Assembly: GCA_036399055.1 (NCBI GenBank)
Contig: DASWNX010000040.1
Coordinates: 221,056 to 285,055, forward strand
DNA from: Jatrophihabitans sp.
GTDB lineage: Bacteria > Actinomycetota > Actinomycetes > Mycobacteriales > Jatrophihabitantaceae
Length of the DNA stretch: 64,000 nucleotides
Reading direction: 5' to 3'
A program made the position numbers and the translations under genes. Positions 1-64,000 of the stretch are shown in pieces. The stretch's first letter is position 1. Each line of letters opens with the position of its first letter. A model generated the notes under the pieces. That model was not told the origin of the DNA and did not search any database. It was given only the letters and a program-made list of their open reading frames with translations.

Positions 1-234
1 GCGCTCGGCGAGGGTGGCGTAGAGCGCTATCGCGCCGTGTCCCTTGCTGAGCAGGAAGATGTCGCGGGTGGCTTCGGCCGGGCGCTGCGGATCGATGTCG
101 AGCACGTCGAAGTACAGGCAGCTCAGGATGTCGACCAGTGACAGGGAGCCGCCGAGGTGCCCGCCGTCCGGCCCGGAGCACATCTCCACGACCGCTCTGC
201 GGATGTTGTCGGCATGCTGGGCGGTGCTGGTCAT
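1..234 (-). CDS. Transketolase, N-terminal (TPP-binding) subunit, partial
   Basis: The reverse strand encodes the first 78 residues of a transketolase-type protein and runs off the left edge. Visible landmarks are GGHLGGSLS near residue 24 and [12 protein letters not shown] near residue 63, both typical of the thiamine-diphosphate domain of split transketolases, where N- and C-terminal halves are separate genes. Transketolases move two-carbon ketol units between sugar phosphates. The ATG at 232-234 overlaps the stop of the upstream aminotransferase gene (ATGA), so the two are translationally coupled. In secondary-metabolite clusters, split transketolases next to DegT aminotransferases occur in amino-sugar and aminoshikimate-type pathways; linking that to this locus is inference. 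The partner C-terminal subunit would lie outside the window. Confidence 0.8.
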
Positions 235-1571
235 GAGCGCGTTCCGCTCGCCATCGCCGCGACGGCGCCCAGATTGGCCCAGATCTTGTCGAAGGCGTCG
301 GCGTACTGGCTCAACGAGGGCCCGGCCGAAGGGTTCAGATGCCGTTTCTGGATGGTCAGCGAGTCCTCGATCACGGCCCGGGTGACCGGATAGTCGCCGC
401 TGGGCGGCGGCGATCCCAGCCGCCAGGGATAACCCTTGCCGAAGCCGATTCGATCGACGAACACCTGCTGTTCGGGCAAGGGCATCAATTGGTAGCGCGA
501 GACCGGCACGCCCTCGGCGCGCAGCAGGCGCCTGAGCACGCTTCGGAACGACGCCGGCCGGACCCCGTCCAAGCCGGCTGCCTCCGGGTCGAAGCGGAGC
601 CGGAGGATGTGCCAGGCGTGGGTGGTTCCGGGCGCCGCCCGGGGGACCACGATCCCGGGCAACTTCTCCAGCCGGCCCAAAAAGGCCTGCACGTTGTGCT
701 GGCGAGCCCGCTCGTAGTCGTCGAACCGGTCGAGCTGGGAGAGCGTGAAGGCCGCCTGCACCGAGCTCATCTTGCTGTTCCAGCCCAGAATGTGAGACAC
801 GTACTCGCGCTGTTGGGCGGGGTCGATCACCTCGCCGAACTGGCGGGCCATCCGGATCCGGTCCGCCAGCTGCCGGTCGTCGGTGGTGATCAGCCCGCCT
901 TCCCCGCAGGTCGGCAGGTTCTTGGTGACCTGCAGGCTGAACGCGGCCGCCGTTGCTAGGCTGCCCACCGGCCGGCCCTGATACCTGGCCCCGTGCGCCT
1001 GTGCCGCGTCCTCCACGACGGCCAGCTGGTGCTGTCGCGCGATCTCACCGAGAGCGGTCATGTCCGCGGGCTGACCGTGCAGGTGGACGGGCAGGATCGC
1101 GGCGGTGCGTGGTGACAGCGCGGCCCGCACCGCCTGCGGGTCCAGGCAGAAGGTCACCGGGTCGACGTCGGCGAACACCGGCACCGCCAGCTGGTGCAAC
1201 GGGGCCAGGGCGCTGGCGATGAAGCTCAACGCGGGCACGATGACCTCGTCGCCGGGGCCTACCCCCAGGCCGGCCAGGATCAGGCTGAGCGCGGTGGTGC
1301 CGTTGGAGGTCGCGACGCAGGCAGCGCTGTCGCAGCGCAGCGCCCACTCCTGCTCCAGCCGGCTGACCGGCGTGTGGCCGGCCGAGTCCGAGACCATCCG
1401 GCCGTCCAGCGCCTGCGTCACGGCGGCCCGATCGGCATCGGTCACCACCGGCCACTGCACGGCTTCCGGCGGTTGCGTGACGGCGGCCTTGCCGCCGAAA
1501 GCGGCCAGTTCCGACTGGGTCCTGGGCTGCGGCGAGAGCGTCACAGGCGGTTCCGATCTGTTGTCGAACAC
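231..1571 (-). CDS. DegT/DnrJ/EryC1/StrS-family PLP aminotransferase
   Basis: A 446-residue fold-type I PLP enzyme of the sugar aminotransferase family, which transfers an amino group to keto-sugars or keto-cyclitols. Recognisable features are SNGTTALSL near residue 89, [11 protein letters not shown] (Asp188 contacts the PLP pyridine nitrogen) and [16 protein letters not shown], where Lys217 is the predicted Schiff-base lysine. The length is slightly above the usual 370-430, with an extended N-terminus of about 40 residues. It reads away from the sulfotransferase gene and overlaps the downstream transketolase gene by four bases. The substrate cannot be named. The pairing with a split transketolase suggests an amino-sugar, aminocyclitol or AHBA-like precursor (inference). 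Confidence 0.85.
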
Positions 1572-1802
1572 GGGGAGAACTCGAACCTAGAGCCGGGTCC
1601 GGCCAACTGGCGTCGGCCTGTTCGCTGACGGCTGCGACAGCCGCGCAGCGCTCGGTTCGCGGCCGGTGAAACGCAGGAGCTACCGCGACGGCCGGCAGCT
1701 AAGCGGCAGGGGGGACGACCGGGGAGCCGGCGCCGGTCAGGATCGACATCAGGCCATCGAGCCACCTGAGATCGCTGAGCACACCGACCACCAGGAGCAC
1801 CT

Positions 1803-2531
1803 ATGCAGCAACCTCCGCGCATCCTCGCGCTGTGGAGCGCGCCGAGATGCCGCTCGACGGCGTTCTCCAGAATGGTCGCCGAGCGTGGCGACTACCTCGT
1901 GATCCACGAGCCCTTCTCGCGGCTGGCCGACTTCGGCCAGGTCCGGATCGGTGAGCGGGAGGTACGCAGCGAGGCGGGCGTGATCGCCGCGCTGCGCGAT
2001 GTCGCCAGCCGGCAACCGGTGTTCTTCAAGGACACGACGGACTTCCGTTATCCGCAGGTGCTGGCCGACCGGGACTTTCTGGCCGAGGTCCGGCACTCGT
2101 TCATCATCCGCGAGCCGGCCGAGGCGATCGCCTCGCACTTTCGGCTCAATCCCGATCTGCGTTGTGACGACGTCGGATTCACCAGGCTGGCTGAGCTGTT
2201 CGACGCGGTGGCCGGCCTGAGCGACCGGCCGCCGGCGGTGATCGACGCCAACGAGTTGCTGGTGGCGCCCGAGGCGCTCGTGCGGTCTTACTGCGAGCAG
2301 GTGGGCATCGAGTTCCGACCTGAGGCGCTGCGCTGGTCAGCAGGCATGCGCGCGGACTGGCGACAGACCTCTGAGTGGCATGCCGCGACCAGCTCGACGA
2401 CCGGGTTTCAGGCGCCGCCGGCTGAGGACGCTGTCGATGTGAGGGCCGATGAAACCCTGGCCGGCTACCTCGAGCACCACCTGCCTGCCTTTCAACGGTT
2501 GCATGCCCTGCGGCTGAGGCCGGCGTCATGA
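1803..2531 (+). CDS. Sulfotransferase-like protein (PAPS-type P-loop fold)
   Basis: A 242-residue protein beginning ILALWSAPRCRSTAFSRM. This matches the 5'-phosphosulfate-binding loop consensus of the sulfotransferase superfamily (S/P-R-S-x-S-T), with Cys in place of the usual Ser at one position. A later segment, HSFIIREPAEAIASHF, matches the 3'-phosphate-binding region. Members use PAPS to sulfate small molecules, but several homologues of this short branch are uncharacterised. The start is ATG with AGGAGC five bases upstream. Its stop overlaps the decarboxylase start (ATGA), so it is the first gene of a coupled run with the decarboxylase and arabinofuranosidase. The 231-base gap to the divergent aminotransferase probably holds both promoters. 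Confidence 0.7.
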   Translation: MQQPPRILALWSAPRCRSTAFSRMVAERGDYLVIHEPFSRLADFGQVRIGEREVRSEAGVIAALRDVASRQPVFFKDTTDFRYPQVLADRDFLAEVRHSFIIREPAEAIASHFRLNPDLRCDDVGFTRLAELFDAVAGLSDRPPAVIDANELLVAPEALVRSYCEQVGIEFRPEALRWSAGMRADWRQTSEWHAATSSTTGFQAPPAEDAVDVRADETLAGYLEHHLPAFQRLHALRLRPAS

Positions 2532-4075
2532 CCGGCGGCATCGGCCCGGCCATGCCCGACGCGCAGTTCCGGCTGTTGGCGCATCAGACGGTCGACGTGG
2601 TGGCCGACTACCTGGCCGGCATCCGCGAGGACCCGGTGTTCCGGGTGATGCCTGACGCGGTGCGCGCGAAACTAAGCGGCCAGCCACTCGGTGAGGAGCC
2701 GGTGCCCGTCGAGCGGCTGCTCGCCGAAGTCCGCGAGAGCGTGTTGCCTTATCCGATGGGAAACGGGCACCCGAGGTTCTTCGGCTGGGTGAACTCCGCA
2801 CCCGCGCCGGCCGGCATCCTCGCCGAGCTGCTGGCCGCGGCTCAGGATCCCAGCTGCGACGTCGGAGACATCGCCGCCCTGCACGTGGAGACCGCCGTGC
2901 TGGAGTGGCTCAAACAGCTGATGGGCTATCCGGCCGCGGCGGCCGGCGTCCTGGTCAGCGGCGGCAGCATGGCGACCCTGACCGGGTTGGCCGCGGCGCG
3001 CCAGTGGGTCGCCGAGCGCGACGGCTGGGACGTCCGCCGCGACGGAACGCGCCCGCCCGACGGCCGGCGACTGATGACCTACGCCAGTGACCAGGCGCAC
3101 AGCTCGGTCCGCAAGGCCGTCGAGCTGCTGGGACTGGGCAGCTCGTCGCTGCGCAAGGTCGAGGTCGATCACGATTACCGTTTGGATGTCGGCGCGTTGA
3201 CCCGGGCCATCGAGCAGGACCTGAGCCGGGGCGCGAGGCCGTTCTGCGTGGTGGCCAGCGCCGGAACGGTGAACTCCGGCGCGATCGACCCGTTGGCGCA
3301 GATCGCCGATGTCTGCCAGCGCTATGGGCTCTGGCTGCACGTCGACGGCGCCTACGGCGCGCTGGCCAGCGTGCATCCGCAGGTCGCTGCGGCCTTTGAC
3401 GGCCTGTCGCGGGCGGACTCGCTGACCATCGACCCGCACAAGTGGCTCTCGGTTCCGATCGAGTGCGGTTGCGCGCTGGTCCGCGACGGCGAGCTGTTGC
3501 GCCGGACGTTCGCCTACGTGCCGGCCTACCTGCACACGGAGCCGGGCGTGGGGGTCGGTGGGCTGGACTTCGCCCAGTTCGGATTCCAGCAGACCCGTGG
3601 CTTCCGGGCGCTCAAGCTCTGGATGGTGCTGCGGCAGCTGGGACGCCGCGGCCTGCGCGAGCTGATCGGCAGGCATCTCGAGCTCGCCCGCGAACTGGCC
3701 CAGCTCATCGAGGACTCGCCGGAGCTGGAGCTGATGGCGCCGCTCAGCCTGTCGGTCGTCACCTTCCGCTTCCTCGCGCCGGGCGTCGGCGAGCAGGACG
3801 GGATGAGCCGCCTCAACCGCGCGATCGAGGCCGCGGTGCAAACCGACGGCCGGGTTTTTCTCACCAGCACCCGGCTGCGTGAGGGCGTGGTGCTACGCGC
3901 CTGCGTCCTGCATTACGACACCGGCTCCGCCGACCTGGTGAAGCTGGTCGAGGTCGTCTGCGAGATCGGCCGCGACCTTGCCAAGCGGTGGGTCGCCGAT
4001 CAGGCCGAAGCGCGTTCTCCGGGCTGGGCAGTCAGCGCCAGCACGGCACATCGACAAGGAATTGAGGAAGTATGA
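2528..4075 (+). CDS. PLP-dependent group II amino acid decarboxylase
   Basis: A 515-residue member of the aromatic L-amino acid / glutamate / diaminobutyrate decarboxylase family. The N-terminal PYPMGNGHPRFFGWVNS segment (around residue 77) is characteristic of the group. HVDGAYGA supplies the PLP-contacting Asp273, and TIDPHKWLSVP carries the Schiff-base Lys305. Such enzymes remove the alpha-carboxylate to give an amine. The substrate cannot be assigned, although the HPRFFGWVNS type is common among aromatic amino acid decarboxylases of secondary metabolism. The gene is sandwiched by ATGA overlaps with the sulfotransferase-like gene before it and the GH51 gene after it, so the three are likely translated as a unit. 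Confidence 0.85.
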   Translation: MTGGIGPAMPDAQFRLLAHQTVDVVADYLAGIREDPVFRVMPDAVRAKLSGQPLGEEPVPVERLLAEVRESVLPYPMGNGHPRFFGWVNSAPAPAGILAELLAAAQDPSCDVGDIAALHVETAVLEWLKQLMGYPAAAAGVLVSGGSMATLTGLAAARQWVAERDGWDVRRDGTRPPDGRRLMTYASDQAHSSVRKAVELLGLGSSSLRKVEVDHDYRLDVGALTRAIEQDLSRGARPFCVVASAGTVNSGAIDPLAQIADVCQRYGLWLHVDGAYGALASVHPQVAAAFDGLSRADSLTIDPHKWLSVPIECGCALVRDGELLRRTFAYVPAYLHTEPGVGVGGLDFAQFGFQQTRGFRALKLWMVLRQLGRRGLRELIGRHLELARELAQLIEDSPELELMAPLSLSVVTFRFLAPGVGEQDGMSRLNRAIEAAVQTDGRVFLTSTRLREGVVLRACVLHYDTGSADLVKLVEVVCEIGRDLAKRWVADQAEARSPGWAVSASTAHRQGIEEV

Positions 4076-5592
4076 CGATCTGCGACGTCACCCTGGACCC
4101 GCACTTCACCATCGCGCCGGTGCCGGCACGGATGTTCGGCGTGCTGGTGGAGCACATGGGCCGCTGCGTCTACGGCGGGATCTACGAGCCGGGTCATCCC
4201 AAGGCCGACGACGCCGGCCTGCGCCAAGACGTCACCGAGCTCGTCCGCGAGCTCGGTGTCACGCTGGCGCGCTATCCGGGCGGAAACTTCGTCTCCAGCT
4301 TCGAGTGGGAGGACAGCGTCGGCCCGGTGTCGCAGCGGCCCACCCGGCTGGAGCTGGCCTGGCGGCAGCTGGAGCCCAACACCTTCGGCCTCAACGAGTT
4401 TATGAGCTGGACGCGCGTCGCCGACGTCGAGCCGATGATGGTGGTCAACCTGGGCACCCGGGGGGTAGCCGACGCCTGCAACCTGCTGGAGTACACCAAC
4501 TTCGACTCGGGCACGAAGTACTCCGACCTACGCATCTCCCACGGTGTCCGCCAGCCGTACGGCGTCAAGCTCTGGGGCCTGGGCAACGAGCAGGACGGCC
4601 CCTGGCAGATCGCGCAGAAGTCCGCCGTCGAGTACGGCCTGGCCGCTGCCGAGACCGCCAAGGCGATGCGCAAGATCGACCCGAGCATCGAGCTGGTCTC
4701 CTGCGCGAGCGCTTGGCGGCACCTGCCGACGATGGGCAGCTGGCAGGCCACCGTTCTCGAACACGCCTATGAGTACGTCGATCACGTCTCGCTGCACGCC
4801 TACTTCGAGCCGATCGAGAACGACCGCACCGGTTACCTCGCCTCCGGGCTGGTGCTCGAGCAGCTGATCGACGCGGCGGTGGCCACCTCTGACTACGTCG
4901 GCGCCAAGCAGCGGTCGAAGAAGAAGTTGAACGTGTCCTTCGACGAGTGGAACCTCTGGTACGAGAGCCGGTTCGTCGAGAAGGACCTGGACTGGGCGAT
5001 CGCGCCACGGCTGCTCGAGGACACCTACACCGTCGAGGACGCCGTGGTGCTGGCCAGCCTGCTGATGAGCCTGCTGCGCCACAGCGACCGGGTGAGCATG
5101 GCGTGCCTGTCCGAACTGGTCAACGTCGTGGCGCCGATCCGCGCCGAGCCCGGCTCGGCGGCCTGGCGCCAGACCATCTTTCATCCGTTCGCGCTCATCG
5201 CCCGGCATGCCCGCGGCGAGGTGCTACGGGTGGAGCCGCGCACCGAGACCCTGGACTCGAGCACCTACGGCGGCGTGCCGGCAGCCGACGTGCTGGCCAC
5301 CCGTGACCCTGAGGACGGCAGCATCTGCCTCTTCGCGGTGAACCGGCACAGCGACGAGCCGATGACGCTGCAGGTCGCGCTGGCGGCGCTGCCGCCCATG
5401 CGGGTGGTGGAGCACGTCGAGCTGGGCGGCGGCGCGCTGGGTGAGACCAACACCGAGAGCTGCCCGGACCGGGTCGTCCCGCAGGTCAGCACCGCCCACC
5501 AGCTGGCCGACCGGCAGCTGAGCGCCCAGTTGCCACCGGTGTCCTGGACGATGATCCGCCTCGTCCCCGCCGAGACCGGTCAGCTCAGGTGA
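4072..5592 (+). CDS. Alpha-L-arabinofuranosidase, GH51 family
   Basis: A 506-residue enzyme with the layout of GH51. The retaining acid/base is Glu173 in LWGLGNEQDGPWQ (the family usually has GNEMDGPWQ) and the nucleophile is Glu292 in SFDEWNLWY. RYPGGNFVSSFEWEDSVGP near residue 68 is the family signature at the barrel entrance. The length is normal for the bacterial family. There is no signal peptide, so it should act in the cytoplasm on short arabinosides or glycosylated small molecules rather than on intact wall polymer. It is coupled by ATGA to the decarboxylase gene. An arabinofuranosidase in such a run could trim a glycosylated intermediate or release a protected product (inference); ordinary sugar scavenging is the alternative. 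Confidence 0.92.
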   Translation: MTICDVTLDPHFTIAPVPARMFGVLVEHMGRCVYGGIYEPGHPKADDAGLRQDVTELVRELGVTLARYPGGNFVSSFEWEDSVGPVSQRPTRLELAWRQLEPNTFGLNEFMSWTRVADVEPMMVVNLGTRGVADACNLLEYTNFDSGTKYSDLRISHGVRQPYGVKLWGLGNEQDGPWQIAQKSAVEYGLAAAETAKAMRKIDPSIELVSCASAWRHLPTMGSWQATVLEHAYEYVDHVSLHAYFEPIENDRTGYLASGLVLEQLIDAAVATSDYVGAKQRSKKKLNVSFDEWNLWYESRFVEKDLDWAIAPRLLEDTYTVEDAVVLASLLMSLLRHSDRVSMACLSELVNVVAPIRAEPGSAAWRQTIFHPFALIARHARGEVLRVEPRTETLDSSTYGGVPAADVLATRDPEDGSICLFAVNRHSDEPMTLQVALAALPPMRVVEHVELGGGALGETNTESCPDRVVPQVSTAHQLADRQLSAQLPPVSWTMIRLVPAETGQLR

Positions 5593-5623
5593 GCTGGGCC
5601 GCCGGCGCCGGGGGACACCGCTC

Positions 5624-6826
5624 GTGAGCGTCGAGTTCCGGACGCTCACCGAGCGGGACGAGCTCACCGCCGCCTGCCGGGTGTTCTGGCGCTCGATGGT
5701 CGGCCTGCCGCCGCTGGGGAGTATCGACCCCGTGCCCGGACTGGAGCCCGGGCGTTTCCTCGGGGCCTTCGACGGCGGCGAGCTGGTCGGCTGCGCGGAC
5801 TCCTACACCAGCTGGCTGACCGTTCCGGGCGGAGCGCGGGTGCCGCACGCGGCGGTCACCCACGTGGGAGTGCTTCCCACCCACACCCGGCGCGGGATCA
5901 TGACCGAGCTCCTGGTGGGCCAGTTGACCGACTGCCGACGCCGGGGTGAGATCACAGCCTCGCTCTGCGCGTCCGAGGCGGGGATCTACGAGCGGTTCGG
6001 CTACGCCATCGCCACCACCGCCGCCAGCGGCCGGCTGATCCGCGACCAGGCCCGGCTGCGGGAGGGCGCGGCGCCCAGCGGGCTGATCCGGCTGGCCGAT
6101 CAGCCCGATGCCAGCCGGCTGCTGGCCGGCATCTACGAGCCCGCCGCCTGGAACGGCTCGATCTGCCGGCCGGAGGGCTGGTGGTTGCTGCATCACCTCG
6201 CCCAGCAGGCCGAGCCGATCAAGCCCTACCGGGCGGTGCACGGTGATCCCGGCCACGAGGACGGCTTCGTCCTGTACCGGCCGACCGAGCCCGAGCGGTG
6301 GCTGGGCAGTCATCAGCGGACCGTGGTCGTGGAGGACTTCGTCGCGCACTCGGCCGCGGCCTACCTGGGGCTGATGCGGCATCTGCTCAGCCTGGACCTG
6401 GTGGACGTCCTGGAGTTCGCGACGTTGCCGGCCGACGACCCGTTGCCGATGCTGCTCACCGACGCCCGGGCGCTGCGCGAGGTCCAGTTGCGGGACGAGG
6501 CCTGGCTGCGGCTGGTGGACGTGGCCGCGGCCCTGGGCGCGCGCGGCTACCGCCCCGGCGGGTCGGTGGTGATCGAGGTCGAGGACCCGGTCCTTCCCGC
6601 CAACACCGGCCGGTACCGGATCAGCGGTTCGGGCGCGGCGCGCACCGCCGAGCCGGCCGGGATCGCGGTCGGGGTGGCGGCGCTGGCCGCTGCCTACCTG
6701 GGTGGGACCAAGTGGTGGCAGCTCGCTCGCGCCGGCCGGGCCGTCGAGCTGCTGCCGGGCTCGCTGGCCGACGCCGATGAGCTCTTCGGCGTCAGCCGCC
6801 TGCCTTATTCGGGAACGAGCTTCTAG
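5624..6826 (+). CDS. Eis-like GNAT N-acetyltransferase
   Basis: A 400-residue GTG-start protein with the architecture of mycobacterial Eis: an N-terminal GNAT domain with the acetyl-CoA loop VGVLPTHTRRGIMTELL (residues 81-97), a second GNAT-like domain, and a C-terminal sterol-carrier-like domain. Two Eis catalytic features are visible: Tyr127 in YERFGYAIAT (Tyr126 in Eis) and a C-terminal phenylalanine whose carboxylate serves as base in Eis. Eis acetylates amines, including aminoglycosides, at several positions. The gene follows the arabinofuranosidase by 31 bases and precedes an MFS exporter by 40. Within this block a self-protection or tailoring role on an amine product is plausible, but the substrate is unknown. 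Confidence 0.82.
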   Translation: MSVEFRTLTERDELTAACRVFWRSMVGLPPLGSIDPVPGLEPGRFLGAFDGGELVGCADSYTSWLTVPGGARVPHAAVTHVGVLPTHTRRGIMTELLVGQLTDCRRRGEITASLCASEAGIYERFGYAIATTAASGRLIRDQARLREGAAPSGLIRLADQPDASRLLAGIYEPAAWNGSICRPEGWWLLHHLAQQAEPIKPYRAVHGDPGHEDGFVLYRPTEPERWLGSHQRTVVVEDFVAHSAAAYLGLMRHLLSLDLVDVLEFATLPADDPLPMLLTDARALREVQLRDEAWLRLVDVAAALGARGYRPGGSVVIEVEDPVLPANTGRYRISGSGAARTAEPAGIAVGVAALAAAYLGGTKWWQLARAGRAVELLPGSLADADELFGVSRLPYSGTSF

Positions 6827-6866
6827 GGTTGCCCGGTATTCGACCGGTTCGCGGAGAGGAGGCGTC

Positions 6867-8084
6867 TTGCTAGGCCCCTACTCCACCATCCTGCGTCATC
6901 CGGGTGCGGCGAGGTTCGCCGCGACCGGAGTGCTCGCCCGCTTCGACCTGGCGATGAGCTCACTCGGCGTGATCTTGCTGGTCGTGGGGCAGGGCGGCTC
7001 TTACACCTTGGCCACCGTGCTGACCGGCGCCAACGCCCTTGCCACCGCGGTCTTCGCGCCGCTGCTGTCCAGGCAGACCGACCGGCGGGGCCAGCATCTG
7101 ATGCTGCTCGCCCAGGCCCTGGTCTACCTGCCCGCCGTGCTCGGCCTGGTCGCGTCGGTGCTGGCCGAGGCCCCGGTCGAGCTGCAGGTCAGCCTCGCCG
7201 TGCTGGCCGGAGCGTCGAATCCGCTGGTGTCCTCGATGGTCCGGGCGCGGTGGTCGGCGATCTATCGCGGCAGCCCGACCCTGCGCACCGCGTTCGCGAT
7301 GGAGTCCATGATCGACGCCGCCGTCATCGCCGTGGGCGCGCCACTGGCCACCTTCCTGGCGGTGTGGCTGGTTCCCGCCGCGCCGCTGCTGGTCGCCTCG
7401 GCGGCCGGCGCGGTGGCCGCGGTGGTGCTTGCCCTGCAGCGCCGGACCGAGCCGCCGGTGGCGCCGCGGACGGGCGGCCGGGCGCCCGGCGTCAGCCTGG
7501 TTCCGCCGGGAGTGCCGGCGGTCCTGGCCGTGCTGGTCTTCGTCGGGGTCTACCTGGGCGCCTTCGACGTGGCCACCATCGCGGTCGCGCTGGAGTCCGG
7601 CCGCACCCAGCTCGGCGGGTGGGTGCTGGCGGCTTACGCCTTGGGCTCGACCATCGGCGGCGCGCTGATCGGCCGGGCCACCTCGGGGTCCATGCTCCGC
7701 CAGCTCTACCTGGTGCTCGGGCTGTTGTCGGCGGCCGTGTGGCCGATGCTGTTCGCGCACAGCCCGGCGCCGTTGCTGGCGCTCGGCTTCACCGCCGGCC
7801 TCGGCGTGGCGCCGACGATCATCCTGGCCATCAGCCTGGCCGAGGCGCGGGCGGAGCCGCAGCGGTTGACCGAGGCGCTGGCCTGGACCGGCTCGGCGCT
7901 GGTGACCGGAACCGCGGCCGGGCAGCTGCTGACCGGCCACGTGGTGGACTGGCTGGGCGGCAACGCCGGCTACACCGTCACGCTGGCCGGGGGGCTGGGC
8001 GCCCTGCTGGCCGCGCTGCTCGGCCTGCGGGCCGGTTCAGACGAGCTCAGCCGAGCGCACCATGCCGGCCCGGAAGGCCAGTGA
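6867..8084 (+). CDS. MFS-type multidrug/efflux transporter
   Basis: A protein of about 405 residues with about 12 hydrophobic segments and an MFS-like layout, including the cytoplasmic loop SRQTDRRGQHLML after the second helix. I chose the TTG at 6867, preceded by GGAGAGGAGG, because an upstream extension would run back into the acetyltransferase gene and is not hydrophobic. The protein lacks any substrate-binding signature beyond the fold. It lies last in the plus-strand run and overlaps the convergent LuxR-type gene by 48 bases at the 3' ends. Export of the product of the neighbouring enzymes is the simplest contextual guess. Confidence 0.78.
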   Translation: MLGPYSTILRHPGAARFAATGVLARFDLAMSSLGVILLVVGQGGSYTLATVLTGANALATAVFAPLLSRQTDRRGQHLMLLAQALVYLPAVLGLVASVLAEAPVELQVSLAVLAGASNPLVSSMVRARWSAIYRGSPTLRTAFAMESMIDAAVIAVGAPLATFLAVWLVPAAPLLVASAAGAVAAVVLALQRRTEPPVAPRTGGRAPGVSLVPPGVPAVLAVLVFVGVYLGAFDVATIAVALESGRTQLGGWVLAAYALGSTIGGALIGRATSGSMLRQLYLVLGLLSAAVWPMLFAHSPAPLLALGFTAGLGVAPTIILAISLAEARAEPQRLTEALAWTGSALVTGTAAGQLLTGHVVDWLGGNAGYTVTLAGGLGALLAALLGLRAGSDELSRAHHAGPEGQ

Positions 8085-8708
8085 GACCAGTTCGGCGCGA
8101 TCGCGCGCGCGCAGCTTGTGCCGGATCCGGTAGACGTGGGTGCGCACGGTGGCGTTGCTGATGAACAGCGCCTTGGCGGTGTCCTCCAGCGACTTGCCGC
8201 CGGCCAGGGTCACCAGCACCTCACGCTCTCGCGGGGTCAGGCTCGCCGTCCGCGGCTTGAGGTCGTGCTCCACGCTGGCGGCGCCGGCCCGCAGCCAGTC
8301 GATCAGGCCGCTCACCAGGCGCGGGGTCAGGTAGAGCTCGCCCTGGGCGGCGGTCCGCACGGCCAGCGCCATCTCCGTGGCCTCGACGTCATCGGCGAGC
8401 ACCCCGCAGGCGCCGGAGTCCAGCAGGGCGCTGGTCGTGGCTGGGCGCCGGTCATGGCAGACGGCGATGACCGGCGACCGGGCCGCCCCGTCGGCGCGGA
8501 ACAACCGGATCGCGTCGCTGAGCTCGTCCCTGGCCTCGGGAAGGTCCAGGACCACCAGGTCTGACCGAGTGGCACGCCAGGCGGCGAGGCTGCCGCGGCC
8601 GTCGCTTGCCAGGCTCACGACCGAGACGTCCGGCGCCTCGCCGAGCATGGTGCGCAGGCCCTCGCGGGTGATCGCCTGCTTGGCGCAGACCACGACACGA
8701 ACCGTCAT
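8037..8708 (-). CDS. LuxR-family response-regulator-like transcription factor
   Basis: A 223-residue protein with an N-terminal receiver-like domain (about 1-120) and a C-terminal LuxR/NarL helix-turn-helix, SLTPREREVLVTLAGG followed by NATVRTHVYRIRHKLRARD. The ATG at 8708 has AAGGGG eight bases upstream. The receiver is degenerate. The usual acidic pair after strand 1 is replaced by CAKQ, and the conserved lysine position near residue 106 is Asp, although Asp55 at the phosphoacceptor position remains. It may therefore work independently of phosphorylation, like several antibiotic-pathway NarL-like regulators. It is convergent with the MFS gene and is the only regulator in the left-hand block, so it is the best candidate to control it (inference). 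Confidence 0.8.
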   Translation of the reverse strand: MTVRVVVCAKQAITREGLRTMLGEAPDVSVVSLASDGRGSLAAWRATRSDLVVLDLPEARDELSDAIRLFRADGAARSPVIAVCHDRRPATTSALLDSGACGVLADDVEATEMALAVRTAAQGELYLTPRLVSGLIDWLRAGAASVEHDLKPRTASLTPREREVLVTLAGGKSLEDTAKALFISNATVRTHVYRIRHKLRARDRAELVSLAFRAGMVRSAELV

Positions 8709-8906
8709 CCGGTCATCCCCTTCTGGACCGGCGGCGGCGGGCAGCGCTGACAGCGATCTGAATCCGAATGAGCTGCGCGATTCCAACCAGCATATGCGGC
8801 CTAATCGGACTAAATGGTGCGTGTCCATCGTAAGCGAGGCGGGCCGCACGGCGGAGACTCCGGGCGTGCTCAGTCGACTGGGCACGTGAGCCCGTAACCC
8901 GCGGCG

Positions 8907-8955
8907 TCAGCCGCCTGGCTGTCAGAGCTAGTGGCCTCAGCCGCCTGGCTGTCAG
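8907..8955. repeat. Two 19-bp direct repeats, each a small hairpin
   Basis: The 19-bp sequence TCAGCCGCCTGGCTGTCAG occurs at 8907-8925 and 8937-8955, exactly 30 bases apart. Each copy contains CAGCC-gcct-GGCTG, a 5-bp stem with a 4-base loop. The second copy abuts a 12-bp inverted repeat, giving three consecutive hairpins downstream of tRNA-Leu on the minus strand. Confidence 0.75.
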
Positions 8956-8981
8956 CCCTGGCGGCGCCAGCCGCCAGGGCT
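8954..8981 (-). terminator. Perfect 12-bp hairpin downstream of tRNA-Leu
   Basis: AGCCCTGGCGGC at 8954-8965 and its exact complement at 8970-8981 are separated by four bases. There is no T-tract on either side, which is common for actinobacterial terminators. On the minus strand it lies 46 bases beyond the tRNA-Leu 3' end and could end that transcript. The function is inferred from position and structure. Confidence 0.5.
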
Positions 8982-9026
8982 GCGGCGTTGAACCGACCGC
9001 GCCGGCCTAGGACCGGCCGGCCGTCG

Positions 9027-9110
9027 TGGTGCCCCCGGTGGGATTTGAACCCACACGCCTTGCGGCAATGGATTTTGAGTCCACCATGTCTGCCATTCCA
9101 TCACAGGGGC
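9027..9110 (-). tRNA. tRNA-Leu (CAA)
   Basis: The reverse strand folds into a class II tRNA: acceptor stem GCCCCTG/CGGGGGC (one T-G pair), anticodon loop CTCAAAA with anticodon CAA, a long variable arm (GCCGCAAGGC region) and T-arm GTGGG-TTCAAAT-CCCAC. The 3' CCA is encoded at 9027-9029. The long variable arm fits leucine, and CAA reads UUG codons. Confidence 0.96.
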
Positions 9111-9212
9111 TTGAGCCGGACGGAAGTCTAGCCCGATAGGCTCAGCACCGCGCAGCCGCGGCGGTTCTCGGCTGAGCGGCACCGAACCGACTCAAGGTTG
9201 GAAGTCTCTGGC

Positions 9213-9821
9213 GTGAGCGAGCAGGCAGCACCCCGCGAACAGCCCGGCGCCCGGCGCGTGCTGATCGCCGAGGACGAGGCGTTGATCCGGCTCGACCTGC
9301 GCGAGATGCTGCAGGAAGAGGGCTTCGAGGTCGTCGGCGAGGCGGCCGACGGTGAGAAAGCGGTGCAGCTGGCCACCGAGCTGCGCCCGGACGTGGTGAT
9401 CTGCGACGTCAAGATGCCGAAGATGGACGGGATCACCGCGGCCGGTCAGATCGCGGCCGCCCGGATCGCGCCCGTGGTCATCCTGACCGCCTTCAGCCAG
9501 CGTGACCTGATCGAGCGGGCCCGCGACGCCGGCGCGATGGCCTACCTGGTCAAGCCGTTCCACAAGCGCGACCTGCTGCCGGCGATCGAGATGGCTGCCA
9601 GCCGGTTCGCCGAGATCAAGGCCTTGGAGGCTGAGGTCTCGGGGCTGCAGGACCGGCTGGAGGCCCGCAAGCTGATCGAGCGCGCCAAGGGCGTCCTGAT
9701 GGCCGAGCACCGGCTGTCCGAGCCGGAGGCCTTTCGCTGGATCCAGCGGGCCGCGATGGACAAGCGCACCTCTATGCGAACCGTCGCCGAGGTGGTGTTG
9801 GCAGAGACGGGGCACGGCTGA
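9213..9821 (+). CDS. pdtaR: ANTAR-domain response regulator PdtaR
   Basis: A 202-residue two-domain regulator. The receiver (about 15-130) has the acidic pair in RVLIAEDEALIRLD, phosphoacceptor Asp65 in VVICDVKMPKMDG and the conserved lysine in YLVKPFHKRD. The C-terminal ANTAR domain (about 145-195) ends FRWIQRAAMDKRTSMRTVAEVVL and binds tandem hexaloop RNA hairpins to cause antitermination. Sequence and location before polA match M. tuberculosis Rv1626 (PdtaR), partner of the kinase PdtaS, which is not in this window. The GTG at 9213 has GGAAG eight bases upstream. An in-frame TTG at 9198 is possible but less well supported. Confidence 0.92.
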   Translation: MSEQAAPREQPGARRVLIAEDEALIRLDLREMLQEEGFEVVGEAADGEKAVQLATELRPDVVICDVKMPKMDGITAAGQIAAARIAPVVILTAFSQRDLIERARDAGAMAYLVKPFHKRDLLPAIEMAASRFAEIKALEAEVSGLQDRLEARKLIERAKGVLMAEHRLSEPEAFRWIQRAAMDKRTSMRTVAEVVLAETGHG

Positions 9822-9917
9822 GAATGCTCTGGCGAAATCACAGAGTAGTCGGTCAGTCACCGGGCCCGTGGAGTATGTCCGGAGTTCTGTTAAATGTAGA
9901 AACCCGCGGGACGCGAT

Positions 9918-9944
9918 TTGGTTACGACCTACAACAGTTAATAC
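9918..9944 (+). promoter_or_regulatory. Weak promoter candidate upstream of livK
   Basis: TTGGTT (9918-9923) and TAATAC (9939-9944) are separated by 15 bases in an unusually AT-rich patch of the 270-base gap before the substrate-binding protein gene. The match to a vegetative promoter is imperfect and the spacing short, so this is only a candidate. Confidence 0.25.
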
Positions 9945-10091
9945 AGATGCCATCCATCTGCGGCGGAACTCAGGCTAGCGTGCACCGACAACGAACCTGA
10001 CACGGTAAATATTTCCAGCACCGGGTTCGTAACGTCCACGCGAAGCACCATCACGGCCTATTCGAGGCACGAGCATGAGGAGGAGACGTCA

Positions 10092-11303
10092 GTGCGGACT
10101 AGTTCCCTGGCGAAAATCGCTGCCATCGGCGTAGCGGGAGTCATGGCACTCAGTGCCTGCTCCAACAGCAGTGACGACAACGAGGGCCCCGGCCTCCCTG
10201 GCGGTAGCACGGGCAACAACCCCGGGGGCAACGCCTCTAAGACCTACAAGATCGGCTGGCAGGGCCCGCTGTCCGGTGACAACCAGCAGCTCGGCATCAA
10301 CGAGGCCAACGGCTCCCGGCTGGCCGTCAAGGAGGCCAACGACAAGGGCGACCTCGGCTTCAAGCTCGTGATGGTCGAGTCCGATGACGTCGGCACCGCC
10401 GACAAGGCGCCGGCCGCCGCCGCGAAGTTGCTGCAGGACGCCGACATCCTCGGTGTCGTCGGCCCGGCGTTCTCCGGACCGACCTCGGCCACCGGCAAGA
10501 CCTACGCCGCGGCCAACATGGGCCTGATCAGCGGTTCGGCCACCAACGCCACCCTGACCTCCTCCGGCTTCACCACCTTCCACCGGGTCGTCCCGACCGA
10601 TGGCGTCGAGGGCACTCAGCTCGCCGAGTGGCTGGCCAAGAAGTTCAAGACCGTCTTCGTCGTCGATGACACCAGCACCTACGGCAAGGGTGTGGCCGAC
10701 GTCGTGCGCAAGACCCTGACCGAAAAGGGCGTGAAGATCACGAACCAGGGTGTGGCTGCCAACACCCAGGACTACGGCGCCATCGCCCAGCGGGTGACCC
10801 AGTCCAAGGCTGAGGCGCTCTTCTACGGCGGCTACGACGCGCAGTCGGCGCTGTTCGCCAAGGCGCTGGCCGCCTCCGGCTACAAGGGCCTGAAGATGAC
10901 CGGCAACGGTGGCAAGTCCTCGGTGTTCACCAGCGGCGCCGGCGCTGCCGGCAACGGCTGGTACTTCGCCTGCGGCTGCCAGGACGCCACCACCGCACCT
11001 GAGTCCAAGGCGTTCGCCGAGGCGTACGAGAAGATGTTCAACACCCCGCCCTCGACCTACTCGCCGGAGTCCTACGACGCCACCAACGCGCTGATCGCGG
11101 CGCTCAAGGCGGCCGTGAAGACCACCAACGGCAACCCGACCCGTAAGTCCGTTGTCGAGGAGATCGACAAGCTCGACATCCCCGGCATCACCACCCAGCT
11201 CAAGTTCGCGGACAACGGAGAGGTCGCCAACGCGACGGTGAACCTCTACACCCAGAAGGACGGCAAGATCGTGATGCTGGGCAAGATGCAGGACCAGGCC
11301 TAA
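10092..11303 (+). CDS. livK: Branched-chain amino acid ABC transporter, substrate-binding lipoprotein
   Basis: A 403-residue periplasmic-binding protein of the Leu/Ile/Val (peripla_BP_6) type. A lipoprotein signal ends in the lipobox LSAC with Cys23 as the lipidation site, followed by a Ser/Gly/Asn linker. The mature part starts YKIGWQGPLSGDNQQLG, typical of the family. It captures branched-chain amino acids or related ligands outside the membrane and hands them to LivHM. The GTG start is preceded by AGGAGGA. It is first of five liv genes but is followed by a strong hairpin before livH, consistent with making more binding protein than permease. Confidence 0.93.
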   Translation: MRTSSLAKIAAIGVAGVMALSACSNSSDDNEGPGLPGGSTGNNPGGNASKTYKIGWQGPLSGDNQQLGINEANGSRLAVKEANDKGDLGFKLVMVESDDVGTADKAPAAAAKLLQDADILGVVGPAFSGPTSATGKTYAAANMGLISGSATNATLTSSGFTTFHRVVPTDGVEGTQLAEWLAKKFKTVFVVDDTSTYGKGVADVVRKTLTEKGVKITNQGVAANTQDYGAIAQRVTQSKAEALFYGGYDAQSALFAKALAASGYKGLKMTGNGGKSSVFTSGAGAAGNGWYFACGCQDATTAPESKAFAEAYEKMFNTPPSTYSPESYDATNALIAALKAAVKTTNGNPTRKSVVEEIDKLDIPGITTQLKFADNGEVANATVNLYTQKDGKIVMLGKMQDQA

Positions 11304-11334
11304 CCCGGGCTAGCTCTGTAAAGCAGTGACCCCG

Positions 11335-11383
11335 GATGAGGGGCGCGGGAATCTCGGCTTAGCCGGATGGCGCGCCCCTCATC
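11335..11383 (+). terminator. 13-bp hairpin between livK and livH
   Basis: GATGAGGGGCGCG (11335-11347) and its exact complement (11371-11383) flank a 23-base loop in the 126-base gap. There is no T-tract. The position after the binding-protein gene suggests partial termination or 3'-end stabilisation of the livK message. Confidence 0.6.
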
Positions 11384-11429
11384 TGTGAGTCCGCATAACC
11401 ATCAGTCGTCCTGCCGGAAGGTATGAAGC

Positions 11430-12359
11430 GTGACCGACTTCATGAACTACCTGATCCTCGGGCTGACCCGGGGATCGATGTACGCCTTGATCGCGCTGGG
11501 CTACACCCTCGTGTACGGAGTGCTGCAACTGATCAACTTCGCGCACAGCGAGGTGTTCATGTCAGGCGCCTTCGGCAGTTATGCGATCGTGCATCTGCTC
11601 GTGGGCGACGGCAAGGCGACTCCGTCCTGGGCGGTGCCCCTGGTGCTGCTCGCGGGGATGGTCTCGGGCGCCCTGCTGGCCGCCGTCATCGCTTGGGCTC
11701 TGGAGCGGGTGGCCTACCGGCCGTTGAGAAAGCGAGGGGCGCCCAAGCTGGCGTTCCTGATCAGCGCGATCGGCGCCTCGTTCTTCCTCTCCCAGCTTTT
11801 CGGCAAGCTGTTCGGCCGGCTGACCTCCAACAGCTTCCCGGAGTTCTTCGACCAGAACGCGGTGATCTTCAAGCCGTTCGGCGCCGAGGTCCGGGTCCTG
11901 CAGATCGTCATCGTCGCCTCGGCGGTGGCCATGATGATCTTCCTCGACCGGCTGGTCACGCTGACCAAGCTCGGTCGCAGCATCCGGGCGATCTCCGAGG
12001 ACGCCCCGACCGCTGCGCTGATGGGCATCGACATCGACAAGACCATCTCGCGGACCTTCGTCATCGGCGGCCTGCTCGGCGGCGCCGCCGGCTTCCTGTT
12101 CGGGCTCAACTTCAGCTTCGGCAACACGATGGGCTTCATTCCCGGCGTCAAGGCCTTCGCGGCGGCGGTGCTGGGCGGAATCGGCAACATCCGCGGCGCG
12201 ATGATCGGCGGCCTGTTGCTGGGTATCGTCGAGAACCTGGTCCCCGTGGTCAACATCGATACGAAATGGACTGACGTCGTGGCATTCGTGGTGCTCGTAC
12301 TGGTGCTCATGTTCCGTCCGACCGGCATTCTCGGCGAACGTCTGGGGCGTGCGGCATGA
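11430..12359 (+). CDS. livH: Branched-chain amino acid ABC transporter permease LivH
   Basis: A 309-residue integral membrane protein of the LivH family with about eight hydrophobic segments. It opens NYLILGLTRGSMYALIALGYTLVYGVLQLINFAHSE split over two motifs typical of the family, and carries the EAA-like cytoplasmic loop TKLGRSIRAISEDAPTAALMG near residue 180, which docks the ATPase. It forms the channel with LivM. The GTG start follows the liv hairpin. Its stop overlaps the livM start (ATGA). Confidence 0.93.
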   Translation: MTDFMNYLILGLTRGSMYALIALGYTLVYGVLQLINFAHSEVFMSGAFGSYAIVHLLVGDGKATPSWAVPLVLLAGMVSGALLAAVIAWALERVAYRPLRKRGAPKLAFLISAIGASFFLSQLFGKLFGRLTSNSFPEFFDQNAVIFKPFGAEVRVLQIVIVASAVAMMIFLDRLVTLTKLGRSIRAISEDAPTAALMGIDIDKTISRTFVIGGLLGGAAGFLFGLNFSFGNTMGFIPGVKAFAAAVLGGIGNIRGAMIGGLLLGIVENLVPVVNIDTKWTDVVAFVVLVLVLMFRPTGILGERLGRAA

Positions 12360-14605
12360 CCCGCCCCGCCGGCGTGACCCGGCCCATGGACATGCTCGGC
12401 AGGCTGGGCGCCTGCCTGGCCGGCGCGCTGGTGCTGTCACTGATGTGGGGCCCGCAGGAAGGCAGCTTCGGCAACTTCTGGTTCGCCATCAAGAAGGGCC
12501 TCTTCACGCCTCGGGTGTTGGTGTTCCTGGCGCTCGGGGTGCTGCTGTTCCTGGCGATCAGCTTCTGGCCGAAGGTGGTCCCGTTCCTCACCCGGCCCGG
12601 CGTCTGGCCGCTGACCGCGGGCCTGCTGACGGTGATCGCGTCCCAGACGCTGATGCACTGGGCCGACCAGATCGACGACGCCAAGTTCGCCACGGTGGCC
12701 GAAGTGGTCGCGAACACCAACGGCCTCGCACCGCTGGCCTCGGCGTTCTTCGGCGGGTTGGCCTGGGCGCAACTGGTGGTGATCGCGCTGCTGATCGGCG
12801 CCGCGATCGTGACCGGCCTGCGCAACTTCGGCTGGGCCGCGGCGGCGCTCAGCGTCATCGCCGCCGCAATCGCCTACCTCTCTCACAGCGCGGTGATCGA
12901 ACGGGCCGGTGGCGCTGACCACTCGCTGGGCGTCTACGTCTGCATCGTCGGCTACCTGGTGCTCATGACGGCGGGCCTGGTGACGGCCATGTCGCGTGCC
13001 CAGGTCGCCAACACCCGGGGTGCGCTGAACCGCGTGCTCGGCTGGCGCCCCGGACTGCCGCTGGTGCTCATCGGCGCCGTGCTCGGACTCATCTCGATGA
13101 GCACCTCGGCCTGGTTCTCACCGGAGAACTACAACGCCACCCTCATCGACACCAGCAGCCTGTTCCGCAACTCGGGCCTGGCCCCGATCGCCTCGCAGTA
13201 CCTGCTCTGGCTCGGCTGGGCGCTGTTCGCGACCAGCCTGGCGCTCAGCGGCGCGGCCTCCTACCTGCGGATCCGGCCACTGGGCTGGGCCGGCCTCGCG
13301 GTGGGCTGGGCAGGCGTGGCGCTCACCGTCCTGACCCTGTACCGCATCAGCTCCCTGGCAGCCAAGGACGAGGTGGACGGGGCGACCGGCCCCTGGCAGA
13401 ACCTCGGCGCGGGCGGCTGGGGCACCTGCGCGGCGCTGTTCCTGATCGGCGCCGGCGGTTACATCGCCGCGACCGCCCCTCGGCACGCCGAGCGGACGGC
13501 CGAGGTCGACCCGGACGCCGTCAGCTCCGGGCGTTCGGCGAGCTCAGCGTTGCTGACCGCGCCCGGCGCGGTGCGCAGCGGCGTCATGATCGCGGTCGCG
13601 CTCGCGCTGTTCTACCCGCCGACTGCCAACGGCTTCTGGCAGTCGGTGCTGGTCTCCCAGATCGGCATCTACGTGCTGCTGGCGATCGGCCTGAATGTGG
13701 TGGTCGGCTGGGCCGGCCTGCTCGACCTGGGATTCATCGCCTTCTACGCCATCGGCTCCTACACCACCGCCTACCTGGTGGGGTCGCTGCCGGTCAAGCC
13801 GCCGTCCTGGCTCAACATGAGCCCGCTGCTGGCCATCCCGTTCGCGGTGGTGATCTGCCTGCTGGCCGGTCTTGCCCTGGGGGCTCCGACCCTGCGGCTG
13901 CGCGGTGACTACCTGGCGATCGTGACCCTCGGCTTCGGTGAGATCATCCGGATCGTGGCGGTCAACGGCGACCGGGTCACCAACGGCAGCCAGGGTCCGA
14001 CCACCCAGGTGCCGCACCCGGTCATCGACTTCGGCCCGGTGTCGATCACCTGGGGCCTGAACCAGCTGCAGTACTGGTACCTGCTGCTGGTGTTCGTGGT
14101 GGTGCTGCTGCTGGCCTTCCGCCGGCTGGAGCACTCCCGGATCGGGCGCTCCTGGGCCGCGATCCGCGAGGACGAGGTGGCCGCCCAGGCGACCGGCATC
14201 AACACCTTCCGGGTCAAGCTGCTGGCCTTCGCCATCGGCGCGTCGACCTCGGGAATCGCCGGGGTGTTCTTCGCCAGCCAGGTCGGGTTCTTCACCCCGG
14301 ACAACTTCCTGCTGAACAACTCGATCCTGGTGGTCGCCTACGTGGTGTTCGGCGGCATGGGCTCGCTGCCCGGCGCGATCGCCGGCGCGGCGTTGCTGAC
14401 CTGGCTGCCGGAGTTCCTCAAGGACCAGGTGCCCGCGGCAGACCGGCAGATGTGGATCGGCGCCGTGGTGCTGCTGATGATGATCTTCCGTCCCGGCGGC
14501 GTGCTGCCGGCCCGCCGTCGAGCGGTCGAGCTGTCCGGGCTGCATGAGAGATCGAGCGAGCGAGAAGCCAAGGACGTTCCGGTCCGCGAGGGGGCAGCCA
14601 GATGA
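12356..14605 (+). CDS. livM: Branched-chain amino acid ABC transporter permease LivM, with large N-terminal extension
   Basis: A 749-residue permease. The C-terminal part from about residue 410 is a normal LivM: IYVLLAIGLNVVVGWAGLLDLG, LRLRGDYLAIVTLGFGEI and the docking loop IGRSWAAIREDEVAAQATGI. The N-terminal 400 residues are additional hydrophobic segments with hydrophilic loops (for example FSPENYNATLIDTSSLF near residue 260) and have no counterpart in the usual 320-420-residue LivM. The gene is coupled by ATGA overlaps to livH and livG. I see no internal start that would explain the extension as mis-calling, because the reading frame has no stop and stays hydrophobic throughout. The function of the extension is unknown. 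Confidence 0.9.
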   Translation: MTRPAGVTRPMDMLGRLGACLAGALVLSLMWGPQEGSFGNFWFAIKKGLFTPRVLVFLALGVLLFLAISFWPKVVPFLTRPGVWPLTAGLLTVIASQTLMHWADQIDDAKFATVAEVVANTNGLAPLASAFFGGLAWAQLVVIALLIGAAIVTGLRNFGWAAAALSVIAAAIAYLSHSAVIERAGGADHSLGVYVCIVGYLVLMTAGLVTAMSRAQVANTRGALNRVLGWRPGLPLVLIGAVLGLISMSTSAWFSPENYNATLIDTSSLFRNSGLAPIASQYLLWLGWALFATSLALSGAASYLRIRPLGWAGLAVGWAGVALTVLTLYRISSLAAKDEVDGATGPWQNLGAGGWGTCAALFLIGAGGYIAATAPRHAERTAEVDPDAVSSGRSASSALLTAPGAVRSGVMIAVALALFYPPTANGFWQSVLVSQIGIYVLLAIGLNVVVGWAGLLDLGFIAFYAIGSYTTAYLVGSLPVKPPSWLNMSPLLAIPFAVVICLLAGLALGAPTLRLRGDYLAIVTLGFGEIIRIVAVNGDRVTNGSQGPTTQVPHPVIDFGPVSITWGLNQLQYWYLLLVFVVVLLLAFRRLEHSRIGRSWAAIREDEVAAQATGINTFRVKLLAFAIGASTSGIAGVFFASQVGFFTPDNFLLNNSILVVAYVVFGGMGSLPGAIAGAALLTWLPEFLKDQVPAADRQMWIGAVVLLMMIFRPGGVLPARRRAVELSGLHERSSEREAKDVPVREGAAR

Positions 14606-15615
14606 CCACGACGATGAACGACTCGGCCACCTCCTCCGAGCTGCCCACCGCCGGTTCGGACGTGATCTTCGACGTCCGCAACGTCACCTTGCGCTTCGGC
14701 GGGGTGACCAGCCTCAACGACATCTCGCTGCAGATGCACCGCGGTGAGATCCTGGCGGTGATCGGGCCGAACGGCGCGGGCAAGACCTCGCTGTTCAACT
14801 CCCTGACCGGTGTCTACACACCGCAGGAGGGCAGCATCGAGGTGCGGGCCCGGGCCGGGGACTCCGCGACCAGCGTGATCGGCCTCAAGACCCATCTGGT
14901 GAACCGGCTGGGGGTGGCCCGGACGTTTCAGAACATCCGGCTGTTCCCGGCGCTGACGGCACTGGAGAACGTCAAGGTCGGCATCGAGACGCGCCAGAAG
15001 TCCGGGCCGATCTCGGCGATGCTGGGGCTACCGCGCCAGCGCCGGGAGGAGCGGGAGAGCACCGAGGCCGCCTACATCCTGCTGCGCCGGGTCGGCCTGG
15101 AACGGCGGGCCAACGACATCGCCGGCTCGCTGGCCTACGGCGAGCAGCGCCGGCTCGAGATCGCCCGGGCGCTGGGAACCCAGCCCGGGGTGATCCTGCT
15201 GGACGAGCCGGCCGCCGGCACCAACCCGGCCGAGAAGCGCGAGCTGGCGACCCTGATCCAGAGCATCAACGTCGAGGACGGCGTCAGCGTGCTGCTGATC
15301 GAGCACGACATGAAGCTGGTGATGTCGATCGCGCACCGGATCATCGTGCTCAACTTCGGCCAGAAGATCGCCGAGGGGACTCCGGAGCAGATCCAGCGCG
15401 ACCCGGAGGTGGTCGCTGCCTATCTCGGCACCCCGGCCGACGAGGTCTCCGAGATGGACCTGACCCAGCCCGAACTGCACCGGATCGACACCGCGACCTC
15501 GCTGGACGAACTGGTCGGCCAGGCGCCGCAGGAAGCCTCAGACGAGCACGACCACGAGCACCAGCACGACCACGAGCACGAGCACGAACACCACAGAGGG
15601 GGACTGCCGACGTGA
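14602..15615 (+). CDS. livG: Branched-chain amino acid ABC transporter ATP-binding protein LivG, with His-rich tail
   Basis: A 337-residue ABC ATPase. Walker A is GPNGAGKTSLFN (about residue 54), the signature is GSLAYGEQRRLEIARAL and Walker B is VILLDEPAAGTNPAE, followed by the LivG-type VLLIEHDMKLVMSIAHR. It drives import through LivHM together with LivF. After the conserved ATPase there is a tail of about 50 residues. Its last two dozen alternate His with Asp/Glu (encoded at 15541-15594), which resembles a metal-binding tail and is not part of standard LivG. The start overlaps the livM stop, and the stop overlaps the livF start. Confidence 0.93.
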   Translation: MTTTMNDSATSSELPTAGSDVIFDVRNVTLRFGGVTSLNDISLQMHRGEILAVIGPNGAGKTSLFNSLTGVYTPQEGSIEVRARAGDSATSVIGLKTHLVNRLGVARTFQNIRLFPALTALENVKVGIETRQKSGPISAMLGLPRQRREERESTEAAYILLRRVGLERRANDIAGSLAYGEQRRLEIARALGTQPGVILLDEPAAGTNPAEKRELATLIQSINVEDGVSVLLIEHDMKLVMSIAHRIIVLNFGQKIAEGTPEQIQRDPEVVAAYLGTPADEVSEMDLTQPELHRIDTATSLDELVGQAPQEASDEHDHEHQHDHEHEHEHHRGGLPT

Positions 15616-16340
15616 GCGAGGCGCTGCTGCAGGTCGATGACATCGAGGTCCGCTACGGCGCGATCAGGGCTCTGAAAGGGATCAGCTTCGAGGTCAACGA
15701 GGGTGAGGTGGTGGCCCTGCTCGGCGCCAACGGCGCGGGCAAGACCACCACTCAGAAGACGGTGTCCGGCATGCTCAGCCCCTCCCTCGGGCAGATCAGG
15801 TTCGACGGTGAGCGGATCGACGGCATTCCGGCCCACAAGCTGATCAGCATGGGCATCTGCCACGTTCCCGAAGGCCGTCGGGTGTTTCCGCGCATGACGG
15901 TGCACGAGAACCTGGAGATGGGCGCCTTCCGGTTCAAGCGGCCGGACACGCAGGTGTTCGAGCATGTCCTGGAGCTCTTTCCGCGGCTGCGCGAGCGCAT
16001 CAAGCAGCCCGCCGGCACGTTGTCCGGCGGCGAGCAGCAGATGCTGGCGATCGGGCGCGCGCTGATGGGCAAGCCCCGGCTGCTGTTGCTGGACGAGCCG
16101 TCGATGGGCCTGGCCCCGTTGATCGTCAAGCAGATCTTCGACATCGTCCGTGAGATCAACACCAGCGGGGTGACCGTCCTCATCGTCGAGCAGAACGCCG
16201 CCCAGGCGTTGGGGCTGGCCAACCGGGGCTACGTCCTGGAGACCGGCGAGTTGGTGCTCAGCGGCACCGGCCGCGAACTGCTGGCTGATGACCGGGTGCG
16301 GGCCGCCTACCTGGGTGAGGAGATCGTCACCGCCTCCTAG
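15612..16340 (+). CDS. livF: Branched-chain amino acid ABC transporter ATP-binding protein LivF
   Basis: A 242-residue ABC ATPase with Walker A LLGANGAGKTTTQK, signature GTLSGGEQQMLAIGRAL and Walker B LLLLDEPSMGLAP, all as in LivF. It is the second ATPase of the importer. The GTG start overlaps the livG stop (GTGA). The stop codon lies within the first unit of a short tandem repeat that runs on into the intergenic region. Confidence 0.95.
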   Translation: MSEALLQVDDIEVRYGAIRALKGISFEVNEGEVVALLGANGAGKTTTQKTVSGMLSPSLGQIRFDGERIDGIPAHKLISMGICHVPEGRRVFPRMTVHENLEMGAFRFKRPDTQVFEHVLELFPRLRERIKQPAGTLSGGEQQMLAIGRALMGKPRLLLLDEPSMGLAPLIVKQIFDIVREINTSGVTVLIVEQNAAQALGLANRGYVLETGELVLSGTGRELLADDRVRAAYLGEEIVTAS

Positions 16341-16402
16341 CGTCACCGCCTTCTAGAGAGGTGCCGCCTTCTAGAGTCACCGCCTTCTAGAGTCGCCGCC
16401 TG
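16326..16402 (+). repeat. 16-18-bp tandem repeat spanning the livF stop codon
   Basis: About four and a half copies of a GTCACCGCCTTCTAGAG-like unit run from the last codons of livF into the intergenic region, at 16326-16340, 16341-16358, 16359-16376, 16377-16392 and a partial copy. Each full unit contains TAG, the livF stop being the first. The remaining 180 bases before the next gene show nothing else recognisable. Confidence 0.8.
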
Positions 16403-16584
16403 CGCTGCCGAATCGGGTGCTGGTCACCCTCGGTGACGCAGGTGGTGACGGGCAGTCTCCTAGCAGCGCAATACCTCTCAATGCCCTGTCGGACCGGTCG
16501 CCCGCGCGCTAGGGTGCGTTCGGGTTGGCCGTATGTCGGCCTCACCTGCCCAGCGTCGGGATCAACTCGAAATCGGGAGCGGAT

Positions 16585-17169
16585 GTGTCGAGAGGCAACC
16601 TGCGGGTCAGGCCAGCCGTGCTCTCCGACGTCAACGATCTCATCTCCCTCACCGTCGAGAACGGCGTCACCGAGCACGTCGGGCGGCGGGGCCGCAAGGG
16701 TGACCCGAGCTCCGTGGCCGACCGGTTTCGCTCGTTGCTGTCGGACCTGGACCGGCTGGTGCTGGTGGCGGTGGACGAGGCCAGCGAGCAGCTCGTCGGG
16801 TTCGCGGTGCTGCTCGAGGAGCACATCGGCGTGCTGGTCCCCACCACCACGCTCTACATCTCTCACCTGCTGGTCGCTCCGCCGTTTCGCAGGCGCGGCG
16901 CCGGGCGGGCGCTGCTGACCGGGGCGGTCAGGCATGCCGAAGACCGTGAGATCACCCATGTGGTCGTCGGGGTGCAGGCCGGCTCCCGCGACGCCAACCG
17001 CTACCTGGCCCGGCTGGGCTTCGCTCCGCTGGTGGTCCGCCGGATCGCCTCGGTGGCCGCGCTGCGCCGCAGCCTGGGCATCGCCGACACCATGGACCGG
17101 GTGGCGTTGCGCCGCCGGCGCACCGTGCGCGGGGTCATGCCCGGTCGTGTGGTAGGCAGAGGGGCATGA
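16585..17169 (+). CDS. GNAT-family N-acetyltransferase
   Basis: A 194-residue single-domain GNAT. Motif A, HLLVAPPFRRRGAGRALL, holds the pyrophosphate loop for acetyl-CoA, and VQAGSRDANRYLARLGFAPL is the motif B region. The protein ends in an Arg-rich tail. The start was placed at GTG 16585, which has GGGAG six bases upstream and removes a non-conserved leader. The stop overlaps the thioesterase start (ATGA), so the two are coupled. The substrate is unknown. Confidence 0.82.
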   Translation: MSRGNLRVRPAVLSDVNDLISLTVENGVTEHVGRRGRKGDPSSVADRFRSLLSDLDRLVLVAVDEASEQLVGFAVLLEEHIGVLVPTTTLYISHLLVAPPFRRRGAGRALLTGAVRHAEDREITHVVVGVQAGSRDANRYLARLGFAPLVVRRIASVAALRRSLGIADTMDRVALRRRRTVRGVMPGRVVGRGA

Positions 17170-17618
17170 TCACACCCGCGCAGCAGGCGATTCTGGAGAA
17201 CATTCACAAGCGCTGGGAAGGGACCGGCGAACAGCTGGCCGAGCGGCTGGGCATCGAGATCGTGGACACCAACCCCCACCACCTGGTGGCGACCATGCCG
17301 GTGGCCGGCAACCGGCAGCCGTACGGGCTGTTGCACGGGGGCGCCTCGGCGGTGCTGGCCGAGACCGTCGGCTCGTACTCGGCGGCCCTGCTGGCCGGAC
17401 CGGACCACATCGCCGTCGGCATCGAGCTCAGCTGCAGCCACAACCGCTCGGCCACCCAGGGCGTCGTCACCGCCGTCTGCACCCCGATCCACGTCGGGCG
17501 CACGCTGTCGTCGTTCGAGATCGTGATCTCGGATGAGTCGGGCCGCCGGACCTGCACCGCCCGGCTGACCTGCGCCATCCGCCCGGCCCATCAGGAGGGG
17601 CTGGCAAGCTCGACCTGA
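17166..17618 (+). CDS. Hotdog-fold acyl-CoA thioesterase (PaaI/DUF4442-like)
   Basis: A 150-residue hotdog-fold thioesterase. YGLLHGGASAVLAETVGS is the hallmark helix, with the HGG loop and the catalytic Glu. IGIELSCSHNRSATQGVV follows as the substrate-binding strand. The length fits a single hotdog domain that forms dimers or tetramers. It hydrolyses an acyl- or aroyl-CoA thioester of unknown chain. It is coupled to the GNAT upstream and lies 13 bases before polA, a position where many actinobacteria carry a thioesterase. Confidence 0.88.
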   Translation: MITPAQQAILENIHKRWEGTGEQLAERLGIEIVDTNPHHLVATMPVAGNRQPYGLLHGGASAVLAETVGSYSAALLAGPDHIAVGIELSCSHNRSATQGVVTAVCTPIHVGRTLSSFEIVISDESGRRTCTARLTCAIRPAHQEGLASST

Positions 17619-17631
17619 GCCGGACAGGACT

Positions 17632-20370
17632 GTGGCGACGGTGGGCCTAGACTCAGCGAGCGTGACAGCCGAAGACTCCGCGCCCAGACTGCTCCTCATC
17701 GACGGCCACTCGATCGCCTACCGAGCCTTCTACGCGCTGCCGGTCGAGAACTTCTCCACCAAGGCGGGCCAGCCCACCAACGCGGTGTTCGGCTTCACCT
17801 CGATGCTGATCAACCTGCTGCGTGACGAGCAGCCGAGCCATCTCGCGGTCGCCTTCGACGTCAGCCGGCAGACCTTTCGCAGCGACTCCTACCCCGAGTA
17901 CAAGGCCAACCGCTCCAGCACCCCCCAGCCCTTCCAGGGGCAGGTCTCGCTGATCCAGGAGGTGCTGGCGGCGCTGCGCATCCCGATGCTGTCGCTGCCC
18001 GGCTACGAGGCCGACGACGTGATCGCCACCCTCACCCGCGAGGCGGCCGAGCACGGCATGCAGGTGCTGATCTGCACCGGCGACCGCGACGCGCTGCAGC
18101 TGGTCAACTCCCAGGTCACGGTGCTGTACCCGAAGAAGGGCGTCTCCGAGCTCACCCGGTTCACGCCGGGGGAGGTGCAGGCCAAGTACGACCTGAGCCC
18201 GGAGCAGTACCCCGACTTCGCCGCCCTGCGTGGTGACCCCAGCGACAACCTGCCCGGCATCGCCGGAGTGGGTGAGAAGACCGCCGCCAAGTGGATCCGG
18301 GAGTACGGCTCGCTGGAGCAGTTGGTCCAACGGGTCGACGAGGTCAAGGGCAAGGTGGGCGACGCGCTGCGCGAGAACCTCGGCTCGGTGCTGCGCAACG
18401 CCCAGCTGACCAAGCTGGTGCGCGACCTCGACCTCGACCTCGGGGTCAGCGAGCTCAGCCGCCAGCAGTGGGACCGCGACGAGGTGCACCAGCTGTTCGA
18501 CAACCTGGAGTTCCGGGTGCTGCGTGAGCGGCTGTTCGCCACCCTGGCAGCTCCTGAGCCCGAAGCCTCCGAGGGCTTCGACGTCGACGTGCTGCGGCTG
18601 GGTCCCGACGAGGTGGCCACGTTCCTGGCCGAGCACGCCGTCGACGGTCGCCGGGTGGGGGTGTCCTTCGGCGGGACCTGGGGCCGCGGCTCCGGCGTCC
18701 TGAACTCGGTGACGCTGGCCGGCGCCGACGGCGCCGCCGGCTGGATCGAGGTCGCTGAGCTCACGGCGGCCGATGACAAGGCGCTGGCCGGCTGGCTGGG
18801 CGATCCGGACATCGCCAAGGCCTGTCATGACATCAAGGGCCCGGTGCTGGCGCTGGCCGCGCAGGGCTGGAAGCTGGCCGGAGTCACCTCCGACACCCAG
18901 TTGGCCGCTTACCTGGTTCAGCCCGGCCAACGCGCGTTCGACCTGGCCGACCTGGCCTTGCGCTACCTCAAGCGCGAGTTGCGCGACGAGGCCGGCCCGG
19001 CCACCGGCCAGCTCACCCTCGACGGCGGCCTGGAGGAGTCCGACAACGCCCGGGCCCAGGCCGAAGCGGTCCGCGCCTCGGCGATCCGCGACCTGGCCGA
19101 CGCCCTCGACGCCGAGCTCGCCGGCCGTGGCGGCACCGCCCTGCTCACCGACCTGGAGTTGCCGCTGACCTTCGTGCTGGCTGACATCGAGGCCACCGGG
19201 ATCGCGGTGGACACCGACCACCTGACCGACCTGCAGTCTGAATTGGGCGCGGCGGTGCTCGACGTCGAGACCGAGGCGCATTCGATCGTCGGCCGCCGGT
19301 TCAACCTCGGCTCGCCCAAGCAGTTGCAGCAGATCCTGTTCGACGAGTTGAGCCTGCCCAAGACCAAGCGCACCAAGACCGGCTACACCACCGACGCCGA
19401 CGCCCTGGCCTGGCTGGCCGAGGCCAGTGACCACCCGCTGCTGCCGTTGTTGCTGCGCCACCGCGAGGTCACCCGATTGAAGTCGGTCATCGACTCGCTG
19501 CTGCCGATGGTGGACGAGCTGGGCCGGGTGCACACCACTTTCAACCAGACCATCGCCGCGACGGGCCGGCTCTCCAGCGTCGACCCGAACCTGCAGAACA
19601 TCCCGGTGCGCACCGCCGAGGGGCGCCGGATCCGGCAGGCGTTCATCGTGGCCAGCCGACCGCCCGGGGCGTTCGAGTCGCTGATGACGGCTGACTACAG
19701 CCAGATCGAGATGCGGATCATGGCGCACCTGTCCGAGGACGCGGGACTGATCGAGGCCTTCACCTCCGGTGAGGACCTGCACACCTTCGTGGCCGCCCGC
19801 GCCTTCGACGTGCCACCGGAGGCGGTCGACGCCGACCTGCGCCGCCGGGTGAAGGCGATGAGCTACGGCCTGGCCTACGGGCTGTCGGCCTACGGCCTGG
19901 CCCAACAGCTCAAGATCACCCCGGACGAGGCCAAGGGCCAGATGGAGGCCTACTTCGCGCGGTTCGGCGGCGTCCGGGACTACCTGTACTCGGTGGTCGA
20001 CGAGGCCCGCCGGACCGGTTACACCGAGACCATCATGGGTCGCCGGCGGTACCTGCCCGATCTGAACTCCGACAACCGGCAACGCCGTGAGATGGCCGAG
20101 CGGATGGCGCTCAACGCCCCGATCCAGGGCAGCGCCGCCGACATCATCAAGGTGGCGATGCTGGGGGTGCAGCGCTCGCTGCGCTCGGCCGGGCTCACCT
20201 CGCGGCTGCTGCTGCAGGTGCACGACGAGTTGGTCCTCGAGATCGCGACCGGCGAGCGTGAGCGGGTCGAGGAGCTGGTGCGGCGCGAGATGGCCGCCGC
20301 GGTCGAGCTCACGGTGGAGCTCGACGTCAGCGTCGGCGTCGGCCCGAACTGGGACGCCGCGGCGCACTGA
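17632..20370 (+). CDS. polA: DNA polymerase I
   Basis: A 912-residue family A polymerase for repair and Okazaki fragment processing. The N-terminal 5'-3' exonuclease (about 20-300) shows LLIDGHSIAYRAFYALP and GYEADDVIATL. The polymerase domain has motif A ADYSQIEMRIMAHLS with Asp688, motif B RRRVKAMSYGLAYGLSAYG and motif C VHDELV with Asp865. The middle domain (about 310-500) lacks the DxE metal-binding residues of a 3'-5' exonuclease, as in mycobacterial and Taq-type enzymes, so proofreading is probably absent. The GTG at 17632 has AGGA close by, and a GTG ten codons on is also possible. The gene order pdtaR-polA matches M. tuberculosis. Confidence 0.97.
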   Translation: MATVGLDSASVTAEDSAPRLLLIDGHSIAYRAFYALPVENFSTKAGQPTNAVFGFTSMLINLLRDEQPSHLAVAFDVSRQTFRSDSYPEYKANRSSTPQPFQGQVSLIQEVLAALRIPMLSLPGYEADDVIATLTREAAEHGMQVLICTGDRDALQLVNSQVTVLYPKKGVSELTRFTPGEVQAKYDLSPEQYPDFAALRGDPSDNLPGIAGVGEKTAAKWIREYGSLEQLVQRVDEVKGKVGDALRENLGSVLRNAQLTKLVRDLDLDLGVSELSRQQWDRDEVHQLFDNLEFRVLRERLFATLAAPEPEASEGFDVDVLRLGPDEVATFLAEHAVDGRRVGVSFGGTWGRGSGVLNSVTLAGADGAAGWIEVAELTAADDKALAGWLGDPDIAKACHDIKGPVLALAAQGWKLAGVTSDTQLAAYLVQPGQRAFDLADLALRYLKRELRDEAGPATGQLTLDGGLEESDNARAQAEAVRASAIRDLADALDAELAGRGGTALLTDLELPLTFVLADIEATGIAVDTDHLTDLQSELGAAVLDVETEAHSIVGRRFNLGSPKQLQQILFDELSLPKTKRTKTGYTTDADALAWLAEASDHPLLPLLLRHREVTRLKSVIDSLLPMVDELGRVHTTFNQTIAATGRLSSVDPNLQNIPVRTAEGRRIRQAFIVASRPPGAFESLMTADYSQIEMRIMAHLSEDAGLIEAFTSGEDLHTFVAARAFDVPPEAVDADLRRRVKAMSYGLAYGLSAYGLAQQLKITPDEAKGQMEAYFARFGGVRDYLYSVVDEARRTGYTETIMGRRRYLPDLNSDNRQRREMAERMALNAPIQGSAADIIKVAMLGVQRSLRSAGLTSRLLLQVHDELVLEIATGERERVEELVRREMAAAVELTVELDVSVGVGPNWDAAAH

Positions 20371-20455
20371 GGCGCACCGGCGCACTGAGGCGCACCGGGA
20401 CGCATCGGGACGCCGAGGCGCACCGGGACGCACCGGCGCGCTGAGGCGCACCAGG
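20363..20455 (+). repeat. 18-bp tandem duplication at the polA stop and degenerate copies beyond
   Basis: CGCACTGAGGCGCACCGG occurs perfectly twice in tandem at 20363-20380 and 20381-20398. The first copy contains the polA TGA. Degenerate GAGGCGCACCGG(GACGC) copies continue to about 20455, filling the gap to the convergent methyltransferase gene. Confidence 0.8.
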
Positions 20456-20461
20456 CGCCGG

Positions 20462-21190
20462 CTAGTACGGGTCGGCCCGGTCGTGGTGCCCGACCAGCCG
20501 GGCCAGCGGGTACAGCCGCAGTCGCAGCAGCACCTTGACGCCGACGTTGCGCAGCCACCACGGCAGCTCCGCCAGGATCCGGAGCCGATCGGCGCGTGAG
20601 ACCGGCGCGACCTCGAAGCGCGCGAGCGAGCCGGTCCGGTCCAGGTAGCGCAGTCGCCGGCTGGGCAGCACGTGTCGCAACAGCCCGAGCGTGACGCCGA
20701 TCGAGGAGTAGGCGTCGTGAATGCAGACCCGGGCGCCGTCGGGCAGGAACCTGGTCCACAGCAGGTCATCCGACAGCGTCCAGTAGTCGTGCTTGCCGTC
20801 GATGTAGAGAAAGTCGATCGGCTCGGTCCAGGACGGCCGCAGCTGAGTGCTCTTGGCCTGGCGCAACTCGACCTGGCCGACCACGCCGGCTCGTGCCAGG
20901 TTCGCGTGGAACCGGTCCCGGGTCGCCAGGCCGCCGAACATCGCGCCGTCGACGAACGGGTCGATCGCGACCACCCGGGCCCGCGGCGCGGCGGCGGCCA
21001 GCACCACCGTGGAGCGGCCCTGGTGGCTGCCGATCTCGACGATCAGCCCGCCGTCGGGCACTGCGCGCGCCTCGTCCCACAACGCGCGGGCCTGGGCCTG
21101 GGTAAGCCAGCCGCCGATATCGCGGGCCTGGCCGTACACCGTCTCGAAGTCAGGGTGTGCTGGAGTGGGGGACTGCTGTTCTGCGGGCAC
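20462..21190 (-). CDS. Class I SAM-dependent methyltransferase (Methyltransf_24 type)
   Basis: A 242-residue protein with the SAM-binding core GLIVEIGSHQGRSTVVLA (motif I, about residue 48), VVAIDPFVD (motif II acidic end) and PIDFLYIDGKHDYWTLSDD. This last segment is typical of Methyltransf_24 proteins, found near surface-glycan and lipid genes. The start is GTG at 21190. It is convergent with polA and divergent from the lipoprotein hydrolase. The substrate is unknown; a glycan or lipid acceptor is suggested only by the envelope genes that follow. Confidence 0.8.
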   Translation of the reverse strand: MPAEQQSPTPAHPDFETVYGQARDIGGWLTQAQARALWDEARAVPDGGLIVEIGSHQGRSTVVLAAAAPRARVVAIDPFVDGAMFGGLATRDRFHANLARAGVVGQVELRQAKSTQLRPSWTEPIDFLYIDGKHDYWTLSDDLLWTRFLPDGARVCIHDAYSSIGVTLGLLRHVLPSRRLRYLDRTGSLARFEVAPVSRADRLRILAELPWWLRNVGVKVLLRLRLYPLARLVGHHDRADPY

Positions 21191-21287
21191 CGCTGGACAG
21201 TACGCCCAGACCAGACCAGATCACGATGTAGCCACGTGTCGGCGGCGCGCGGGTCGCCGGCGCGGGAGGTGGTGTTGGATATTCGGC

Positions 21288-22742
21288 ATGCCCGCACCCC
21301 ATGTCACCCGAGGCGTTCCGGTCGCAGCCGCCGGCGCCGCCCTAGCGCTGCTGCTGTCCGCCTGCGGCCAGGCCTCGACCCCGCTGTCGGACCGGCAGCA
21401 GGAGGTCCGCTCGACCGAGACCAACGTCAAGATGACCGACTGCGCCTCGGAGTGCACCGGCGAACTCGACGGCGCCAAGTACGCCATCAAGCTGCCGTCG
21501 AGCTGGAACGGCACCCTGCTGCTGTACTCCCACGGCTACCGGTTCGCCGCGCCCGCCCCACCCAGCTTCGACCCGGTCGACACCGACGCGCAGGTGAGCT
21601 CGACCGACAGCGACGGCACCGGCTCCGACCCGTTGAGCGCCAGCCTGCTCGAGGCCGGTTACGCCCTGGCCGGCTCGTCCTACAAGTCCAATGGCTGGGC
21701 GACCGCCGACGGGGTCAAGGCAGGCGTGGACCTGCGCGCCCATTTCGTGAAGCTGGTCGGCACTCCGAAGCGGACCTATGTGTGGGGCGACTCCCTCGGC
21801 GGGCTGGTCAGCCAACTGCTGGCCGAGGCGCACCCGGACTGGGTGGACGGGGCCGCGCCGATGTGCGGCGTGCTGGGCGGGCCGACCCGCAACTTCGACA
21901 CCGCGCTGGACGTCGCCTTCGCGGTCAAGGCGCTGATCGACCCGCAGCTGAAGCTGACCGGCTACACCGACCAGCAGGATGCCACCGCCAACTGGGAGCA
22001 CGCCTCGGCGGCCGTCCAGAAGGCCGCCGCGGACGTGGCCGGCGGCGGCACCGCCAAGGTGATGTTCATCGGCTCGCTGGTGGACGCCCCGACGGCCACG
22101 GCCACCTACGACGGTCACGACCTGCCCTCCCAGGTCAAGGCCCGGGTCGAGGCGTTGCTGACCGCGCTGGCCTTCGGCACCAGCGGCCGCTACGAGCTGG
22201 AGCAGCGGGTCGGCGGCAACCCCTCGGGCAACTCCGACGCCGATTACCCCAGCCGGATCGACGAGGCCGAGACCAGCCTGATCGGCACCGTCGGCGGCAA
22301 GGTCGAGGCGTTGCAGCAGCAGTTGGCCGCAGCGCCGCGGGTGAGCGCGGACGCCACCGCCAGGTCGGCCTTCGAGAAGCTCGGTGACCCCACCGGCAAG
22401 CTCACCGTCCCCACGCTCACCATGCACACCGAGCAGGATCCGCTGGTGCTGGTGCAGAACGAGACGGTCTTCGAGGCCCGGGTCCGTGAGGCCAAGCGCT
22501 CGGACAAGCTGGTGCAGCTCTACATCGCGCCGCCGAAGACCTACTCCGAGACCGCCAAGGCGCCCTACGGGGCGGGCCACTGCAGGTTCTCAGACGGTCA
22601 GCGGTTGGGCCTGGTCAACGTCCTGGACGGGTGGGTGCGCCGCTCCGCCTATCCCGTCCCGGCCGGTGTGGCGAGTCTGATCGGCGAGGGGATCGACCCG
22701 GCCTTCGCTCCGGGTCAGTGGCCCGGCGACGAGTCCAGCTGA
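21288..22742 (+). CDS. Secreted lipoprotein alpha/beta-hydrolase
   Basis: A 484-residue predicted lipoprotein with lipobox LLLSAC (Cys26). The fold is an alpha/beta-hydrolase: nucleophile elbow YVWGDSLGGLVSQLL with Ser169, and the probable catalytic histidine is His431 in YGAGHC near the C-terminus. CASECTGELDGAKYAIKLP after the signal starts the enzymatic part. It should act as an esterase or peptidase-like hydrolase on the outer membrane face, but the substrate is not deducible. The ATG start removes a long non-coding-looking extension upstream. The 3' end overlaps the convergent flippase-like gene by 28 bases. Confidence 0.78.
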   Translation: MPAPHVTRGVPVAAAGAALALLLSACGQASTPLSDRQQEVRSTETNVKMTDCASECTGELDGAKYAIKLPSSWNGTLLLYSHGYRFAAPAPPSFDPVDTDAQVSSTDSDGTGSDPLSASLLEAGYALAGSSYKSNGWATADGVKAGVDLRAHFVKLVGTPKRTYVWGDSLGGLVSQLLAEAHPDWVDGAAPMCGVLGGPTRNFDTALDVAFAVKALIDPQLKLTGYTDQQDATANWEHASAAVQKAAADVAGGGTAKVMFIGSLVDAPTATATYDGHDLPSQVKARVEALLTALAFGTSGRYELEQRVGGNPSGNSDADYPSRIDEAETSLIGTVGGKVEALQQQLAAAPRVSADATARSAFEKLGDPTGKLTVPTLTMHTEQDPLVLVQNETVFEARVREAKRSDKLVQLYIAPPKTYSETAKAPYGAGHCRFSDGQRLGLVNVLDGWVRRSAYPVPAGVASLIGEGIDPAFAPGQWPGDESS

Positions 22743-24061
22743 GCCGCGGCCCGGCTGCCGACGCCACGCGCGCGGTAGCCGGGCGCCAGGCGCAACAGCA
22801 CCGCAGCAGCCGCGGTCAGCAGGTTCAGCCCGGCCATCAGCCCGACCACCAGTCGCACCGACGGCTGCGGGCCCAGGCTCAGCACCAGCGCCGCCTCACC
22901 GGCCACGCTGGCCCAGATCAGCGCTGTGACCGCCATGTTGCGGACCGCGAGGCCGGCGACCAGGGTGAACTGCAGGACGGCCAGGCAGCCGCCGAGCATC
23001 GCGAACAGCCAGGCGTCCTCGCGTAGCTGGGGGTAGCGACCGCCGCCGACCACGTTGGTGACCAGGCCGCTGAGCAGCCAGCTGCCGGCCACGATCGCCA
23101 GCCCCAAGCCGGCGATCCCGGCGACAGCCCGGGCGAAGACCCGATGGTGGCGCTCGGCGTCGGTGAGCGTGGCGAACAGCACGTTGGCCACTGACTGCGG
23201 CAACCACAGGCTGGCCTTGGTCAGCACCGAGCCGGCCGCGTAGACCGCGGCGGCCGAGGTGCTGAGCACATGCCGGGCCAGCAGCACGTCGCTGACGCTG
23301 AGCAGCAGGAACACCCCGTAGGCGTGCGAGGCATGTCCGGCCTCGGTCAGCAGTGACAGCAGCGCCCGCCGGCTGCGGTGGCGCAGCTCCGGCAGCGCCA
23401 GGACGCAGCCGGCGGCCGGCACGCTCAGCCCGATCGCCAGGCAGGTGAGCGCTGTGGTGCTGGTGCCGCCGAGGAACAGCCCGAGCAGGCCGGCGCCGGA
23501 GCGCCCGGCGGTGCCGGCGAAGGTCGCCACCGCCAGCCCCATCAGCCGCTGCTCGCCCTGCCAGACCCCCTGGCACAGCCCCTGCAGGGCGGTGCCCGGC
23601 ATCGACAGCGCCACCAGCAGGGGACCGGTCAGCCCGGGCAGGTGCAGAAAGGCCACCAGCGCCGGCGACAGCGCGGCGATGAGCAACGTCGCGGCCAGCC
23701 CGATCACCACGCCTGCTTCGAGCAGCCCCTCAGCCGAGCCGGTGGCCACCCGCCGGGCGGCGACCGCCTGCAAGGCGAACGCGGGCACCGAGCCGATCAG
23801 CAACAGGTTGAGCAAGGTGACCAGCTCGGCGTAGTCGGCGACGCCCAGCCGGCGGGCGGCCGCCAGCAGCAGCAGGTAGCTGAGCACGTTGCCCAGCCAG
23901 CCGGCCGCCGTCACCCAGAGCAGGCCGCGACCGACCGGCGCGGCCTGGGTGAGACTTGCCTGTCGCGGCTCGGCGACGGCGGTCCGCGGCGACTCGGGGT
24001 CGGCGCCGACGGGCGATGGGAGGCCCGGCCGCGGCCGGAACGGCAGTGCCCCCTTGACCAA
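22715..24061 (-). CDS. Polysaccharide-flippase-like (MOP/Wzx-type) membrane protein
   Basis: A 448-residue protein with about 12 hydrophobic segments after a Pro-rich cytoplasmic N-terminus of about 45 residues. GRGLLWVTAAGWLGNVLSYLLLL and ARRLGVADYAELVTLLNLL match the first two helices of Wzx/MurJ-like lipid-linked oligosaccharide flippases, which turn undecaprenyl- or decaprenyl-linked glycans across the membrane. The start is TTG at 24061 with AGAGAGG ten bases upstream; an internal start is possible. It is divergent from the next envelope gene, and the placement beside GT genes supports a glycan-export role (inference). Confidence 0.72.
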   Translation of the reverse strand: MVKGALPFRPRPGLPSPVGADPESPRTAVAEPRQASLTQAAPVGRGLLWVTAAGWLGNVLSYLLLLAAARRLGVADYAELVTLLNLLLIGSVPAFALQAVAARRVATGSAEGLLEAGVVIGLAATLLIAALSPALVAFLHLPGLTGPLLVALSMPGTALQGLCQGVWQGEQRLMGLAVATFAGTAGRSGAGLLGLFLGGTSTTALTCLAIGLSVPAAGCVLALPELRHRSRRALLSLLTEAGHASHAYGVFLLLSVSDVLLARHVLSTSAAAVYAAGSVLTKASLWLPQSVANVLFATLTDAERHHRVFARAVAGIAGLGLAIVAGSWLLSGLVTNVVGGGRYPQLREDAWLFAMLGGCLAVLQFTLVAGLAVRNMAVTALIWASVAGEAALVLSLGPQPSVRLVVGLMAGLNLLTAAAAVLLRLAPGYRARGVGSRAAAQLDSSPGH

Positions 24062-24170
24062 GGTCGCCCAACCTCTCTGAGGTAACGGTTAGAGTCTGGC
24101 CGCGGCCCGCACACCGCGGCGCGTCAGCTTGGGATTGAGCCTAACGACCCGGACGGCGAGAGGAGCGCAG

Positions 24171-25967
24171 GTGCGCCCCCGAAACCGATCGGCGCTGCTG
24201 GCCGACTGCTGGGTGCTCGGGCTGAGCGTCGCGCTGCTGTGGCCCCAACGGCTGCCCGGCTACGGGCTGGGCCACGACATGGTGTTCACGCCGCGCCAAC
24301 CGCTCACCGAGCAGTCCTTCGGCCTGGGGTCGGTGGCGCCGCGGGCCGTGCCGTTGGATGCCGTGGTGGCTCTGGCCAGCCGGTTGGTCGACGGCGCGGT
24401 GCTCGGCCGGCTCGCGCTGCTGGCGCCGTTGCTGATGGCCGGTTGGGGTTGTGCCCGGCTGTCGCGGGTGAGCTCGCTGCCCGGCCTGCTCACGGTGGCC
24501 GGCTTCGCGGTCTGGAATCCGTTCGTCATCGAGCGACTGGCGCTGGGGCAGTGGGCGCTGCTGTGGGCCTACGGGGCGCTGCCCTGGGTGGTCCTGGCGG
24601 CCAGCCGGTTCAGCGCCGAGCCGTCGGCGCCGGGCGGGTCCCCTTCGCCGAGGAAGGGGTGGGCTGCAACCGAGCGGGGAAGCGGTTGGCTGCAGCCAAC
24701 GTCGACCCTGGTCTGCTGGCTGGCGGTCTGCGCGATCACTCCCACCGGCGCGCTGATCGGGGCCGGGGTCGCCGTCGTGGTGGCCGGCTCCCGGCAGGTG
24801 AAGCGGCTGGCGCCGGTGCTGGCCGTCGCGGTGCTGGTGCAGCTGCCCTGGTTGGCGCCCGCGCTCACCTCGGCGGCTGGCGCCACCAGCGACCCGAGAG
24901 GAGTCGCGGCCTTCGCGGCTCGCTCCGAGCGCCCGGGCGGCGCCTGGGCGAGCCTGCTCGGCCTGGGCGGCATCTGGAGCTCTGAGGCCACCCCTGCCAG
25001 CCGGGCAGGCCTGCTCGGTCACCTGAGCACCGTGGCGGTGCTGGCCGCGCTGCTGTTCGGCCTGCCCGCGCTGCGAGCCGCCGTGGGTCAGCGGCTGTGG
25101 CGGCGACTGGCGCTGCTGGGACTGGCCGGCCTGGCGCTGGCGGTAGCCGGCACGCTGCCGGGGCTGGCCGCGGCGCTGCGGTGGGCGGTGCGCGAGCTGC
25201 CCGGCGCCGGGTTGCTGCGCGACGGGCAGAAGTGGCTGATGCCCTTCGTCCTGCTGGCGGTGCTCAGCGCCGGCGCCGCGGTGCAGCGGCTCACCGACCG
25301 GCTCGCGGGCCGGGCGCCGGGCTGGCCGCTGGTCCTGGCCGCCCTGGCGCTGCCGCTGGTGCTGCTGCCCGACGCCATGGCCACCCTCAAGGCGCCGCTC
25401 ACCCCGGTGCGCTACCCGCAGCGGTGGCAGCAGGTCGCCGATCAGGTGCGCGGGTCGTCCTCGGCGGTGCTGGTGCTGCCGTTCGGCTCGTACCGCAGCT
25501 TCGGCTGGGCGCCGGGGCGGACCGTGCTGGACCCGGCGCCGCGCTGGCTGCCTGCCGAGACGGTGGTCGATGACCGGCTGGTCGTCTCGGGTGAGGTTCT
25601 GGGCGGTGAGGACCCTGCCGCCCGCCGGCTGGCCGGGCTGCTGGAGTCCGGGCCCACCGCGGCCGCGCTGGCCAGCGGCCTGGCCGGGCAGGGGATCGGC
25701 TGGGTGGTGCGCGAGGCTGACACGCCCGGTCCGCCGGTTCCGGACCTGAGCCGGCTGCAGCCGATGCTCACCGGTGACGCGGTCGAGCTCTACCGGGTTC
25801 CCGGCCAGGTGAGGGCGGCTCCGGACCAGTCCGCGCGGCGCCGGCTGGTGCTGTGGTTGGATCTGGTGTGCGCCGCGGTCCTTGCCGTGGCTATCAGCGT
25901 TAAGTCCGGATTTGCCGGGCGGAGGTTGTTACACTCTTCAGTAACATCTAGCTCGGAGGATTCCTAG
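24171..25967 (+). CDS. Conserved multi-pass membrane protein (Rv0226c-like, GT-C-like)
   Basis: A 598-residue protein with 10-12 hydrophobic segments and a C-terminal extracellular part of roughly 150 residues. Segments such as WNPFVIERLALGQWALLWAYGALPWVVLA and LPGAGLLRDGQKWLMPFVLLA resemble membrane proteins near AftD in mycobacteria (Rv0226c). The GTG at 24171 has AGGAG six bases upstream and was preferred to an upstream in-frame start without one. It overlaps the DUF2613 micro-gene by one base. A role in arabinan or lipid-linked sugar assembly follows from neighbourhood, not from catalytic motifs. The biochemical function is unknown. Confidence 0.75.
   Translation: MRPRNRSALLADCWVLGLSVALLWPQRLPGYGLGHDMVFTPRQPLTEQSFGLGSVAPRAVPLDAVVALASRLVDGAVLGRLALLAPLLMAGWGCARLSRVSSLPGLLTVAGFAVWNPFVIERLALGQWALLWAYGALPWVVLAASRFSAEPSAPGGSPSPRKGWAATERGSGWLQPTSTLVCWLAVCAITPTGALIGAGVAVVVAGSRQVKRLAPVLAVAVLVQLPWLAPALTSAAGATSDPRGVAAFAARSERPGGAWASLLGLGGIWSSEATPASRAGLLGHLSTVAVLAALLFGLPALRAAVGQRLWRRLALLGLAGLALAVAGTLPGLAAALRWAVRELPGAGLLRDGQKWLMPFVLLAVLSAGAAVQRLTDRLAGRAPGWPLVLAALALPLVLLPDAMATLKAPLTPVRYPQRWQQVADQVRGSSSAVLVLPFGSYRSFGWAPGRTVLDPAPRWLPAETVVDDRLVVSGEVLGGEDPAARRLAGLLESGPTAAALASGLAGQGIGWVVREADTPGPPVPDLSRLQPMLTGDAVELYRVPGQVRAAPDQSARRRLVLWLDLVCAAVLAVAISVKSGFAGRRLLHSSVTSSSEDS
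25927..25946 (+). promoter_or_regulatory. 6-bp inverted repeat before the DUF2613 gene
   Basis: TGTTAC (25927-25932) and GTAACA (25941-25946) form a perfect inverted repeat with an 8-base spacer, 21 bases before the GTG of the micro-gene and inside the 3' end of the preceding gene. It could be an operator or a small hairpin. No regulator is identified. Confidence 0.35.
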
Positions 25968-26116
25968 TGGGCAAGCTCATCTCGGCCGTCGTCGCCGGCG
26001 TCATCGGAACGGTGCTCGCTGGAACGGCCGTTTGGGGTGTGGTGTCGTCCACGACCGCCGCCCCGAAGGACAACCCCGTCGACACCGTCGCGGTGATCCC
26101 GTACGGCAACCGCTGA
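25967..26116 (+). CDS. DUF2613-type small membrane protein
   Basis: A 49-residue protein: one N-terminal hydrophobic segment (KLISAVVAGVIGTVLAGTAVW) and a short polar tail ending VIPYGNR. It matches the DUF2613 family, whose M. tuberculosis member (Rv0236A) sits beside aftD (Rv0236c). The GTG start has GGAGGA at ideal spacing and shares one base with the preceding stop (TAGTG), so translation is coupled. The function is unknown; it may be a small partner of the arabinosyltransferase machinery (inference from conserved location). The next gene is convergent, 14 bases away. Confidence 0.8.
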   Translation: MGKLISAVVAGVIGTVLAGTAVWGVVSSTTAAPKDNPVDTVAVIPYGNR

Positions 26117-26130
26117 TCCTCAGCGCTGAG

Positions 26131-27243
26131 TCAGCGCTGGGTCAGCAGCCGCTCGAAGGCCTCGCCTGAGCTCTGCCAGTCAAAGCGCTGAGCCCGCTCA
26201 CGTGCCTTCTTGGCCATCGCCAGCCGGGCCTCGGTGTCCTCCAGCAGCGCCCGGCACTGGCTGACCAGCTCGTCCAGGTCGTCCACCAGGACGCCGGTCT
26301 CGCCGTCGACGATCGACTCGGTCACCCCGCCGGCGAAGGAGTAGGCAAGGGCGGGCACCGACCGGGCAGCGGCCTCCATGATCGCGATGCCCCAGCCCTC
26401 CTTGATCGAGGGCACCAGCATGAGCCAGCTGGCGTCGAGCAGCGCATCGCGCTCGGTGTCGCTGACGTGGCCGTGAAAGGTGACCAGCTCGCTGACGCCG
26501 AGTTCCTCGGCCGCGGCGGCCAGCTCGGCCGACCACCAGCCCGACCCGATCACGTCCAGCCGCAACTGCGGCATGCTCACCCGCAGCCGGGCCATCAGCT
26601 CCAGCGCGTGCTCGAACTGCTTGTGCGGCACCAGCCGTCCCAGGACGCAGATCCGCGGGGTGCTCGAGCGCGGTTGCAGCCGGGAGGGGTGCGGGACGTC
26701 GATCCCGTTGCAGACCACCGAGATCCGCTCCGGGTCGACGCCCAGTCCGGTCAGGTCGTGCCTGCTGGACTCCGACACCGTGATGTAGGGGCGCCGGCGG
26801 TAGAGCCGGGGCGCGAGCCAGGACTCCACCCACCAGCCGATCCGGCCTCCGACGCCGGGATAGATGATCTGCCACTGCTCGCGGTGCACGTGGTGGACCA
26901 GCACGTGCACCCCGCGGCGGCGGACCAGGGGCGCGGCGAACGGGATGCCGTTGTGGACGTCGATGACGATGTCAGCGCGGCGGCCGGCGCGGCTGAGCAG
27001 GTAGGCCAGGCCGCGGGGGTAGACGCTGAGCCAGCCGCCTCGGCGGTGGAACCGGACTCCGTCGCGGACCTCGTCGCCAGGGGCGTTGGCGTGCGCGGCG
27101 CAGAAGATCGTGACGTCGTGGCCGCGTCCGGCGAGCCAGCGCGCCATGTGCTCGACGTAGACCTCCGAGCCGCCGCCATCGGGATGCGCCGTGTCGCGCC
27201 ACACCAGAAAGGTGATGCGCCGTGGCGTGGCTGACGAATCCAT
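26131..27243 (-). CDS. GT4-family glycosyltransferase (Rv0225-like)
   Basis: A 370-residue GT-B glycosyltransferase. HPDGGGSEVYVEHMARWL near residue 20 is the N-domain sugar-acceptor loop, ICVLGRLVPHKQFEHALEL opens the C-domain, and EGWGIAIME gives the E-x7-E nucleotide-sugar motif (Glu282, Glu290). It adds a sugar from an NDP- or polyprenyl-type donor in the cytoplasm. The ATG at 27243 was chosen because the residues before it are not family-like, although its RBS spacing is short. The gene resembles Rv0225, which neighbours the same set of methyltransferase and membrane genes in M. tuberculosis. Confidence 0.88.
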   Translation of the reverse strand: MDSSATPRRITFLVWRDTAHPDGGGSEVYVEHMARWLAGRGHDVTIFCAAHANAPGDEVRDGVRFHRRGGWLSVYPRGLAYLLSRAGRRADIVIDVHNGIPFAAPLVRRRGVHVLVHHVHREQWQIIYPGVGGRIGWWVESWLAPRLYRRRPYITVSESSRHDLTGLGVDPERISVVCNGIDVPHPSRLQPRSSTPRICVLGRLVPHKQFEHALELMARLRVSMPQLRLDVIGSGWWSAELAAAAEELGVSELVTFHGHVSDTERDALLDASWLMLVPSIKEGWGIAIMEAAARSVPALAYSFAGGVTESIVDGETGVLVDDLDELVSQCRALLEDTEARLAMAKKARERAQRFDWQSSGEAFERLLTQR

Positions 27244-27359
27244 TGCTCCCCGACCGCTTTGAACAGTTACTGGAGGGTAGCCCAACTCCCTGCCGCTCAC
27301 GACGCCTTCGCCAGAGCTCGGCGCCGTCCAGTAAGCCGGTCAGCGGTCAACGACTCAGG

Positions 27360-27515
27360 GTGGGGCATGTCCAGCGCATATAAAGGTTATATAACGATGA
27401 ATTTGCTTAAGTGTGGCCTGGGTCAAGTGAAATCGTCTAAATTCAATCAGGAGATGCGAATTGCTGGGAGCGGCATTAAAATTGCGATTCCTGGTTGTTA
27501 TTTAAAGGAGATCTG
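27360..27515 (+). promoter_or_regulatory. AT-rich upstream region of the subtilase gene
   Basis: About 155 bases have only about 42% GC by hand count, in a genome near 70%. They include the inverted repeat ATATAA-agg-TTATAT at 27378-27392 and end in AAAGGAG five bases before the subtilase ATG. A promoter and a binding region for a xenogeneic silencer (Lsr2-like) are both reasonable readings. No single -35/-10 pair stands out. Confidence 0.55.
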
Positions 27516-28895
27516 ATGCGCCCGTCTATATTTCGTGTCGCGACGGTGGCAGTGTGCGCTGTCGCTTTGAGTGTTCCAGCCGTGGCCATGTCGTCGGCCT
27601 CGGCTGCGCCGCCCACTCCGGCTCCCGCCCCGGCGGGACCGTCCTCGGTCGCCAATGAGGTGCTGGTCGGCTACGTCAGCGGCGCGGCCGCCACCGACCG
27701 GGCCCGGGCTCGTGACCGGGCCGCTGCCCGGCTGGCTGAGCGCGTGGTGCCAGGCGCTGGTTCCCGCGCCGAGGTCGAATTGCTGCGGTTGCCCGCCGGC
27801 GCCGACCGCGCCCGCGCCATCCAGGCGCTGAAGGCCGACCCGGCGGTCGCCTACGCCGAGCCGAACTGGGTCTACACCCACGCCGCGACCAGCACCGACC
27901 CCTACTACACCAACGGCAGCCTGTGGGGCATGTACGGCCCCGGCACGAGTCCGGCCAACGCCTACGGCAGCAACGCCGCCGCGGCCTGGGCCGCGGGCAC
28001 CACTGGCTCCTCCAGCGTCTACGTCGGCATCATCGACGAGGGCATCCAGTTCAACCACCCGGACCTGGCCGGTCAGGTGGGCAACCCGCTGGAGACCGCC
28101 AACGGCGTCGATGACGACCGCAACGGCTACGTCGATGACGTCAACGGCTGGGACTTCGACGGCAACAACAACAGCGTCTACGACGGCACCACCCTCGGCT
28201 TCTCCGACGACCACGGCACCCACGTGTCCGGCACCATTGGCGCCAAGGCCAACAACGGCGCCGGCGTGGTCGGGGTCAACTGGAACGTCCGGCTGATCAG
28301 CGGCAAGTTCCTCGGCGCGGCCGGCGGCACCACCGCCAACGCGATCAAGGCGATCGACTACTTCAACGGCCTGAAGGCCCGCGGCGTGAACATCGTCGCG
28401 ACCAACAACTCCTGGGGCGGCGGCGGGTACTCCCAGGCTCTCGGCGACGCGATCGGCCGGGCCAACAGCGCCAACATCCTGTTCGTCGCGGCAGCCGGCA
28501 ACGGCGGCACCGACGGCGTGGGGGACAACAACGACACCACTCCCAGCTACCCGGCCTCCTACCCGCACGCCAACGTGATCTCGGTCGCCGCCATCACCAG
28601 CACCGGCGCCCGCTCCGGCTTCTCCAACTACGGCCCGACCAGCGTCGACATCGGCGCGCCGGGCTCGGCGATCTGGTCGACCACCGCCTACAACGGCTAC
28701 TCCTCCTACGACGGCACCTCGATGGCCACCCCGCACGTCACCGGAGCAGCCGCGCTCTACGCCTCGACCCATCCCGGGGCGACGGCCGCCGCGATCAAGA
28801 ACGCCCTGCTCAGCAGCGCCGTCCCGACCGCCTCGATGTCCGGCAAGACCGTGACCGGCGGGCGGCTCGACGCCTTCGCGGCCCAGTCCCGGTAG
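27516..28895 (+). CDS. Secreted S8 subtilisin-like serine protease
   Basis: A 459-residue secreted protease. There is a signal peptide (1 to about 31, ending SASA), a propeptide with an I9-like fold (about 45-120, NEVLVGYVSG to AYAEPNWVY), and a subtilase domain with the triad Asp174 (GIIDEG), His233 (DDHGTHVSG) and Ser402 (GTSMATPHV), plus oxyanion Asn329 (AAAGNGG). It is probably calcium-stabilised and acts outside the cell as a general endopeptidase. It has a strong Shine-Dalgarno (AAAGGAG) and an AT-rich upstream region unlike its neighbours. A GC-rich hairpin follows the stop. Confidence 0.96.
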   Translation: MRPSIFRVATVAVCAVALSVPAVAMSSASAAPPTPAPAPAGPSSVANEVLVGYVSGAAATDRARARDRAAARLAERVVPGAGSRAEVELLRLPAGADRARAIQALKADPAVAYAEPNWVYTHAATSTDPYYTNGSLWGMYGPGTSPANAYGSNAAAAWAAGTTGSSSVYVGIIDEGIQFNHPDLAGQVGNPLETANGVDDDRNGYVDDVNGWDFDGNNNSVYDGTTLGFSDDHGTHVSGTIGAKANNGAGVVGVNWNVRLISGKFLGAAGGTTANAIKAIDYFNGLKARGVNIVATNNSWGGGGYSQALGDAIGRANSANILFVAAAGNGGTDGVGDNNDTTPSYPASYPHANVISVAAITSTGARSGFSNYGPTSVDIGAPGSAIWSTTAYNGYSSYDGTSMATPHVTGAAALYASTHPGATAAAIKNALLSSAVPTASMSGKTVTGGRLDAFAAQSR

Positions 28896-28930
28896 TCCCT
28901 TCCAATCCCGACTCCACCCTCAAGGGCACC

Positions 28931-28969
28931 CCGAGCCCGCGCCGAAGCTCCATTCCGGCGCGGGCTCGG
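28931..28969 (+). terminator. 14-bp GC-rich hairpin after the subtilase gene
   Basis: CCGAGCCCGCGCCG (28931-28944) and its exact complement (28956-28969) flank an 11-base loop, 36 bases after the stop. There is no T-tract, as is common in high-GC actinobacteria. The position fits transcription termination. Confidence 0.7.
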
Positions 28970-29090
28970 CGCTGCCCGCGGCCGTGGCAGCCGGGGTTGA
29001 ACGGCAGTGAGGGCGCGCGGGCAGAGCCCTGACGCCGCCAGCCGCCGCCTCGGGTTCGTGCGGGCCTGGTGAGGCGGGTACGGTTCGCCG

Positions 29091-29825
29091 GTGCGCGCAC
29101 ACCCCCGCAGTGGTCGCCAGGCAACCCTGCGCCGCTCGATCCGGCTGTTCCGGCTGTTCCTGGTCGAACAGACCCGGCCGGCGGACTTCTATTCGGCCCT
29201 GGCTGCCGACGCGGTCCAGCAGCTGGCTGAATGGGTCGCGCTGCCCGGGGCGCTGGTGCTCGATGTCGGCGGCGGACCGGGTTACTTCGGGCGGGCCTTC
29301 CAGCAGGCCGGGGCCAGCTATATCGGCGTGGAGCTCGACGTGAGCACTGACCTGCCCGCCGAGATCGTCGGGCTGTGCGCCTCCGGTGAGGCGTTACCGA
29401 TTCGCTCGCAGTCGGTCGACGTGGCCTACAGCTCCAATGTGGTCGAACACCTCCGGCAACCGTGGGTGATGGCTGACGAGCTGCTGCGGGTCACCAAGTC
29501 CGGTGGCACGGTGTTCCTGTCCTTCACGCCCTGGTTCTCGCCATGGGGCGGGCATGAGACGGCGCCCTGGCACTTCCTCGGCGGCGGCTATGCCCGGCGG
29601 CGCTACGTCCGCAAGACCGGCCGGCAGCCGAAGAACGTGTTCGGGCAGTCGCTGTTCGACTATCGGGTCAGCCAGGCGCTGGCCTGGGCTCGCAGCCACC
29701 CGGACGCCGAGCTGGTGGCCGCTTTCCCTCGGTATCATCCGTGGTGGGCATGCTGGCTGGTCCGGGTTCCGGTCCTTCGAGAAGTGGCGCTCTGGAATCT
29801 CGCGATGGTGCTGCGTAAACGATGA
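29091..29825 (+). CDS. Class I SAM-dependent methyltransferase (Rv0224c-like)
   Basis: A 244-residue methyltransferase. Motif I is ALVLDVGGGPGYFGRAF and the motif IV/post region is SVDVAYSSNVVEHLRQPWVM (Methyltransf_11). The C-terminal hydrophobic stretch PWWACWLVRVPVLREVALWNLAM may sit at the membrane. It resembles Rv0224c, which lies in the same mycobacterial neighbourhood. The GTG start follows the subtilase hairpin. The stop overlaps the aftD start (ATGA), so the two proteins are made together; methylation of an arabinan or lipid-linked intermediate is a reasonable inference. Confidence 0.85.
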   Translation: MRAHPRSGRQATLRRSIRLFRLFLVEQTRPADFYSALAADAVQQLAEWVALPGALVLDVGGGPGYFGRAFQQAGASYIGVELDVSTDLPAEIVGLCASGEALPIRSQSVDVAYSSNVVEHLRQPWVMADELLRVTKSGGTVFLSFTPWFSPWGGHETAPWHFLGGGYARRRYVRKTGRQPKNVFGQSLFDYRVSQALAWARSHPDAELVAAFPRYHPWWACWLVRVPVLREVALWNLAMVLRKR

Positions 29826-32800
29826 CGACGACCGCGACGCAGGTCGGGATGGGCGCGGCGTCAGCCGAGCCCGACCATAGGCCGCCGCCACCGATGGCGG
29901 TGCAACGATTGCGCCTGATCACCCTCTGTATCGGGCTGGTCCTGCTGGTGTTCTCCCAAAGCGCCGGCCGGACGGCTCCGGACACCAAGCTGGACCTGGT
30001 AGTCGATCCGGTGCGGTTCCTGCGAAGGTCCATGACGCTCTGGGATCCGCTGGGGGCCGCCGGCCAGCTGCAGAATCAGGCCTACGGCTACCTGTTTCCG
30101 ATGGGGCCGTTCTTCGTGCTGGGCAAGCTGGCGGGCCTGCCGGCCTGGGTGGTGCAACGCGGCTGGGAATCGGCGTTGGTGGTCGTGGCCTTCCTGGGCA
30201 TGGTGCGGCTGGCCAGGCTGCTGGGCGTCACCGGGTTCTGGCCGAAGGTCGCCGCCGGCCTGAGCTACGCCCTGGCGCCGAGGATGCTCAGCGAGCTGGG
30301 CTCGATCTCCTCCGAGCTGATGCCGATGGCGGTCCTGCCGTGGATCATGATCCCGCTGGTGATCGGCGCCGAGCGCGGTTCCACCCGGCAGGCCGGCGCG
30401 CTCGCCGGGCTGGCCCTGCTGTTCGCCGGTGGCGTCAACGCCGCGGCGACCCTGGCGGTGCTGCCCGCGCCCGCGCTGTGGCTGCTCACCCGCCGGGCTG
30501 GCCGCCGGCGCCGGGAGCTGATGCTGTGGTTCAGCCTGGCGGTGATCCTGGCCAGCGCCTGGTGGGTGCTGCCGCTGCTGCTGCTCGGCAGGTACAGCCC
30601 ACCCTTCCTGGACTTCATCGAGCCCAGCAACGTCACCACCGGGATCACCAGCCTGATCGCGTCGCTGCGCGGAGCCGATCACTGGCAGGCCTACCTCGGC
30701 CCCGGGATCTGGCCGGGTGGCTGGATCCTGGTCGCGGTCCCCGCCGTGGTGCTGGCCACCACCGCAGTGGCAGCGATGGGGCTGGTCGGGTTGGGCCGGC
30801 GCGACAAGTCGAACCGGCTGTTCGCCCTCAGTTGCCTGCTGCTCGGCCTGGCGCTGGTCACCATGGGGTACCTGGCGCCGGTCGGGCCGCCGGCCGGCGG
30901 ATGGCTGCGGACCTGGCTGGACGGCCCGCTCAACGCCTTTCGCAACGTCCACAAGTTCGACCCGCTGATCCGGCTGCCGCTGGCCCTGGGCCTGGGATGG
31001 TCGCTCAGCCGGCTGCGGTTGCCGGCGCTCTGGCGACCGCGTTGGCGCGGCGCGACCCTGCAGCTGCGGCCGCGGCTGATGGCGGCGGCGCTGGCCGTCA
31101 CCATCGGCGCCCTGGCGGCGGCTCCGGCGGTGGCCACCAGCCTGATTCCGCAACCGCGGTCGGTGACCCACGCCGACTGGTGGCGACAGGCCGGCGACTG
31201 GCTGGGCAGTCATTCCGGCGACGGCCGGTCGCTGGTGGTTCCCGGCGCGTCCCGGCCGACCTATGTCTGGGGGGCCACCGTCGACGACGCGCTGCAGCCG
31301 GTGGCCACCGCGCCGTGGACGGTCCGCGACGGCATCCCGCTGACCTCGGCGGCCTACATCCGGCTGCTGGACGACCTTACGCTGCGGATGGCATCGGGCC
31401 ATCGCGATGACGCGCTGGCGCCGTTGCTGGCCCGCGCCGGCATCCGGTACGTGGTGGTGCGCAACGACCTGAACACCGCGGCGTCCGCGGCGACCAACCT
31501 GGCCTTCGTGCATGCGACGCTGCGGGCCACGCCGGGCTTCTCGGCGGTGACCTCGTTCGGCAGGCCCCCGGAGTTCGCCCCGGACCGCAACCGGCTGGTC
31601 GATGTCGGCGCCACCGTCATCCGGCCGGCGATCGAGATCTACCAGGCGCCGGGATGGTCCGGCGTGGTGGGCCTGCTGCCCGCCTCCAGCACGGTGCTCG
31701 CCACCGGATCGGCCGATTCGCTCGGCGCGCTGGTCGAGGCCGGAATCGGCGCCCAGGCCCCGGTGCTGTTCGGTTCCGACGCTGCCGGCGCCGAGGGCGT
31801 CACCGTGGTCACCGACGGCATCAGGCGCCGGGAGGCGACGTTCGGCCAGCCCGGCGGCACCTCAGCGACCCTGACCGCCGACCAGCCGTACCGGCAGTCC
31901 CGAGCGGCTCAGGATTACCTGCCACCGTCGCCGGGGGTGCTCTCCACGGTCGGCTACGGCGGTGGTGTGACAGACGTCCAGGCGTCCTCGTCCGGGGCGG
32001 ACGCCGGCGCGCTGGTCAACCGCGGGGCCGGCTACGGGCCGTGGGCGGCGCTGGACGGCGACCCCGCGACGTCCTGGCGCAGCGGCTCGCTGGCCAGCGT
32101 CAAGGGCGAGTGGCTCGCGGTGATGCTGGCGGCGCCGACGTCCCAGCCCACGGTCGAGGTGGCCTTCGCCGCCAACCTCGGCGGCTACCCGAACCGGGTG
32201 CGGGTGTCCACCGACTCGGGAACGCGGGACTCCGACGTCTCACCCGGCCCGTTTCCACAGCAGCTGGCGTTGCCGCCTGGCCCGACCCGGCAGCTGCGCC
32301 TCACCGTGCTGGATGCCTCGCCCGGAACCAGCTCGGTCGGCATCTCCACGTTCACCATCGCCGGCATCACCCCTACCCGGACGCTGATGGTGCCGATAAG
32401 CCGGCTGGCGCCGGACGCGCTGAGCTTCGCCACCGAGCTCGGCGGCCGGTCCACCTGCCTGACGGTGGCCGATCGGGCCGCCTGCGACGCGACGTTCGCC
32501 AGCACTGGAGAGAGCGACGGCGTGCTCGACCGGACCTTCACCATGCCGGCCGGCCAGCGCTACGCCATCGCGGCCACCGTGAAGCCCCGGCCCGGCGCGG
32601 CATTGGACGCCCTGTTGGACGCCGGCGCCGCCATCGCCGCGACGGCGTCCTCGGTCGATGACGCCGATCCGCGGCAGCGTCCCGGCGCGGCGGTGGACGG
32701 CGACCCGGCAACCAGTTGGGTGTCCACCGCCGGCGATGAGACGCCGTCGCTGACGCTGGACTTCAAGAGCCGGCGGGCGGTGTCCACACTGCGGCTCCAG

Positions 32801-34057
32801 CTCGACCGGGACACCCCGCTGGCCCTGCCGCGGCAGGTCGCGGTGGCCGCGGGCGGGCGCAGCTGGACCCTCGAGGTGCCTGCCGACGGCCTGCTGAGAC
32901 TGCCGGCGCCGGTGCTCACCCGCACCCTGACGATCACGGTGCTGAGCGCGGAGCTGCGTTCCACCACCAGCACCCGCTTCGGCGCGCCCCGGCTGCTGCC
33001 GGCGGGCATCACCGAGGTGGCCGTCAACGGCAAGGCCAACCGGGCCTTGACCGAACCGGTCGAGTTCAGCTGCTCGTCCGGACTGGCCGTGGCCGTCGAC
33101 GGCATCCCGTTGCCGATGCGGGCCGAGGCCACCCGCGAGCAGCTGCTGAAGGGTGAGCCCGTGAGAGCACGCACCTGTGATCAGGCGCCGACCACGCTGG
33201 GGGCAGGTCCGCACCGGCTCCGCTTAGTCGCGAGCCCGTCGGCCACCCCGCTCACCCTGACCCTGCGGCGGCCCGGGCTGGAGCTGGCCGGCGCCGCGCC
33301 GGCCGGGACCGCCACACCGCTGAGCTGGCAGGCCACCAGCCGGACGGTCCGGGTCCAGACCACGGCCCCCGCGATGCTGGTGGTCCGGGAGAACTTCAAC
33401 GCCGGCTGGCAGGCCAGCCTGAACGGCCGCCGGCTCGCGGCGGTCCAGGTGGACGGCTGGCAGCAGGCCTGGCGGCTGCCGGCCGGCGTCAGCGGGGAGG
33501 TGTCGCTGCGCTATGCCCCGCAGACCGCTTTCCGGGCCGGCCTGCTGCTCGGGCTACTGGCCGTGGTGGGGCTGCTGGCGCTGGTCGGCGCCGCCCGCCG
33601 GCCCTCGGCCGCGCCGCCCGTGGGGGAGCGGACGATGTCGCCGCGCTGGGTGGCGCCGCTGTGCCTGACGGCGTCGTTCGTGCTGGCCGGATTCGTCGGC
33701 CTGGCGGTAGCGGCGGCGATCGGTCTGGGATGGCTGGCGGAGCGGCGGGTGGCGGGGTGGTGGCTGCCTCAACGCTGGCGGGGCGGCCTGCCTGCCTGGT
33801 CTCCGGCGGCGCTGATCCTGCTGGCAGGCTGCGCCGAGGCGATCCGGCCGAGTGGCGGCCCGCAGCCGCTGGCCGGCTCGGCCGGGGTTCAGGCGCTCTG
33901 CGTGATCGGCATCTGCTTGGCGGTGTTCGGCTCGCCCACGTTGCGCCAGGTCGGCCGGGAGAACCTGCGTAGCAGCGGCCGCTCCAGCAGGTACCAGGAC
34001 AGTGTTGCCAGCACCGATGAGACACCGGCGGTGAGCACCAAGAGCTTCCAGAAATGA
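29822..34057 (+). CDS. aftD: AftD-like alpha-(1->3)-arabinofuranosyltransferase
   Basis: A 1411-residue GT-C protein. The N-terminal 450 residues hold about 11 hydrophobic segments; TAPDTKLDLVVDPVRFLRRS and NQAYGYLFPMGPFFVLGKL are in the first loop, as in mycobacterial AftD. A very large extracellular part follows, with two discoidin-like carbohydrate-binding modules (AALDGDPATSWRS near residue 743, AAVDGDPATSWVS near 955), then C-terminal hydrophobic segments. AftD adds alpha-1,3-arabinofuranose branches from decaprenyl-phosphoarabinose to arabinan in mycobacteria. The length matches AftD (about 1400). It is coupled to the methyltransferase gene. Its last 56 codons overlap the convergent acyltransferase gene, so the true C-terminus may be shorter in function. 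Confidence 0.9.
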   Translation: MTTTATQVGMGAASAEPDHRPPPPMAVQRLRLITLCIGLVLLVFSQSAGRTAPDTKLDLVVDPVRFLRRSMTLWDPLGAAGQLQNQAYGYLFPMGPFFVLGKLAGLPAWVVQRGWESALVVVAFLGMVRLARLLGVTGFWPKVAAGLSYALAPRMLSELGSISSELMPMAVLPWIMIPLVIGAERGSTRQAGALAGLALLFAGGVNAAATLAVLPAPALWLLTRRAGRRRRELMLWFSLAVILASAWWVLPLLLLGRYSPPFLDFIEPSNVTTGITSLIASLRGADHWQAYLGPGIWPGGWILVAVPAVVLATTAVAAMGLVGLGRRDKSNRLFALSCLLLGLALVTMGYLAPVGPPAGGWLRTWLDGPLNAFRNVHKFDPLIRLPLALGLGWSLSRLRLPALWRPRWRGATLQLRPRLMAAALAVTIGALAAAPAVATSLIPQPRSVTHADWWRQAGDWLGSHSGDGRSLVVPGASRPTYVWGATVDDALQPVATAPWTVRDGIPLTSAAYIRLLDDLTLRMASGHRDDALAPLLARAGIRYVVVRNDLNTAASAATNLAFVHATLRATPGFSAVTSFGRPPEFAPDRNRLVDVGATVIRPAIEIYQAPGWSGVVGLLPASSTVLATGSADSLGALVEAGIGAQAPVLFGSDAAGAEGVTVVTDGIRRREATFGQPGGTSATLTADQPYRQSRAAQDYLPPSPGVLSTVGYGGGVTDVQASSSGADAGALVNRGAGYGPWAALDGDPATSWRSGSLASVKGEWLAVMLAAPTSQPTVEVAFAANLGGYPNRVRVSTDSGTRDSDVSPGPFPQQLALPPGPTRQLRLTVLDASPGTSSVGISTFTIAGITPTRTLMVPISRLAPDALSFATELGGRSTCLTVADRAACDATFASTGESDGVLDRTFTMPAGQRYAIAATVKPRPGAALDALLDAGAAIAATASSVDDADPRQRPGAAVDGDPATSWVSTAGDETPSLTLDFKSRRAVSTLRLQLDRDTPLALPRQVAVAAGGRSWTLEVPADGLLRLPAPVLTRTLTITVLSAELRSTTSTRFGAPRLLPAGITEVAVNGKANRALTEPVEFSCSSGLAVAVDGIPLPMRAEATREQLLKGEPVRARTCDQAPTTLGAGPHRLRLVASPSATPLTLTLRRPGLELAGAAPAGTATPLSWQATSRTVRVQTTAPAMLVVRENFNAGWQASLNGRRLAAVQVDGWQQAWRLPAGVSGEVSLRYAPQTAFRAGLLLGLLAVVGLLALVGAARRPSAAPPVGERTMSPRWVAPLCLTASFVLAGFVGLAVAAAIGLGWLAERRVAGWWLPQRWRGGLPAWSPAALILLAGCAEAIRPSGGPQPLAGSAGVQALCVIGICLAVFGSPTLRQVGRENLRSSGRSSRYQDSVASTDETPAVSTKSFQK

Positions 34058-35115
34058 CCCTGCCAGATCGGGATGTCCAGCGCCCGGTGCAGGAACACCA
34101 GCACCGGTAGGTGCCACAGGTAGACGCCGTAGGAGATTTGGCCGAGGAACCGCGGCGCCCGGCTGCTCAGCACCTGCCCGATCACCCCGCCGTCGCCCAG
34201 GGTCAGCGGCAGCAGCAGGAAGAACACCACAGCGGCCTGCAGCAGGTTCTTGGCCAGGTGCTCACCCGCGGTGGGCACCGCCAGGTCAAGGGGGCCTGCC
34301 AGCGGCAGGGTCATGAACCAGTACAGCAGGATGGCCAGCATCCAGCACAGCTCGGGAGCTCCGGCCCACTGGCTCAGCACCTCCCGGGTCCTGCGCAGGG
34401 CGGTGCAGCCGGCCGGCGCGGCCGACAGCGTGGCAAGCAGCATGCCGAGGGCGAACCAGTCGATGACACCGGGCAGCCACTTGGTCGCGACGAAGCCCAG
34501 AAAGCCCACCCGGTACACGATGACTTGCCAAGCGACGCTGGCCACGAGCAGCGCGCCGATCAGCAGGCACTGGCTGCGCAGGAGTTGCTCGGGGCTCCGG
34601 CGGCCACGCAGCGACAGCGCCAGCAGCGGAAGCGCCGCGTACAGCGACACCTCGGCGGCCAGGGTCCAGATGTGGGTCAGCGACGGGTCGACGTCGTGAC
34701 CGTTGTAGATCTGGGTCAGGGTGAGGTAAGAGAGCCAGTCGCCCAGTCTCGCGCGCTGGGTGCTCAGCAGGCCCAGCGTGAGAACGGCCGTGACCCAGAA
34801 GGCCGGCAGCACGCGCAGCGCCCGCCGCCAGTAGAACCCCGCGGTCCGCGGCGCCGGCAACCCGCGGAAGGCCCGCGCCACGAAGGGCCGGTAGAGCAGG
34901 AACCCCGACAACATCAAAAAGATCGGCACCGCGGTGTCCAGCCGCGACAGCCAGGGCGCTGGCGGGCCGGTTCCGAAGGACCGGCCCGACTGGAAACCGA
35001 CATGGGTGAAGATGACCGCGTAGCTGGCGATGGCCCGCATGCCGTCCAGCGCGTCGAAGTGCCGGGCCGGATCCGCCGCGGGGATGCTGGAGTCGGCGGT
35101 GGTGGTGGCGGTCAT
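33889..35115 (-). CDS. Acyltransferase-3 (OafA/Rv0228-like) membrane protein
   Basis: A 408-residue Acyl_transf_3 protein with about ten hydrophobic segments. HFDALDGMRAIASYAVIFTHVGF carries the family histidine, FLMLSGFLLYRPF follows, and the last helix is SYGVYLWHLPVLVFLH. Members O-acylate sugars at the membrane, here possibly succinylating or acetylating the arabinan (inference). It resembles Rv0228, a neighbour of the DUF3068 gene in M. tuberculosis. The start is ATG at 35115, overlapping the stop of the upstream membrane-protein gene (ATGA). The final 25 or so residues lie antisense to the end of aftD. Confidence 0.88.
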   Translation of the reverse strand: MTATTTADSSIPAADPARHFDALDGMRAIASYAVIFTHVGFQSGRSFGTGPPAPWLSRLDTAVPIFLMLSGFLLYRPFVARAFRGLPAPRTAGFYWRRALRVLPAFWVTAVLTLGLLSTQRARLGDWLSYLTLTQIYNGHDVDPSLTHIWTLAAEVSLYAALPLLALSLRGRRSPEQLLRSQCLLIGALLVASVAWQVIVYRVGFLGFVATKWLPGVIDWFALGMLLATLSAAPAGCTALRRTREVLSQWAGAPELCWMLAILLYWFMTLPLAGPLDLAVPTAGEHLAKNLLQAAVVFFLLLPLTLGDGGVIGQVLSSRAPRFLGQISYGVYLWHLPVLVFLHRALDIPIWQGHFWKLLVLTAGVSSVLATLSWYLLERPLLRRFSRPTWRNVGEPNTAKQMPITQSA

Positions 35116-37016
35116 TTCCCTCCCAGCGCGTACGGCACGCCCACCACTATGGCGCCGATGCAGACGTTGGTGTCCAGGCCCTCGCTGCGCACCACCAACG
35201 ATTCCGCCGTCGTCATGGGCAGCCGCAGGTAGAGGTTGGCCAACTGGTGGGGCAGTTCCCGGCGCTGGCCCCCGCCGGGTTCGACGATCTTGCTGGTCTG
35301 GTCGCGGATAGCGAGGTAGAGCACCGATGCTTTCGGCTGCGCGTAGCTGACCTGGACGAAGTACTCGTTGGCGCCGAGCCTCTTCGACAGCGGGATGGTC
35401 CAGCTGCCCTGGCCCTGCACCAGCCGGGTGCAGGAGCCCTTCACCGACCCGATCTGGGTGGCGACCGGGAACAGGGCGGCCGGCGCCAGGCTGCCGTCGT
35501 CCTTCACCAGCATCGGCGGGGTCTGCGGGTCCTGGAACTTCGCGGGCAGCTGGGCCAGCCGCAGCAGGTCCGAGATGTGGTTGTGCTCGGAGAAGAAAGC
35601 CAGCACCGCGGGCGGCACCCGGCTGTCCCACAGGTTCACCTCGGGCCCGGCGGCGCGTACCGAGCTGGTCAGCCTGTCGACGTAGGCCTCCGACGGGTTC
35701 TGCGCCCAGCGATGGCTGAAGGTGGCGCCGGAAAGCCCGCTGGACACCAGGAACAGCGTTGCGAGCGCGGCAAGGGCGATCCGGGCCCTCCGCGGCGCCG
35801 ACGCCGCGGAGGGGAGGCCGTCCGCCGCGGAGGGGAGGCCGTCCTGACCGCGGTCGGCGGCCCGGGCCGCCACCTCCGCCGGAGTGCTCGGCAGCAACGC
35901 CAACGCCGCTGCCACCGCGAGGGGCACCGCAACCGGAAAGGCGTAGTTGAACGAGCGGGGCGTCAGGTCGCCGAACACCTGGAACCGGCCCAGGGCCACC
36001 ACCAGGGTGCTGATGAGGAAGGTCAGCACGGGCAGCGACCAGGCCAGCAGGCTGCGCGCTCCGGACCGACGCCAGGCCATCAGCACGGCGGCCAGGATGC
36101 AGGCCTGCCCGAGCAGCACCGCGGCCAACGGCGGATCGGCGATCGGGAAGTACACCTCGCCCCGGTAGAACCACCGCCAGGGACCACCCAGCACGGCCGG
36201 GCCAAGCGCGTCCAGCCAGCCCGTCCGCAGGACGTGCAGGGCTGAGCCGAAGGCGAGCCGGTGAGCGGCTCCGCCGTACGGGCCTGCCACGAAGTACCCC
36301 AGCCACCCGGCCAGGGCGGCGGTCAGGACCAGCCAGCCCGGCCAGCGCCGCAGGCAGGCGCGCAGGCGTTGCCCGACAGTGCCGGAGTGCAGGAATCCCA
36401 CGGACAGGATCGGCAGCAGCAGTGCGGTGATCCCGGACAGCTCCCAGAACGACAGGGCGCCGAGCAGGGCGAGCGCGCTTCCTACCGCCAGCCGGATCCG
36501 TCCGGTCACGGTGTAGCGGACGTGCAGGTCGATAGCCAGGATCACCAGCAGCTGCGAGCACAGCAGGTCGACGGCGGTGGTCAGCCAGAGCGAGCCGGGC
36601 AGCAGCAGGGTGCCGAACGCGTACCAGCCGGTCAGCAGCAGCACGCCCGGACGGCGACCGGCCAGCAGCGCCAGCAGCCGGTACAGCAGGACGGTCGCCA
36701 CCGCTTGCAGAGCCATCCGGACGATGATCGTGATGTCGTAGTTCAGCCCCGTCGTGTGGCTCATCAGCCAGAACAGCAGCCGCAGGCCGGGAACGAAGTG
36801 GTCGTTCACCGGCGCCGACAGGTAGGTCCAGTTCAGGCTCTGGCCGGTAGCGGCGCCCAGGTAACTCAGGTCGTCGCCGTAGAACCAGCCACGGCTGGCG
36901 AGGTAGCCGAACCAGCCGGCCTGGACGAGCGCGATCAGGCCGATGGCCGCCGGATAACCGATCGAGCGCGACGGCGCGGCACCGCGCGCCGTGTGGAGTA
37001 GAGCCGTCGCGCTCAT
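35112..37016 (-). CDS. Conserved multi-pass membrane protein, GT-C/PMT-like
   Basis: A 634-residue protein: about ten hydrophobic segments in the first 430 residues and a C-terminal extracellular domain of about 200. RGWFYGDDLSYLGAA near residue 40 places acidic DD residues in the first outer loop, a position that binds donor in GT-C glycosyltransferases, so a polyprenyl-phosphate-sugar transferase is likely but unproven. The ATG at 37016 has AAGGAG at good spacing. A 21-base in-frame duplication near 35808-35850 (GLPSAAD repeated) sits in the loop before the outer domain. It is the first gene of a two-gene minus-strand operon with the acyltransferase. Confidence 0.72.
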   Translation of the reverse strand: MSATALLHTARGAAPSRSIGYPAAIGLIALVQAGWFGYLASRGWFYGDDLSYLGAATGQSLNWTYLSAPVNDHFVPGLRLLFWLMSHTTGLNYDITIIVRMALQAVATVLLYRLLALLAGRRPGVLLLTGWYAFGTLLLPGSLWLTTAVDLLCSQLLVILAIDLHVRYTVTGRIRLAVGSALALLGALSFWELSGITALLLPILSVGFLHSGTVGQRLRACLRRWPGWLVLTAALAGWLGYFVAGPYGGAAHRLAFGSALHVLRTGWLDALGPAVLGGPWRWFYRGEVYFPIADPPLAAVLLGQACILAAVLMAWRRSGARSLLAWSLPVLTFLISTLVVALGRFQVFGDLTPRSFNYAFPVAVPLAVAAALALLPSTPAEVAARAADRGQDGLPSAADGLPSAASAPRRARIALAALATLFLVSSGLSGATFSHRWAQNPSEAYVDRLTSSVRAAGPEVNLWDSRVPPAVLAFFSEHNHISDLLRLAQLPAKFQDPQTPPMLVKDDGSLAPAALFPVATQIGSVKGSCTRLVQGQGSWTIPLSKRLGANEYFVQVSYAQPKASVLYLAIRDQTSKIVEPGGGQRRELPHQLANLYLRLPMTTAESLVVRSEGLDTNVCIGAIVVGVPYALGGK

Positions 37017-37203
37017 GGGCTCCTTCTGCCGCTGGAGATATGCCAAGGCCACCGGATAACCTTGCCGCTGAATGCTATGCCGACCGGCCCCGGCAGCGCG
37101 GGCCCGCTGACGTTGCGCGATTGTTTCGAGCAGATGCTACGGACTCGCCCTACTCGCTGGTAGCGTCGGCCAATCGTTGGCCCACCGTAAGGGGACATGA
37201 GCT

Positions 37204-38145
37204 GTGCGCAAGATCCTCACTGCCGTTCTGATCGGCCTCGGCATCTTTAGCTTGGTGCTCGCGGGACTGCTGCGCTTCTACGCCCCCTCGCGGGTCGAGA
37301 AGGCTCCGCTGGACCTCAAGGTGCCGCAGCAGGTCGCAGCCGGTCCGGCCAAGGTCTACAACGTCTCAGCCGGAAAGCTCGAGGACGTCGACCTCATGGC
37401 CACCCGCCAGGTGGTGGCCGATTCCGCGGCGTCGGACTCCAAGGTGGCGGTGAACCAGGTGACGCTGTGCATCGTCAAGGTGATCGACAACCCGCCCAAC
37501 TGCGGTGACGGCCCGAAGGACCCCCGGATCGTGCGGGTGATCGTCGACCGGGCCCCGGCCGACCGCGAGACGGGCCTGGCGGTCAACGACCCCAAGTACG
37601 GCGAGAACATCGACGGCACGCCCGTCAAGCACGAGGGCCTGACCTACAAGTGGCCCTTCCACGCCCAGAAGACCACCTACAAGTTCTTCGACGTGAACTC
37701 CAGGACGCCCGCGGAGGCCCGCTTCATCGGCACCGACAAGGTCGAGGGCATGCAGACCTACAAGTACGAGGCGGTCATCGACAAGATCCCGCTCGAGGTC
37801 GCCAAGGGCGTCCCCGGCCTGTACTCCGACACCCGCGTGGTCTGGGTGGAGCCCAGGACCGGCGCCATCGTCAACGGCACGCAGCACCAGGTGCGCACCA
37901 CCGAGACCGGGACCTTGGTGTTCGAGGCCGATCTCGCGTTCACCGACGCCACCATCAAGCACCAGTCCAAGCTGGCCAAGGACGGGTTGTCCAAGCTCAA
38001 GCTGCTGGACACGACCCTGCCGCTGATCCTGCTGGTGGTGGGGCTGCTGGCCCTGGCCGGCGCGTTCCTGCTGTACCGGCGCCCGGCCAAGCCTGGCGCG
38101 CACGAGCCGACCGGCAACCAGCCGGAACCGGCCGGCCGGCTGTAG
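37204..38145 (+). CDS. DUF3068 (PorA-like) membrane protein, Rv0227c-like
   Basis: A 313-residue protein with an N-terminal signal anchor (ILTAVLIGLGIFSLVLAGLL), an outer domain of about 240 residues rich in beta-type sequence (YKWPFHAQKTTYKFFDVNSR), and a C-terminal helix (LPLILLVVGLLALAGAFLLY) followed by a short Pro-rich tail. This is the DUF3068 layout, as in Rv0227c of M. tuberculosis; some databases call the family porin PorA. The GTG start has AGGGGA upstream. It diverges from the membrane protein/acyltransferase pair across 187 bases, which should hold both promoters. The function is not established. Confidence 0.82.
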   Translation: MRKILTAVLIGLGIFSLVLAGLLRFYAPSRVEKAPLDLKVPQQVAAGPAKVYNVSAGKLEDVDLMATRQVVADSAASDSKVAVNQVTLCIVKVIDNPPNCGDGPKDPRIVRVIVDRAPADRETGLAVNDPKYGENIDGTPVKHEGLTYKWPFHAQKTTYKFFDVNSRTPAEARFIGTDKVEGMQTYKYEAVIDKIPLEVAKGVPGLYSDTRVVWVEPRTGAIVNGTQHQVRTTETGTLVFEADLAFTDATIKHQSKLAKDGLSKLKLLDTTLPLILLVVGLLALAGAFLLYRRPAKPGAHEPTGNQPEPAGRL

Positions 38146-38176
38146 GGCTCAGCTGAGGGGAGGTCGCCGAGCCGGC

Positions 38177-39004
38177 TCAGTCGCCGAGCTCGGTGACGAA
38201 GATCGCGGTGCCGGGCAGCAACCGGCCCCGCAGAGCCGACCACTGACCCCACTCCTGCGTTTGGTCCTCAGGCCACTCCGGCTCGATCAGGTCCAGCAGC
38301 CGAAAGCCGGCGGCGACCAGTTCGCGCACCCGGTCGCCCAGCGTCCGGTGCTGCTCGACGTAGGTCGCCTGCCCGGCGGCGTCGAACTCCACGTACGGGC
38401 TGCGGTCGAAATAGGACATCGTCGCGGTCAGCCCGTCCGGTCCGGGGGAGTCGGGGAACGCCCACCGGATCGGGTGGCTGACGGCGAACACCCACCGCCC
38501 GCCGGGACGCAGCACCCGGGCTGCCTCGGCCATCACCGCGGCCGAGTCCGCCACGAACGGGATCGCGCCGAACGCGCTGAACGCCAGGTCGAACGAGTCC
38601 GCCAGGAACGGCATGCGCTGGGCGTCGGCCTGCACCAGCGGCACCGGCGTGCCGGTGCGGGCCGCAGCTTCGACGGCGTGGCGCAGCATCCCGGCCGAGA
38701 CGTCGAAGGCCACCGGACGCGCCCCCTGGCCGACCAGCCAGCGCGAGCACATCGCCGAGCCGGCGCCCACCTCCAGGACGCTGCGGCCGGCCAGCGAGCC
38801 GGCCGGGCCGAGCAGCCTGGCCTGCTCCTCGCGCAGCCCCTCCGGCCCCCAGACGAAGTCCGAGTCGCCCAGAAAGGCGCCGTGCTCGGCGTGGTAGTCG
38901 TCGGCGTCGGCGTCCCACCACCGCCGGTTGGCCCTGGCCGACTCGGCGACGTCGACGGCCCGCCGGGCGACGCCGACCGTGCCCAACTCTGTCTCAGTGC
39001 CCAT
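38177..39004 (-). CDS. Class I SAM-dependent methyltransferase (Methyltransf_11)
   Basis: A 275-residue methyltransferase with motif I SVLEVGAGSAMCSRWL, motif II ARPVAFDVSAGML, and motif IV SFDLAFSAFGAIPFV, a normal order and length. The N-terminal 70 residues (NRRWWDADADDYHAEHGAFL) are typical of the Methyltransf_11 group that acts on small molecules. The start is ATG at 39004. It is convergent with the DUF3068 gene (31 bases) and divergent from rpsA. The substrate is unknown. Confidence 0.85.
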   Translation of the reverse strand: MGTETELGTVGVARRAVDVAESARANRRWWDADADDYHAEHGAFLGDSDFVWGPEGLREEQARLLGPAGSLAGRSVLEVGAGSAMCSRWLVGQGARPVAFDVSAGMLRHAVEAAARTGTPVPLVQADAQRMPFLADSFDLAFSAFGAIPFVADSAAVMAEAARVLRPGGRWVFAVSHPIRWAFPDSPGPDGLTATMSYFDRSPYVEFDAAGQATYVEQHRTLGDRVRELVAAGFRLLDLIEPEWPEDQTQEWGQWSALRGRLLPGTAIFVTELGD

Positions 39005-39246
39005 GGCGTTGATCCGAAGTGCCCATGCCAGGAAATCTAAGGCAAAGCGGCGCCACGGACGCCAGTCGGCGGATTTCCGGGTGGACAGGGCTCTGGAGTA
39101 GGCTTAGCGCCTGCGGAACTGGTCTGTGGCCTCGACATGGAGTAGGTCACTCGTCCACCTCTCACCAGCGGTGAAAAGCCGGTGAGGGACTGCTCGAAAC
39201 GGACTCTCCCGCACCCGTCTAGAAACTGTCAGGACCACCCCACTAC
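39005..39246 (+). promoter_or_regulatory. Upstream leader of rpsA
   Basis: This 242-base region between the divergent methyltransferase gene and rpsA should hold the rpsA promoter and leader. A candidate hairpin pairs CTCACC (39161-39166) with GGTGAG (39181-39186). The only Shine-Dalgarno-like sequence, AGGA at 39231-39234, is 12 bases from the ATG, so initiation is probably not driven by a strong RBS. Confidence 0.45.
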
Positions 39247-40704
39247 ATGACGTCCACAATCGATCCGACTCGCACCACCCCGCAGGTTGCAGTGAACGAC
39301 ATCGGCTCCGCCGAAGACTTCATGGCGGCAATCGATCTCACCATCAAGTACTTCAACGACGGAGACATCGTCGAAGGCACCATCGTCAAGGTCGACCGCG
39401 ACGAGGTCCTGCTCGACATCGGTTACAAGACCGAAGGCGTCATCCCGTCCCGTGAGCTGTCCATCAAGCACGACGTCGACCCGTCCGAGGTCGTTTCCGT
39501 GGGCGATGAGATCGAGGCCCTGGTCCTGCAGAAAGAGGACAAGGAAGGCCGGCTGATCCTGTCCAAGAAGCGCGCGCAGTACGAGCGCGCCTGGGGCACG
39601 ATCGAGCAGAAGAAGGACAACGACGAGGTCGTCGAGGGCACCGTCATCGAGGTCGTCAAGGGTGGCCTGATCATCGACATCGGCCTGCGCGGCTTCCTGC
39701 CCGCGTCGCTGGTCGAGATGCGCCGCGTCCGGGACCTGCAGCCCTACGTGGGCAAGGTCCTCGAGGCCAAGATCATCGAGCTGGACAAGAACCGCAACAA
39801 CGTGGTGCTCTCGCGCCGCGCCTGGCTGGAGCAGACCCAGTCCGAGGTCCGCAGCGACTTCCTCAACAAGCTGGCCAAGGGCCAGGTGCGCACCGGCGTG
39901 GTGTCCTCGATCGTCAACTTCGGCGCGTTCGTCGACCTCGGCGGCGTGGACGGCCTGGTGCACGTGTCCGAGCTGTCCTGGAAGCACATCGACCACCCGT
40001 CCGAGGTGGTCGAGGTGGGCCAGGAGGTCACCGTCGAGGTGCTCGACATCGACCTCGACCGCGAGCGGGTCTCGCTGTCGCTCAAGGCGACCCAGGAAGA
40101 CCCGTGGCGGCAGTTCGCGCGCACCCACGCCATCGGCCAGGTCGTGCCCGGCAAGGTCACCAAGCTGGTTCCGTTCGGCGCGTTCGTGCGGGTGCAGGAC
40201 GGCATCGAGGGCCTGGTGCACATCTCCGAGCTGGCCGAGCGCCACGTCGAGATCCCCGAGCAGGTCGTCAACGTCGGCGACGAGCTCCTGGTGAAGGTCA
40301 TCGACATCGACCTGGAGCGGCGTCGTATCTCGCTGTCGCTCAAGCAGGCCAACGAGGGCGCCCTGGCCGAGGAGAACTTCGACCCGTCGCAGTACGGCAT
40401 GGAGGCCCAGTACAACGAGAAGGGCGAGTACATCTACCCCGAGGGCTTCGACTCCGAGACCCAGGAGTGGCTGCCGGGCTACGAGGACCAGCGCGAGGCG
40501 TGGGAGAAGCGTTACGCCGCCGCCCGCGAGCGGTTCGAGGCGCACAAGAAGCAGCTCGAAGGCGCTCAGAAGGCCGACGCCGACGCCGCCAGCGAGACCG
40601 GCGACGCGACCTCGTACTCCTCCGAGGCTCCGGCCGAGACCAGCGGAACGCTGGCATCGGACGAGGCCCTGGCGGCGCTGCGCGAGAAGCTGGCCGGCCG
40701 CTGA
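39247..40704 (+). CDS. rpsA: 30S ribosomal protein S1
   Basis: A 485-residue S1 protein with four OB-fold S1 repeats: about 38-108 (GDIVEGTIVKVDRDEVLLDIG), 126-190 (VVEGTVIEVVKGGLIIDIG), 213-281 (GVVSSIVNFGAFVDLG) and 297-366 (GKVTKLVPFGAFVRVQ). An acidic, low-complexity tail ends ALAALREKLAGR. Four repeats is the actinobacterial form; E. coli has six. It binds mRNA on the ribosome and in mycobacteria also takes part in trans-translation. The ATG lacks a near Shine-Dalgarno. Unlike M. tuberculosis, where rpsA follows polA directly, here 18.9 kb of envelope genes lie between them. Confidence 0.98.
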   Translation: MTSTIDPTRTTPQVAVNDIGSAEDFMAAIDLTIKYFNDGDIVEGTIVKVDRDEVLLDIGYKTEGVIPSRELSIKHDVDPSEVVSVGDEIEALVLQKEDKEGRLILSKKRAQYERAWGTIEQKKDNDEVVEGTVIEVVKGGLIIDIGLRGFLPASLVEMRRVRDLQPYVGKVLEAKIIELDKNRNNVVLSRRAWLEQTQSEVRSDFLNKLAKGQVRTGVVSSIVNFGAFVDLGGVDGLVHVSELSWKHIDHPSEVVEVGQEVTVEVLDIDLDRERVSLSLKATQEDPWRQFARTHAIGQVVPGKVTKLVPFGAFVRVQDGIEGLVHISELAERHVEIPEQVVNVGDELLVKVIDIDLERRRISLSLKQANEGALAEENFDPSQYGMEAQYNEKGEYIYPEGFDSETQEWLPGYEDQREAWEKRYAAARERFEAHKKQLEGAQKADADAASETGDATSYSSEAPAETSGTLASDEALAALREKLAGR

Positions 40705-40766
40705 GCTCACTCTGATCCGCCGGCGCCCGGCTGAGCAGGCAGAGCGCCGGCGCACCAGCACCGCAC

Positions 40767-40800
40767 ACCAAGCCCGGGAGGTTCGCCTCCCGGGCTTGGT
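40767..40800 (+). terminator. Strong 15-bp hairpin with TTCG loop after rpsA
   Basis: The stem ACCAAGCCCGGGAGG (40767-40781) is exactly complementary to 40786-40800 and closed by the stable tetraloop TTCG. A few flanking bases can extend the pairing. It lies 62 bases after the rpsA stop and is the clearest terminator-like element in the window, though without a T-tract. Confidence 0.85.
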
Positions 40801-40825
40801 GCTGTCCGGCGGCTACCGTGGTGGC

Positions 40826-41620
40826 GTGGCAAGCAGATCCGCACCCCCTGCCGGCGGCATTGACCGTGCCGGCAGCGCTCACTCTGCCCGCGGCGTTTCC
40901 CGAGCCGGCAGCGCTCACCGCGCCCGTGGCGCGCTGGCCGTCCTCGCGGGCGTGCTGCTGCTCGGCGGCTGCACCCAGGCCAAGGCGCCCGGGACCGGCG
41001 GCGACGCCTCCTCGACCAGCGCGTCGGCGTCGACGAGCGCGCCGTCCTCAGCGTCCACGTCTGCCGCGCGGCCCTCCGCGACGGCGACCGCGAAGGGCGA
41101 GCCGTCGCTCGGCGGCCGGTGTGAGGACCTGCTGTCCGTCGGCGCGGTCAACATCGCGCTGCGCCGCACCGTGATCGGGCGGACTGCCTTCGTGCTGGGC
41201 GTGGCCGAGCCCGACATCGGCCGGCTGACCTACCTCAACTGCCGCTACGGCCTGAGCGCTCCGGTGAAGGGCAAGCCGGCGCCGCAGCCGCAGGTCGAGA
41301 TCGGGGTCAGCCTGTACGAGTCGGCGGCCCAGGCCGCCCGGCGGGTGCAGGCCACTGTCGAGAACTACCGGTTGAACGGCGCGGGGGACCGGCCGGCCCG
41401 GGTCGGCTCGGCTCGGGGCACCATGCTGAGCGGGTACGGCCTGCCGACGCTGGTGGTGGCCGACGGGCCCAGGACGGTCGCGGTGACCGTCACGCCGAAA
41501 CTGCTGACCCCCGGCTCGACCGCGGAGCTGGCTTCGCTGGCCAAGGCGGTGCTGGACGCGACCGCCGGCTACACCGGCGTCGGCCCGGCGGCCAGCGCGT
41601 CGCCGAGTGGCACGGGCTGA
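40826..41620 (+). CDS. Putative lipoprotein of unknown function
   Basis: A protein of about 264 residues with a long Ala/Arg N-terminus, a hydrophobic segment and lipobox LLGGC (Cys49), then a Ser/Thr/Ala-rich linker and a globular domain (about 90-255) with two cysteines (GGRCEDLL, LNCRYGL) that may pair. No enzymatic motif is visible. GTG 40826 is the likeliest start, because an earlier in-frame start would lie inside the rpsA terminator. The N-terminus contains an imperfect duplication (RAGSAH twice). It precedes coaE by seven bases, so the two are probably co-transcribed. Confidence 0.68.
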   Translation: MASRSAPPAGGIDRAGSAHSARGVSRAGSAHRARGALAVLAGVLLLGGCTQAKAPGTGGDASSTSASASTSAPSSASTSAARPSATATAKGEPSLGGRCEDLLSVGAVNIALRRTVIGRTAFVLGVAEPDIGRLTYLNCRYGLSAPVKGKPAPQPQVEIGVSLYESAAQAARRVQATVENYRLNGAGDRPARVGSARGTMLSGYGLPTLVVADGPRTVAVTVTPKLLTPGSTAELASLAKAVLDATAGYTGVGPAASASPSGTG

Positions 41621-41627
41621 GGCGGGC

Positions 41628-42236
41628 GTGCTCAGGATCGGGCTGACCGGCGGGATCGGCAGCGGCAAGAGCACCGTCGCGGCCCGGCTGGCGCAGCTGG
41701 GCGCGGTGGTGATCGACTCCGACCAGGTTGCCCGCGACGTGGTCGCGGTGGGCAGCCCCGGGTTGGCGCGGGTGGTGGAGCGGTTCGGGGAGGGCGTGCT
41801 CGCCCCGGACGGCAGCCTGGACCGGCCCCGGCTCGGCCAGCTGGTGTTCAGCGACCCGGCGGCGCTGGCCGACCTCAACGCGATCACGCACCCGTTGATC
41901 CGCGCCCGCAGCGAGGCGCTCAGCGTGGAGGCGGGCGCCAGTGGGGCGGCCGCGGTCGTGCAGGACATTCCGCTGCTGGTGGAGAACAAGCTGGCGGCCG
42001 GCTTCGACAAGGTGATCGTCGTCGAGGCGCCGCTACAGCTGCGGCTGAGCAGGCTGGCCGGGCGCGGGCTGGACGCCGAGACTGCGCGGGCCCGGATCGC
42101 GGCGCAGGCCAGTGATGAGCAGCGCCGGGCGGTGGCTGACGTGGTGCTGGACAACTCCGGCTCGGTCGCCGAGCTCACCGCCCAGGTCGACGCCGCCTGG
42201 GCGAGTCTGGTCGGCGAGGCGTCCGGGCCGGCTTGA
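41628..42236 (+). CDS. coaE: Dephospho-CoA kinase
   Basis: A 202-residue P-loop kinase for the last step of CoA synthesis, phosphorylating the ribose 3'-hydroxyl. It begins LRIGLTGGIGSGKSTVAARL with the Walker A motif, then VVIDSDQVARDVV and LVENKLAAGFDKVIVVEAP, all as in CoaE. The GTG at 41628 gives the usual family N-terminus; an in-frame GTG seven codons earlier would overlap the lipoprotein gene. The rpsA-coaE order is the same as in M. tuberculosis (Rv1630-Rv1631). Mycobacterial CoaE has an extra C-terminal domain, absent here. Confidence 0.95.
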   Translation: MLRIGLTGGIGSGKSTVAARLAQLGAVVIDSDQVARDVVAVGSPGLARVVERFGEGVLAPDGSLDRPRLGQLVFSDPAALADLNAITHPLIRARSEALSVEAGASGAAAVVQDIPLLVENKLAAGFDKVIVVEAPLQLRLSRLAGRGLDAETARARIAAQASDEQRRAVADVVLDNSGSVAELTAQVDAAWASLVGEASGPA

Positions 42237-42266
42237 CGGTCACGGGTTGACGGTCGCGGCCCCGGT

Positions 42267-42296
42267 TTGGAGCGGCCAAGAGCCATCGGCTAAAGT
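42267..42296 (+). promoter_or_regulatory. Candidate promoter of the tRNA-Gly/Cys/Val cluster
   Basis: TTGGAG (42267-42272) and TAAAGT (42291-42296) are 18 bases apart, 75 bases before tRNA-Gly. The -10 is fair and the -35 weak. The position between coaE and the tRNA genes supports it. Confidence 0.4.
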
Positions 42297-42370
42297 TTCG
42301 CACGGTGCCGGTGCTGGCAGCCTCAGGTGACTAAGTCGTCGTCAGAGGTCGAACATCGGGTCGACACCAT

Positions 42371-42443
42371 GCGGACGTAGCGCAGCTGGTAGCGCACAAC
42401 CTTGCCAAGGTTGGGGTCGCGGGTTCGAATCCCGTCGTCCGCT
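42371..42443 (+). tRNA. tRNA-Gly (GCC)
   Basis: A 73-base cloverleaf: acceptor GCGGACG/CGTCCGC, anticodon stem CAACC/GGTTG with loop TTGCCAA (anticodon GCC), and T-loop GTTCGAAT. CCA is not encoded. It is the first of three tRNA genes in a row. Confidence 0.96.
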
Positions 42444-42490
42444 CGGTGGACGCCATAGGCGTTCCCCAGGCCGGTTTACCCCGGTTCCCT

Positions 42491-42561
42491 GGTGGAGTGG
42501 CCGAGAGGCGAGGCAACGGCCTGCAAAGCCGTGTACACGGGTTCAAATCCCGTCTCCACCT
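42491..42561 (+). tRNA. tRNA-Cys (GCA)
   Basis: A 71-base cloverleaf: acceptor GGTGGAG/CTCCACC, anticodon stem ACGGC/GCCGT with loop CTGCAAA (anticodon GCA), and T-arm CGGG-TTCAAAT-CCCG. CCA is not encoded. Confidence 0.96.
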
Positions 42562-42602
42562 CGTAGCCGACTGCTCGCGGTTCACCGCGTGTGGTCGAGT
42601 AC

Positions 42603-42677
42603 GGGCGATTAGCTCAGTGGGAGAGCGCTTCCCTGACACGGAAGAGGTCACTGGTTCAATCCCAGTATCGCCCACCA
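42603..42677 (+). tRNA. tRNA-Val (GAC)
   Basis: A 75-base gene: acceptor GGGCGAT/ATCGCCC, anticodon stem CTTCC/GGAAG with loop CTGACAC (anticodon GAC), T-arm CTGG-TTCAATC-CCAG, with CCA encoded at 42675-42677. The DISARM island starts directly after it; tRNA 3' ends are common integration sites. Confidence 0.96.
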
Positions 42678-42901
42678 TCTACAGGCCCCAACTACAGGCT
42701 CTGTAATCATCGGCTTCGGTCGGAAGGTGTAGAAAGCCACGACACCTGCGTTCTCCCGTGCCCGGGTGCATGACGAGGCGACAGCAAGCCAAACGCTATA
42801 TGGCCGTTCTCGATCCTTACATCTGGCTAGGCTCGCCCCGTATAGCAGCCAGACGTACCGATTACACGCGAATATTGACTTCAGAGGTTAGCCTCCACTA
42901 A

Positions 42902-45900
42902 GTGGCGATTAACACGCATTTTCAGCCGGTGTCCGACCTTCCCGACAACGGTCAGCTGGTTGCCGTCCGTGGACGTAACTGGGTCGTGACCGATGTCCAG
43001 CCCAGCGCGCTCCCGTACGACGTGACCGCGGCCAGCATTGGTGAGGGCACGACGTTCGTGAGCCTGAGCAGCGTCGAGGATGACGGCCTGGGTGAGGAAC
43101 TCCGCGTCCTGTGGGAGCTCGAGTCCGGCCGTAAGGTCCTCAACCGCGCCACCCTCCCTGACGTTCGCGAGGGGCGCTTCGACGACCCCGCTCAGCTCGG
43201 CGCTTTCCTCGACGCGCTCCGCTGGGGTGCGGTCACCAGCGCCGAGGCCACAGTTTTGCAAGCCCCGTTCCGCGCCGGAATCGCGGTCGAGGACTACCAG
43301 CTCGAGCCGGCCATCCGAGCCCTGAGCCTGCCGCGCGTGAACCTGCTCGTCGCCGATGACGTCGGTCTGGGTAAGACGATCGAGGCGGGGCTGGTGGTGC
43401 AGGAGCTCCTGCTCCGAAGCCGGATCCGCCGGGTGATGGTCGTCTGCCCGGCGCACCTGACGGACAAGTGGCACGGCGAGATGCTCGACCGCTTCGGCCT
43501 GGACTTCGCGATCGTCAACAGCGAGACCCTCAGCCAGGTCCGCCGTGACCGCGGCCTGCACGCCAACCCGTTCAAGGTCTACCCGCTCACCATTGTCAGC
43601 CTGGCCTGGCTCCGCGGCCCGAAGGCCGGCAGGCTGCTCGACGAAGTCCTGTCCCAGGCGGGCCCGAGGCGCACCCGACCGCTGGACCTGCTCATCGTCG
43701 ACGAGGCCCATCACGTGGCGCCTCCCGGCAAGGGCAAGTACGCCGTCGACAGCCAGCAGACCCGCACGGTCAGGCGCCTGGCAGACCAGGCCGAGCATCG
43801 GCTGTTCATGTCGGCGACCCCGCACAACGGGTACGTCGAGTCGTGGACCGCGCTGCTCGCGATGCTCGACCCGCAGCGGTTTGCCCGCGGCGTCATCCCC
43901 GACCCGGCCGCGCTCAAGCAGATTCTGATCCGCCGCCTCAAGACCGAGATCACGAATGATGACGGAACACCGCGCTACCCGGCCCGCGAGGCCAAGGACA
44001 TCACCGTCACCTACTCGCCGGTTGAGCTGCAGGTCCAGGAGCTCCTTGCCGAGTACACCCGCAGCCGCTCCGCGAAGGCCGCCGCCGCCCGGGCAAAGGC
44101 GAAGAAGGCCGGGATAGACCTGCTGGGCCTGCTGCTGAAGAAGCGCTACTTCAGCAGCCCGGCCGCGTTCAGCCGCACGATCCTGGCGATGCGAGACAAC
44201 AGCCTGCGCATCGACCTGCAGTGGCCCAGCGTCGAGTTCGACGTCGAGTACGACTCGGCCTACGCCCACGGCCTCGACGAGGATCGCGCCCAGCTGTTCG
44301 ACGGTGATTTCACCGACGACGCCGTGGATGAGGCCGAGCAGACCGTGCTAGCCAAGGCGCAGCGCGCCGTCGGCAAGACCGAAGCCGAAGAGGCGGAGCT
44401 CCTCGAGCAGCTCTGTGCCTGGGCCGAACAGCACGGCCACGAGACTGACGCCAAGGCCACTGCCCTGCTCGACTTCCTGCGCGCGACCTGCCAGCCAGAC
44501 GGGACCTGGAACGACGAGCGCGTCGTCGTCTTCACCGAGTACCGCGACACCCAGCGCTGGCTGCTCGAGCTGCTGGAGAGGCACGGCCTAGCCGAGGAAG
44601 GTCGCGTCGCGCTCCTTTACGGCGGGATGGACGACGACCAGCGCGCGCCGATCATGCGCGCGTTCCAGCGCGACCCCGCCCAGCACAAGCTCCGCATCAT
44701 CCTCGCCACCGACACCGCCAGTGAGGGTGTCGACCTGCAGAACCACTGCCACCGGCTCGTCAACTACGACCTGCCGTTCAACCCGAACCGGCTTGAGCAG
44801 CGCGCCGGCCGGATCGACCGCTACGGCCAGACGAAGATTCCGCTCGTCTACCACTTCGCCGGCAGTGACTGGCAGACGGCGAGCAAGCACAGCTTGCAGG
44901 GGGATCTGCAGTTCCTCACGATCATCGCCCGCAAGATCGCGACTGCCCGCGAAGACCTCGGCAGTGTCAACCCGGTCATCAGCGACGCCGTCGAGCGCCA
45001 GATGCTCGGCCGCCCCGCCCGGGAATTCGACATCGACCGAACGCTTGCCAAAGCCAAGGCCGACCCCGCCCTGAAGGTCGAACGGCAGCTGCGTGAGGAG
45101 ACCGAGCGCCTCGCGGCGACGCTCGATGACAGCCGCCGCGAGCTGCACTGCTCCCCGCACGACATCGAGCGTGTCGTCCGCACCGGTCTCGCCCTTGGCC
45201 GCCAGCCCGACCTGATACCTGAGCAGCGCGACGGCACCACCGTGTTCCAGGTCGGAACCCTCACCGGCTCCTGGGCACGCACGATCGTCGACCTCAACGA
45301 CCCCGACTTCGGGCAGCGCCCGATCTCGTTCGACCCTGCCTACGCCGCCAAGCGCCAGGACGTGGTGCTCGCGCACCTGAACCACCCGCTCGTCGCGATG
45401 GCGACCCGCCTGCTGCGAGCCGAGGTCTGGGGCACCGACAAGAGCACCCTGGCCCGGGTCGCCAGCATCCGCGTCCACGACCCGGCCGTCCAAGACGAGG
45501 TTCTGGCCGCCTACAGCCGCCTCGTGCTCATCGGCGCCGACGGCAAGCGGCTGCACGAGGAGCTCGTTCCCGCAGGCGGCACCCTGCGCGGCGGGTCCTT
45601 CAACCGACTGGGTGTCGGTGACCTCGCCAAGACCCTCGACGCGGCTCTCGGCCCGGACGCTCACCCCGCCGCGGCCTCCGACAGTGCCCGCAGCGCGCTC
45701 GTGGCGGCGTGGTCGAAGGTGAGCAGCAACCTGCAGGCCGCGATCGACGCGCGCGCCCGGGAGCGCCAGGACAGCCTCGGACGCGCCCTCGGACGCCGGC
45801 GGAAGGAGGAGGAGACCCGCACGGTCGCGCTGCTCGACGCCTTCGAGACCGCCCTGACGAACGCGATCGCAGTGCAGAGCAGCCCGCAGCAGCTCAGCTT

Positions 45901-46090
45901 CGCCGACCTCGAACCTGATGAGCGACAACAGCTCACCGCCGACCGCGCCGCCTGGCAGGAACGCCTGGACCGTCTTCCCAAGGAGCGCGAGGAGGAGCTC
46001 GCCCGCATCGCCGAGCGCTACTCCAAGGTCGAGTTCTTCACCTTCCCGGCCGCGGTCGTGCACCTCGTCCCCGCGGGACCGGACCGATGA
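42902..46090 (+). CDS. drmD: DISARM SNF2-like helicase DrmD
   Basis: A 1062-residue SNF2/RapA-type helicase, the first gene of class 1 DISARM. The Walker A motif is DDVGLGKTIEAG (Lys158), the Walker B motif is DEAH (267-270), motif III is SATPHNG near 304, and the helicase C domain ends QRAGRIDRYGQ (633-643). The C-terminal third is long and charged, as in DrmD. In class 1 DISARM it accompanies the drmMI methylase and the drmABC core against incoming phage DNA. The GTG at 42902 gives a plausible family N-terminus but has only a distant GAGG upstream. Its stop overlaps drmMI by four bases (ATGA). Confidence 0.88.
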   Translation: MAINTHFQPVSDLPDNGQLVAVRGRNWVVTDVQPSALPYDVTAASIGEGTTFVSLSSVEDDGLGEELRVLWELESGRKVLNRATLPDVREGRFDDPAQLGAFLDALRWGAVTSAEATVLQAPFRAGIAVEDYQLEPAIRALSLPRVNLLVADDVGLGKTIEAGLVVQELLLRSRIRRVMVVCPAHLTDKWHGEMLDRFGLDFAIVNSETLSQVRRDRGLHANPFKVYPLTIVSLAWLRGPKAGRLLDEVLSQAGPRRTRPLDLLIVDEAHHVAPPGKGKYAVDSQQTRTVRRLADQAEHRLFMSATPHNGYVESWTALLAMLDPQRFARGVIPDPAALKQILIRRLKTEITNDDGTPRYPAREAKDITVTYSPVELQVQELLAEYTRSRSAKAAAARAKAKKAGIDLLGLLLKKRYFSSPAAFSRTILAMRDNSLRIDLQWPSVEFDVEYDSAYAHGLDEDRAQLFDGDFTDDAVDEAEQTVLAKAQRAVGKTEAEEAELLEQLCAWAEQHGHETDAKATALLDFLRATCQPDGTWNDERVVVFTEYRDTQRWLLELLERHGLAEEGRVALLYGGMDDDQRAPIMRAFQRDPAQHKLRIILATDTASEGVDLQNHCHRLVNYDLPFNPNRLEQRAGRIDRYGQTKIPLVYHFAGSDWQTASKHSLQGDLQFLTIIARKIATAREDLGSVNPVISDAVERQMLGRPAREFDIDRTLAKAKADPALKVERQLREETERLAATLDDSRRELHCSPHDIERVVRTGLALGRQPDLIPEQRDGTTVFQVGTLTGSWARTIVDLNDPDFGQRPISFDPAYAAKRQDVVLAHLNHPLVAMATRLLRAEVWGTDKSTLARVASIRVHDPAVQDEVLAAYSRLVLIGADGKRLHEELVPAGGTLRGGSFNRLGVGDLAKTLDAALGPDAHPAAASDSARSALVAAWSKVSSNLQAAIDARARERQDSLGRALGRRRKEEETRTVALLDAFETALTNAIAVQSSPQQLSFADLEPDERQQLTADRAAWQERLDRLPKEREEELARIAERYSKVEFFTFPAAVVHLVPAGPDR

Positions 46091-49000
46091 GCGCCTTCTC
46101 CAAGCCCCGGCGCGGCCGCCGGCCAAGCAGCACCGACTGGCTGCAGATCCTCGACGTCGACGGCCCGTTCCTCGCCGCACCCGTCATCACCGACACCTGG
46201 CCCGACGGCCTGCCCGCCCTCGCGCAGCCACAGCTGGACGCGCTGCGCACTGCGAGCACTTTGTACGACGCCAACCCCGGCACCCGCGACGCCTTCATCG
46301 CTCATGTCCTGACCGGCTTGCTCGACTGGCGAACCAACCTCGTCACCGGCCCTGACGCCGCCGCCTACAACGTGCAGGTCCCCGAGCACCGCCAGACCGT
46401 TGACATTCACTTCGCGCTCCGCGGCCAAGACACCGACGGGAGTCTCACCAACAGACCTCTGCTGCTCGGCATGATCCTGCCGCCGAAGACCCCCACCACC
46501 GGCCGGGCCGCCGCCGGATCCGGCACCTGGACCGCCGGGCCCGCCGACCGGCTCGCCCACGCGCTGCGCGCCCGCAAGGTCTCCCTCGGGCTGGTCACCA
46601 ACGGCGACACCTGGACCCTCGTCACCCTGTCGAAGAAGGACGGCAAGGACGAGACCAGCACCCTCAGCACCGCGGACTGGACCCGCCACGGCTGGCTCGA
46701 GGAACACCAGACGCTCCGGGCGTTCGTCGCGCTGCTGACCCGCACCCGCTTCTACGGCGTCCCCGACGCCGAGACCCTCCCGGGGCTGCTGTCACAGAGC
46801 CTCAACCGGCAGGAAGAGGTCACCGAACGGCTCGCCGAGCAGTCCCAGGCCGTCGTGGAGATGCTCGTCGCCAGCATCGGCCGCCTGGACGCCCATCACC
46901 AGGCCGAGCACGGCACCCGACTGCTGCCCGCCGGCGTCGGCCCTGCCGAGGTCTACCAGGCCGCGGTGACCGTCCTCATGCGGCTGGTGTTCCTGCTGTA
47001 CGCCGAGGAGCGCGGGCTGCTCCCGCTTGACGACGACACCTACGCCAGCGCGTACGCCGTCAACACCCTCGCCGACAGCCTCCGTGACCGGGCCACCGAC
47101 CACGGCGAAGATGCCCTGGAACGCACCGCCACCGGCTGGTACCGCCTGCTCTCACTGTTCCGCGGCGTGCACCGCGGCGCCCGGCACGAGCAGCTGATCC
47201 TGCCCGCCTACGGCGGCAGCCTGTTCGACCCGGACCGGTTTCCCTGGCTCGAAGGCCGCCCCGACGCCGACGCGCCTCTGGGCAGCGGCACCGTTCCCGC
47301 CGTCGACGACCGGACGCTGCTGAAGGCGCTCGACTCGTTGCAGACGCTGCAGTTCGCGAAGGAACGCCGGCAGGTGTCCTACCGCAGCCTCGACGTCGAG
47401 CAGATCGGCTACGTCTACGAGGGCCTGCTCGACCAGGACGCGCTCACCGCCACCGACTGGGTCCTCAGCATCGCCGTCAGCGACAAGGACCCGCGCAAGA
47501 ACGGCCCCGAGCTGCTGCTCGCCGACCTCGAAGCCAAGCGCGCGATCAGCGACGACGCGTTCGCGACCTGGCTGGTCGAGCAGATCAAGACCACCAAGGC
47601 CAACCGCAGCAAGGCCAGCATCCTCAAAGCCCTCACCCCGCTCCAGGGAGGCGACAAGCCCCGATACGAGCGGCTGGTCCGCGAAGCCTGCGTCAACGAC
47701 GACGAGATCACCGCGCGGGTGCTGCCGTTCGCCAAGCTGCTGCGGCTGGACCCGCGTGACCTGCCCGTGGTGTACCCGCCCGGCAGCCTCTACCTCACCG
47801 ACAGCGCCGCCCGAGCGAACACCGGCGCCGTCTACACACCCCGGTTCCTCGCCGAGCAGGTCGTCGAGACGACCCTCGAAGCGATCGTCTACTCACCCGG
47901 TCCGCTCGACACCGAGGACAAGAGCGCCTGGGTGCTCAAGACCCCGGAGCAGATCCTCGGCCTCAAGATCTGCGACATCGCCGCCGGGTCCGGCGCGTTC
48001 CTGGTCGCGGCCACCCGCTACCTCGCCGACCGGCTCCTAGAGTCCCACCGCTACCACGCCGCCGCTGCGACGACTTCGGCCGTCGACCCCGAGACCCCAG
48101 CCCCGGCGGGGGGCGAAACCTCAGCGGTCCTCGGCCTGCGCGAGCTCGCGCAGGCCGAGCAGGACGAGCTCAACGCGCGGCGCAATGTCATCGCTCACTG
48201 CATCTATGGCGTCGATATCAACCCGATGGCCATCGAGATGGCGAAGCTTTCTCTCTGGCTCACCAGCCTCGACCGCAACCGCCCGTTCAGCTTTCTCGAC
48301 GACCACCTCGTCGTCGGCGATAGTCTGCTCGGCATCACCAGTGCCCAGCAACTCATCGATCTGCACTTCGACCCGAAGCAGGGCCGCAAGCTCCATAAGG
48401 ACACGCTCGACCTGTTCACCTCCGGCGTCGAACGCGACCTCAAAGTCGCGGCGGAATTGCGCGCCCAAATCACTCAGACCGGTGATCGGGACAGCCGCGA
48501 CGCCGAGACTAAGCAGCGGCTCCTCCGGCGCGCGCGTGAGGTCACCGCGCGGCTTGCCCTGGTCGCGGACGGGTTGACTGCCGCAAGCCTCGCCGGCGGC
48601 AAGGACAGCGACTACTTGACGCTGGCGTCCCTGGTCAGCGCTGTTAGCACCGGTGACGACCCCGACGATGAAGCGCTTCGCGCGCGGACCACGGCGCGCC
48701 TGCAGCGCGAAGTCGGCGATGGCCAGCACCGTCCAGCCCACTTTCCACTCGCGTTCCCAGAGGTCTTCAGCGAAGGACGCACCGGCTTCGATGCGGTCGT
48801 CGGTAACCCGCCTTTCCTCGGCGGACAAAAGCTCACCGGAGCGCTTGGCGTCCCCTACCGGGAGCACCTCCTGCGGGCACTTGGGCATGGAGTCAGGGGG
48901 AGCGCCGACCTCATCGCCTACATGCTGCTCCGAGCCGTCAGCGTCCTCAATCCTGACCACGGGCAGTGCGGTCTCATCGGCACCAACACGCTCGCCCAAG

Positions 49001-50241
49001 GAGACACCCGACAGGTCGGCCTCGACCAGGTTGTCGCATCCGGCCTCGACATCCGCGCCGCCATCAAGAGCGAGAAGTGGCCGACGGACGGAGCGAATCT
49101 CGAGTTCTGCGTCGTCTGGGGCAGCAACCAACCGCGCTGCGACGGTGTGCGTGCGTTCGTAGACGGCACCCCCGTTGCCTCGATCACACCCGGCCTTGAC
49201 CCGGCCGGACGTGTCACCGGAAACCCATACCGCCTCGTCGCGAACCAGGGCATCGCCTTTCAGGGAAGCAACGTTCTCGGCATGGGCTTCACGCTCACCG
49301 AGCAGCGCGCGAGGGAGATGATCGCCGCGGACCCTCGTAATGCCGAGGTGCTTTTCCCTTACGTCAACGGCGAAGATCTCAGCAACAGGCCCGACAGCAG
49401 CGGCAGCCGCTGGATCATCAACTTCCAGGACTGGATGCTTGAGCGAGCCCAGACCTATTTAGAGCCGATGGCACAGGTGCTCGCACTCGTGAAGCCAGAA
49501 CGAGACTTTAACCGAGACCGCTCGAGGCGTGAAATTTGGTGGAGATTTACGCGCCCGGCGCTGGAACTGTATAGCAAGATCGAGCAAAGCGACCGGATTA
49601 TCGCCATTCCGCAGACGAGCAAGGCCACGTTGCCGGTGTTGGTGCCGTCAAATCAGGTGTTTTCGCACTCTACGATTGTCTTCGCCTCTAGTAGTTTGGC
49701 CCATTTCTCGCTGATATCTAGCGCGCCCCACTACTGGTGGGTTGTGACGCGCGGTGTCGGACTGAAGAATGACCCCCGCTATACCCCCTCTGACGTCTTC
49801 CAGACGTTCCCACAGCCGTTACCCACGGCTGGCATGTGTGCCGCCGGGGAGTCGCTGCACAATGACCGGTTGTCCTTCATGCTCGGGCGTCAACTGGGGG
49901 TGACGAAGACGTACAACCTTGTTCATGACCCGGCGGTAAAGGATTCCGCGGTGGCGCATCTGCGCGACCTCCATGTCGAGATCGACGAGGCCGTGTGTGA
50001 GGCGTACGGCTGGTCGGACCTGGATCTGCGGCACGCGCATTATGAGACGCGGCAGGGTGTCCGGTGGACGGTGCATCCTGAGGTGCAGGCCGAGCTCTTG
50101 GACCGGCTGCTCGAGCTCAACCATGAGCGGTATGCGGCCGAGGTCGCTGCCGGGCTGCACGACAAGAAGGGCGGCAAGAAGCCGATGAAAACGTCGCAGT
50201 CCAAGGGTGCCGAGCCGACGCTGTTTGGGGATGACGCGTGA
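46087..50241 (+). CDS. drmMI: DISARM N6-adenine DNA methyltransferase DrmMI
   Basis: A 1384-residue methylase. The SAM motif is DIAAGSGAF (630-638), followed by YGVDINPMAIEMAKLSLW near 706. The catalytic NPPF (907-910, in VVGNPPFLGG) indicates N6-adenine methylation. The N-terminal 600 residues resemble PglX/Eco57I-type proteins. In DISARM the methylase marks host DNA as self. A C-terminal specificity region (about 1115-1240) is encoded by DNA of only about 53% GC with different codon choice. The gene is coupled by ATGA to drmD and drmA. A fused nuclease motif was not recognised. PglX of BREX is the main alternative, but the flanking drmD and drmABC genes argue for DISARM. Confidence 0.87.
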   Translation: MSAFSKPRRGRRPSSTDWLQILDVDGPFLAAPVITDTWPDGLPALAQPQLDALRTASTLYDANPGTRDAFIAHVLTGLLDWRTNLVTGPDAAAYNVQVPEHRQTVDIHFALRGQDTDGSLTNRPLLLGMILPPKTPTTGRAAAGSGTWTAGPADRLAHALRARKVSLGLVTNGDTWTLVTLSKKDGKDETSTLSTADWTRHGWLEEHQTLRAFVALLTRTRFYGVPDAETLPGLLSQSLNRQEEVTERLAEQSQAVVEMLVASIGRLDAHHQAEHGTRLLPAGVGPAEVYQAAVTVLMRLVFLLYAEERGLLPLDDDTYASAYAVNTLADSLRDRATDHGEDALERTATGWYRLLSLFRGVHRGARHEQLILPAYGGSLFDPDRFPWLEGRPDADAPLGSGTVPAVDDRTLLKALDSLQTLQFAKERRQVSYRSLDVEQIGYVYEGLLDQDALTATDWVLSIAVSDKDPRKNGPELLLADLEAKRAISDDAFATWLVEQIKTTKANRSKASILKALTPLQGGDKPRYERLVREACVNDDEITARVLPFAKLLRLDPRDLPVVYPPGSLYLTDSAARANTGAVYTPRFLAEQVVETTLEAIVYSPGPLDTEDKSAWVLKTPEQILGLKICDIAAGSGAFLVAATRYLADRLLESHRYHAAAATTSAVDPETPAPAGGETSAVLGLRELAQAEQDELNARRNVIAHCIYGVDINPMAIEMAKLSLWLTSLDRNRPFSFLDDHLVVGDSLLGITSAQQLIDLHFDPKQGRKLHKDTLDLFTSGVERDLKVAAELRAQITQTGDRDSRDAETKQRLLRRAREVTARLALVADGLTAASLAGGKDSDYLTLASLVSAVSTGDDPDDEALRARTTARLQREVGDGQHRPAHFPLAFPEVFSEGRTGFDAVVGNPPFLGGQKLTGALGVPYREHLLRALGHGVRGSADLIAYMLLRAVSVLNPDHGQCGLIGTNTLAQGDTRQVGLDQVVASGLDIRAAIKSEKWPTDGANLEFCVVWGSNQPRCDGVRAFVDGTPVASITPGLDPAGRVTGNPYRLVANQGIAFQGSNVLGMGFTLTEQRAREMIAADPRNAEVLFPYVNGEDLSNRPDSSGSRWIINFQDWMLERAQTYLEPMAQVLALVKPERDFNRDRSRREIWWRFTRPALELYSKIEQSDRIIAIPQTSKATLPVLVPSNQVFSHSTIVFASSSLAHFSLISSAPHYWWVVTRGVGLKNDPRYTPSDVFQTFPQPLPTAGMCAAGESLHNDRLSFMLGRQLGVTKTYNLVHDPAVKDSAVAHLRDLHVEIDEAVCEAYGWSDLDLRHAHYETRQGVRWTVHPEVQAELLDRLLELNHERYAAEVAAGLHDKKGGKKPMKTSQSKGAEPTLFGDDA

Positions 50242-53200
50242 CCGGAGTGGCCGTGACACCGGCGGACGCTGCTGACAACCGTGGATCTGCAGTCCCAGCA
50301 GGAAAATCCAGCCCGCAGTCGTCGCTGGCAGTGCGTGGCGAGATCGAGCGGCTGCTGGCGAAGGACCTGCTCGGCCCGTGGGCCGACGATAAACGTGAGG
50401 TGCTGCCGCAGGGTGCGACGCCGGGGGAGCGCTACGTCCTCGGGGTGCTGTCGCCGCGGGGGTCTGCGTTGCAGGCAGATCTGACGGACGACACGGCGAA
50501 GGACGACGGCACCGGCAACGGGGCCGACGAGGTCGGCGCCGCCGCGGCCGCGGGGTCGATGTCCCCCGCCTCGCTGGGCCTGTCGTTTCGGGTCCCGCTC
50601 CACACCGAGCGAATCCTGGTCGAGGGCGCGTGGGGGAGGTACGTGCAGGAGCGAGCGCAGACCGCCGACGATGAGGACAAGACCTACCTGGCGTGGACAC
50701 GGCGTCCGGAGCAGTTCGAGGTCGAGCTGGACCTGACGAAAGCCGAGTCCCCCGCGGAGCTGCGAGGCGCTCCGGCGGGCGTGGTGATCCGCTCGCGGAT
50801 GCGGATCGTAGGGCAGTGCCGGTTCGTGGATGTGTCGCTGGTGAACGGGCAAGCCGAGCCGAACGAACGCCGGGACACGGCGAAGCTGTTCCAATGCCGG
50901 CTGAGCATCCGCGCGCTCGACGGGGCGGCGGCGGTGTTCCTGCCGCATTCAGATGACACGCACGCGGTCGCCGGCGACACGGCCGAGATCGGCGCCGAGG
51001 GCAATGCGGGTCCGATCGGTGACCCCGAGGTGGCGGCCCTTACGATGCTGTATCGCGGGTCGTTGCAGTTTGCGGTCGGACGGAACTGTGCCCCGGTCGC
51101 GGAGCGGCGCGACGGTGAGGACCGGGCGTGGCGGCTGTCGAGCACGGCGCTGCCGACGTACGACATCGCGCAGACTGTCGCACCCGACCCGGTCAACCAG
51201 CCGCTGCTCGCCGGGCTGAAGCTGGATATGCGCTGGCTCGGCACCGCAGAGCAGGCTGACGTGCTCGCTGCATTGACGCCGCTCGCAACCGGCTACGGCA
51301 GCTGGCTCGACCAGCAAGCCCCGCGGATCACCAATGATCCGACGCTGGCCAAGCATCAGCAGCCGGCGCAGGCGAACCTCGCGAAGGCGCGCACGATCGC
51401 CAGCCGGATGCAGGCGGGGCTCACGCTGCTCGGGGAGGACTCCGAACGGGGCCGGCAGGCGTGGCAGGCATGGCAGTTCGCGAACCTCGTGATGGCCGAT
51501 CAGCGGCAGCGCACTGAGGTTGCGGCCCGGCGGACCAGCCCGGAGCAGCCGATCGGGGAGCTGCTGGCGGCGACGGACGACCCGAAGCTGCGGTCGTGGC
51601 GGCCGTTCCAGCTCGCGTTCGTGCTGCTGAACCTGCCGTCGCTGGTCGACCCGGCGCATCCGGAGCGCAGCCTGCCGGAGTCCGATGACGGCTCCGGGCT
51701 GCTGGACCTGCTGTTCTTCCCCACCGGCGGTGGCAAGACCGAGGCGTACCTGGGCCTGACCGCGTTCACGTTCGCGATCCGCCGCCTGCAAGGGGTCGTC
51801 GGTTCCGGCGAGGACGCGCGGAACGGCGGCGCGGGGGTGGCGGTGCTCATGCGGTACACGCTGCGGCTGCTGACCGCGCAGCAGTTCCAGCGCGCGGCGG
51901 CGCTGGTGTGCGCGGCGGAGAAGCTGCGTCGCGACGCCTCGAAGACCGCGAACAACCCGTGGGGCGACGAGCCGTTCCGGATCGGCCTATGGGTCGGGTC
52001 GAGTGTGTCCCCGAACTGGTACGAGGGAGCGAAGGAAGGCGTCGAGGCGGCGAAGGACAGGCAGGGCGCCAGCCAGCAGGGCAACCCGGTGCAGCTCGTC
52101 ACCTGCCCGTGGTGCGCGCTGCCGATCTCGGCGAAGAACGCCGACTGCGACGACGACCGCCGCCGCATTCTGCTCTACTGCGCCGACCCGGACGGGCTGT
52201 GCGCGTTCGGCAAGAAACAGAGCGATGGCTTCGGTGAGGGCCTGCCGGTCGTCACCGTCGACGAGGAGGTCTACCGGCTCGCCCCCTCGCTGGTCATCGG
52301 GACGGTCGACAAGTTCGCGCAGCTTCCGCTCAACGGGCAGACCGCGCTGCTGTTCGGCCGGGTCCGCAGCGTCTGCGAGCGGCACGGGTTCCGGCACCCG
52401 GACCTGGCCGACAAGGTCGGCTGCAAGAGCGTCCACCCGGCCAAAAAGGGCCTGCCCACCTCGCACCCGAAGGACATCACCGCCCTTCGGCCGCCGGACC
52501 TGATCATCCAGGACGAGCTGCACCTGATCTCCGGTGCGCTCGGCACGATGGTCGGCCTGTACGAGACGGTCGTCGACCAGCTGGCGAGCTGGACCGTGAA
52601 CGGCAAGCAGGTCCGGTCCAAGGTCGTAGCGTCCACCGCCACCGTGCGTCGCGCGGACAGCCAGGTGCACGCGCTGTTCGCCCGCAAGACGGCGGTGTTC
52701 CCACCGCCGCTGTTCGACGCCGGCGACACGTTCTTCTCCGAGCAGATCCCCGTCACCGAGGACAAGCCTGGCCGCCGCTACCTCGGGATCTGCGCCCACG
52801 GAGTACGGGTCAAGCAGGTGCAGATCCGGGTCGCGCAGATCCTGCTCGGGGCGGCGCAGACTGAGTTCGACAAGCACGACGGCATCGGGCGCAACCCGGC
52901 CGACCCGTACATGACGCTCGTCGACTACTTCTCCTCCACAGTCGAGCTCGCCGGGATGCGCCGCATGGTGGAGGACGACATCACCCGCCGGGTCCGTCGC
53001 CTGAGCCGCCGGGGCCTGTCGAACCGGCCGACCCCGCTAATGCTCACCGAGCTCACCAGCCGCATCAACTCCGCCGACATCGGCAAGGCCCTCGCGTCGG
53101 CCGGCAACGAGTTCGACACCGCGCTGGACAGCACCGCGGCGCACCAGCACATCCAAACGCTCGCGAAGGCTCGTCGTGACGCGACGTCCCCGAAGGACAA

Positions 53201-54125
53201 GAAGGCTGCCGAGGCCGCCTACGCGGCCGCGATCGGCAAGCGGGCCTTCGACGGGCGGCCGATCGACGTGCTGCTGGCCACCAGCATGCTGCAGGTCGGT
53301 GTCGACGTCGCACGCCTCGGGCTCATGGTGGTCACGGGACAACCGAAGAACAGTGCCGAGTACATCCAGGCGTCCTCGCGCGTCGGACGTGACAGCAACC
53401 GCCCCGGCCTTGTCACCGTGATCTACAACTGGGCCCGGCCACGCGATCTCGCGCACTTCGAGACCTTCGCGCACTACCACGAGACCGCCTACGCCAAGGT
53501 CGAAGCGCTGTCGGTAACGCCGTTCGCCGACCGGGCGATGGACCGCGGACTCGCCGCCGCACTCGTCGCGCTCGTCCGGCACGCCCGCCCCGAGTTCGAG
53601 CCCGAGACCGGCGCGCACAAGGTGCCCGACCACAAGGCTGAGAAGGACGTCCTCGCCCTCATCGAGGTGCTCGCCGACCGCGCCGGGTTCGTGACCGGTG
53701 ACCCGGCGGTGGCCCAGCGAGCCAGACAGCAGGCCGCGTCCCTGCTCGATGCATGGGCGACCAGGCGAAAGCAGCTCGAGAACGCCGGCCTGACCTACCG
53801 CAAGCAGAGCGACACCGCCGTACCGCTGCTGGTGTCCAGCCCCACCAGGACCAACGACCTGTTCAGCGTCGGCTGGTCCCTGCGTGAAGTCGAACCGGAG
53901 ATTAACCTCATCGTCAACGTCCCCGCACCTGAGATCGCCGAAAGCCCGGCATGGGCGTACGGCCCACCGAAGGACAACGTTGCTGAACCGGCAGAAGCCG
54001 AGCCCGACGACGATGAGGACGAGGCGGAGGACGAGGCGTCGCTTGCTGGCAAGGACGGGCTGGACGAGCTCGGGCTCGTCGCGGTGCCCGCCGGTTCGCT
54101 GCCGGAAGGAGAGGCGGCGCTGTGA
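50238..54125 (+). CDS. drmA: DISARM helicase DrmA
   Basis: A 1295-residue SF2 helicase, a core DISARM protein. Walker A is FFPTGGGKTEAYLG (Lys500), the Walker B box is DELH (759-762), and motif VI is SSRVGRDSNRPG near 1045. Between them lies a probable zinc-binding insert starting CPWC near residue 622, with further cysteines about 25 residues on. The tail is acidic. DrmA acts with DrmB to recognise and unwind unmethylated DNA in the published systems. The length fits the family (about 1200-1300). It is coupled to drmMI and drmB by ATGA and GTGA overlaps. Confidence 0.9.
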   Translation: MTGVAVTPADAADNRGSAVPAGKSSPQSSLAVRGEIERLLAKDLLGPWADDKREVLPQGATPGERYVLGVLSPRGSALQADLTDDTAKDDGTGNGADEVGAAAAAGSMSPASLGLSFRVPLHTERILVEGAWGRYVQERAQTADDEDKTYLAWTRRPEQFEVELDLTKAESPAELRGAPAGVVIRSRMRIVGQCRFVDVSLVNGQAEPNERRDTAKLFQCRLSIRALDGAAAVFLPHSDDTHAVAGDTAEIGAEGNAGPIGDPEVAALTMLYRGSLQFAVGRNCAPVAERRDGEDRAWRLSSTALPTYDIAQTVAPDPVNQPLLAGLKLDMRWLGTAEQADVLAALTPLATGYGSWLDQQAPRITNDPTLAKHQQPAQANLAKARTIASRMQAGLTLLGEDSERGRQAWQAWQFANLVMADQRQRTEVAARRTSPEQPIGELLAATDDPKLRSWRPFQLAFVLLNLPSLVDPAHPERSLPESDDGSGLLDLLFFPTGGGKTEAYLGLTAFTFAIRRLQGVVGSGEDARNGGAGVAVLMRYTLRLLTAQQFQRAAALVCAAEKLRRDASKTANNPWGDEPFRIGLWVGSSVSPNWYEGAKEGVEAAKDRQGASQQGNPVQLVTCPWCALPISAKNADCDDDRRRILLYCADPDGLCAFGKKQSDGFGEGLPVVTVDEEVYRLAPSLVIGTVDKFAQLPLNGQTALLFGRVRSVCERHGFRHPDLADKVGCKSVHPAKKGLPTSHPKDITALRPPDLIIQDELHLISGALGTMVGLYETVVDQLASWTVNGKQVRSKVVASTATVRRADSQVHALFARKTAVFPPPLFDAGDTFFSEQIPVTEDKPGRRYLGICAHGVRVKQVQIRVAQILLGAAQTEFDKHDGIGRNPADPYMTLVDYFSSTVELAGMRRMVEDDITRRVRRLSRRGLSNRPTPLMLTELTSRINSADIGKALASAGNEFDTALDSTAAHQHIQTLAKARRDATSPKDKKAAEAAYAAAIGKRAFDGRPIDVLLATSMLQVGVDVARLGLMVVTGQPKNSAEYIQASSRVGRDSNRPGLVTVIYNWARPRDLAHFETFAHYHETAYAKVEALSVTPFADRAMDRGLAAALVALVRHARPEFEPETGAHKVPDHKAEKDVLALIEVLADRAGFVTGDPAVAQRARQQAASLLDAWATRRKQLENAGLTYRKQSDTAVPLLVSSPTRTNDLFSVGWSLREVEPEINLIVNVPAPEIAESPAWAYGPPKDNVAEPAEAEPDDDEDEAEDEASLAGKDGLDELGLVAVPAGSLPEGEAAL

Positions 54126-56041
54126 GCAAGGACAGGCAGATGATCCGGGTCGGCACCGAGCGCCCCAACGCGCTGCTGTTCACCGGCGGCGTCGGCGCGC
54201 TCATCGACCTGCCCAACATGAGCGTCATCGTCCGCGGCCTCGACGCCTGGGACCACGAGAAGAGCCAGCTCACCGACCTCACCGAGCCCCGGCTGCTGCG
54301 CAACGTTCGCGCTGTCCTCGGTCGCCAGGTCGCTGCGTTGCGACCGGCGCCGTACCTCGAGCGCGCTCCCGGCGAAAAGCCCACCGGGGACCACGCCCGA
54401 GTAGGAGTGCCCGTCACGCCATTCCCGCGGTGGATGCGCTGCAGTCGCTGCAGCATGCTCACCGCGGTCCAGACCGACGGGATGTCCGGGGCGTTCCTGT
54501 TCCGCAACAGCAACCCCTACAAGCCCGACGAGGCGCGGTTCGTCCACGAGAACTGCCCGCAGGCGCGGCAAGCCAAGGTGAAGCCCAGCGCCCTGCCGGC
54601 CCGTTTTGTCCTAGCCTGCAAGGACGGTCATCTCGACGAGTTTCCCTACGTCGACTACGTCCACCGCCGAAAGCCTTGCCCTGCGGGAGTCGACGGGAAG
54701 TTGCAGTTCCATGATCCGGGGCTTAATGCCGGTTCAGCAATCATGATCTATTGCAGTTGCAACGCGAGACGGTCGATGGCCGACGCCCTCAAGCACCACA
54801 GGGACCCGGACAGGGAGATCCTGCCGGTCTGCCGGGGCCGCAACCCGCACCTCGGAGCCTTCGAGGCCGCAGGCTGCGGCAAGACGGTCCGCGCGATGGT
54901 GCTCGGCGCGAGCAACCAGTGGTTCAGCATCGTCGCCCGGGCCCTCTACATCCCCGATCAGAGCAGCGCCCTCAACGAGGCGGTCACCAGGCACTGGCCC
55001 AAGTTGGCGTCTGTTGAGAGCCGCGCTGACCTCGACGGCGCGGTGAAATATGCCGACGAGCTCAAGCCCCTAAAGGACTTCGACCTCGACAAGGTCTGGG
55101 CCGAGATCCAGCGCCGACACGACGACGTGCCCGGCGAGGCCGAAGACCTAACCGAGCGGGAGTACCACGCCCTCTCCGACCCCACCCAAGCAGCCAAGGG
55201 CGACCCTGACTACGAAGCCCGCATCGTCACGGCGGTCCCGGCCGGCTGGCAGCCGCTGCTGCGCCGCGTCGTGGCCGTCACCCGGCTCCGCGAGACCAAG
55301 GCGTTGCTCGGCTTCACCCGTATCGATGCCCCCGAGTACGGCGAGGTCGACCCAGACTCCGTCCAGCGCGCTCCGCTCGTCAGGAGCGGCAAGCCCACCT
55401 GGGTTCCGGCAGCCATCACCCGCGGCGAAGGCATCTTCCTGCACCTCAACCCTGACACCCTCGCCGGGTGGGAAGCGGTCGCCGAGGCGAGCCCGCACTT
55501 GGACAACCTGCGCCGCGCCCACCGGCAGTGGCGGGAGAACCGGGCGATGAACGGGCCTCATCACGACTACTGGCCCGGCGACCGCTACCTGCTGCTGCAC
55601 ACCCTCAGCCACCTGCTGATCCGCGAGATCGCCCTCGAGTGCGGCTACGCCAGCGCCAGCATCACCGAGCGGATCTACGGCGCTACCCGCGATGGACGCG
55701 CCGAGGCCGGGATCTTGCTGTACACCGCGGCGAGTGACAGCGAAGGCACCCTCGGCGGCCTCGTCCGGCTCGCGCAGCCGGACGAACTCGGACGCATCCT
55801 GCACGCGGCTTTCAGCAACGCGCGCCGCTGCTCGAGCGATCCGCTCTGCGGCGACCACGCCCCGATCGACAGCGAAGACACCCTGCACGGCGCGGCCTGT
55901 CACGCGTGCCTGTTCGCGTCGGAAACCAGCTGCCAGCGGGGCAACCGCTTCCTCGACCGACGACTCGTCGTCCCGATCGACGCCGTGGAACCGAAGCTCG
56001 ACCTGCTGCATCACCTCGGCGGCCTCCCCGGCTCGGCCTGA
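54122..56041 (+). CDS. drmB: DISARM DUF1998 protein DrmB
   Basis: A 639-residue protein with C-terminal DUF1998 features: HTLSHLLIREIALECGYASAS, then a cysteine cluster (SDPLCGDHAP, CHACLFASETSCQRGN) that probably binds zinc. An additional CxxC (MRCSRCSML) lies near residue 107 with further Cys pairs around 210-260. DrmB pairs with DrmA in DISARM. The GTG start overlaps the drmA stop. One base separates its stop from drmC, consistent with a single operon. Confidence 0.9.
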   Translation: MSKDRQMIRVGTERPNALLFTGGVGALIDLPNMSVIVRGLDAWDHEKSQLTDLTEPRLLRNVRAVLGRQVAALRPAPYLERAPGEKPTGDHARVGVPVTPFPRWMRCSRCSMLTAVQTDGMSGAFLFRNSNPYKPDEARFVHENCPQARQAKVKPSALPARFVLACKDGHLDEFPYVDYVHRRKPCPAGVDGKLQFHDPGLNAGSAIMIYCSCNARRSMADALKHHRDPDREILPVCRGRNPHLGAFEAAGCGKTVRAMVLGASNQWFSIVARALYIPDQSSALNEAVTRHWPKLASVESRADLDGAVKYADELKPLKDFDLDKVWAEIQRRHDDVPGEAEDLTEREYHALSDPTQAAKGDPDYEARIVTAVPAGWQPLLRRVVAVTRLRETKALLGFTRIDAPEYGEVDPDSVQRAPLVRSGKPTWVPAAITRGEGIFLHLNPDTLAGWEAVAEASPHLDNLRRAHRQWRENRAMNGPHHDYWPGDRYLLLHTLSHLLIREIALECGYASASITERIYGATRDGRAEAGILLYTAASDSEGTLGGLVRLAQPDELGRILHAAFSNARRCSSDPLCGDHAPIDSEDTLHGAACHACLFASETSCQRGNRFLDRRLVVPIDAVEPKLDLLHHLGGLPGSA

Positions 56042-56042
56042 C

Positions 56043-56807
56043 ATGGCGGTCCCGGTCCCCCTTCTGAAGGCCTGCGCCGCGCTCGGGCGCGAGCTCACGC
56101 CCTCGCACGCCCGAGATCTCGCGGAGGCCCTCGCCCCTTATGCGTCGCGGGCGGGCGCCGAACCTGCAGCATCCGTCGTACCCACCGCCCACTTCGGGGC
56201 TGTCGTTCGCCGTCTGCTCAAGGCATGGGATGCATACCCCGCCGTTGCAGGGAGCGAACTCGGCCCGGCGATCGCCGCAGCCGCCTACGCCCACGAGCTG
56301 GCACGCACCGAGCCGGAGCTCGAACTCGTACTCAGTGGTCCGACATCGGCCCACGTCCATGCCCGTCGCACCGACGACGTCCTGCTGGAGCTCATCGCCA
56401 GCGCGCAGACGTCCCTGCTCCTGGTGACCTACTCACTCCACATGTATCCAGAGCTCAAAGCTGCGCTGAAGGGCGCCATTGCCAGAGACGTACAGGTCAC
56501 GGTTCTGGCCGAGGACCCCAAGGACAACGGCAAGTTCAACAAGGATCCCGCCTTCGCCCTGGCAGGCCTGGCGGTCACCCGGCTTCGCTGGCCCAGTGAT
56601 CAGCGCCCTACCGGCTGGACGTCACTCCATGCCAAGATCGCCGTGGCAGATGACCACACCGTTTTCCTCACTAGTGCAAATTTGAGCCTGAAGGCGTCCG
56701 GGGACAACGTCGAGGCGGGCGTGCTCATACGCGGTGGGGACTGGGCGCGGCGCATCCTGAACCACATCGGGAGTCAGCGCGCCTCGGCGGTCCTGATCGA
56801 TGCCTAA
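56043..56807 (+). CDS. drmC: DISARM phospholipase D-like protein DrmC
   Basis: A 254-residue protein with a single HKD motif, HAKIAVAD (His196, Lys198, Asp203), followed by FLTSANLS, typical of bacterial PLD-superfamily nucleases that dimerise to form one active site. DrmC is the third core DISARM gene and is dispensable in some tests. The start at ATG 56043, one base after drmB, removes an upstream extension that is only the drmB gene read in another frame. It is the last gene of the operon. Confidence 0.9.
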   Translation: MAVPVPLLKACAALGRELTPSHARDLAEALAPYASRAGAEPAASVVPTAHFGAVVRRLLKAWDAYPAVAGSELGPAIAAAAYAHELARTEPELELVLSGPTSAHVHARRTDDVLLELIASAQTSLLLVTYSLHMYPELKAALKGAIARDVQVTVLAEDPKDNGKFNKDPAFALAGLAVTRLRWPSDQRPTGWTSLHAKIAVADDHTVFLTSANLSLKASGDNVEAGVLIRGGDWARRILNHIGSQRASAVLIDA

Positions 56808-57192
56808 GCCGTGACCCACCGAACCGAATTGCGGCTGGACCTCCTCGATGCTGTCGGCCCCTGCGACCAATCAGTCGACAGCGCGGATACCTTCGCCTCA
56901 GCGTGCGACCCCTAGGGGTATCTGGCTGATGTCTACGTGCTCGCGCCCATCGAAGCAGGGGACTGAGGCTGGCCATCATTCGCGACATGGTGGACAGCCA
57001 GCCGGGCTGGCGGTGGATGTCGTATGTCGCTGATGCCCATGCGCTGTACGCCAAACGGGCACAGACCAAGTCCAGCCGACGTGAGCAAGGGGCGTCGCAC
57101 GTCAGCCCGCCGAGCACGTCCTAGGAATTGAGGCCGCTCAAGTGACGGACCTCGGCGACCGACGGCGTAGGCGCCGCCTGACGGCTAGGGCA
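56808..57192. other. Intergenic right edge of the DISARM island
   Basis: These 385 bases hold no recognised gene. A short open frame at 56930-57124 (MVDSQPGWRWMSYVADAH from ATG 56987) looks protein-like but is unassigned and has no RBS; it may be a remnant. I saw no integrase, no copy of the tRNA-Val 3' end and no terminal inverted repeat. Confidence 0.5.
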
Positions 57193-57501
57193 TCAGCACC
57201 ACGGGTAGATGAACAGGCTCTGGTCACCCGCTCGGTGGTCGGCCAGTATCACTGACAGCGACAGGGTGTCAGGCAGCGCGGACACGTCGGTGCCCGCGCG
57301 CGGGGTCACGCCCAGCGCCACGGCGGTGGCGATGGGCAGGCCCGAACGTGCGACCTGGCTGAATGCTCCGGCGTCCTTCAATGCCGCTATTCCGGCCTGC
57401 ATGCACCGGGTGTCCTGAGCGGCATTGGCCGGGCCGGCCGGCACGACGAGCAGAACTGCAGCGGCTGCGGTCACGGCGGCCGCGCTGGCAATACGGTTCA
57501 C
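57193..57501 (-). CDS. Small secreted protein of unknown function
   Basis: A 102-residue protein with a signal peptide (VNRIASAAAVTAAAAVLLVV, cleavage probably after ANA) and a mature domain of about 70 residues containing two cysteines (TRCMQAG near the start and the final residue), which could form a disulphide. The GTG at 57501 has a perfect AAGGAGG five bases upstream, which decides the start. It resembles no family I can name. It is transcribed divergently from the CarH-like regulator across 99 bases and could be its target (inference). Confidence 0.7.
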   Translation of the reverse strand: MNRIASAAAVTAAAAVLLVVPAGPANAAQDTRCMQAGIAALKDAGAFSQVARSGLPIATAVALGVTPRAGTDVSALPDTLSLSVILADHRAGDQSLFIYPWC

Positions 57502-57565
57502 GGTTCCTCCTTGAGTCACAGTTTCCTTTTAGGGATACCTCCATTTGAATCCTCAGAAGCTAAGC

Positions 57566-57594
57566 TTGTCAAGGGTCTGTCTAAGGTTTAGATT
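57566..57594 (+). promoter_or_regulatory. Promoter and CarH-type operator of the MerR-B12 gene
   Basis: TTGTCA (57566-57571) and TAGATT (57589-57594) form a -35/-10 pair with a 17-base spacer, six bases before the ATG, so the transcript is probably leaderless. On the reverse strand CTTGACAA (57566-57573) and TTAGACAG (57577-57584) both fit nTnnACAn, the half-site of Thermus CarH, and are 11 bases apart, the CarH phase. Together they overlap the -35 and spacer, as expected of a repressor site. Confidence 0.55.
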
Positions 57595-57600
57595 GGCTTG

Positions 57601-58500
57601 ATGCAACCCATTCCTCCCGCTGATGTCGGTCTGTACCGGATCGGCGAACTCGCGCGGCGGGTGGGCCTGAGCGAGCACGTACTGCGTGCGTGGGAGCGGC
57701 GTTACCAGGTGGTGCAGCCGACCCGGACGCCGAGCGGCTACCGGCTCTACTCCGAAGCTGACGAGCAACGACTCAGGCAGATGCTCCGGCTGGTGCAGCG
57801 AGGGGCGCCACCGGCTGAAGCGGCCCGCACGGTGCTGGCCGGCCCGCCGGCTGATGCTCGTGGCCCACTTGACCCGGCGGTGTCTCGTCTTCTCAGCATG
57901 AGCCGTCAGCGGTTGCGCAGCGCCCTGTTGGCGATGGTCGAGCCGCGAGCGCAAGCGGTGCTGGACGAGGTGCTGGCGGCGGCGCCGCTCGAGACCGCGA
58001 TCAGACGGGTGCTGCTGCCGGTGTTGCGCGAGCTGGGTGTGGGCTGGCACGCCGGTCAGGTCAGCGTGGCGCAGGAGCACTTCGCCACGGCGATCATTCG
58101 CGGTCGGCTCGCCGGGTTGGCGCGCGGATGGGGTCAGCAGTCCGGACCGCGCGCCCTGCTGGCCTGCCCGCCCGGCGAGCGGCACGATCTCGGCTTGCTC
58201 ATGTTCGGACTCCTGCTCGCGCGCCGGGGCTGGTCGATCAGCTTCCTGGGAGCCGACACTCCGATCGCGGCGATCGGCTCGGCGGTCGCGGCCCAGCGCA
58301 CTGACCTGGTGGTGCTCTCGGCCATGGACCCCGCGCGGCTGGATGCGGTCGCCGATGAGTTACGAGAGCTTGGCTCGCGCGTTCGGGTGATGCTCGGCGG
58401 CCCCGGCGCGACCGAGCGGGTATCGACGTGCTCGGGTGCGGAGCTACTCACCGGTGATCTGATCGATTCTGCCGACGTGCTCAGCGCGCAAGCCCGTTGA
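57601..58500 (+). CDS. MerR-family B12-dependent photoreceptor-type regulator (CarH/LitR-like)
   Basis: A 299-residue repressor-type protein. The MerR helix-turn-helix (LYRIGELARRVGLSEHVLRAWERRY, in two parts) covers about 10-80, a helical bundle about 95-180, and a Rossmann cobalamin-binding domain about 183-290. The light-sensing residues of CarH are present in the bundle: Trp149, then nine residues, then Glu159-His160 (W-x9-EH). In the Rossmann domain GERHDLG offers His195 as the lower cobalt ligand. CarH binds adenosylcobalamin, forms a DNA-binding tetramer in the dark and dissociates in light. No carotenoid gene is near; the target is unknown, with autoregulation likely. Confidence 0.85.
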   Translation: MQPIPPADVGLYRIGELARRVGLSEHVLRAWERRYQVVQPTRTPSGYRLYSEADEQRLRQMLRLVQRGAPPAEAARTVLAGPPADARGPLDPAVSRLLSMSRQRLRSALLAMVEPRAQAVLDEVLAAAPLETAIRRVLLPVLRELGVGWHAGQVSVAQEHFATAIIRGRLAGLARGWGQQSGPRALLACPPGERHDLGLLMFGLLLARRGWSISFLGADTPIAAIGSAVAAQRTDLVVLSAMDPARLDAVADELRELGSRVRVMLGGPGATERVSTCSGAELLTGDLIDSADVLSAQAR

Positions 58501-58544
58501 GCGCGGCGGGGAGGCAGTCAGCTCGCCATCGCGAAGTGGGTCAC

Positions 58545-59783
58545 TCAGCGTGGCGGGAACCGCAGGACGCGGTCATCGCCGTCGCGCACGGCGCCCCGGC
58601 CGTCGGTGTTGGACGTGGTGAGCCACAGCGAGCCGTCCGGCGCGGTCGCCACCGTCCGCAGCCGGCCGTAACGTCCTTGCAGCTCGGGCTTGGACTGCCC
58701 GGCAGCCGCTCCGGTGAGCGAGACGCTCCACAGGCGCTCGCCGCGAAGGGCGGCGACATAGGCGGTGTCGCCGGCGATGGCCATGCCTGAGGGGGAGGCC
58801 TCATCGGTCGACCAGGTGACCAGGGGGTTGGTGAACCGCCCCCCGTCGGTGTCGCCGGTTCCCTCCACGATCGGCCATCCGTAGTTGCGGCCGGCCTCGA
58901 TGCGGTTGACCTCGTCCAGCTCGTTCTGCCCGAACTCGGTGGCGAACAGCTGCCGTCGCGAGTCCCAGGCCAGGCCTTGGACGTTGCGGTGGCCGAGGCT
59001 GTACACCGGCGACCCCGCGGTCGGATTGCCGGGCGCCGGCGTCCCGTCCGGCGCCAGGCGCAGGATCTTTCCGTTGGGGCTCGACGGGTCCTGGGAGCGC
59101 TGGGTGTCACCGGCGTCGCCGGTGCCGACGTAGAGCATCCCGTCCGGGCCGAAGGCGATGCGCCCGCCGTTGTGAAAGCCGGCCTTGGCGATGCCGTCGA
59201 AGATCACCTCGGGCTGGCCGCCGCCGAGCCGGAAGCGCACGACGCGGTTGTCCTGCTCGCCGGTGTAGTAGGCGTAGACGAGATTGTCCTTGGCAAAGCT
59301 GGGGGAGACGGCCAGGCCGAGCAACCCGCCCTCGCCCGAGGCCGCCACACCGGGCACGTCATAGACCTGCCGGGGCGCGCCGCCGCCGGCAGCAAGCCTG
59401 AGGATCCGGCCGGTGTCGCGCTCGCCGACCAGCGCGTCACCGCCGGGCAGGAAGGCCAGGCCCCAGGGCACCTCGATGTCCTGTGCCACCACCTGCGGCG
59501 CACCGAGATTGGGCGCCCTGGAGGGGAACGCGCTGGACGGCGCCGCGTTGGATGGGGTGCTTCTGGCCGGGGTCGTGCTCGACGGGCCCGTGCTGGGCGT
59601 CGCGCTCGAGGCGGCGCCCGGACTGCTGGCCGCGCCCGGACTGCTGGCCGCGCCCGGACTGCTGGCGGTGGCCGAAGCGGTGGTGGCGGGAGCGTCGTCG
59701 GGCTCGGCGCTGCTCCCGCAGCCGGCCAACGCGATCAGGGCGATCAGCGCGACAGAGGCCCGCCACCGGGTGCATCCGATCAT
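58545..59783 (-). CDS. PQQ-dependent sugar dehydrogenase-like lipoprotein (GSDH family)
   Basis: A 412-residue lipoprotein with lipobox LAGC (Cys22), an Ala/Ser/Pro linker of about 60 residues made largely by an 18-bp tandem repeat, and a six-bladed beta-propeller from about residue 85. QDIEVPWGLAFLPGG, GGLLGLAVSPSF, FHNGGRIAFGPDGMLYVGTGD and LGHRNVQGLAW match the soluble glucose dehydrogenase / YliI family, whose histidine in FHNGG is catalytic. It oxidises aldoses outside the membrane using PQQ; the electron acceptor is unknown. The ATG at 59783 removes a leader that lacks a signal. It is convergent with the MerR gene (44 bases). Confidence 0.88.
   Translation of the reverse strand: MIGCTRWRASVALIALIALAGCGSSAEPDDAPATTASATASSPGAASSPGAASSPGAASSATPSTGPSSTTPARSTPSNAAPSSAFPSRAPNLGAPQVVAQDIEVPWGLAFLPGGDALVGERDTGRILRLAAGGGAPRQVYDVPGVAASGEGGLLGLAVSPSFAKDNLVYAYYTGEQDNRVVRFRLGGGQPEVIFDGIAKAGFHNGGRIAFGPDGMLYVGTGDAGDTQRSQDPSSPNGKILRLAPDGTPAPGNPTAGSPVYSLGHRNVQGLAWDSRRQLFATEFGQNELDEVNRIEAGRNYGWPIVEGTGDTDGGRFTNPLVTWSTDEASPSGMAIAGDTAYVAALRGERLWSVSLTGAAAGQSKPELQGRYGRLRTVATAPDGSLWLTTSNTDGRGAVRDGDDRVLRFPPR
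59614..59667 (-). repeat. Three 18-bp in-frame tandem repeats in the lipoprotein linker
   Basis: GCGCCCGGACTGCTGGCC is repeated at 59614-59631, 59632-59649 and 59650-59667 (last base differs). On the coding strand it encodes repeated ASSPGA units, lengthening the flexible linker between lipid anchor and propeller. The unit length and perfect phase point to slippage or unequal crossing-over. Confidence 0.85.
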
Positions 59784-59953
59784 GCGTGCCAACCCTTCGA
59801 CTGATCTCGTTCGCCACGGTCCTGCGACATTGTCCGCACGGTTCCAGGCTATTCGCCGTTGGAGGCCACCCATGCCGTCGGCGGCGGATGCGGGCAGGAG
59901 CTTAGGAGACTCCTACCGCCAGAGCCGATCACCCTGGCGCACCGCGATGAAGC

Positions 59954-59989
59954 AATGCAAAGAACTCCTTGCAAAGAAGTCTTTGCATT
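59954..59989 (+). promoter_or_regulatory. Inverted and direct repeats before the ArsR-type gene
   Basis: AATGCAAAGA (59954-59963) and TCTTTGCATT (59980-59989) form a perfect 10-bp inverted repeat, and TGCAAAGAA also occurs as a direct repeat at 59956-59964 and 59970-59978. The site ends 14 bases before the ATG of a winged-helix regulator, so it is probably that protein's operator (autorepression). Confidence 0.65.
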
Positions 59990-60003
59990 AGTAGGTTCCG
60001 ACC

Positions 60004-60585
60004 ATGCCCGCACCCCGCCCCGAGATGGTGACCGTTCGCGATCCCCAGGTCCTGCGTGCTCTGGCCCACCCACTGCGGGTCCGCTTGCTCGGGTTGCTGC
60101 GCCTGGACGGTCCCTCCACCGCGAGCCGGCTCGCCGAGAAGGTGGGGGAGTCCAGCGGGTCCACCAGCTACCACCTGCGCCAGCTCGCCCAGCACGGCTT
60201 CGTCGCCGAGGTGCCGGATCGCGGCACCGGTCGCGAGCGCTGGTGGCAGGCCGAGCACCTGATGACCAACTGGGAGCCCGATCAGCTGATCGAGCAGCCG
60301 GGAGGCCTGGAGGCCAACGAGCAGATGCAGCGCCTGCAGATCGAGGTTCTCGGCCGCGAGCTGCGGTCCTGGGTCGAGCGCGGGCGCGAGCACGGCCGGG
60401 AGTGGGCGGGCGTCGCCGGGCTGTCGGACTACGTGCTGCGCCTCACCCCGGCCGAGACCCGGCAGGTGCTGGACGAGGTCTACGCCGTGCTCGACCGCTG
60501 GGCCCAGACCCACCGCGAGCCCGGCCCGGACACCCGCCAGGTCAACCTCTTCGCCGCGGCCTTTCCCCGGTCAGAGCAGGCGTGA
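60004..60585 (+). CDS. ArsR-type winged-helix transcriptional regulator
   Basis: A 193-residue regulator. The N-terminal winged helix (about 14-95) reads LRALAHPLRVRLLGLLRLDGPSTASRLAEK split around the first helices, then SSGSTSYHLRQLAQHGFVAEV as recognition helix and wing. The C-terminal 100 residues are helical and probably dimerise or sense. No metal-binding CxC is present, so a metal sensor is unlikely. The stop overlaps the MFS start (GTGA), so it most likely controls that exporter. A strong inverted repeat just upstream suggests autorepression. Confidence 0.82.
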   Translation: MPAPRPEMVTVRDPQVLRALAHPLRVRLLGLLRLDGPSTASRLAEKVGESSGSTSYHLRQLAQHGFVAEVPDRGTGRERWWQAEHLMTNWEPDQLIEQPGGLEANEQMQRLQIEVLGRELRSWVERGREHGREWAGVAGLSDYVLRLTPAETRQVLDEVYAVLDRWAQTHREPGPDTRQVNLFAAAFPRSEQA

Positions 60586-61932
60586 GCGCGCCGGCCACCG
60601 TCGCCGCCGCCACCCGGCGGCTGGTGGGGCTGACGGCCCTGCGCTGGCTGCCGGTCGGCCTGACGACCCCGGTCACCGTGCTGCTGGCCCTGTCCCGAGG
60701 GCTGTCCCTGCGCGAGGTCGGCCTGCTGTTCACCGTCCACGGGCTGGTGGTCCTGGCCCTCGAACTCCCCACTGGCGGCCTGGCCGACGTCCTCGGACGC
60801 CGGCCCGGTCGTCGTCACCGGCGCGCTCCTGCACCTGGCGTCCTGCCTGGTCTACGCCGGCGCCCACTCGTTCGGCGGCTTTCTCGCCGGAGTGCTGCTG
60901 CTGGCCGTCGGCCGCGCGCTCGACTCGGGCCCGGTCGAGGCCTGGTACGTCGACACCGTCCACCGACTCGACTCCTCGGCCGACGTGGCGCCCGGTCTGG
61001 CCAAGCACTCCGCGGCCGACGGCGGCGGGCTCGCGGTGGGCGCCGTCGCCGGCGGGTTGTTGCCGGCGGTCTTCGACGGCGACCTCGCCGTGCCGTTCCT
61101 GCTCGCCGCCGCGCTCAACCTGGTCTTCATCGCCGCCGTCCTGCCCCTGCTGCACGAGCAGCGGCCACCCCGCCAGGGCACGGCGCGTGCGGCGCTGCTC
61201 ACCGGGGCGCGCGAGACGCCCGCGACCGTCGGGGCGGCGGTCCGGCTCTCGGTCACCGACGGCCCGCTGCGCCTGGTGCTGCTGCTGACCGCCGCCGGCG
61301 GCGCGGGGTTGGTGGCCTGCGAGCTGCTGGGACCGGTGCGCTTCGCCGAGTTGGCCGGTGGGCGCGACGACGGCGCGGCGGTCTATGGCACGGTGCTGGC
61401 CTCGGCCTTCGCCGCCGCGTCCCTGGCCGCCCTGGCTGCCACGCCGCTGCGACGGCTGTTGCGCGGCTCGACCCGGGCGGCCTGTGCCGCGCTGGCGGTC
61501 CTGGGTGGCCTCTCTCTCGTAGCGCTGGCCGGGCCGGACCTGCTGCCGGTCGCCGCCGTCGCCTTCGTCGGCTACTACGTCGCTCACGGCGCGAACTGGC
61601 CGCTGCTGTCGGCGGTGCTGCACGGGCGGGTCACCGCGGCTCACCGGGCGACGGCGGTCTCGGCGATGTCGCTGGCGATGGCGGTCGGAGGGCTGCTGGG
61701 CAACCTGCTGATCCCGCTGATTCCCCGGAACACCGCCTTCATCACCGTCGGCACCCTGGTCGCGCTCAGCGCGCTCACCTGCTGGCGGCTGCCCTCGCAA
61801 CGCCAAGAAGGCCTGGTCGACGAGCCGCGGGCCGACGGGAAGGACCCGCTCGACGGTCCCACCCTCGCAGCGGCCGACGCTGCTGGTCAGCATCAGCGGC
61901 AGATCGCCACACCGTCGGCTGACAGCACTTGA
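60582..61932 (+). pseudogene. MFS transporter gene with a single-base frameshift
   Basis: An MFS exporter gene of about 450 codons is broken. The start (GTG 60582, overlapping the regulator stop) encodes LVGLTALRWLPVGLTTPVTVL and ELPTGGLADVLGRRP, the first helices and the loop after helix 2. Just after the GRRP codons, in CGGCCCGG at 60801-60808, one extra base shifts the frame. From about 60808 the +1 frame continues VVVTGALLHLASCLVYAG and reads open to 61932 with about ten more hydrophobic segments. Removing one G restores a full protein. It is either a real inactivation or a sequencing error. It belongs to the ArsR-type regulator operon. Confidence 0.8.
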
Positions 61933-61964
61933 TCAGTTCCAGAAAATGGGTCAGACTGCGGCGC

Positions 61965-64000
<2,036 letters not shown>

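Follow-up and report, generated by a model that had tools for sequence, protein, structure and literature searches.

A complete class 1 DISARM operon beside a tRNA-Val gene in Jatrophihabitans sp. and its apparently exchangeable DrmMI specificity half

Gene content and organization of the locus

The window analyzed here is a 64,000-nucleotide stretch of Jatrophihabitans sp. DNA (contig DASWNX010000040.1). Its positions 42902–56807 hold a class 1 DISARM operon, drmD-drmMI-drmA-drmB-drmC, whose genes are tightly coupled and whose five frames are all uninterrupted:

42603..42677, + strand, tRNA-Val (GAC), left neighbour of the operon and conserved edge of a variable segment
42902..46090, + strand, drmD, GTG start, 1062 aa, SNF2/RapA-like helicase
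46087..50241, + strand, drmMI, ATG start, 1384 aa, adenine-type DNA methyltransferase with an MmeI-like target-recognition domain
50238..54125, + strand, drmA, GTG start, 1295 aa, SF2 (YprA-type) helicase
54122..56041, + strand, drmB, GTG start, 639 aa, DUF1998/MZB zinc-site protein
56043..56807, + strand, drmC, ATG start, 254 aa, phospholipase-D-type nuclease

The tRNA-Val gene is the last of a Gly-Cys-Val tRNA cluster and lies 224 bp upstream of drmD. The order drmD-drmMI-drmA-drmB-drmC is, as had been claimed for this locus, the published class 1 DISARM order, and it agrees with that of annotated operons. The original prediction, made from the sequence alone, described four of five junctions as tight; the tightness is borne out but the count is not, as five genes give four junctions, all of them tight, with 4-bp overlaps at three and a 1-bp gap at the fourth. 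The coupled frames extend over ~13.9 kb without a stop or frameshift. The open frame of drmC reaches upstream to 55692, but a start at 56043, 1 base past the drmB stop, is more likely because PADLOC and NCBIfam match the 254-aa form from residues 6 and 14 onward. Every motif said to be kept in the five proteins is present on direct reading: GLGKT and DEAH in DrmD, NPPF in DrmMI, GGGKT and DELH in DrmA, H-x-K-x4-D in DrmC, and four C-terminal cysteines in DrmB (C-x5-C and C-x2-C). The cysteines have the same spacing as those of Serratia DrmB, given as C559, 565, 581 and 584 in the accessible part of PMC9142583.

Family assignment

DrmD scores 1246.9 bits against NCBIfam model NF038317 (cut-off 610; residues 14–1058) and 1281.3 bits against the PADLOC DrmD model. 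The corresponding NCBIfam scores are 1273.2 bits for DrmA (NF038325, cut-off 950), 658.5 bits for DrmB (NF038324, cut-off 240), which also has a Pfam MZB domain at residues 495–597, and 197.1 bits for DrmC (NF038319, cut-off 133), which has a Pfam PLDc_2 domain. No NCBIfam model fired on DrmMI; its top PADLOC model is DrmMI (1538.6 bits, residues 15–1372), and it carries the Pfam domains Eco57I and MmeI_Mtase/MmeI_TRD, with NPPF at residues 907–910. Adenine is its predicted target base, as follows from the family. The locus thus has DrmA with a separate DrmB, DrmD together with DrmMI, a PLD-family DrmC and the operon order of class 1 DISARM.

The claim of a complete class 1 DISARM system beside a tRNA-Val gene therefore stands: the five frames are intact, four proteins pass the NCBI DISARM cut-offs and DrmMI has its best PADLOC match in its own family. 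The expected DISARM family is the top PADLOC match of every protein; neither BREX/PglX nor any other family comes out on top, PglX being far under its cut-offs and the others well below the Drm models. The operon had also been called probably intact, in keeping with frames free of stops and frameshifts and with curated profiles covered over nearly their full length. PADLOC labels show an oddity of their own: a model labelled DrmA (PDLC02572) is the second-best match of DrmD (1089.2 bits), and a model labelled DrmD matches DrmMI at 81.1 bits, cross-matches that are not seen with NCBIfam.

Comparison of DrmA and DrmB with the Serratia complex

DrmA and DrmB are homologous over most of their length to the DrmAB complex of Serratia sp. 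SCBI (7s9v/7s9w, described in the accessible part of PMC9142583), with 784 bits against PDB chain 7s9v_A and 492.9 bits against 7s9v_B (residues 9–619), and they have the ATP site and the base-contact valine in common with it. A sequence search found no PDB relative of DrmC. Residues K500 (of GGGKT), K692, R1216 and V1218 of DrmA align with Serratia K610, K803, R1294 and V1296; that is, the Walker-A lysine, the DNA contacts K803 and R1294 and the base contact V1296 (Serratia numbering) are kept. Among the other DNA-contact residues listed for Serratia DrmA in the accessible part of PMC9142583, R810 differs, being N699 in the window, and R659 falls on an alanine in the chain numbering on both sides, with the adjacent R658 kept. 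The N-terminal part of the window's DrmA is also shorter. Its alignment with 7s9v opens with chain residue 213 joined to query residue 87, and the Asp/Gly/Ala-rich stretch that precedes the aligned part, the presumed trigger loop, is shorter than in Serratia. Finally, the accessible part of PMC9142583 describes an additional 5-cytosine methylase in the Serratia operon, which has no counterpart among the window's five genes.

Alternative identities of the operon

Several defence systems have components in common with DISARM, so that the operon might belong to a sister system (BREX/Pgl, Dpd, Druantia or ARMADA) with the common YprA-type helicase, RapA-like helicase and PglX-like methylase. DrmD does match the PADLOC models of BrxHI/II (252.6 bits), HmaA (250.4 bits) and DpdE (143.1 bits), DrmMI weakly matches PglX (24.6 bits), and ARMADA is described as having a YprA-like helicase, a BrxHII/RapA-like helicase and a PglX-like methylase in common with class 1 DISARM (PMC12458937, accessible part). 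Nevertheless, scores with the DISARM models are several times as high and clear the curated cut-offs, whereas the PglX, DpdE and DpdJ models fail theirs (BREX PglX models give DrmMI 22.9–31.6 bits against cut-offs of 400–900) and the PADLOC BrxHI/II, HmaA, DpdE and DpdJ models stay well under the Drm models. Moreover, the helicase and the DUF1998 module are separate genes here, an arrangement that is consistent in DISARM and only sporadic elsewhere according to the same part of PMC12458937, and a PLD nuclease gene lies 3' of drmB. BREX PglZ was not found among the five coupled genes, all of which are assigned to other families. We consider a sister system extremely unlikely. Very improbable, too, is that DrmMI functions as a type IIG restriction-modification enzyme, cutting DNA as well as methylating it. 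The PADLOC type IIG model is its second-best match (740.5 bits), Pfam finds MmeI methylase and recognition domains in it, and two homologues are annotated as 'type IIL restriction-modification enzyme MmeI', but the Pfam scan shows no nuclease domain, and an alignment of 33 DrmMI proteins has, ahead of residue 720, no lysine column and no D/E-x-K pair conserved in at least 90% of the rows; the columns that are kept there include W148, R155, R161, G168, T171, G173, W176 and E206. The one changed DNA-contact arginine of DrmA could indicate an operon that is intact in sequence yet silent or non-functional in its host, which we regard as improbable given unbroken frames over the whole operon and curated profiles covered nearly end to end.

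Directly observed are the genes present and their order, the unbroken frames, the catalytic motifs and the homology of DrmA and DrmB to the complex of known structure. We judge it highly probable that the operon constitutes a complete class 1 DISARM system, taken jointly with the proposed working, the probable horizontal arrival and the exchangeable DrmMI half discussed below. The window's system is itself ordinary, one more class 1 DISARM that brings nothing new on DISARM as such.

Genomic site and distribution

Comparison with the congener G014 delimits a variable segment next to the tRNA-Val gene:

42690..56914, no strand assigned, segment without match in G014, whose flanks match on the left to 42689 and on the right from 56915

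The left match, at 88% DNA identity, spans 37556 to 42689 and ends there, and in G014 the place of the segment is taken by 7.8 kb of different DNA. DrmD is over the cut-off in two of 24 genomes of the family and, within the genus, in one of nine, the window's own; in a sample of 397 genomes of the order, DrmA passes its cut-off in 45; and the operon of the family member G017 is only ~40% identical. We count this patchy distribution in support of horizontal transfer. The DNA of the closest operons found, those of a Frankiaceae MAG and Geodermatophilus nigrescens, matches the window inside the operon only, within the stretches compared. Horizontal transfer into a variable site next to tRNA-Val probably brought the operon to the window's lineage; loss in congeners may instead account for its absence there.

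Integration by a tRNA integrase was considered and is not supported for the window, as it contains no second tRNA-Val 3' end (best other match 14/20 nt), and no integrase-like frame was noticed when the frames flanking the operon were inspected by eye. The congener G009 has a repeat of the tRNA-Val 3' end (41/45 nt, locus L060), and in G015 two serine-recombinase-like frames were seen by eye near its tRNA-Val; for loci L059 and L061, the analysis covered a comparison with the window and a tRNA scan. Carriage on phage was rejected, with no match of DrmB in 50,697 phage records, and a search of IMG/VR, which reaches close relatives only, gave a single candidate that was not confirmed. DrmA relatives occur in 85 of 72,556 plasmid records, 37 of them covering at least 80%. 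The annotated plasmid records examined have the order drmD-drmMI-drmA-drmB in five of five cases, an annotated drmC in three of five and extra genes between drmMI and drmA in three of five. A second DISARM system in the same genome was also rejected, the only other match to the DrmA profile reaching 18.2 bits.

The specificity half of DrmMI

Conservation of DrmMI is uneven along its length:

46087..48006, + strand, DrmMI N-terminal half (residues 1–640), with 82% and 77% identity in the comparison with the two closest operons
48964..50238, + strand, DrmMI C-terminal specificity half (residues 960–1384), a hypervariable, putative module
49282..49818, + strand, MmeI-type target-recognition domain (DrmMI residues 1066–1244; Pfam PF20466, E 1.6e-13)

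The closest operons, from Frankiaceae MAG RH-23may17-905 (L024) and Geodermatophilus nigrescens DSM 45408 (L025), have the same five genes in the same order, with drmD cut by the stretch compared; the former has, in addition, an FRG-domain gene between drmMI and drmA. They are, respectively, 82% and 79% identical to the window in DrmA, 87% and 81% in DrmB and 73% and 62.5% in DrmC, but only 54% and 21% in the DrmMI C-half, and flanking DNA is not common to the stretches compared. The G. nigrescens value is the lowest of 32 compared. Twenty DrmMI stretches were drawn from the 39 genomes matching the window's C-half, so the C-half identities in that set lean high, a choice that does not explain the low G. 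nigrescens value. L146 (G102) and L024, with contigs of equal length (107,868), were treated as one entry. The DrmMI alignment excludes L099 (G140, cut by a contig end), L100 (G281, in which drmMI is interrupted by ~1.3 kb and its C-part lies in two frames), and also L097 (G115) and L098 (G079), genomes for which L150 and L151 stand in. Third-position G+C, in 80-codon windows, is 0.70–0.84 in the C-half against 0.86–0.97 in the first 640 residues, and the region where it drops is the same in each of the three close operons.

These identity patterns suggest that the specificity half evolves as an exchangeable module, in the window's DrmMI as in those of related operons. The C-half may have been replaced in the window's own lineage; against this, the C-halves of the window and the Frankiaceae MAG are sisters in the C-half tree (99.7) and a clade of the three close operons is not rejected by the AU test (p-AU 0.64; one branch is 7.5 long).

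Putative invertible cassettes in related operons

Three related DISARM operons, in G175, G281 and G936, contain a second DrmMI C-half that is inverted, lies between drmMI and drmA and adjoins a serine recombinase. The arms of these cassettes are exactly identical over 334–467 nt, and the arrangement looks like the layout of an invertible specificity switch. A tblastn search with the window's DrmC found no drmC at these three loci. The window has no spare C-half cassette, its drmMI overlaps drmA by 4 bp, and no direct or inverted repeat of at least 25 nt (exact seed 14) was found in 42000–58000. In an inverted-repeat control of 17 sequences (16 DISARM loci, of which L098 is without drmMI and L097 has a partial one, plus the window), long repeats occur inside drmMI in two (L100 and L135) and weaker ones (75–78%) elsewhere in L095 and L098.

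A G175-like recombinase (E <= 1e-40) is found in seven of 397 genomes of the same order, and the copies of G175 and G281 lie inside DISARM operons. Those of the other five are 37–50% identical to that of G175; by coordinates, the G291 copy is far from its DrmA match and the G220 copy on another contig, while G185, G212 and G317 fall outside the 75 genomes with a DrmA match in the order sample. At genus level, the recombinase occurs in one of 160 genomes for G175 (itself) and in two of 80 for G281, adding G936; none was found in plasmids at 1e-30. In a phylum sample, the C-half has a match at 1e-30 in 19 of 396 genomes, with no opposite-strand pair on one contig among the matches listed.

We lean, with some reservation, to the view that the C-half of class 1 DISARM DrmMI is an exchangeable specificity module, switched by a serine recombinase in G175, G281 and G936, and that the window is a locked member whose C-half was replaced in the past. 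Recognition domains usually evolve fast, and fast point-by-point divergence without module exchange could also make this half variable; the sister position of the window and Frankiaceae MAG C-halves and the three-operon clade that passes the AU test are consistent with it. It fits poorly, however, with the G. nigrescens contrast between an N-half at 77% and a C-half at 21%, with the shared drop in third-position G+C, and with G936 and G281, which have 94–98% DNA identity in their other genes against 59–73% in the diverged blocks of the specificity halves, and we consider it rather unlikely. Counting against a switch, the equal arms in G936 and G281 could come from gene conversion. Beyond alignment column 800, the two halves within one genome are the most alike pairs (0.738 and 0.707), whereas in columns 600–720 the cross pattern is absent (0.538 and 0.396 against 0.474 and 0.521), which together point to a mosaic history of these halves.

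The exchangeable-module reading has parallels in other systems. Goldfarb and colleagues reportedly described in 2015 the methylase gene of a defence system accompanied by an incomplete second copy that adjoins a recombinase. The loci of G175, G281 and G936 resemble it in having all three elements, an arrangement that is absent from the window; that locus belongs to another defence system, and in the DISARM cases the recombinase is of the serine type and the cassette is located between drmMI and drmA. In type I hsdS systems the recognition subunit is a separate protein, whereas in DISARM the recognition part is the C-half of the methylase itself. There, likewise, recombination between alternative recognition domains changes specificity (PMC7394358, accessible part). 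No invertible or phase-variable DISARM was found in the literature searched (titles and abstract openings among the best matches, with subscription journals mostly outside); PMC12458937, in its accessible part, makes no mention of inversion, invertible loci, phase variation or TRD, and the accessible parts of PMC9716671, PMC10273834 and PMC12707154 contain nothing bearing on the matter.

Proposed mechanism and significance

Every mechanistic step proposed here is modelled on published work on other DISARM systems (accessible parts of PMC9142583 and PMC12458937). DrmMI would methylate adenines in a motif set by its C-terminal recognition domain, thereby marking host DNA. DrmA and DrmB would form an ATP-driven complex, kept in check by a flexible loop close to the N-terminus of DrmA; the complex would load on DNA that lacks the mark and exposes single-stranded 5' ends, such as entering or replicating phage DNA, and stall on it or unwind it. 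DrmC, possibly with host nucleases, would then degrade the DNA, and DrmD, as a RapA/SNF2-like translocase, probably travels along duplex DNA.

An intact operon with close relatives that are alike in their other genes and different in their recognition halves offers a natural set for studying how the DISARM self-mark is set and changed. The window's operon also led to three DISARM operons that are apparently able to flip their own methylation specificity. If this is true, one clone could contain cells with different self-marks, host DNA and DISARM would need to tolerate abrupt changes of the self-mark, and such operons would bear on how far self/non-self discrimination by DISARM depends on methylation.

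The DISARM operon and its genomic setting

All five open frames of the predicted class 1 DISARM operon are present in the window (42902–56807), and none is broken:

42902–46090, drmD, uninterrupted open frame
46087–50241, drmMI (adenine-type methylase), uninterrupted open frame
50238–54125, drmA, uninterrupted open frame
54122–56041, drmB, uninterrupted open frame
from 56043 (likely start), drmC, uninterrupted open frame

Adjacent genes overlap by 4 bp at three of the junctions and are separated by 1 bp at the fourth, with 56043 the most likely start of drmC, rather than an in-frame ATG upstream. In the DISARM profile search proposed with the original prediction, the top PADLOC match of every protein is the expected Drm family, and the BREX-type alternative finds no favor, as PglX models score far below their cut-offs. 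Four of the proteins (DrmD, DrmA, DrmB and DrmC) also score over their NCBIfam cut-offs; no NCBIfam model does so for DrmMI, which reaches 1538.6 bits in PADLOC (the runner-up, a type IIG model, scores 740.5 bits) and combines an Eco57I-type methylase core with an MmeI-type recognition domain in Pfam. The original reading of the locus is correct, and this is an ordinary DISARM locus. Two PADLOC-DB models are probably mislabelled: PDLC02572, labelled DrmA, matches DrmD over its whole length, and PDLC02626, labelled DrmD, matches the C-terminal part of DrmMI. A tRNA-Ala (CGC) called by ARAGORN within drmD on the opposite strand (43948–44020, minus strand) is probably a false positive.

The only PDB matches of DrmA and DrmB at E 0.001 are chains A (784 bits) and B (492.9 bits), respectively, of entry 7s9v, the solved Serratia DrmAB complex. 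The ATP-site lysine K610 of Serratia DrmA corresponds to K500 in the window, the DNA contact K803 to K692, R1294 to R1216, and the base-contacting V1296 to V1218, whereas R810 is replaced by N699 and a loop region near the N-terminus is shorter. DrmB retains all four DUF1998 zinc-site cysteines. MmeI is the only PDB match of DrmMI, RapA is the best match of DrmD, and the PDB search returned none for DrmC. The steps of the mechanism are drawn from PMC9142583 and PMC12458937, and we infer that they would apply to this locus.

The operon is preceded by a tRNA Gly-Cys-Val cluster and, before that, by frames that by eye are rpsA- and coaE-like. The left flank of the congener G014 matches the window at 88% DNA identity up to 42689, twelve bases beyond tRNA-Val; the match resumes at 56915 with 84% over 146 nt (window 56915–57059, L055 6105–5960) and again from 58544 with 87%. 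The first of these right-hand stretches, directly behind the operon, is perhaps a gene remnant bordering the variable segment. Between the flanks, the 7.8 kb of G014 show no DNA match to the window. With matching flanks and a different middle, this is a variable site: either the window's lineage gained the operon or G014 lost it. In another congener (G009, stretch L060, 14509 and 16180), the tRNA-Val 3' end is duplicated (41/45 nt) 1.7 kb from the tRNA, resembling the trace of an element that integrated site-specifically into this tRNA gene. A third, G015, has two frames downstream of the same tRNA-Val that by eye are serine-recombinase-like (L058, 9809–10558 and 15304–16410).

DrmD scores over the cut-off in two of 24 genomes of the family and one of nine in the genus, the window's own being among the former and the sole case in the latter; DrmA does so in 45 of 397 genomes sampled from the order. 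The closest operons by DrmB search are those of a Frankiaceae MAG (L024) and Geodermatophilus nigrescens (L025), whose DNA matches the window inside the operon only (the stretches compared go no further than drmD). An FRG-domain gene (PF08867) lies between drmMI and drmA in L024 (5194–6120), and three plasmid operons have other extra genes in this slot. Among plasmid-borne operons, L094 (Nocardioides sp. JS614 pNOCA01, typed as conjugative) and L095 (Microvirga terrae pR24_2) have such genes and a cytosine methylase gene nearby.

The specificity half of DrmMI

The other proteins are 73–87% (L024) and 62.5–81% (L025) identical to those of the window. For DrmMI, identity is 82% and 77%, respectively, in the N-half (residues 1–640) and 54% and 21% in the C-half, or specificity half (residues 960–1384). 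Among 32 other DrmMI proteins, that of L025 has the second-highest N-half identity but the lowest C-half identity; in genome G128 the N-half is only 38% identical, yet the C-half reaches 54%, the same as in L024. Third-position G+C of the window drmMI falls from 0.86–0.97 in the first 640 residues to 0.70–0.84 in the C-half, and drops likewise in L024 and L025. The N-half tree unites the three operons with support 100. In the C-half tree, the window and L024 are sisters (support 99.7) and the L025 branch measures 7.5 changes per site; constraining the three to a clade is not rejected (p-AU 0.64). A replacement of the C-half in the lineage to L025, or in that to the window and L024, is well supported by the identities; one between the window and L024 is only suggested. 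Genome G065 has two C-half matches on the same strand within 14 kb (C1 143484–144719 and 155985–157187). The open frames around them are long (1394 and 1368 aa), and this genome perhaps has two drmMI genes.

Inverted second specificity halves in relatives

In G175 the C-half search finds two matching places, one per strand; in G281 it finds three, of which one is on the strand opposite to the other two. Both relatives encode drmD, drmMI, the opposite-strand C-half (412 and 402 aa, respectively), a serine recombinase with Resolvase and Recombinase Pfam domains, drmA and drmB; the G175 half, the only one scanned, contains MmeI_TRD. In G281, drmMI is broken by about 1.3 kb. In G936, a third case, drmMI is intact (1358 aa), and the locus has an inverted half of 413 aa and a recombinase 77% identical to that of G175. 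Tblastn detected no drmC in these loci, which are class 1-type with the extra half and recombinase between drmMI and drmA:

L135 4943–11669, inverted-half DISARM locus of G175
L100 3068–11219, inverted-half DISARM locus of G281
L176 5319–12093 (reverse-complement coordinates), inverted-half DISARM locus of G936

The inverted arms span 541 nt at 95% identity in G175, 374 nt at 97% in G281 and about 470 nt at 91% in G936, and the two copies are exactly identical over 467, 341 and 334 nt, respectively. Window positions 42000–58000 have no repeat of at least 25 nt (exact seed 14); here drmMI overlaps drmA and the inverted-half arrangement is absent.

Other genes of G281 and G936 are 94–98% identical. 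Within 310 gap-free columns of the arms, all 28 sites that differ between these genomes agree between the two copies within each, a pattern that requires exchange between the arms after the two lineages split; gene conversion could also have made them equal. In the variable block past the arms (columns 420–800), the drmMI half of one genome and the silent half of the other agree at 0.716 and 0.725, more than the same-position pairs (drmMI–drmMI, 0.590; silent–silent, 0.593), an excess that is absent from columns 600–720. Over columns 800–1400, cross pairs (0.636 and 0.682) and same-position pairs (0.656 and 0.639) are similar, and the halves within a genome are most alike (0.738 and 0.707). 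We read this pattern as a likely past inversion plus further shuffling.

Earlier work describes recombinational switching of recognition domains in type I systems (PMC7394358) and a BREX pglX locus that includes an integrase and a partial copy (PMC7513527), and tentatively ties a DISARM-like locus of C. acnes to an odd methylation motif (PMC7365801). None of the literature matches listed reports recognition-domain switching in DISARM, a limited negative since the original DISARM paper lies outside their scope. Judged from these sequences, a specificity switch in the relatives' DISARM operons is probable. The window's locus matters as a lead to testable module exchange and to this probable switch in its relatives.
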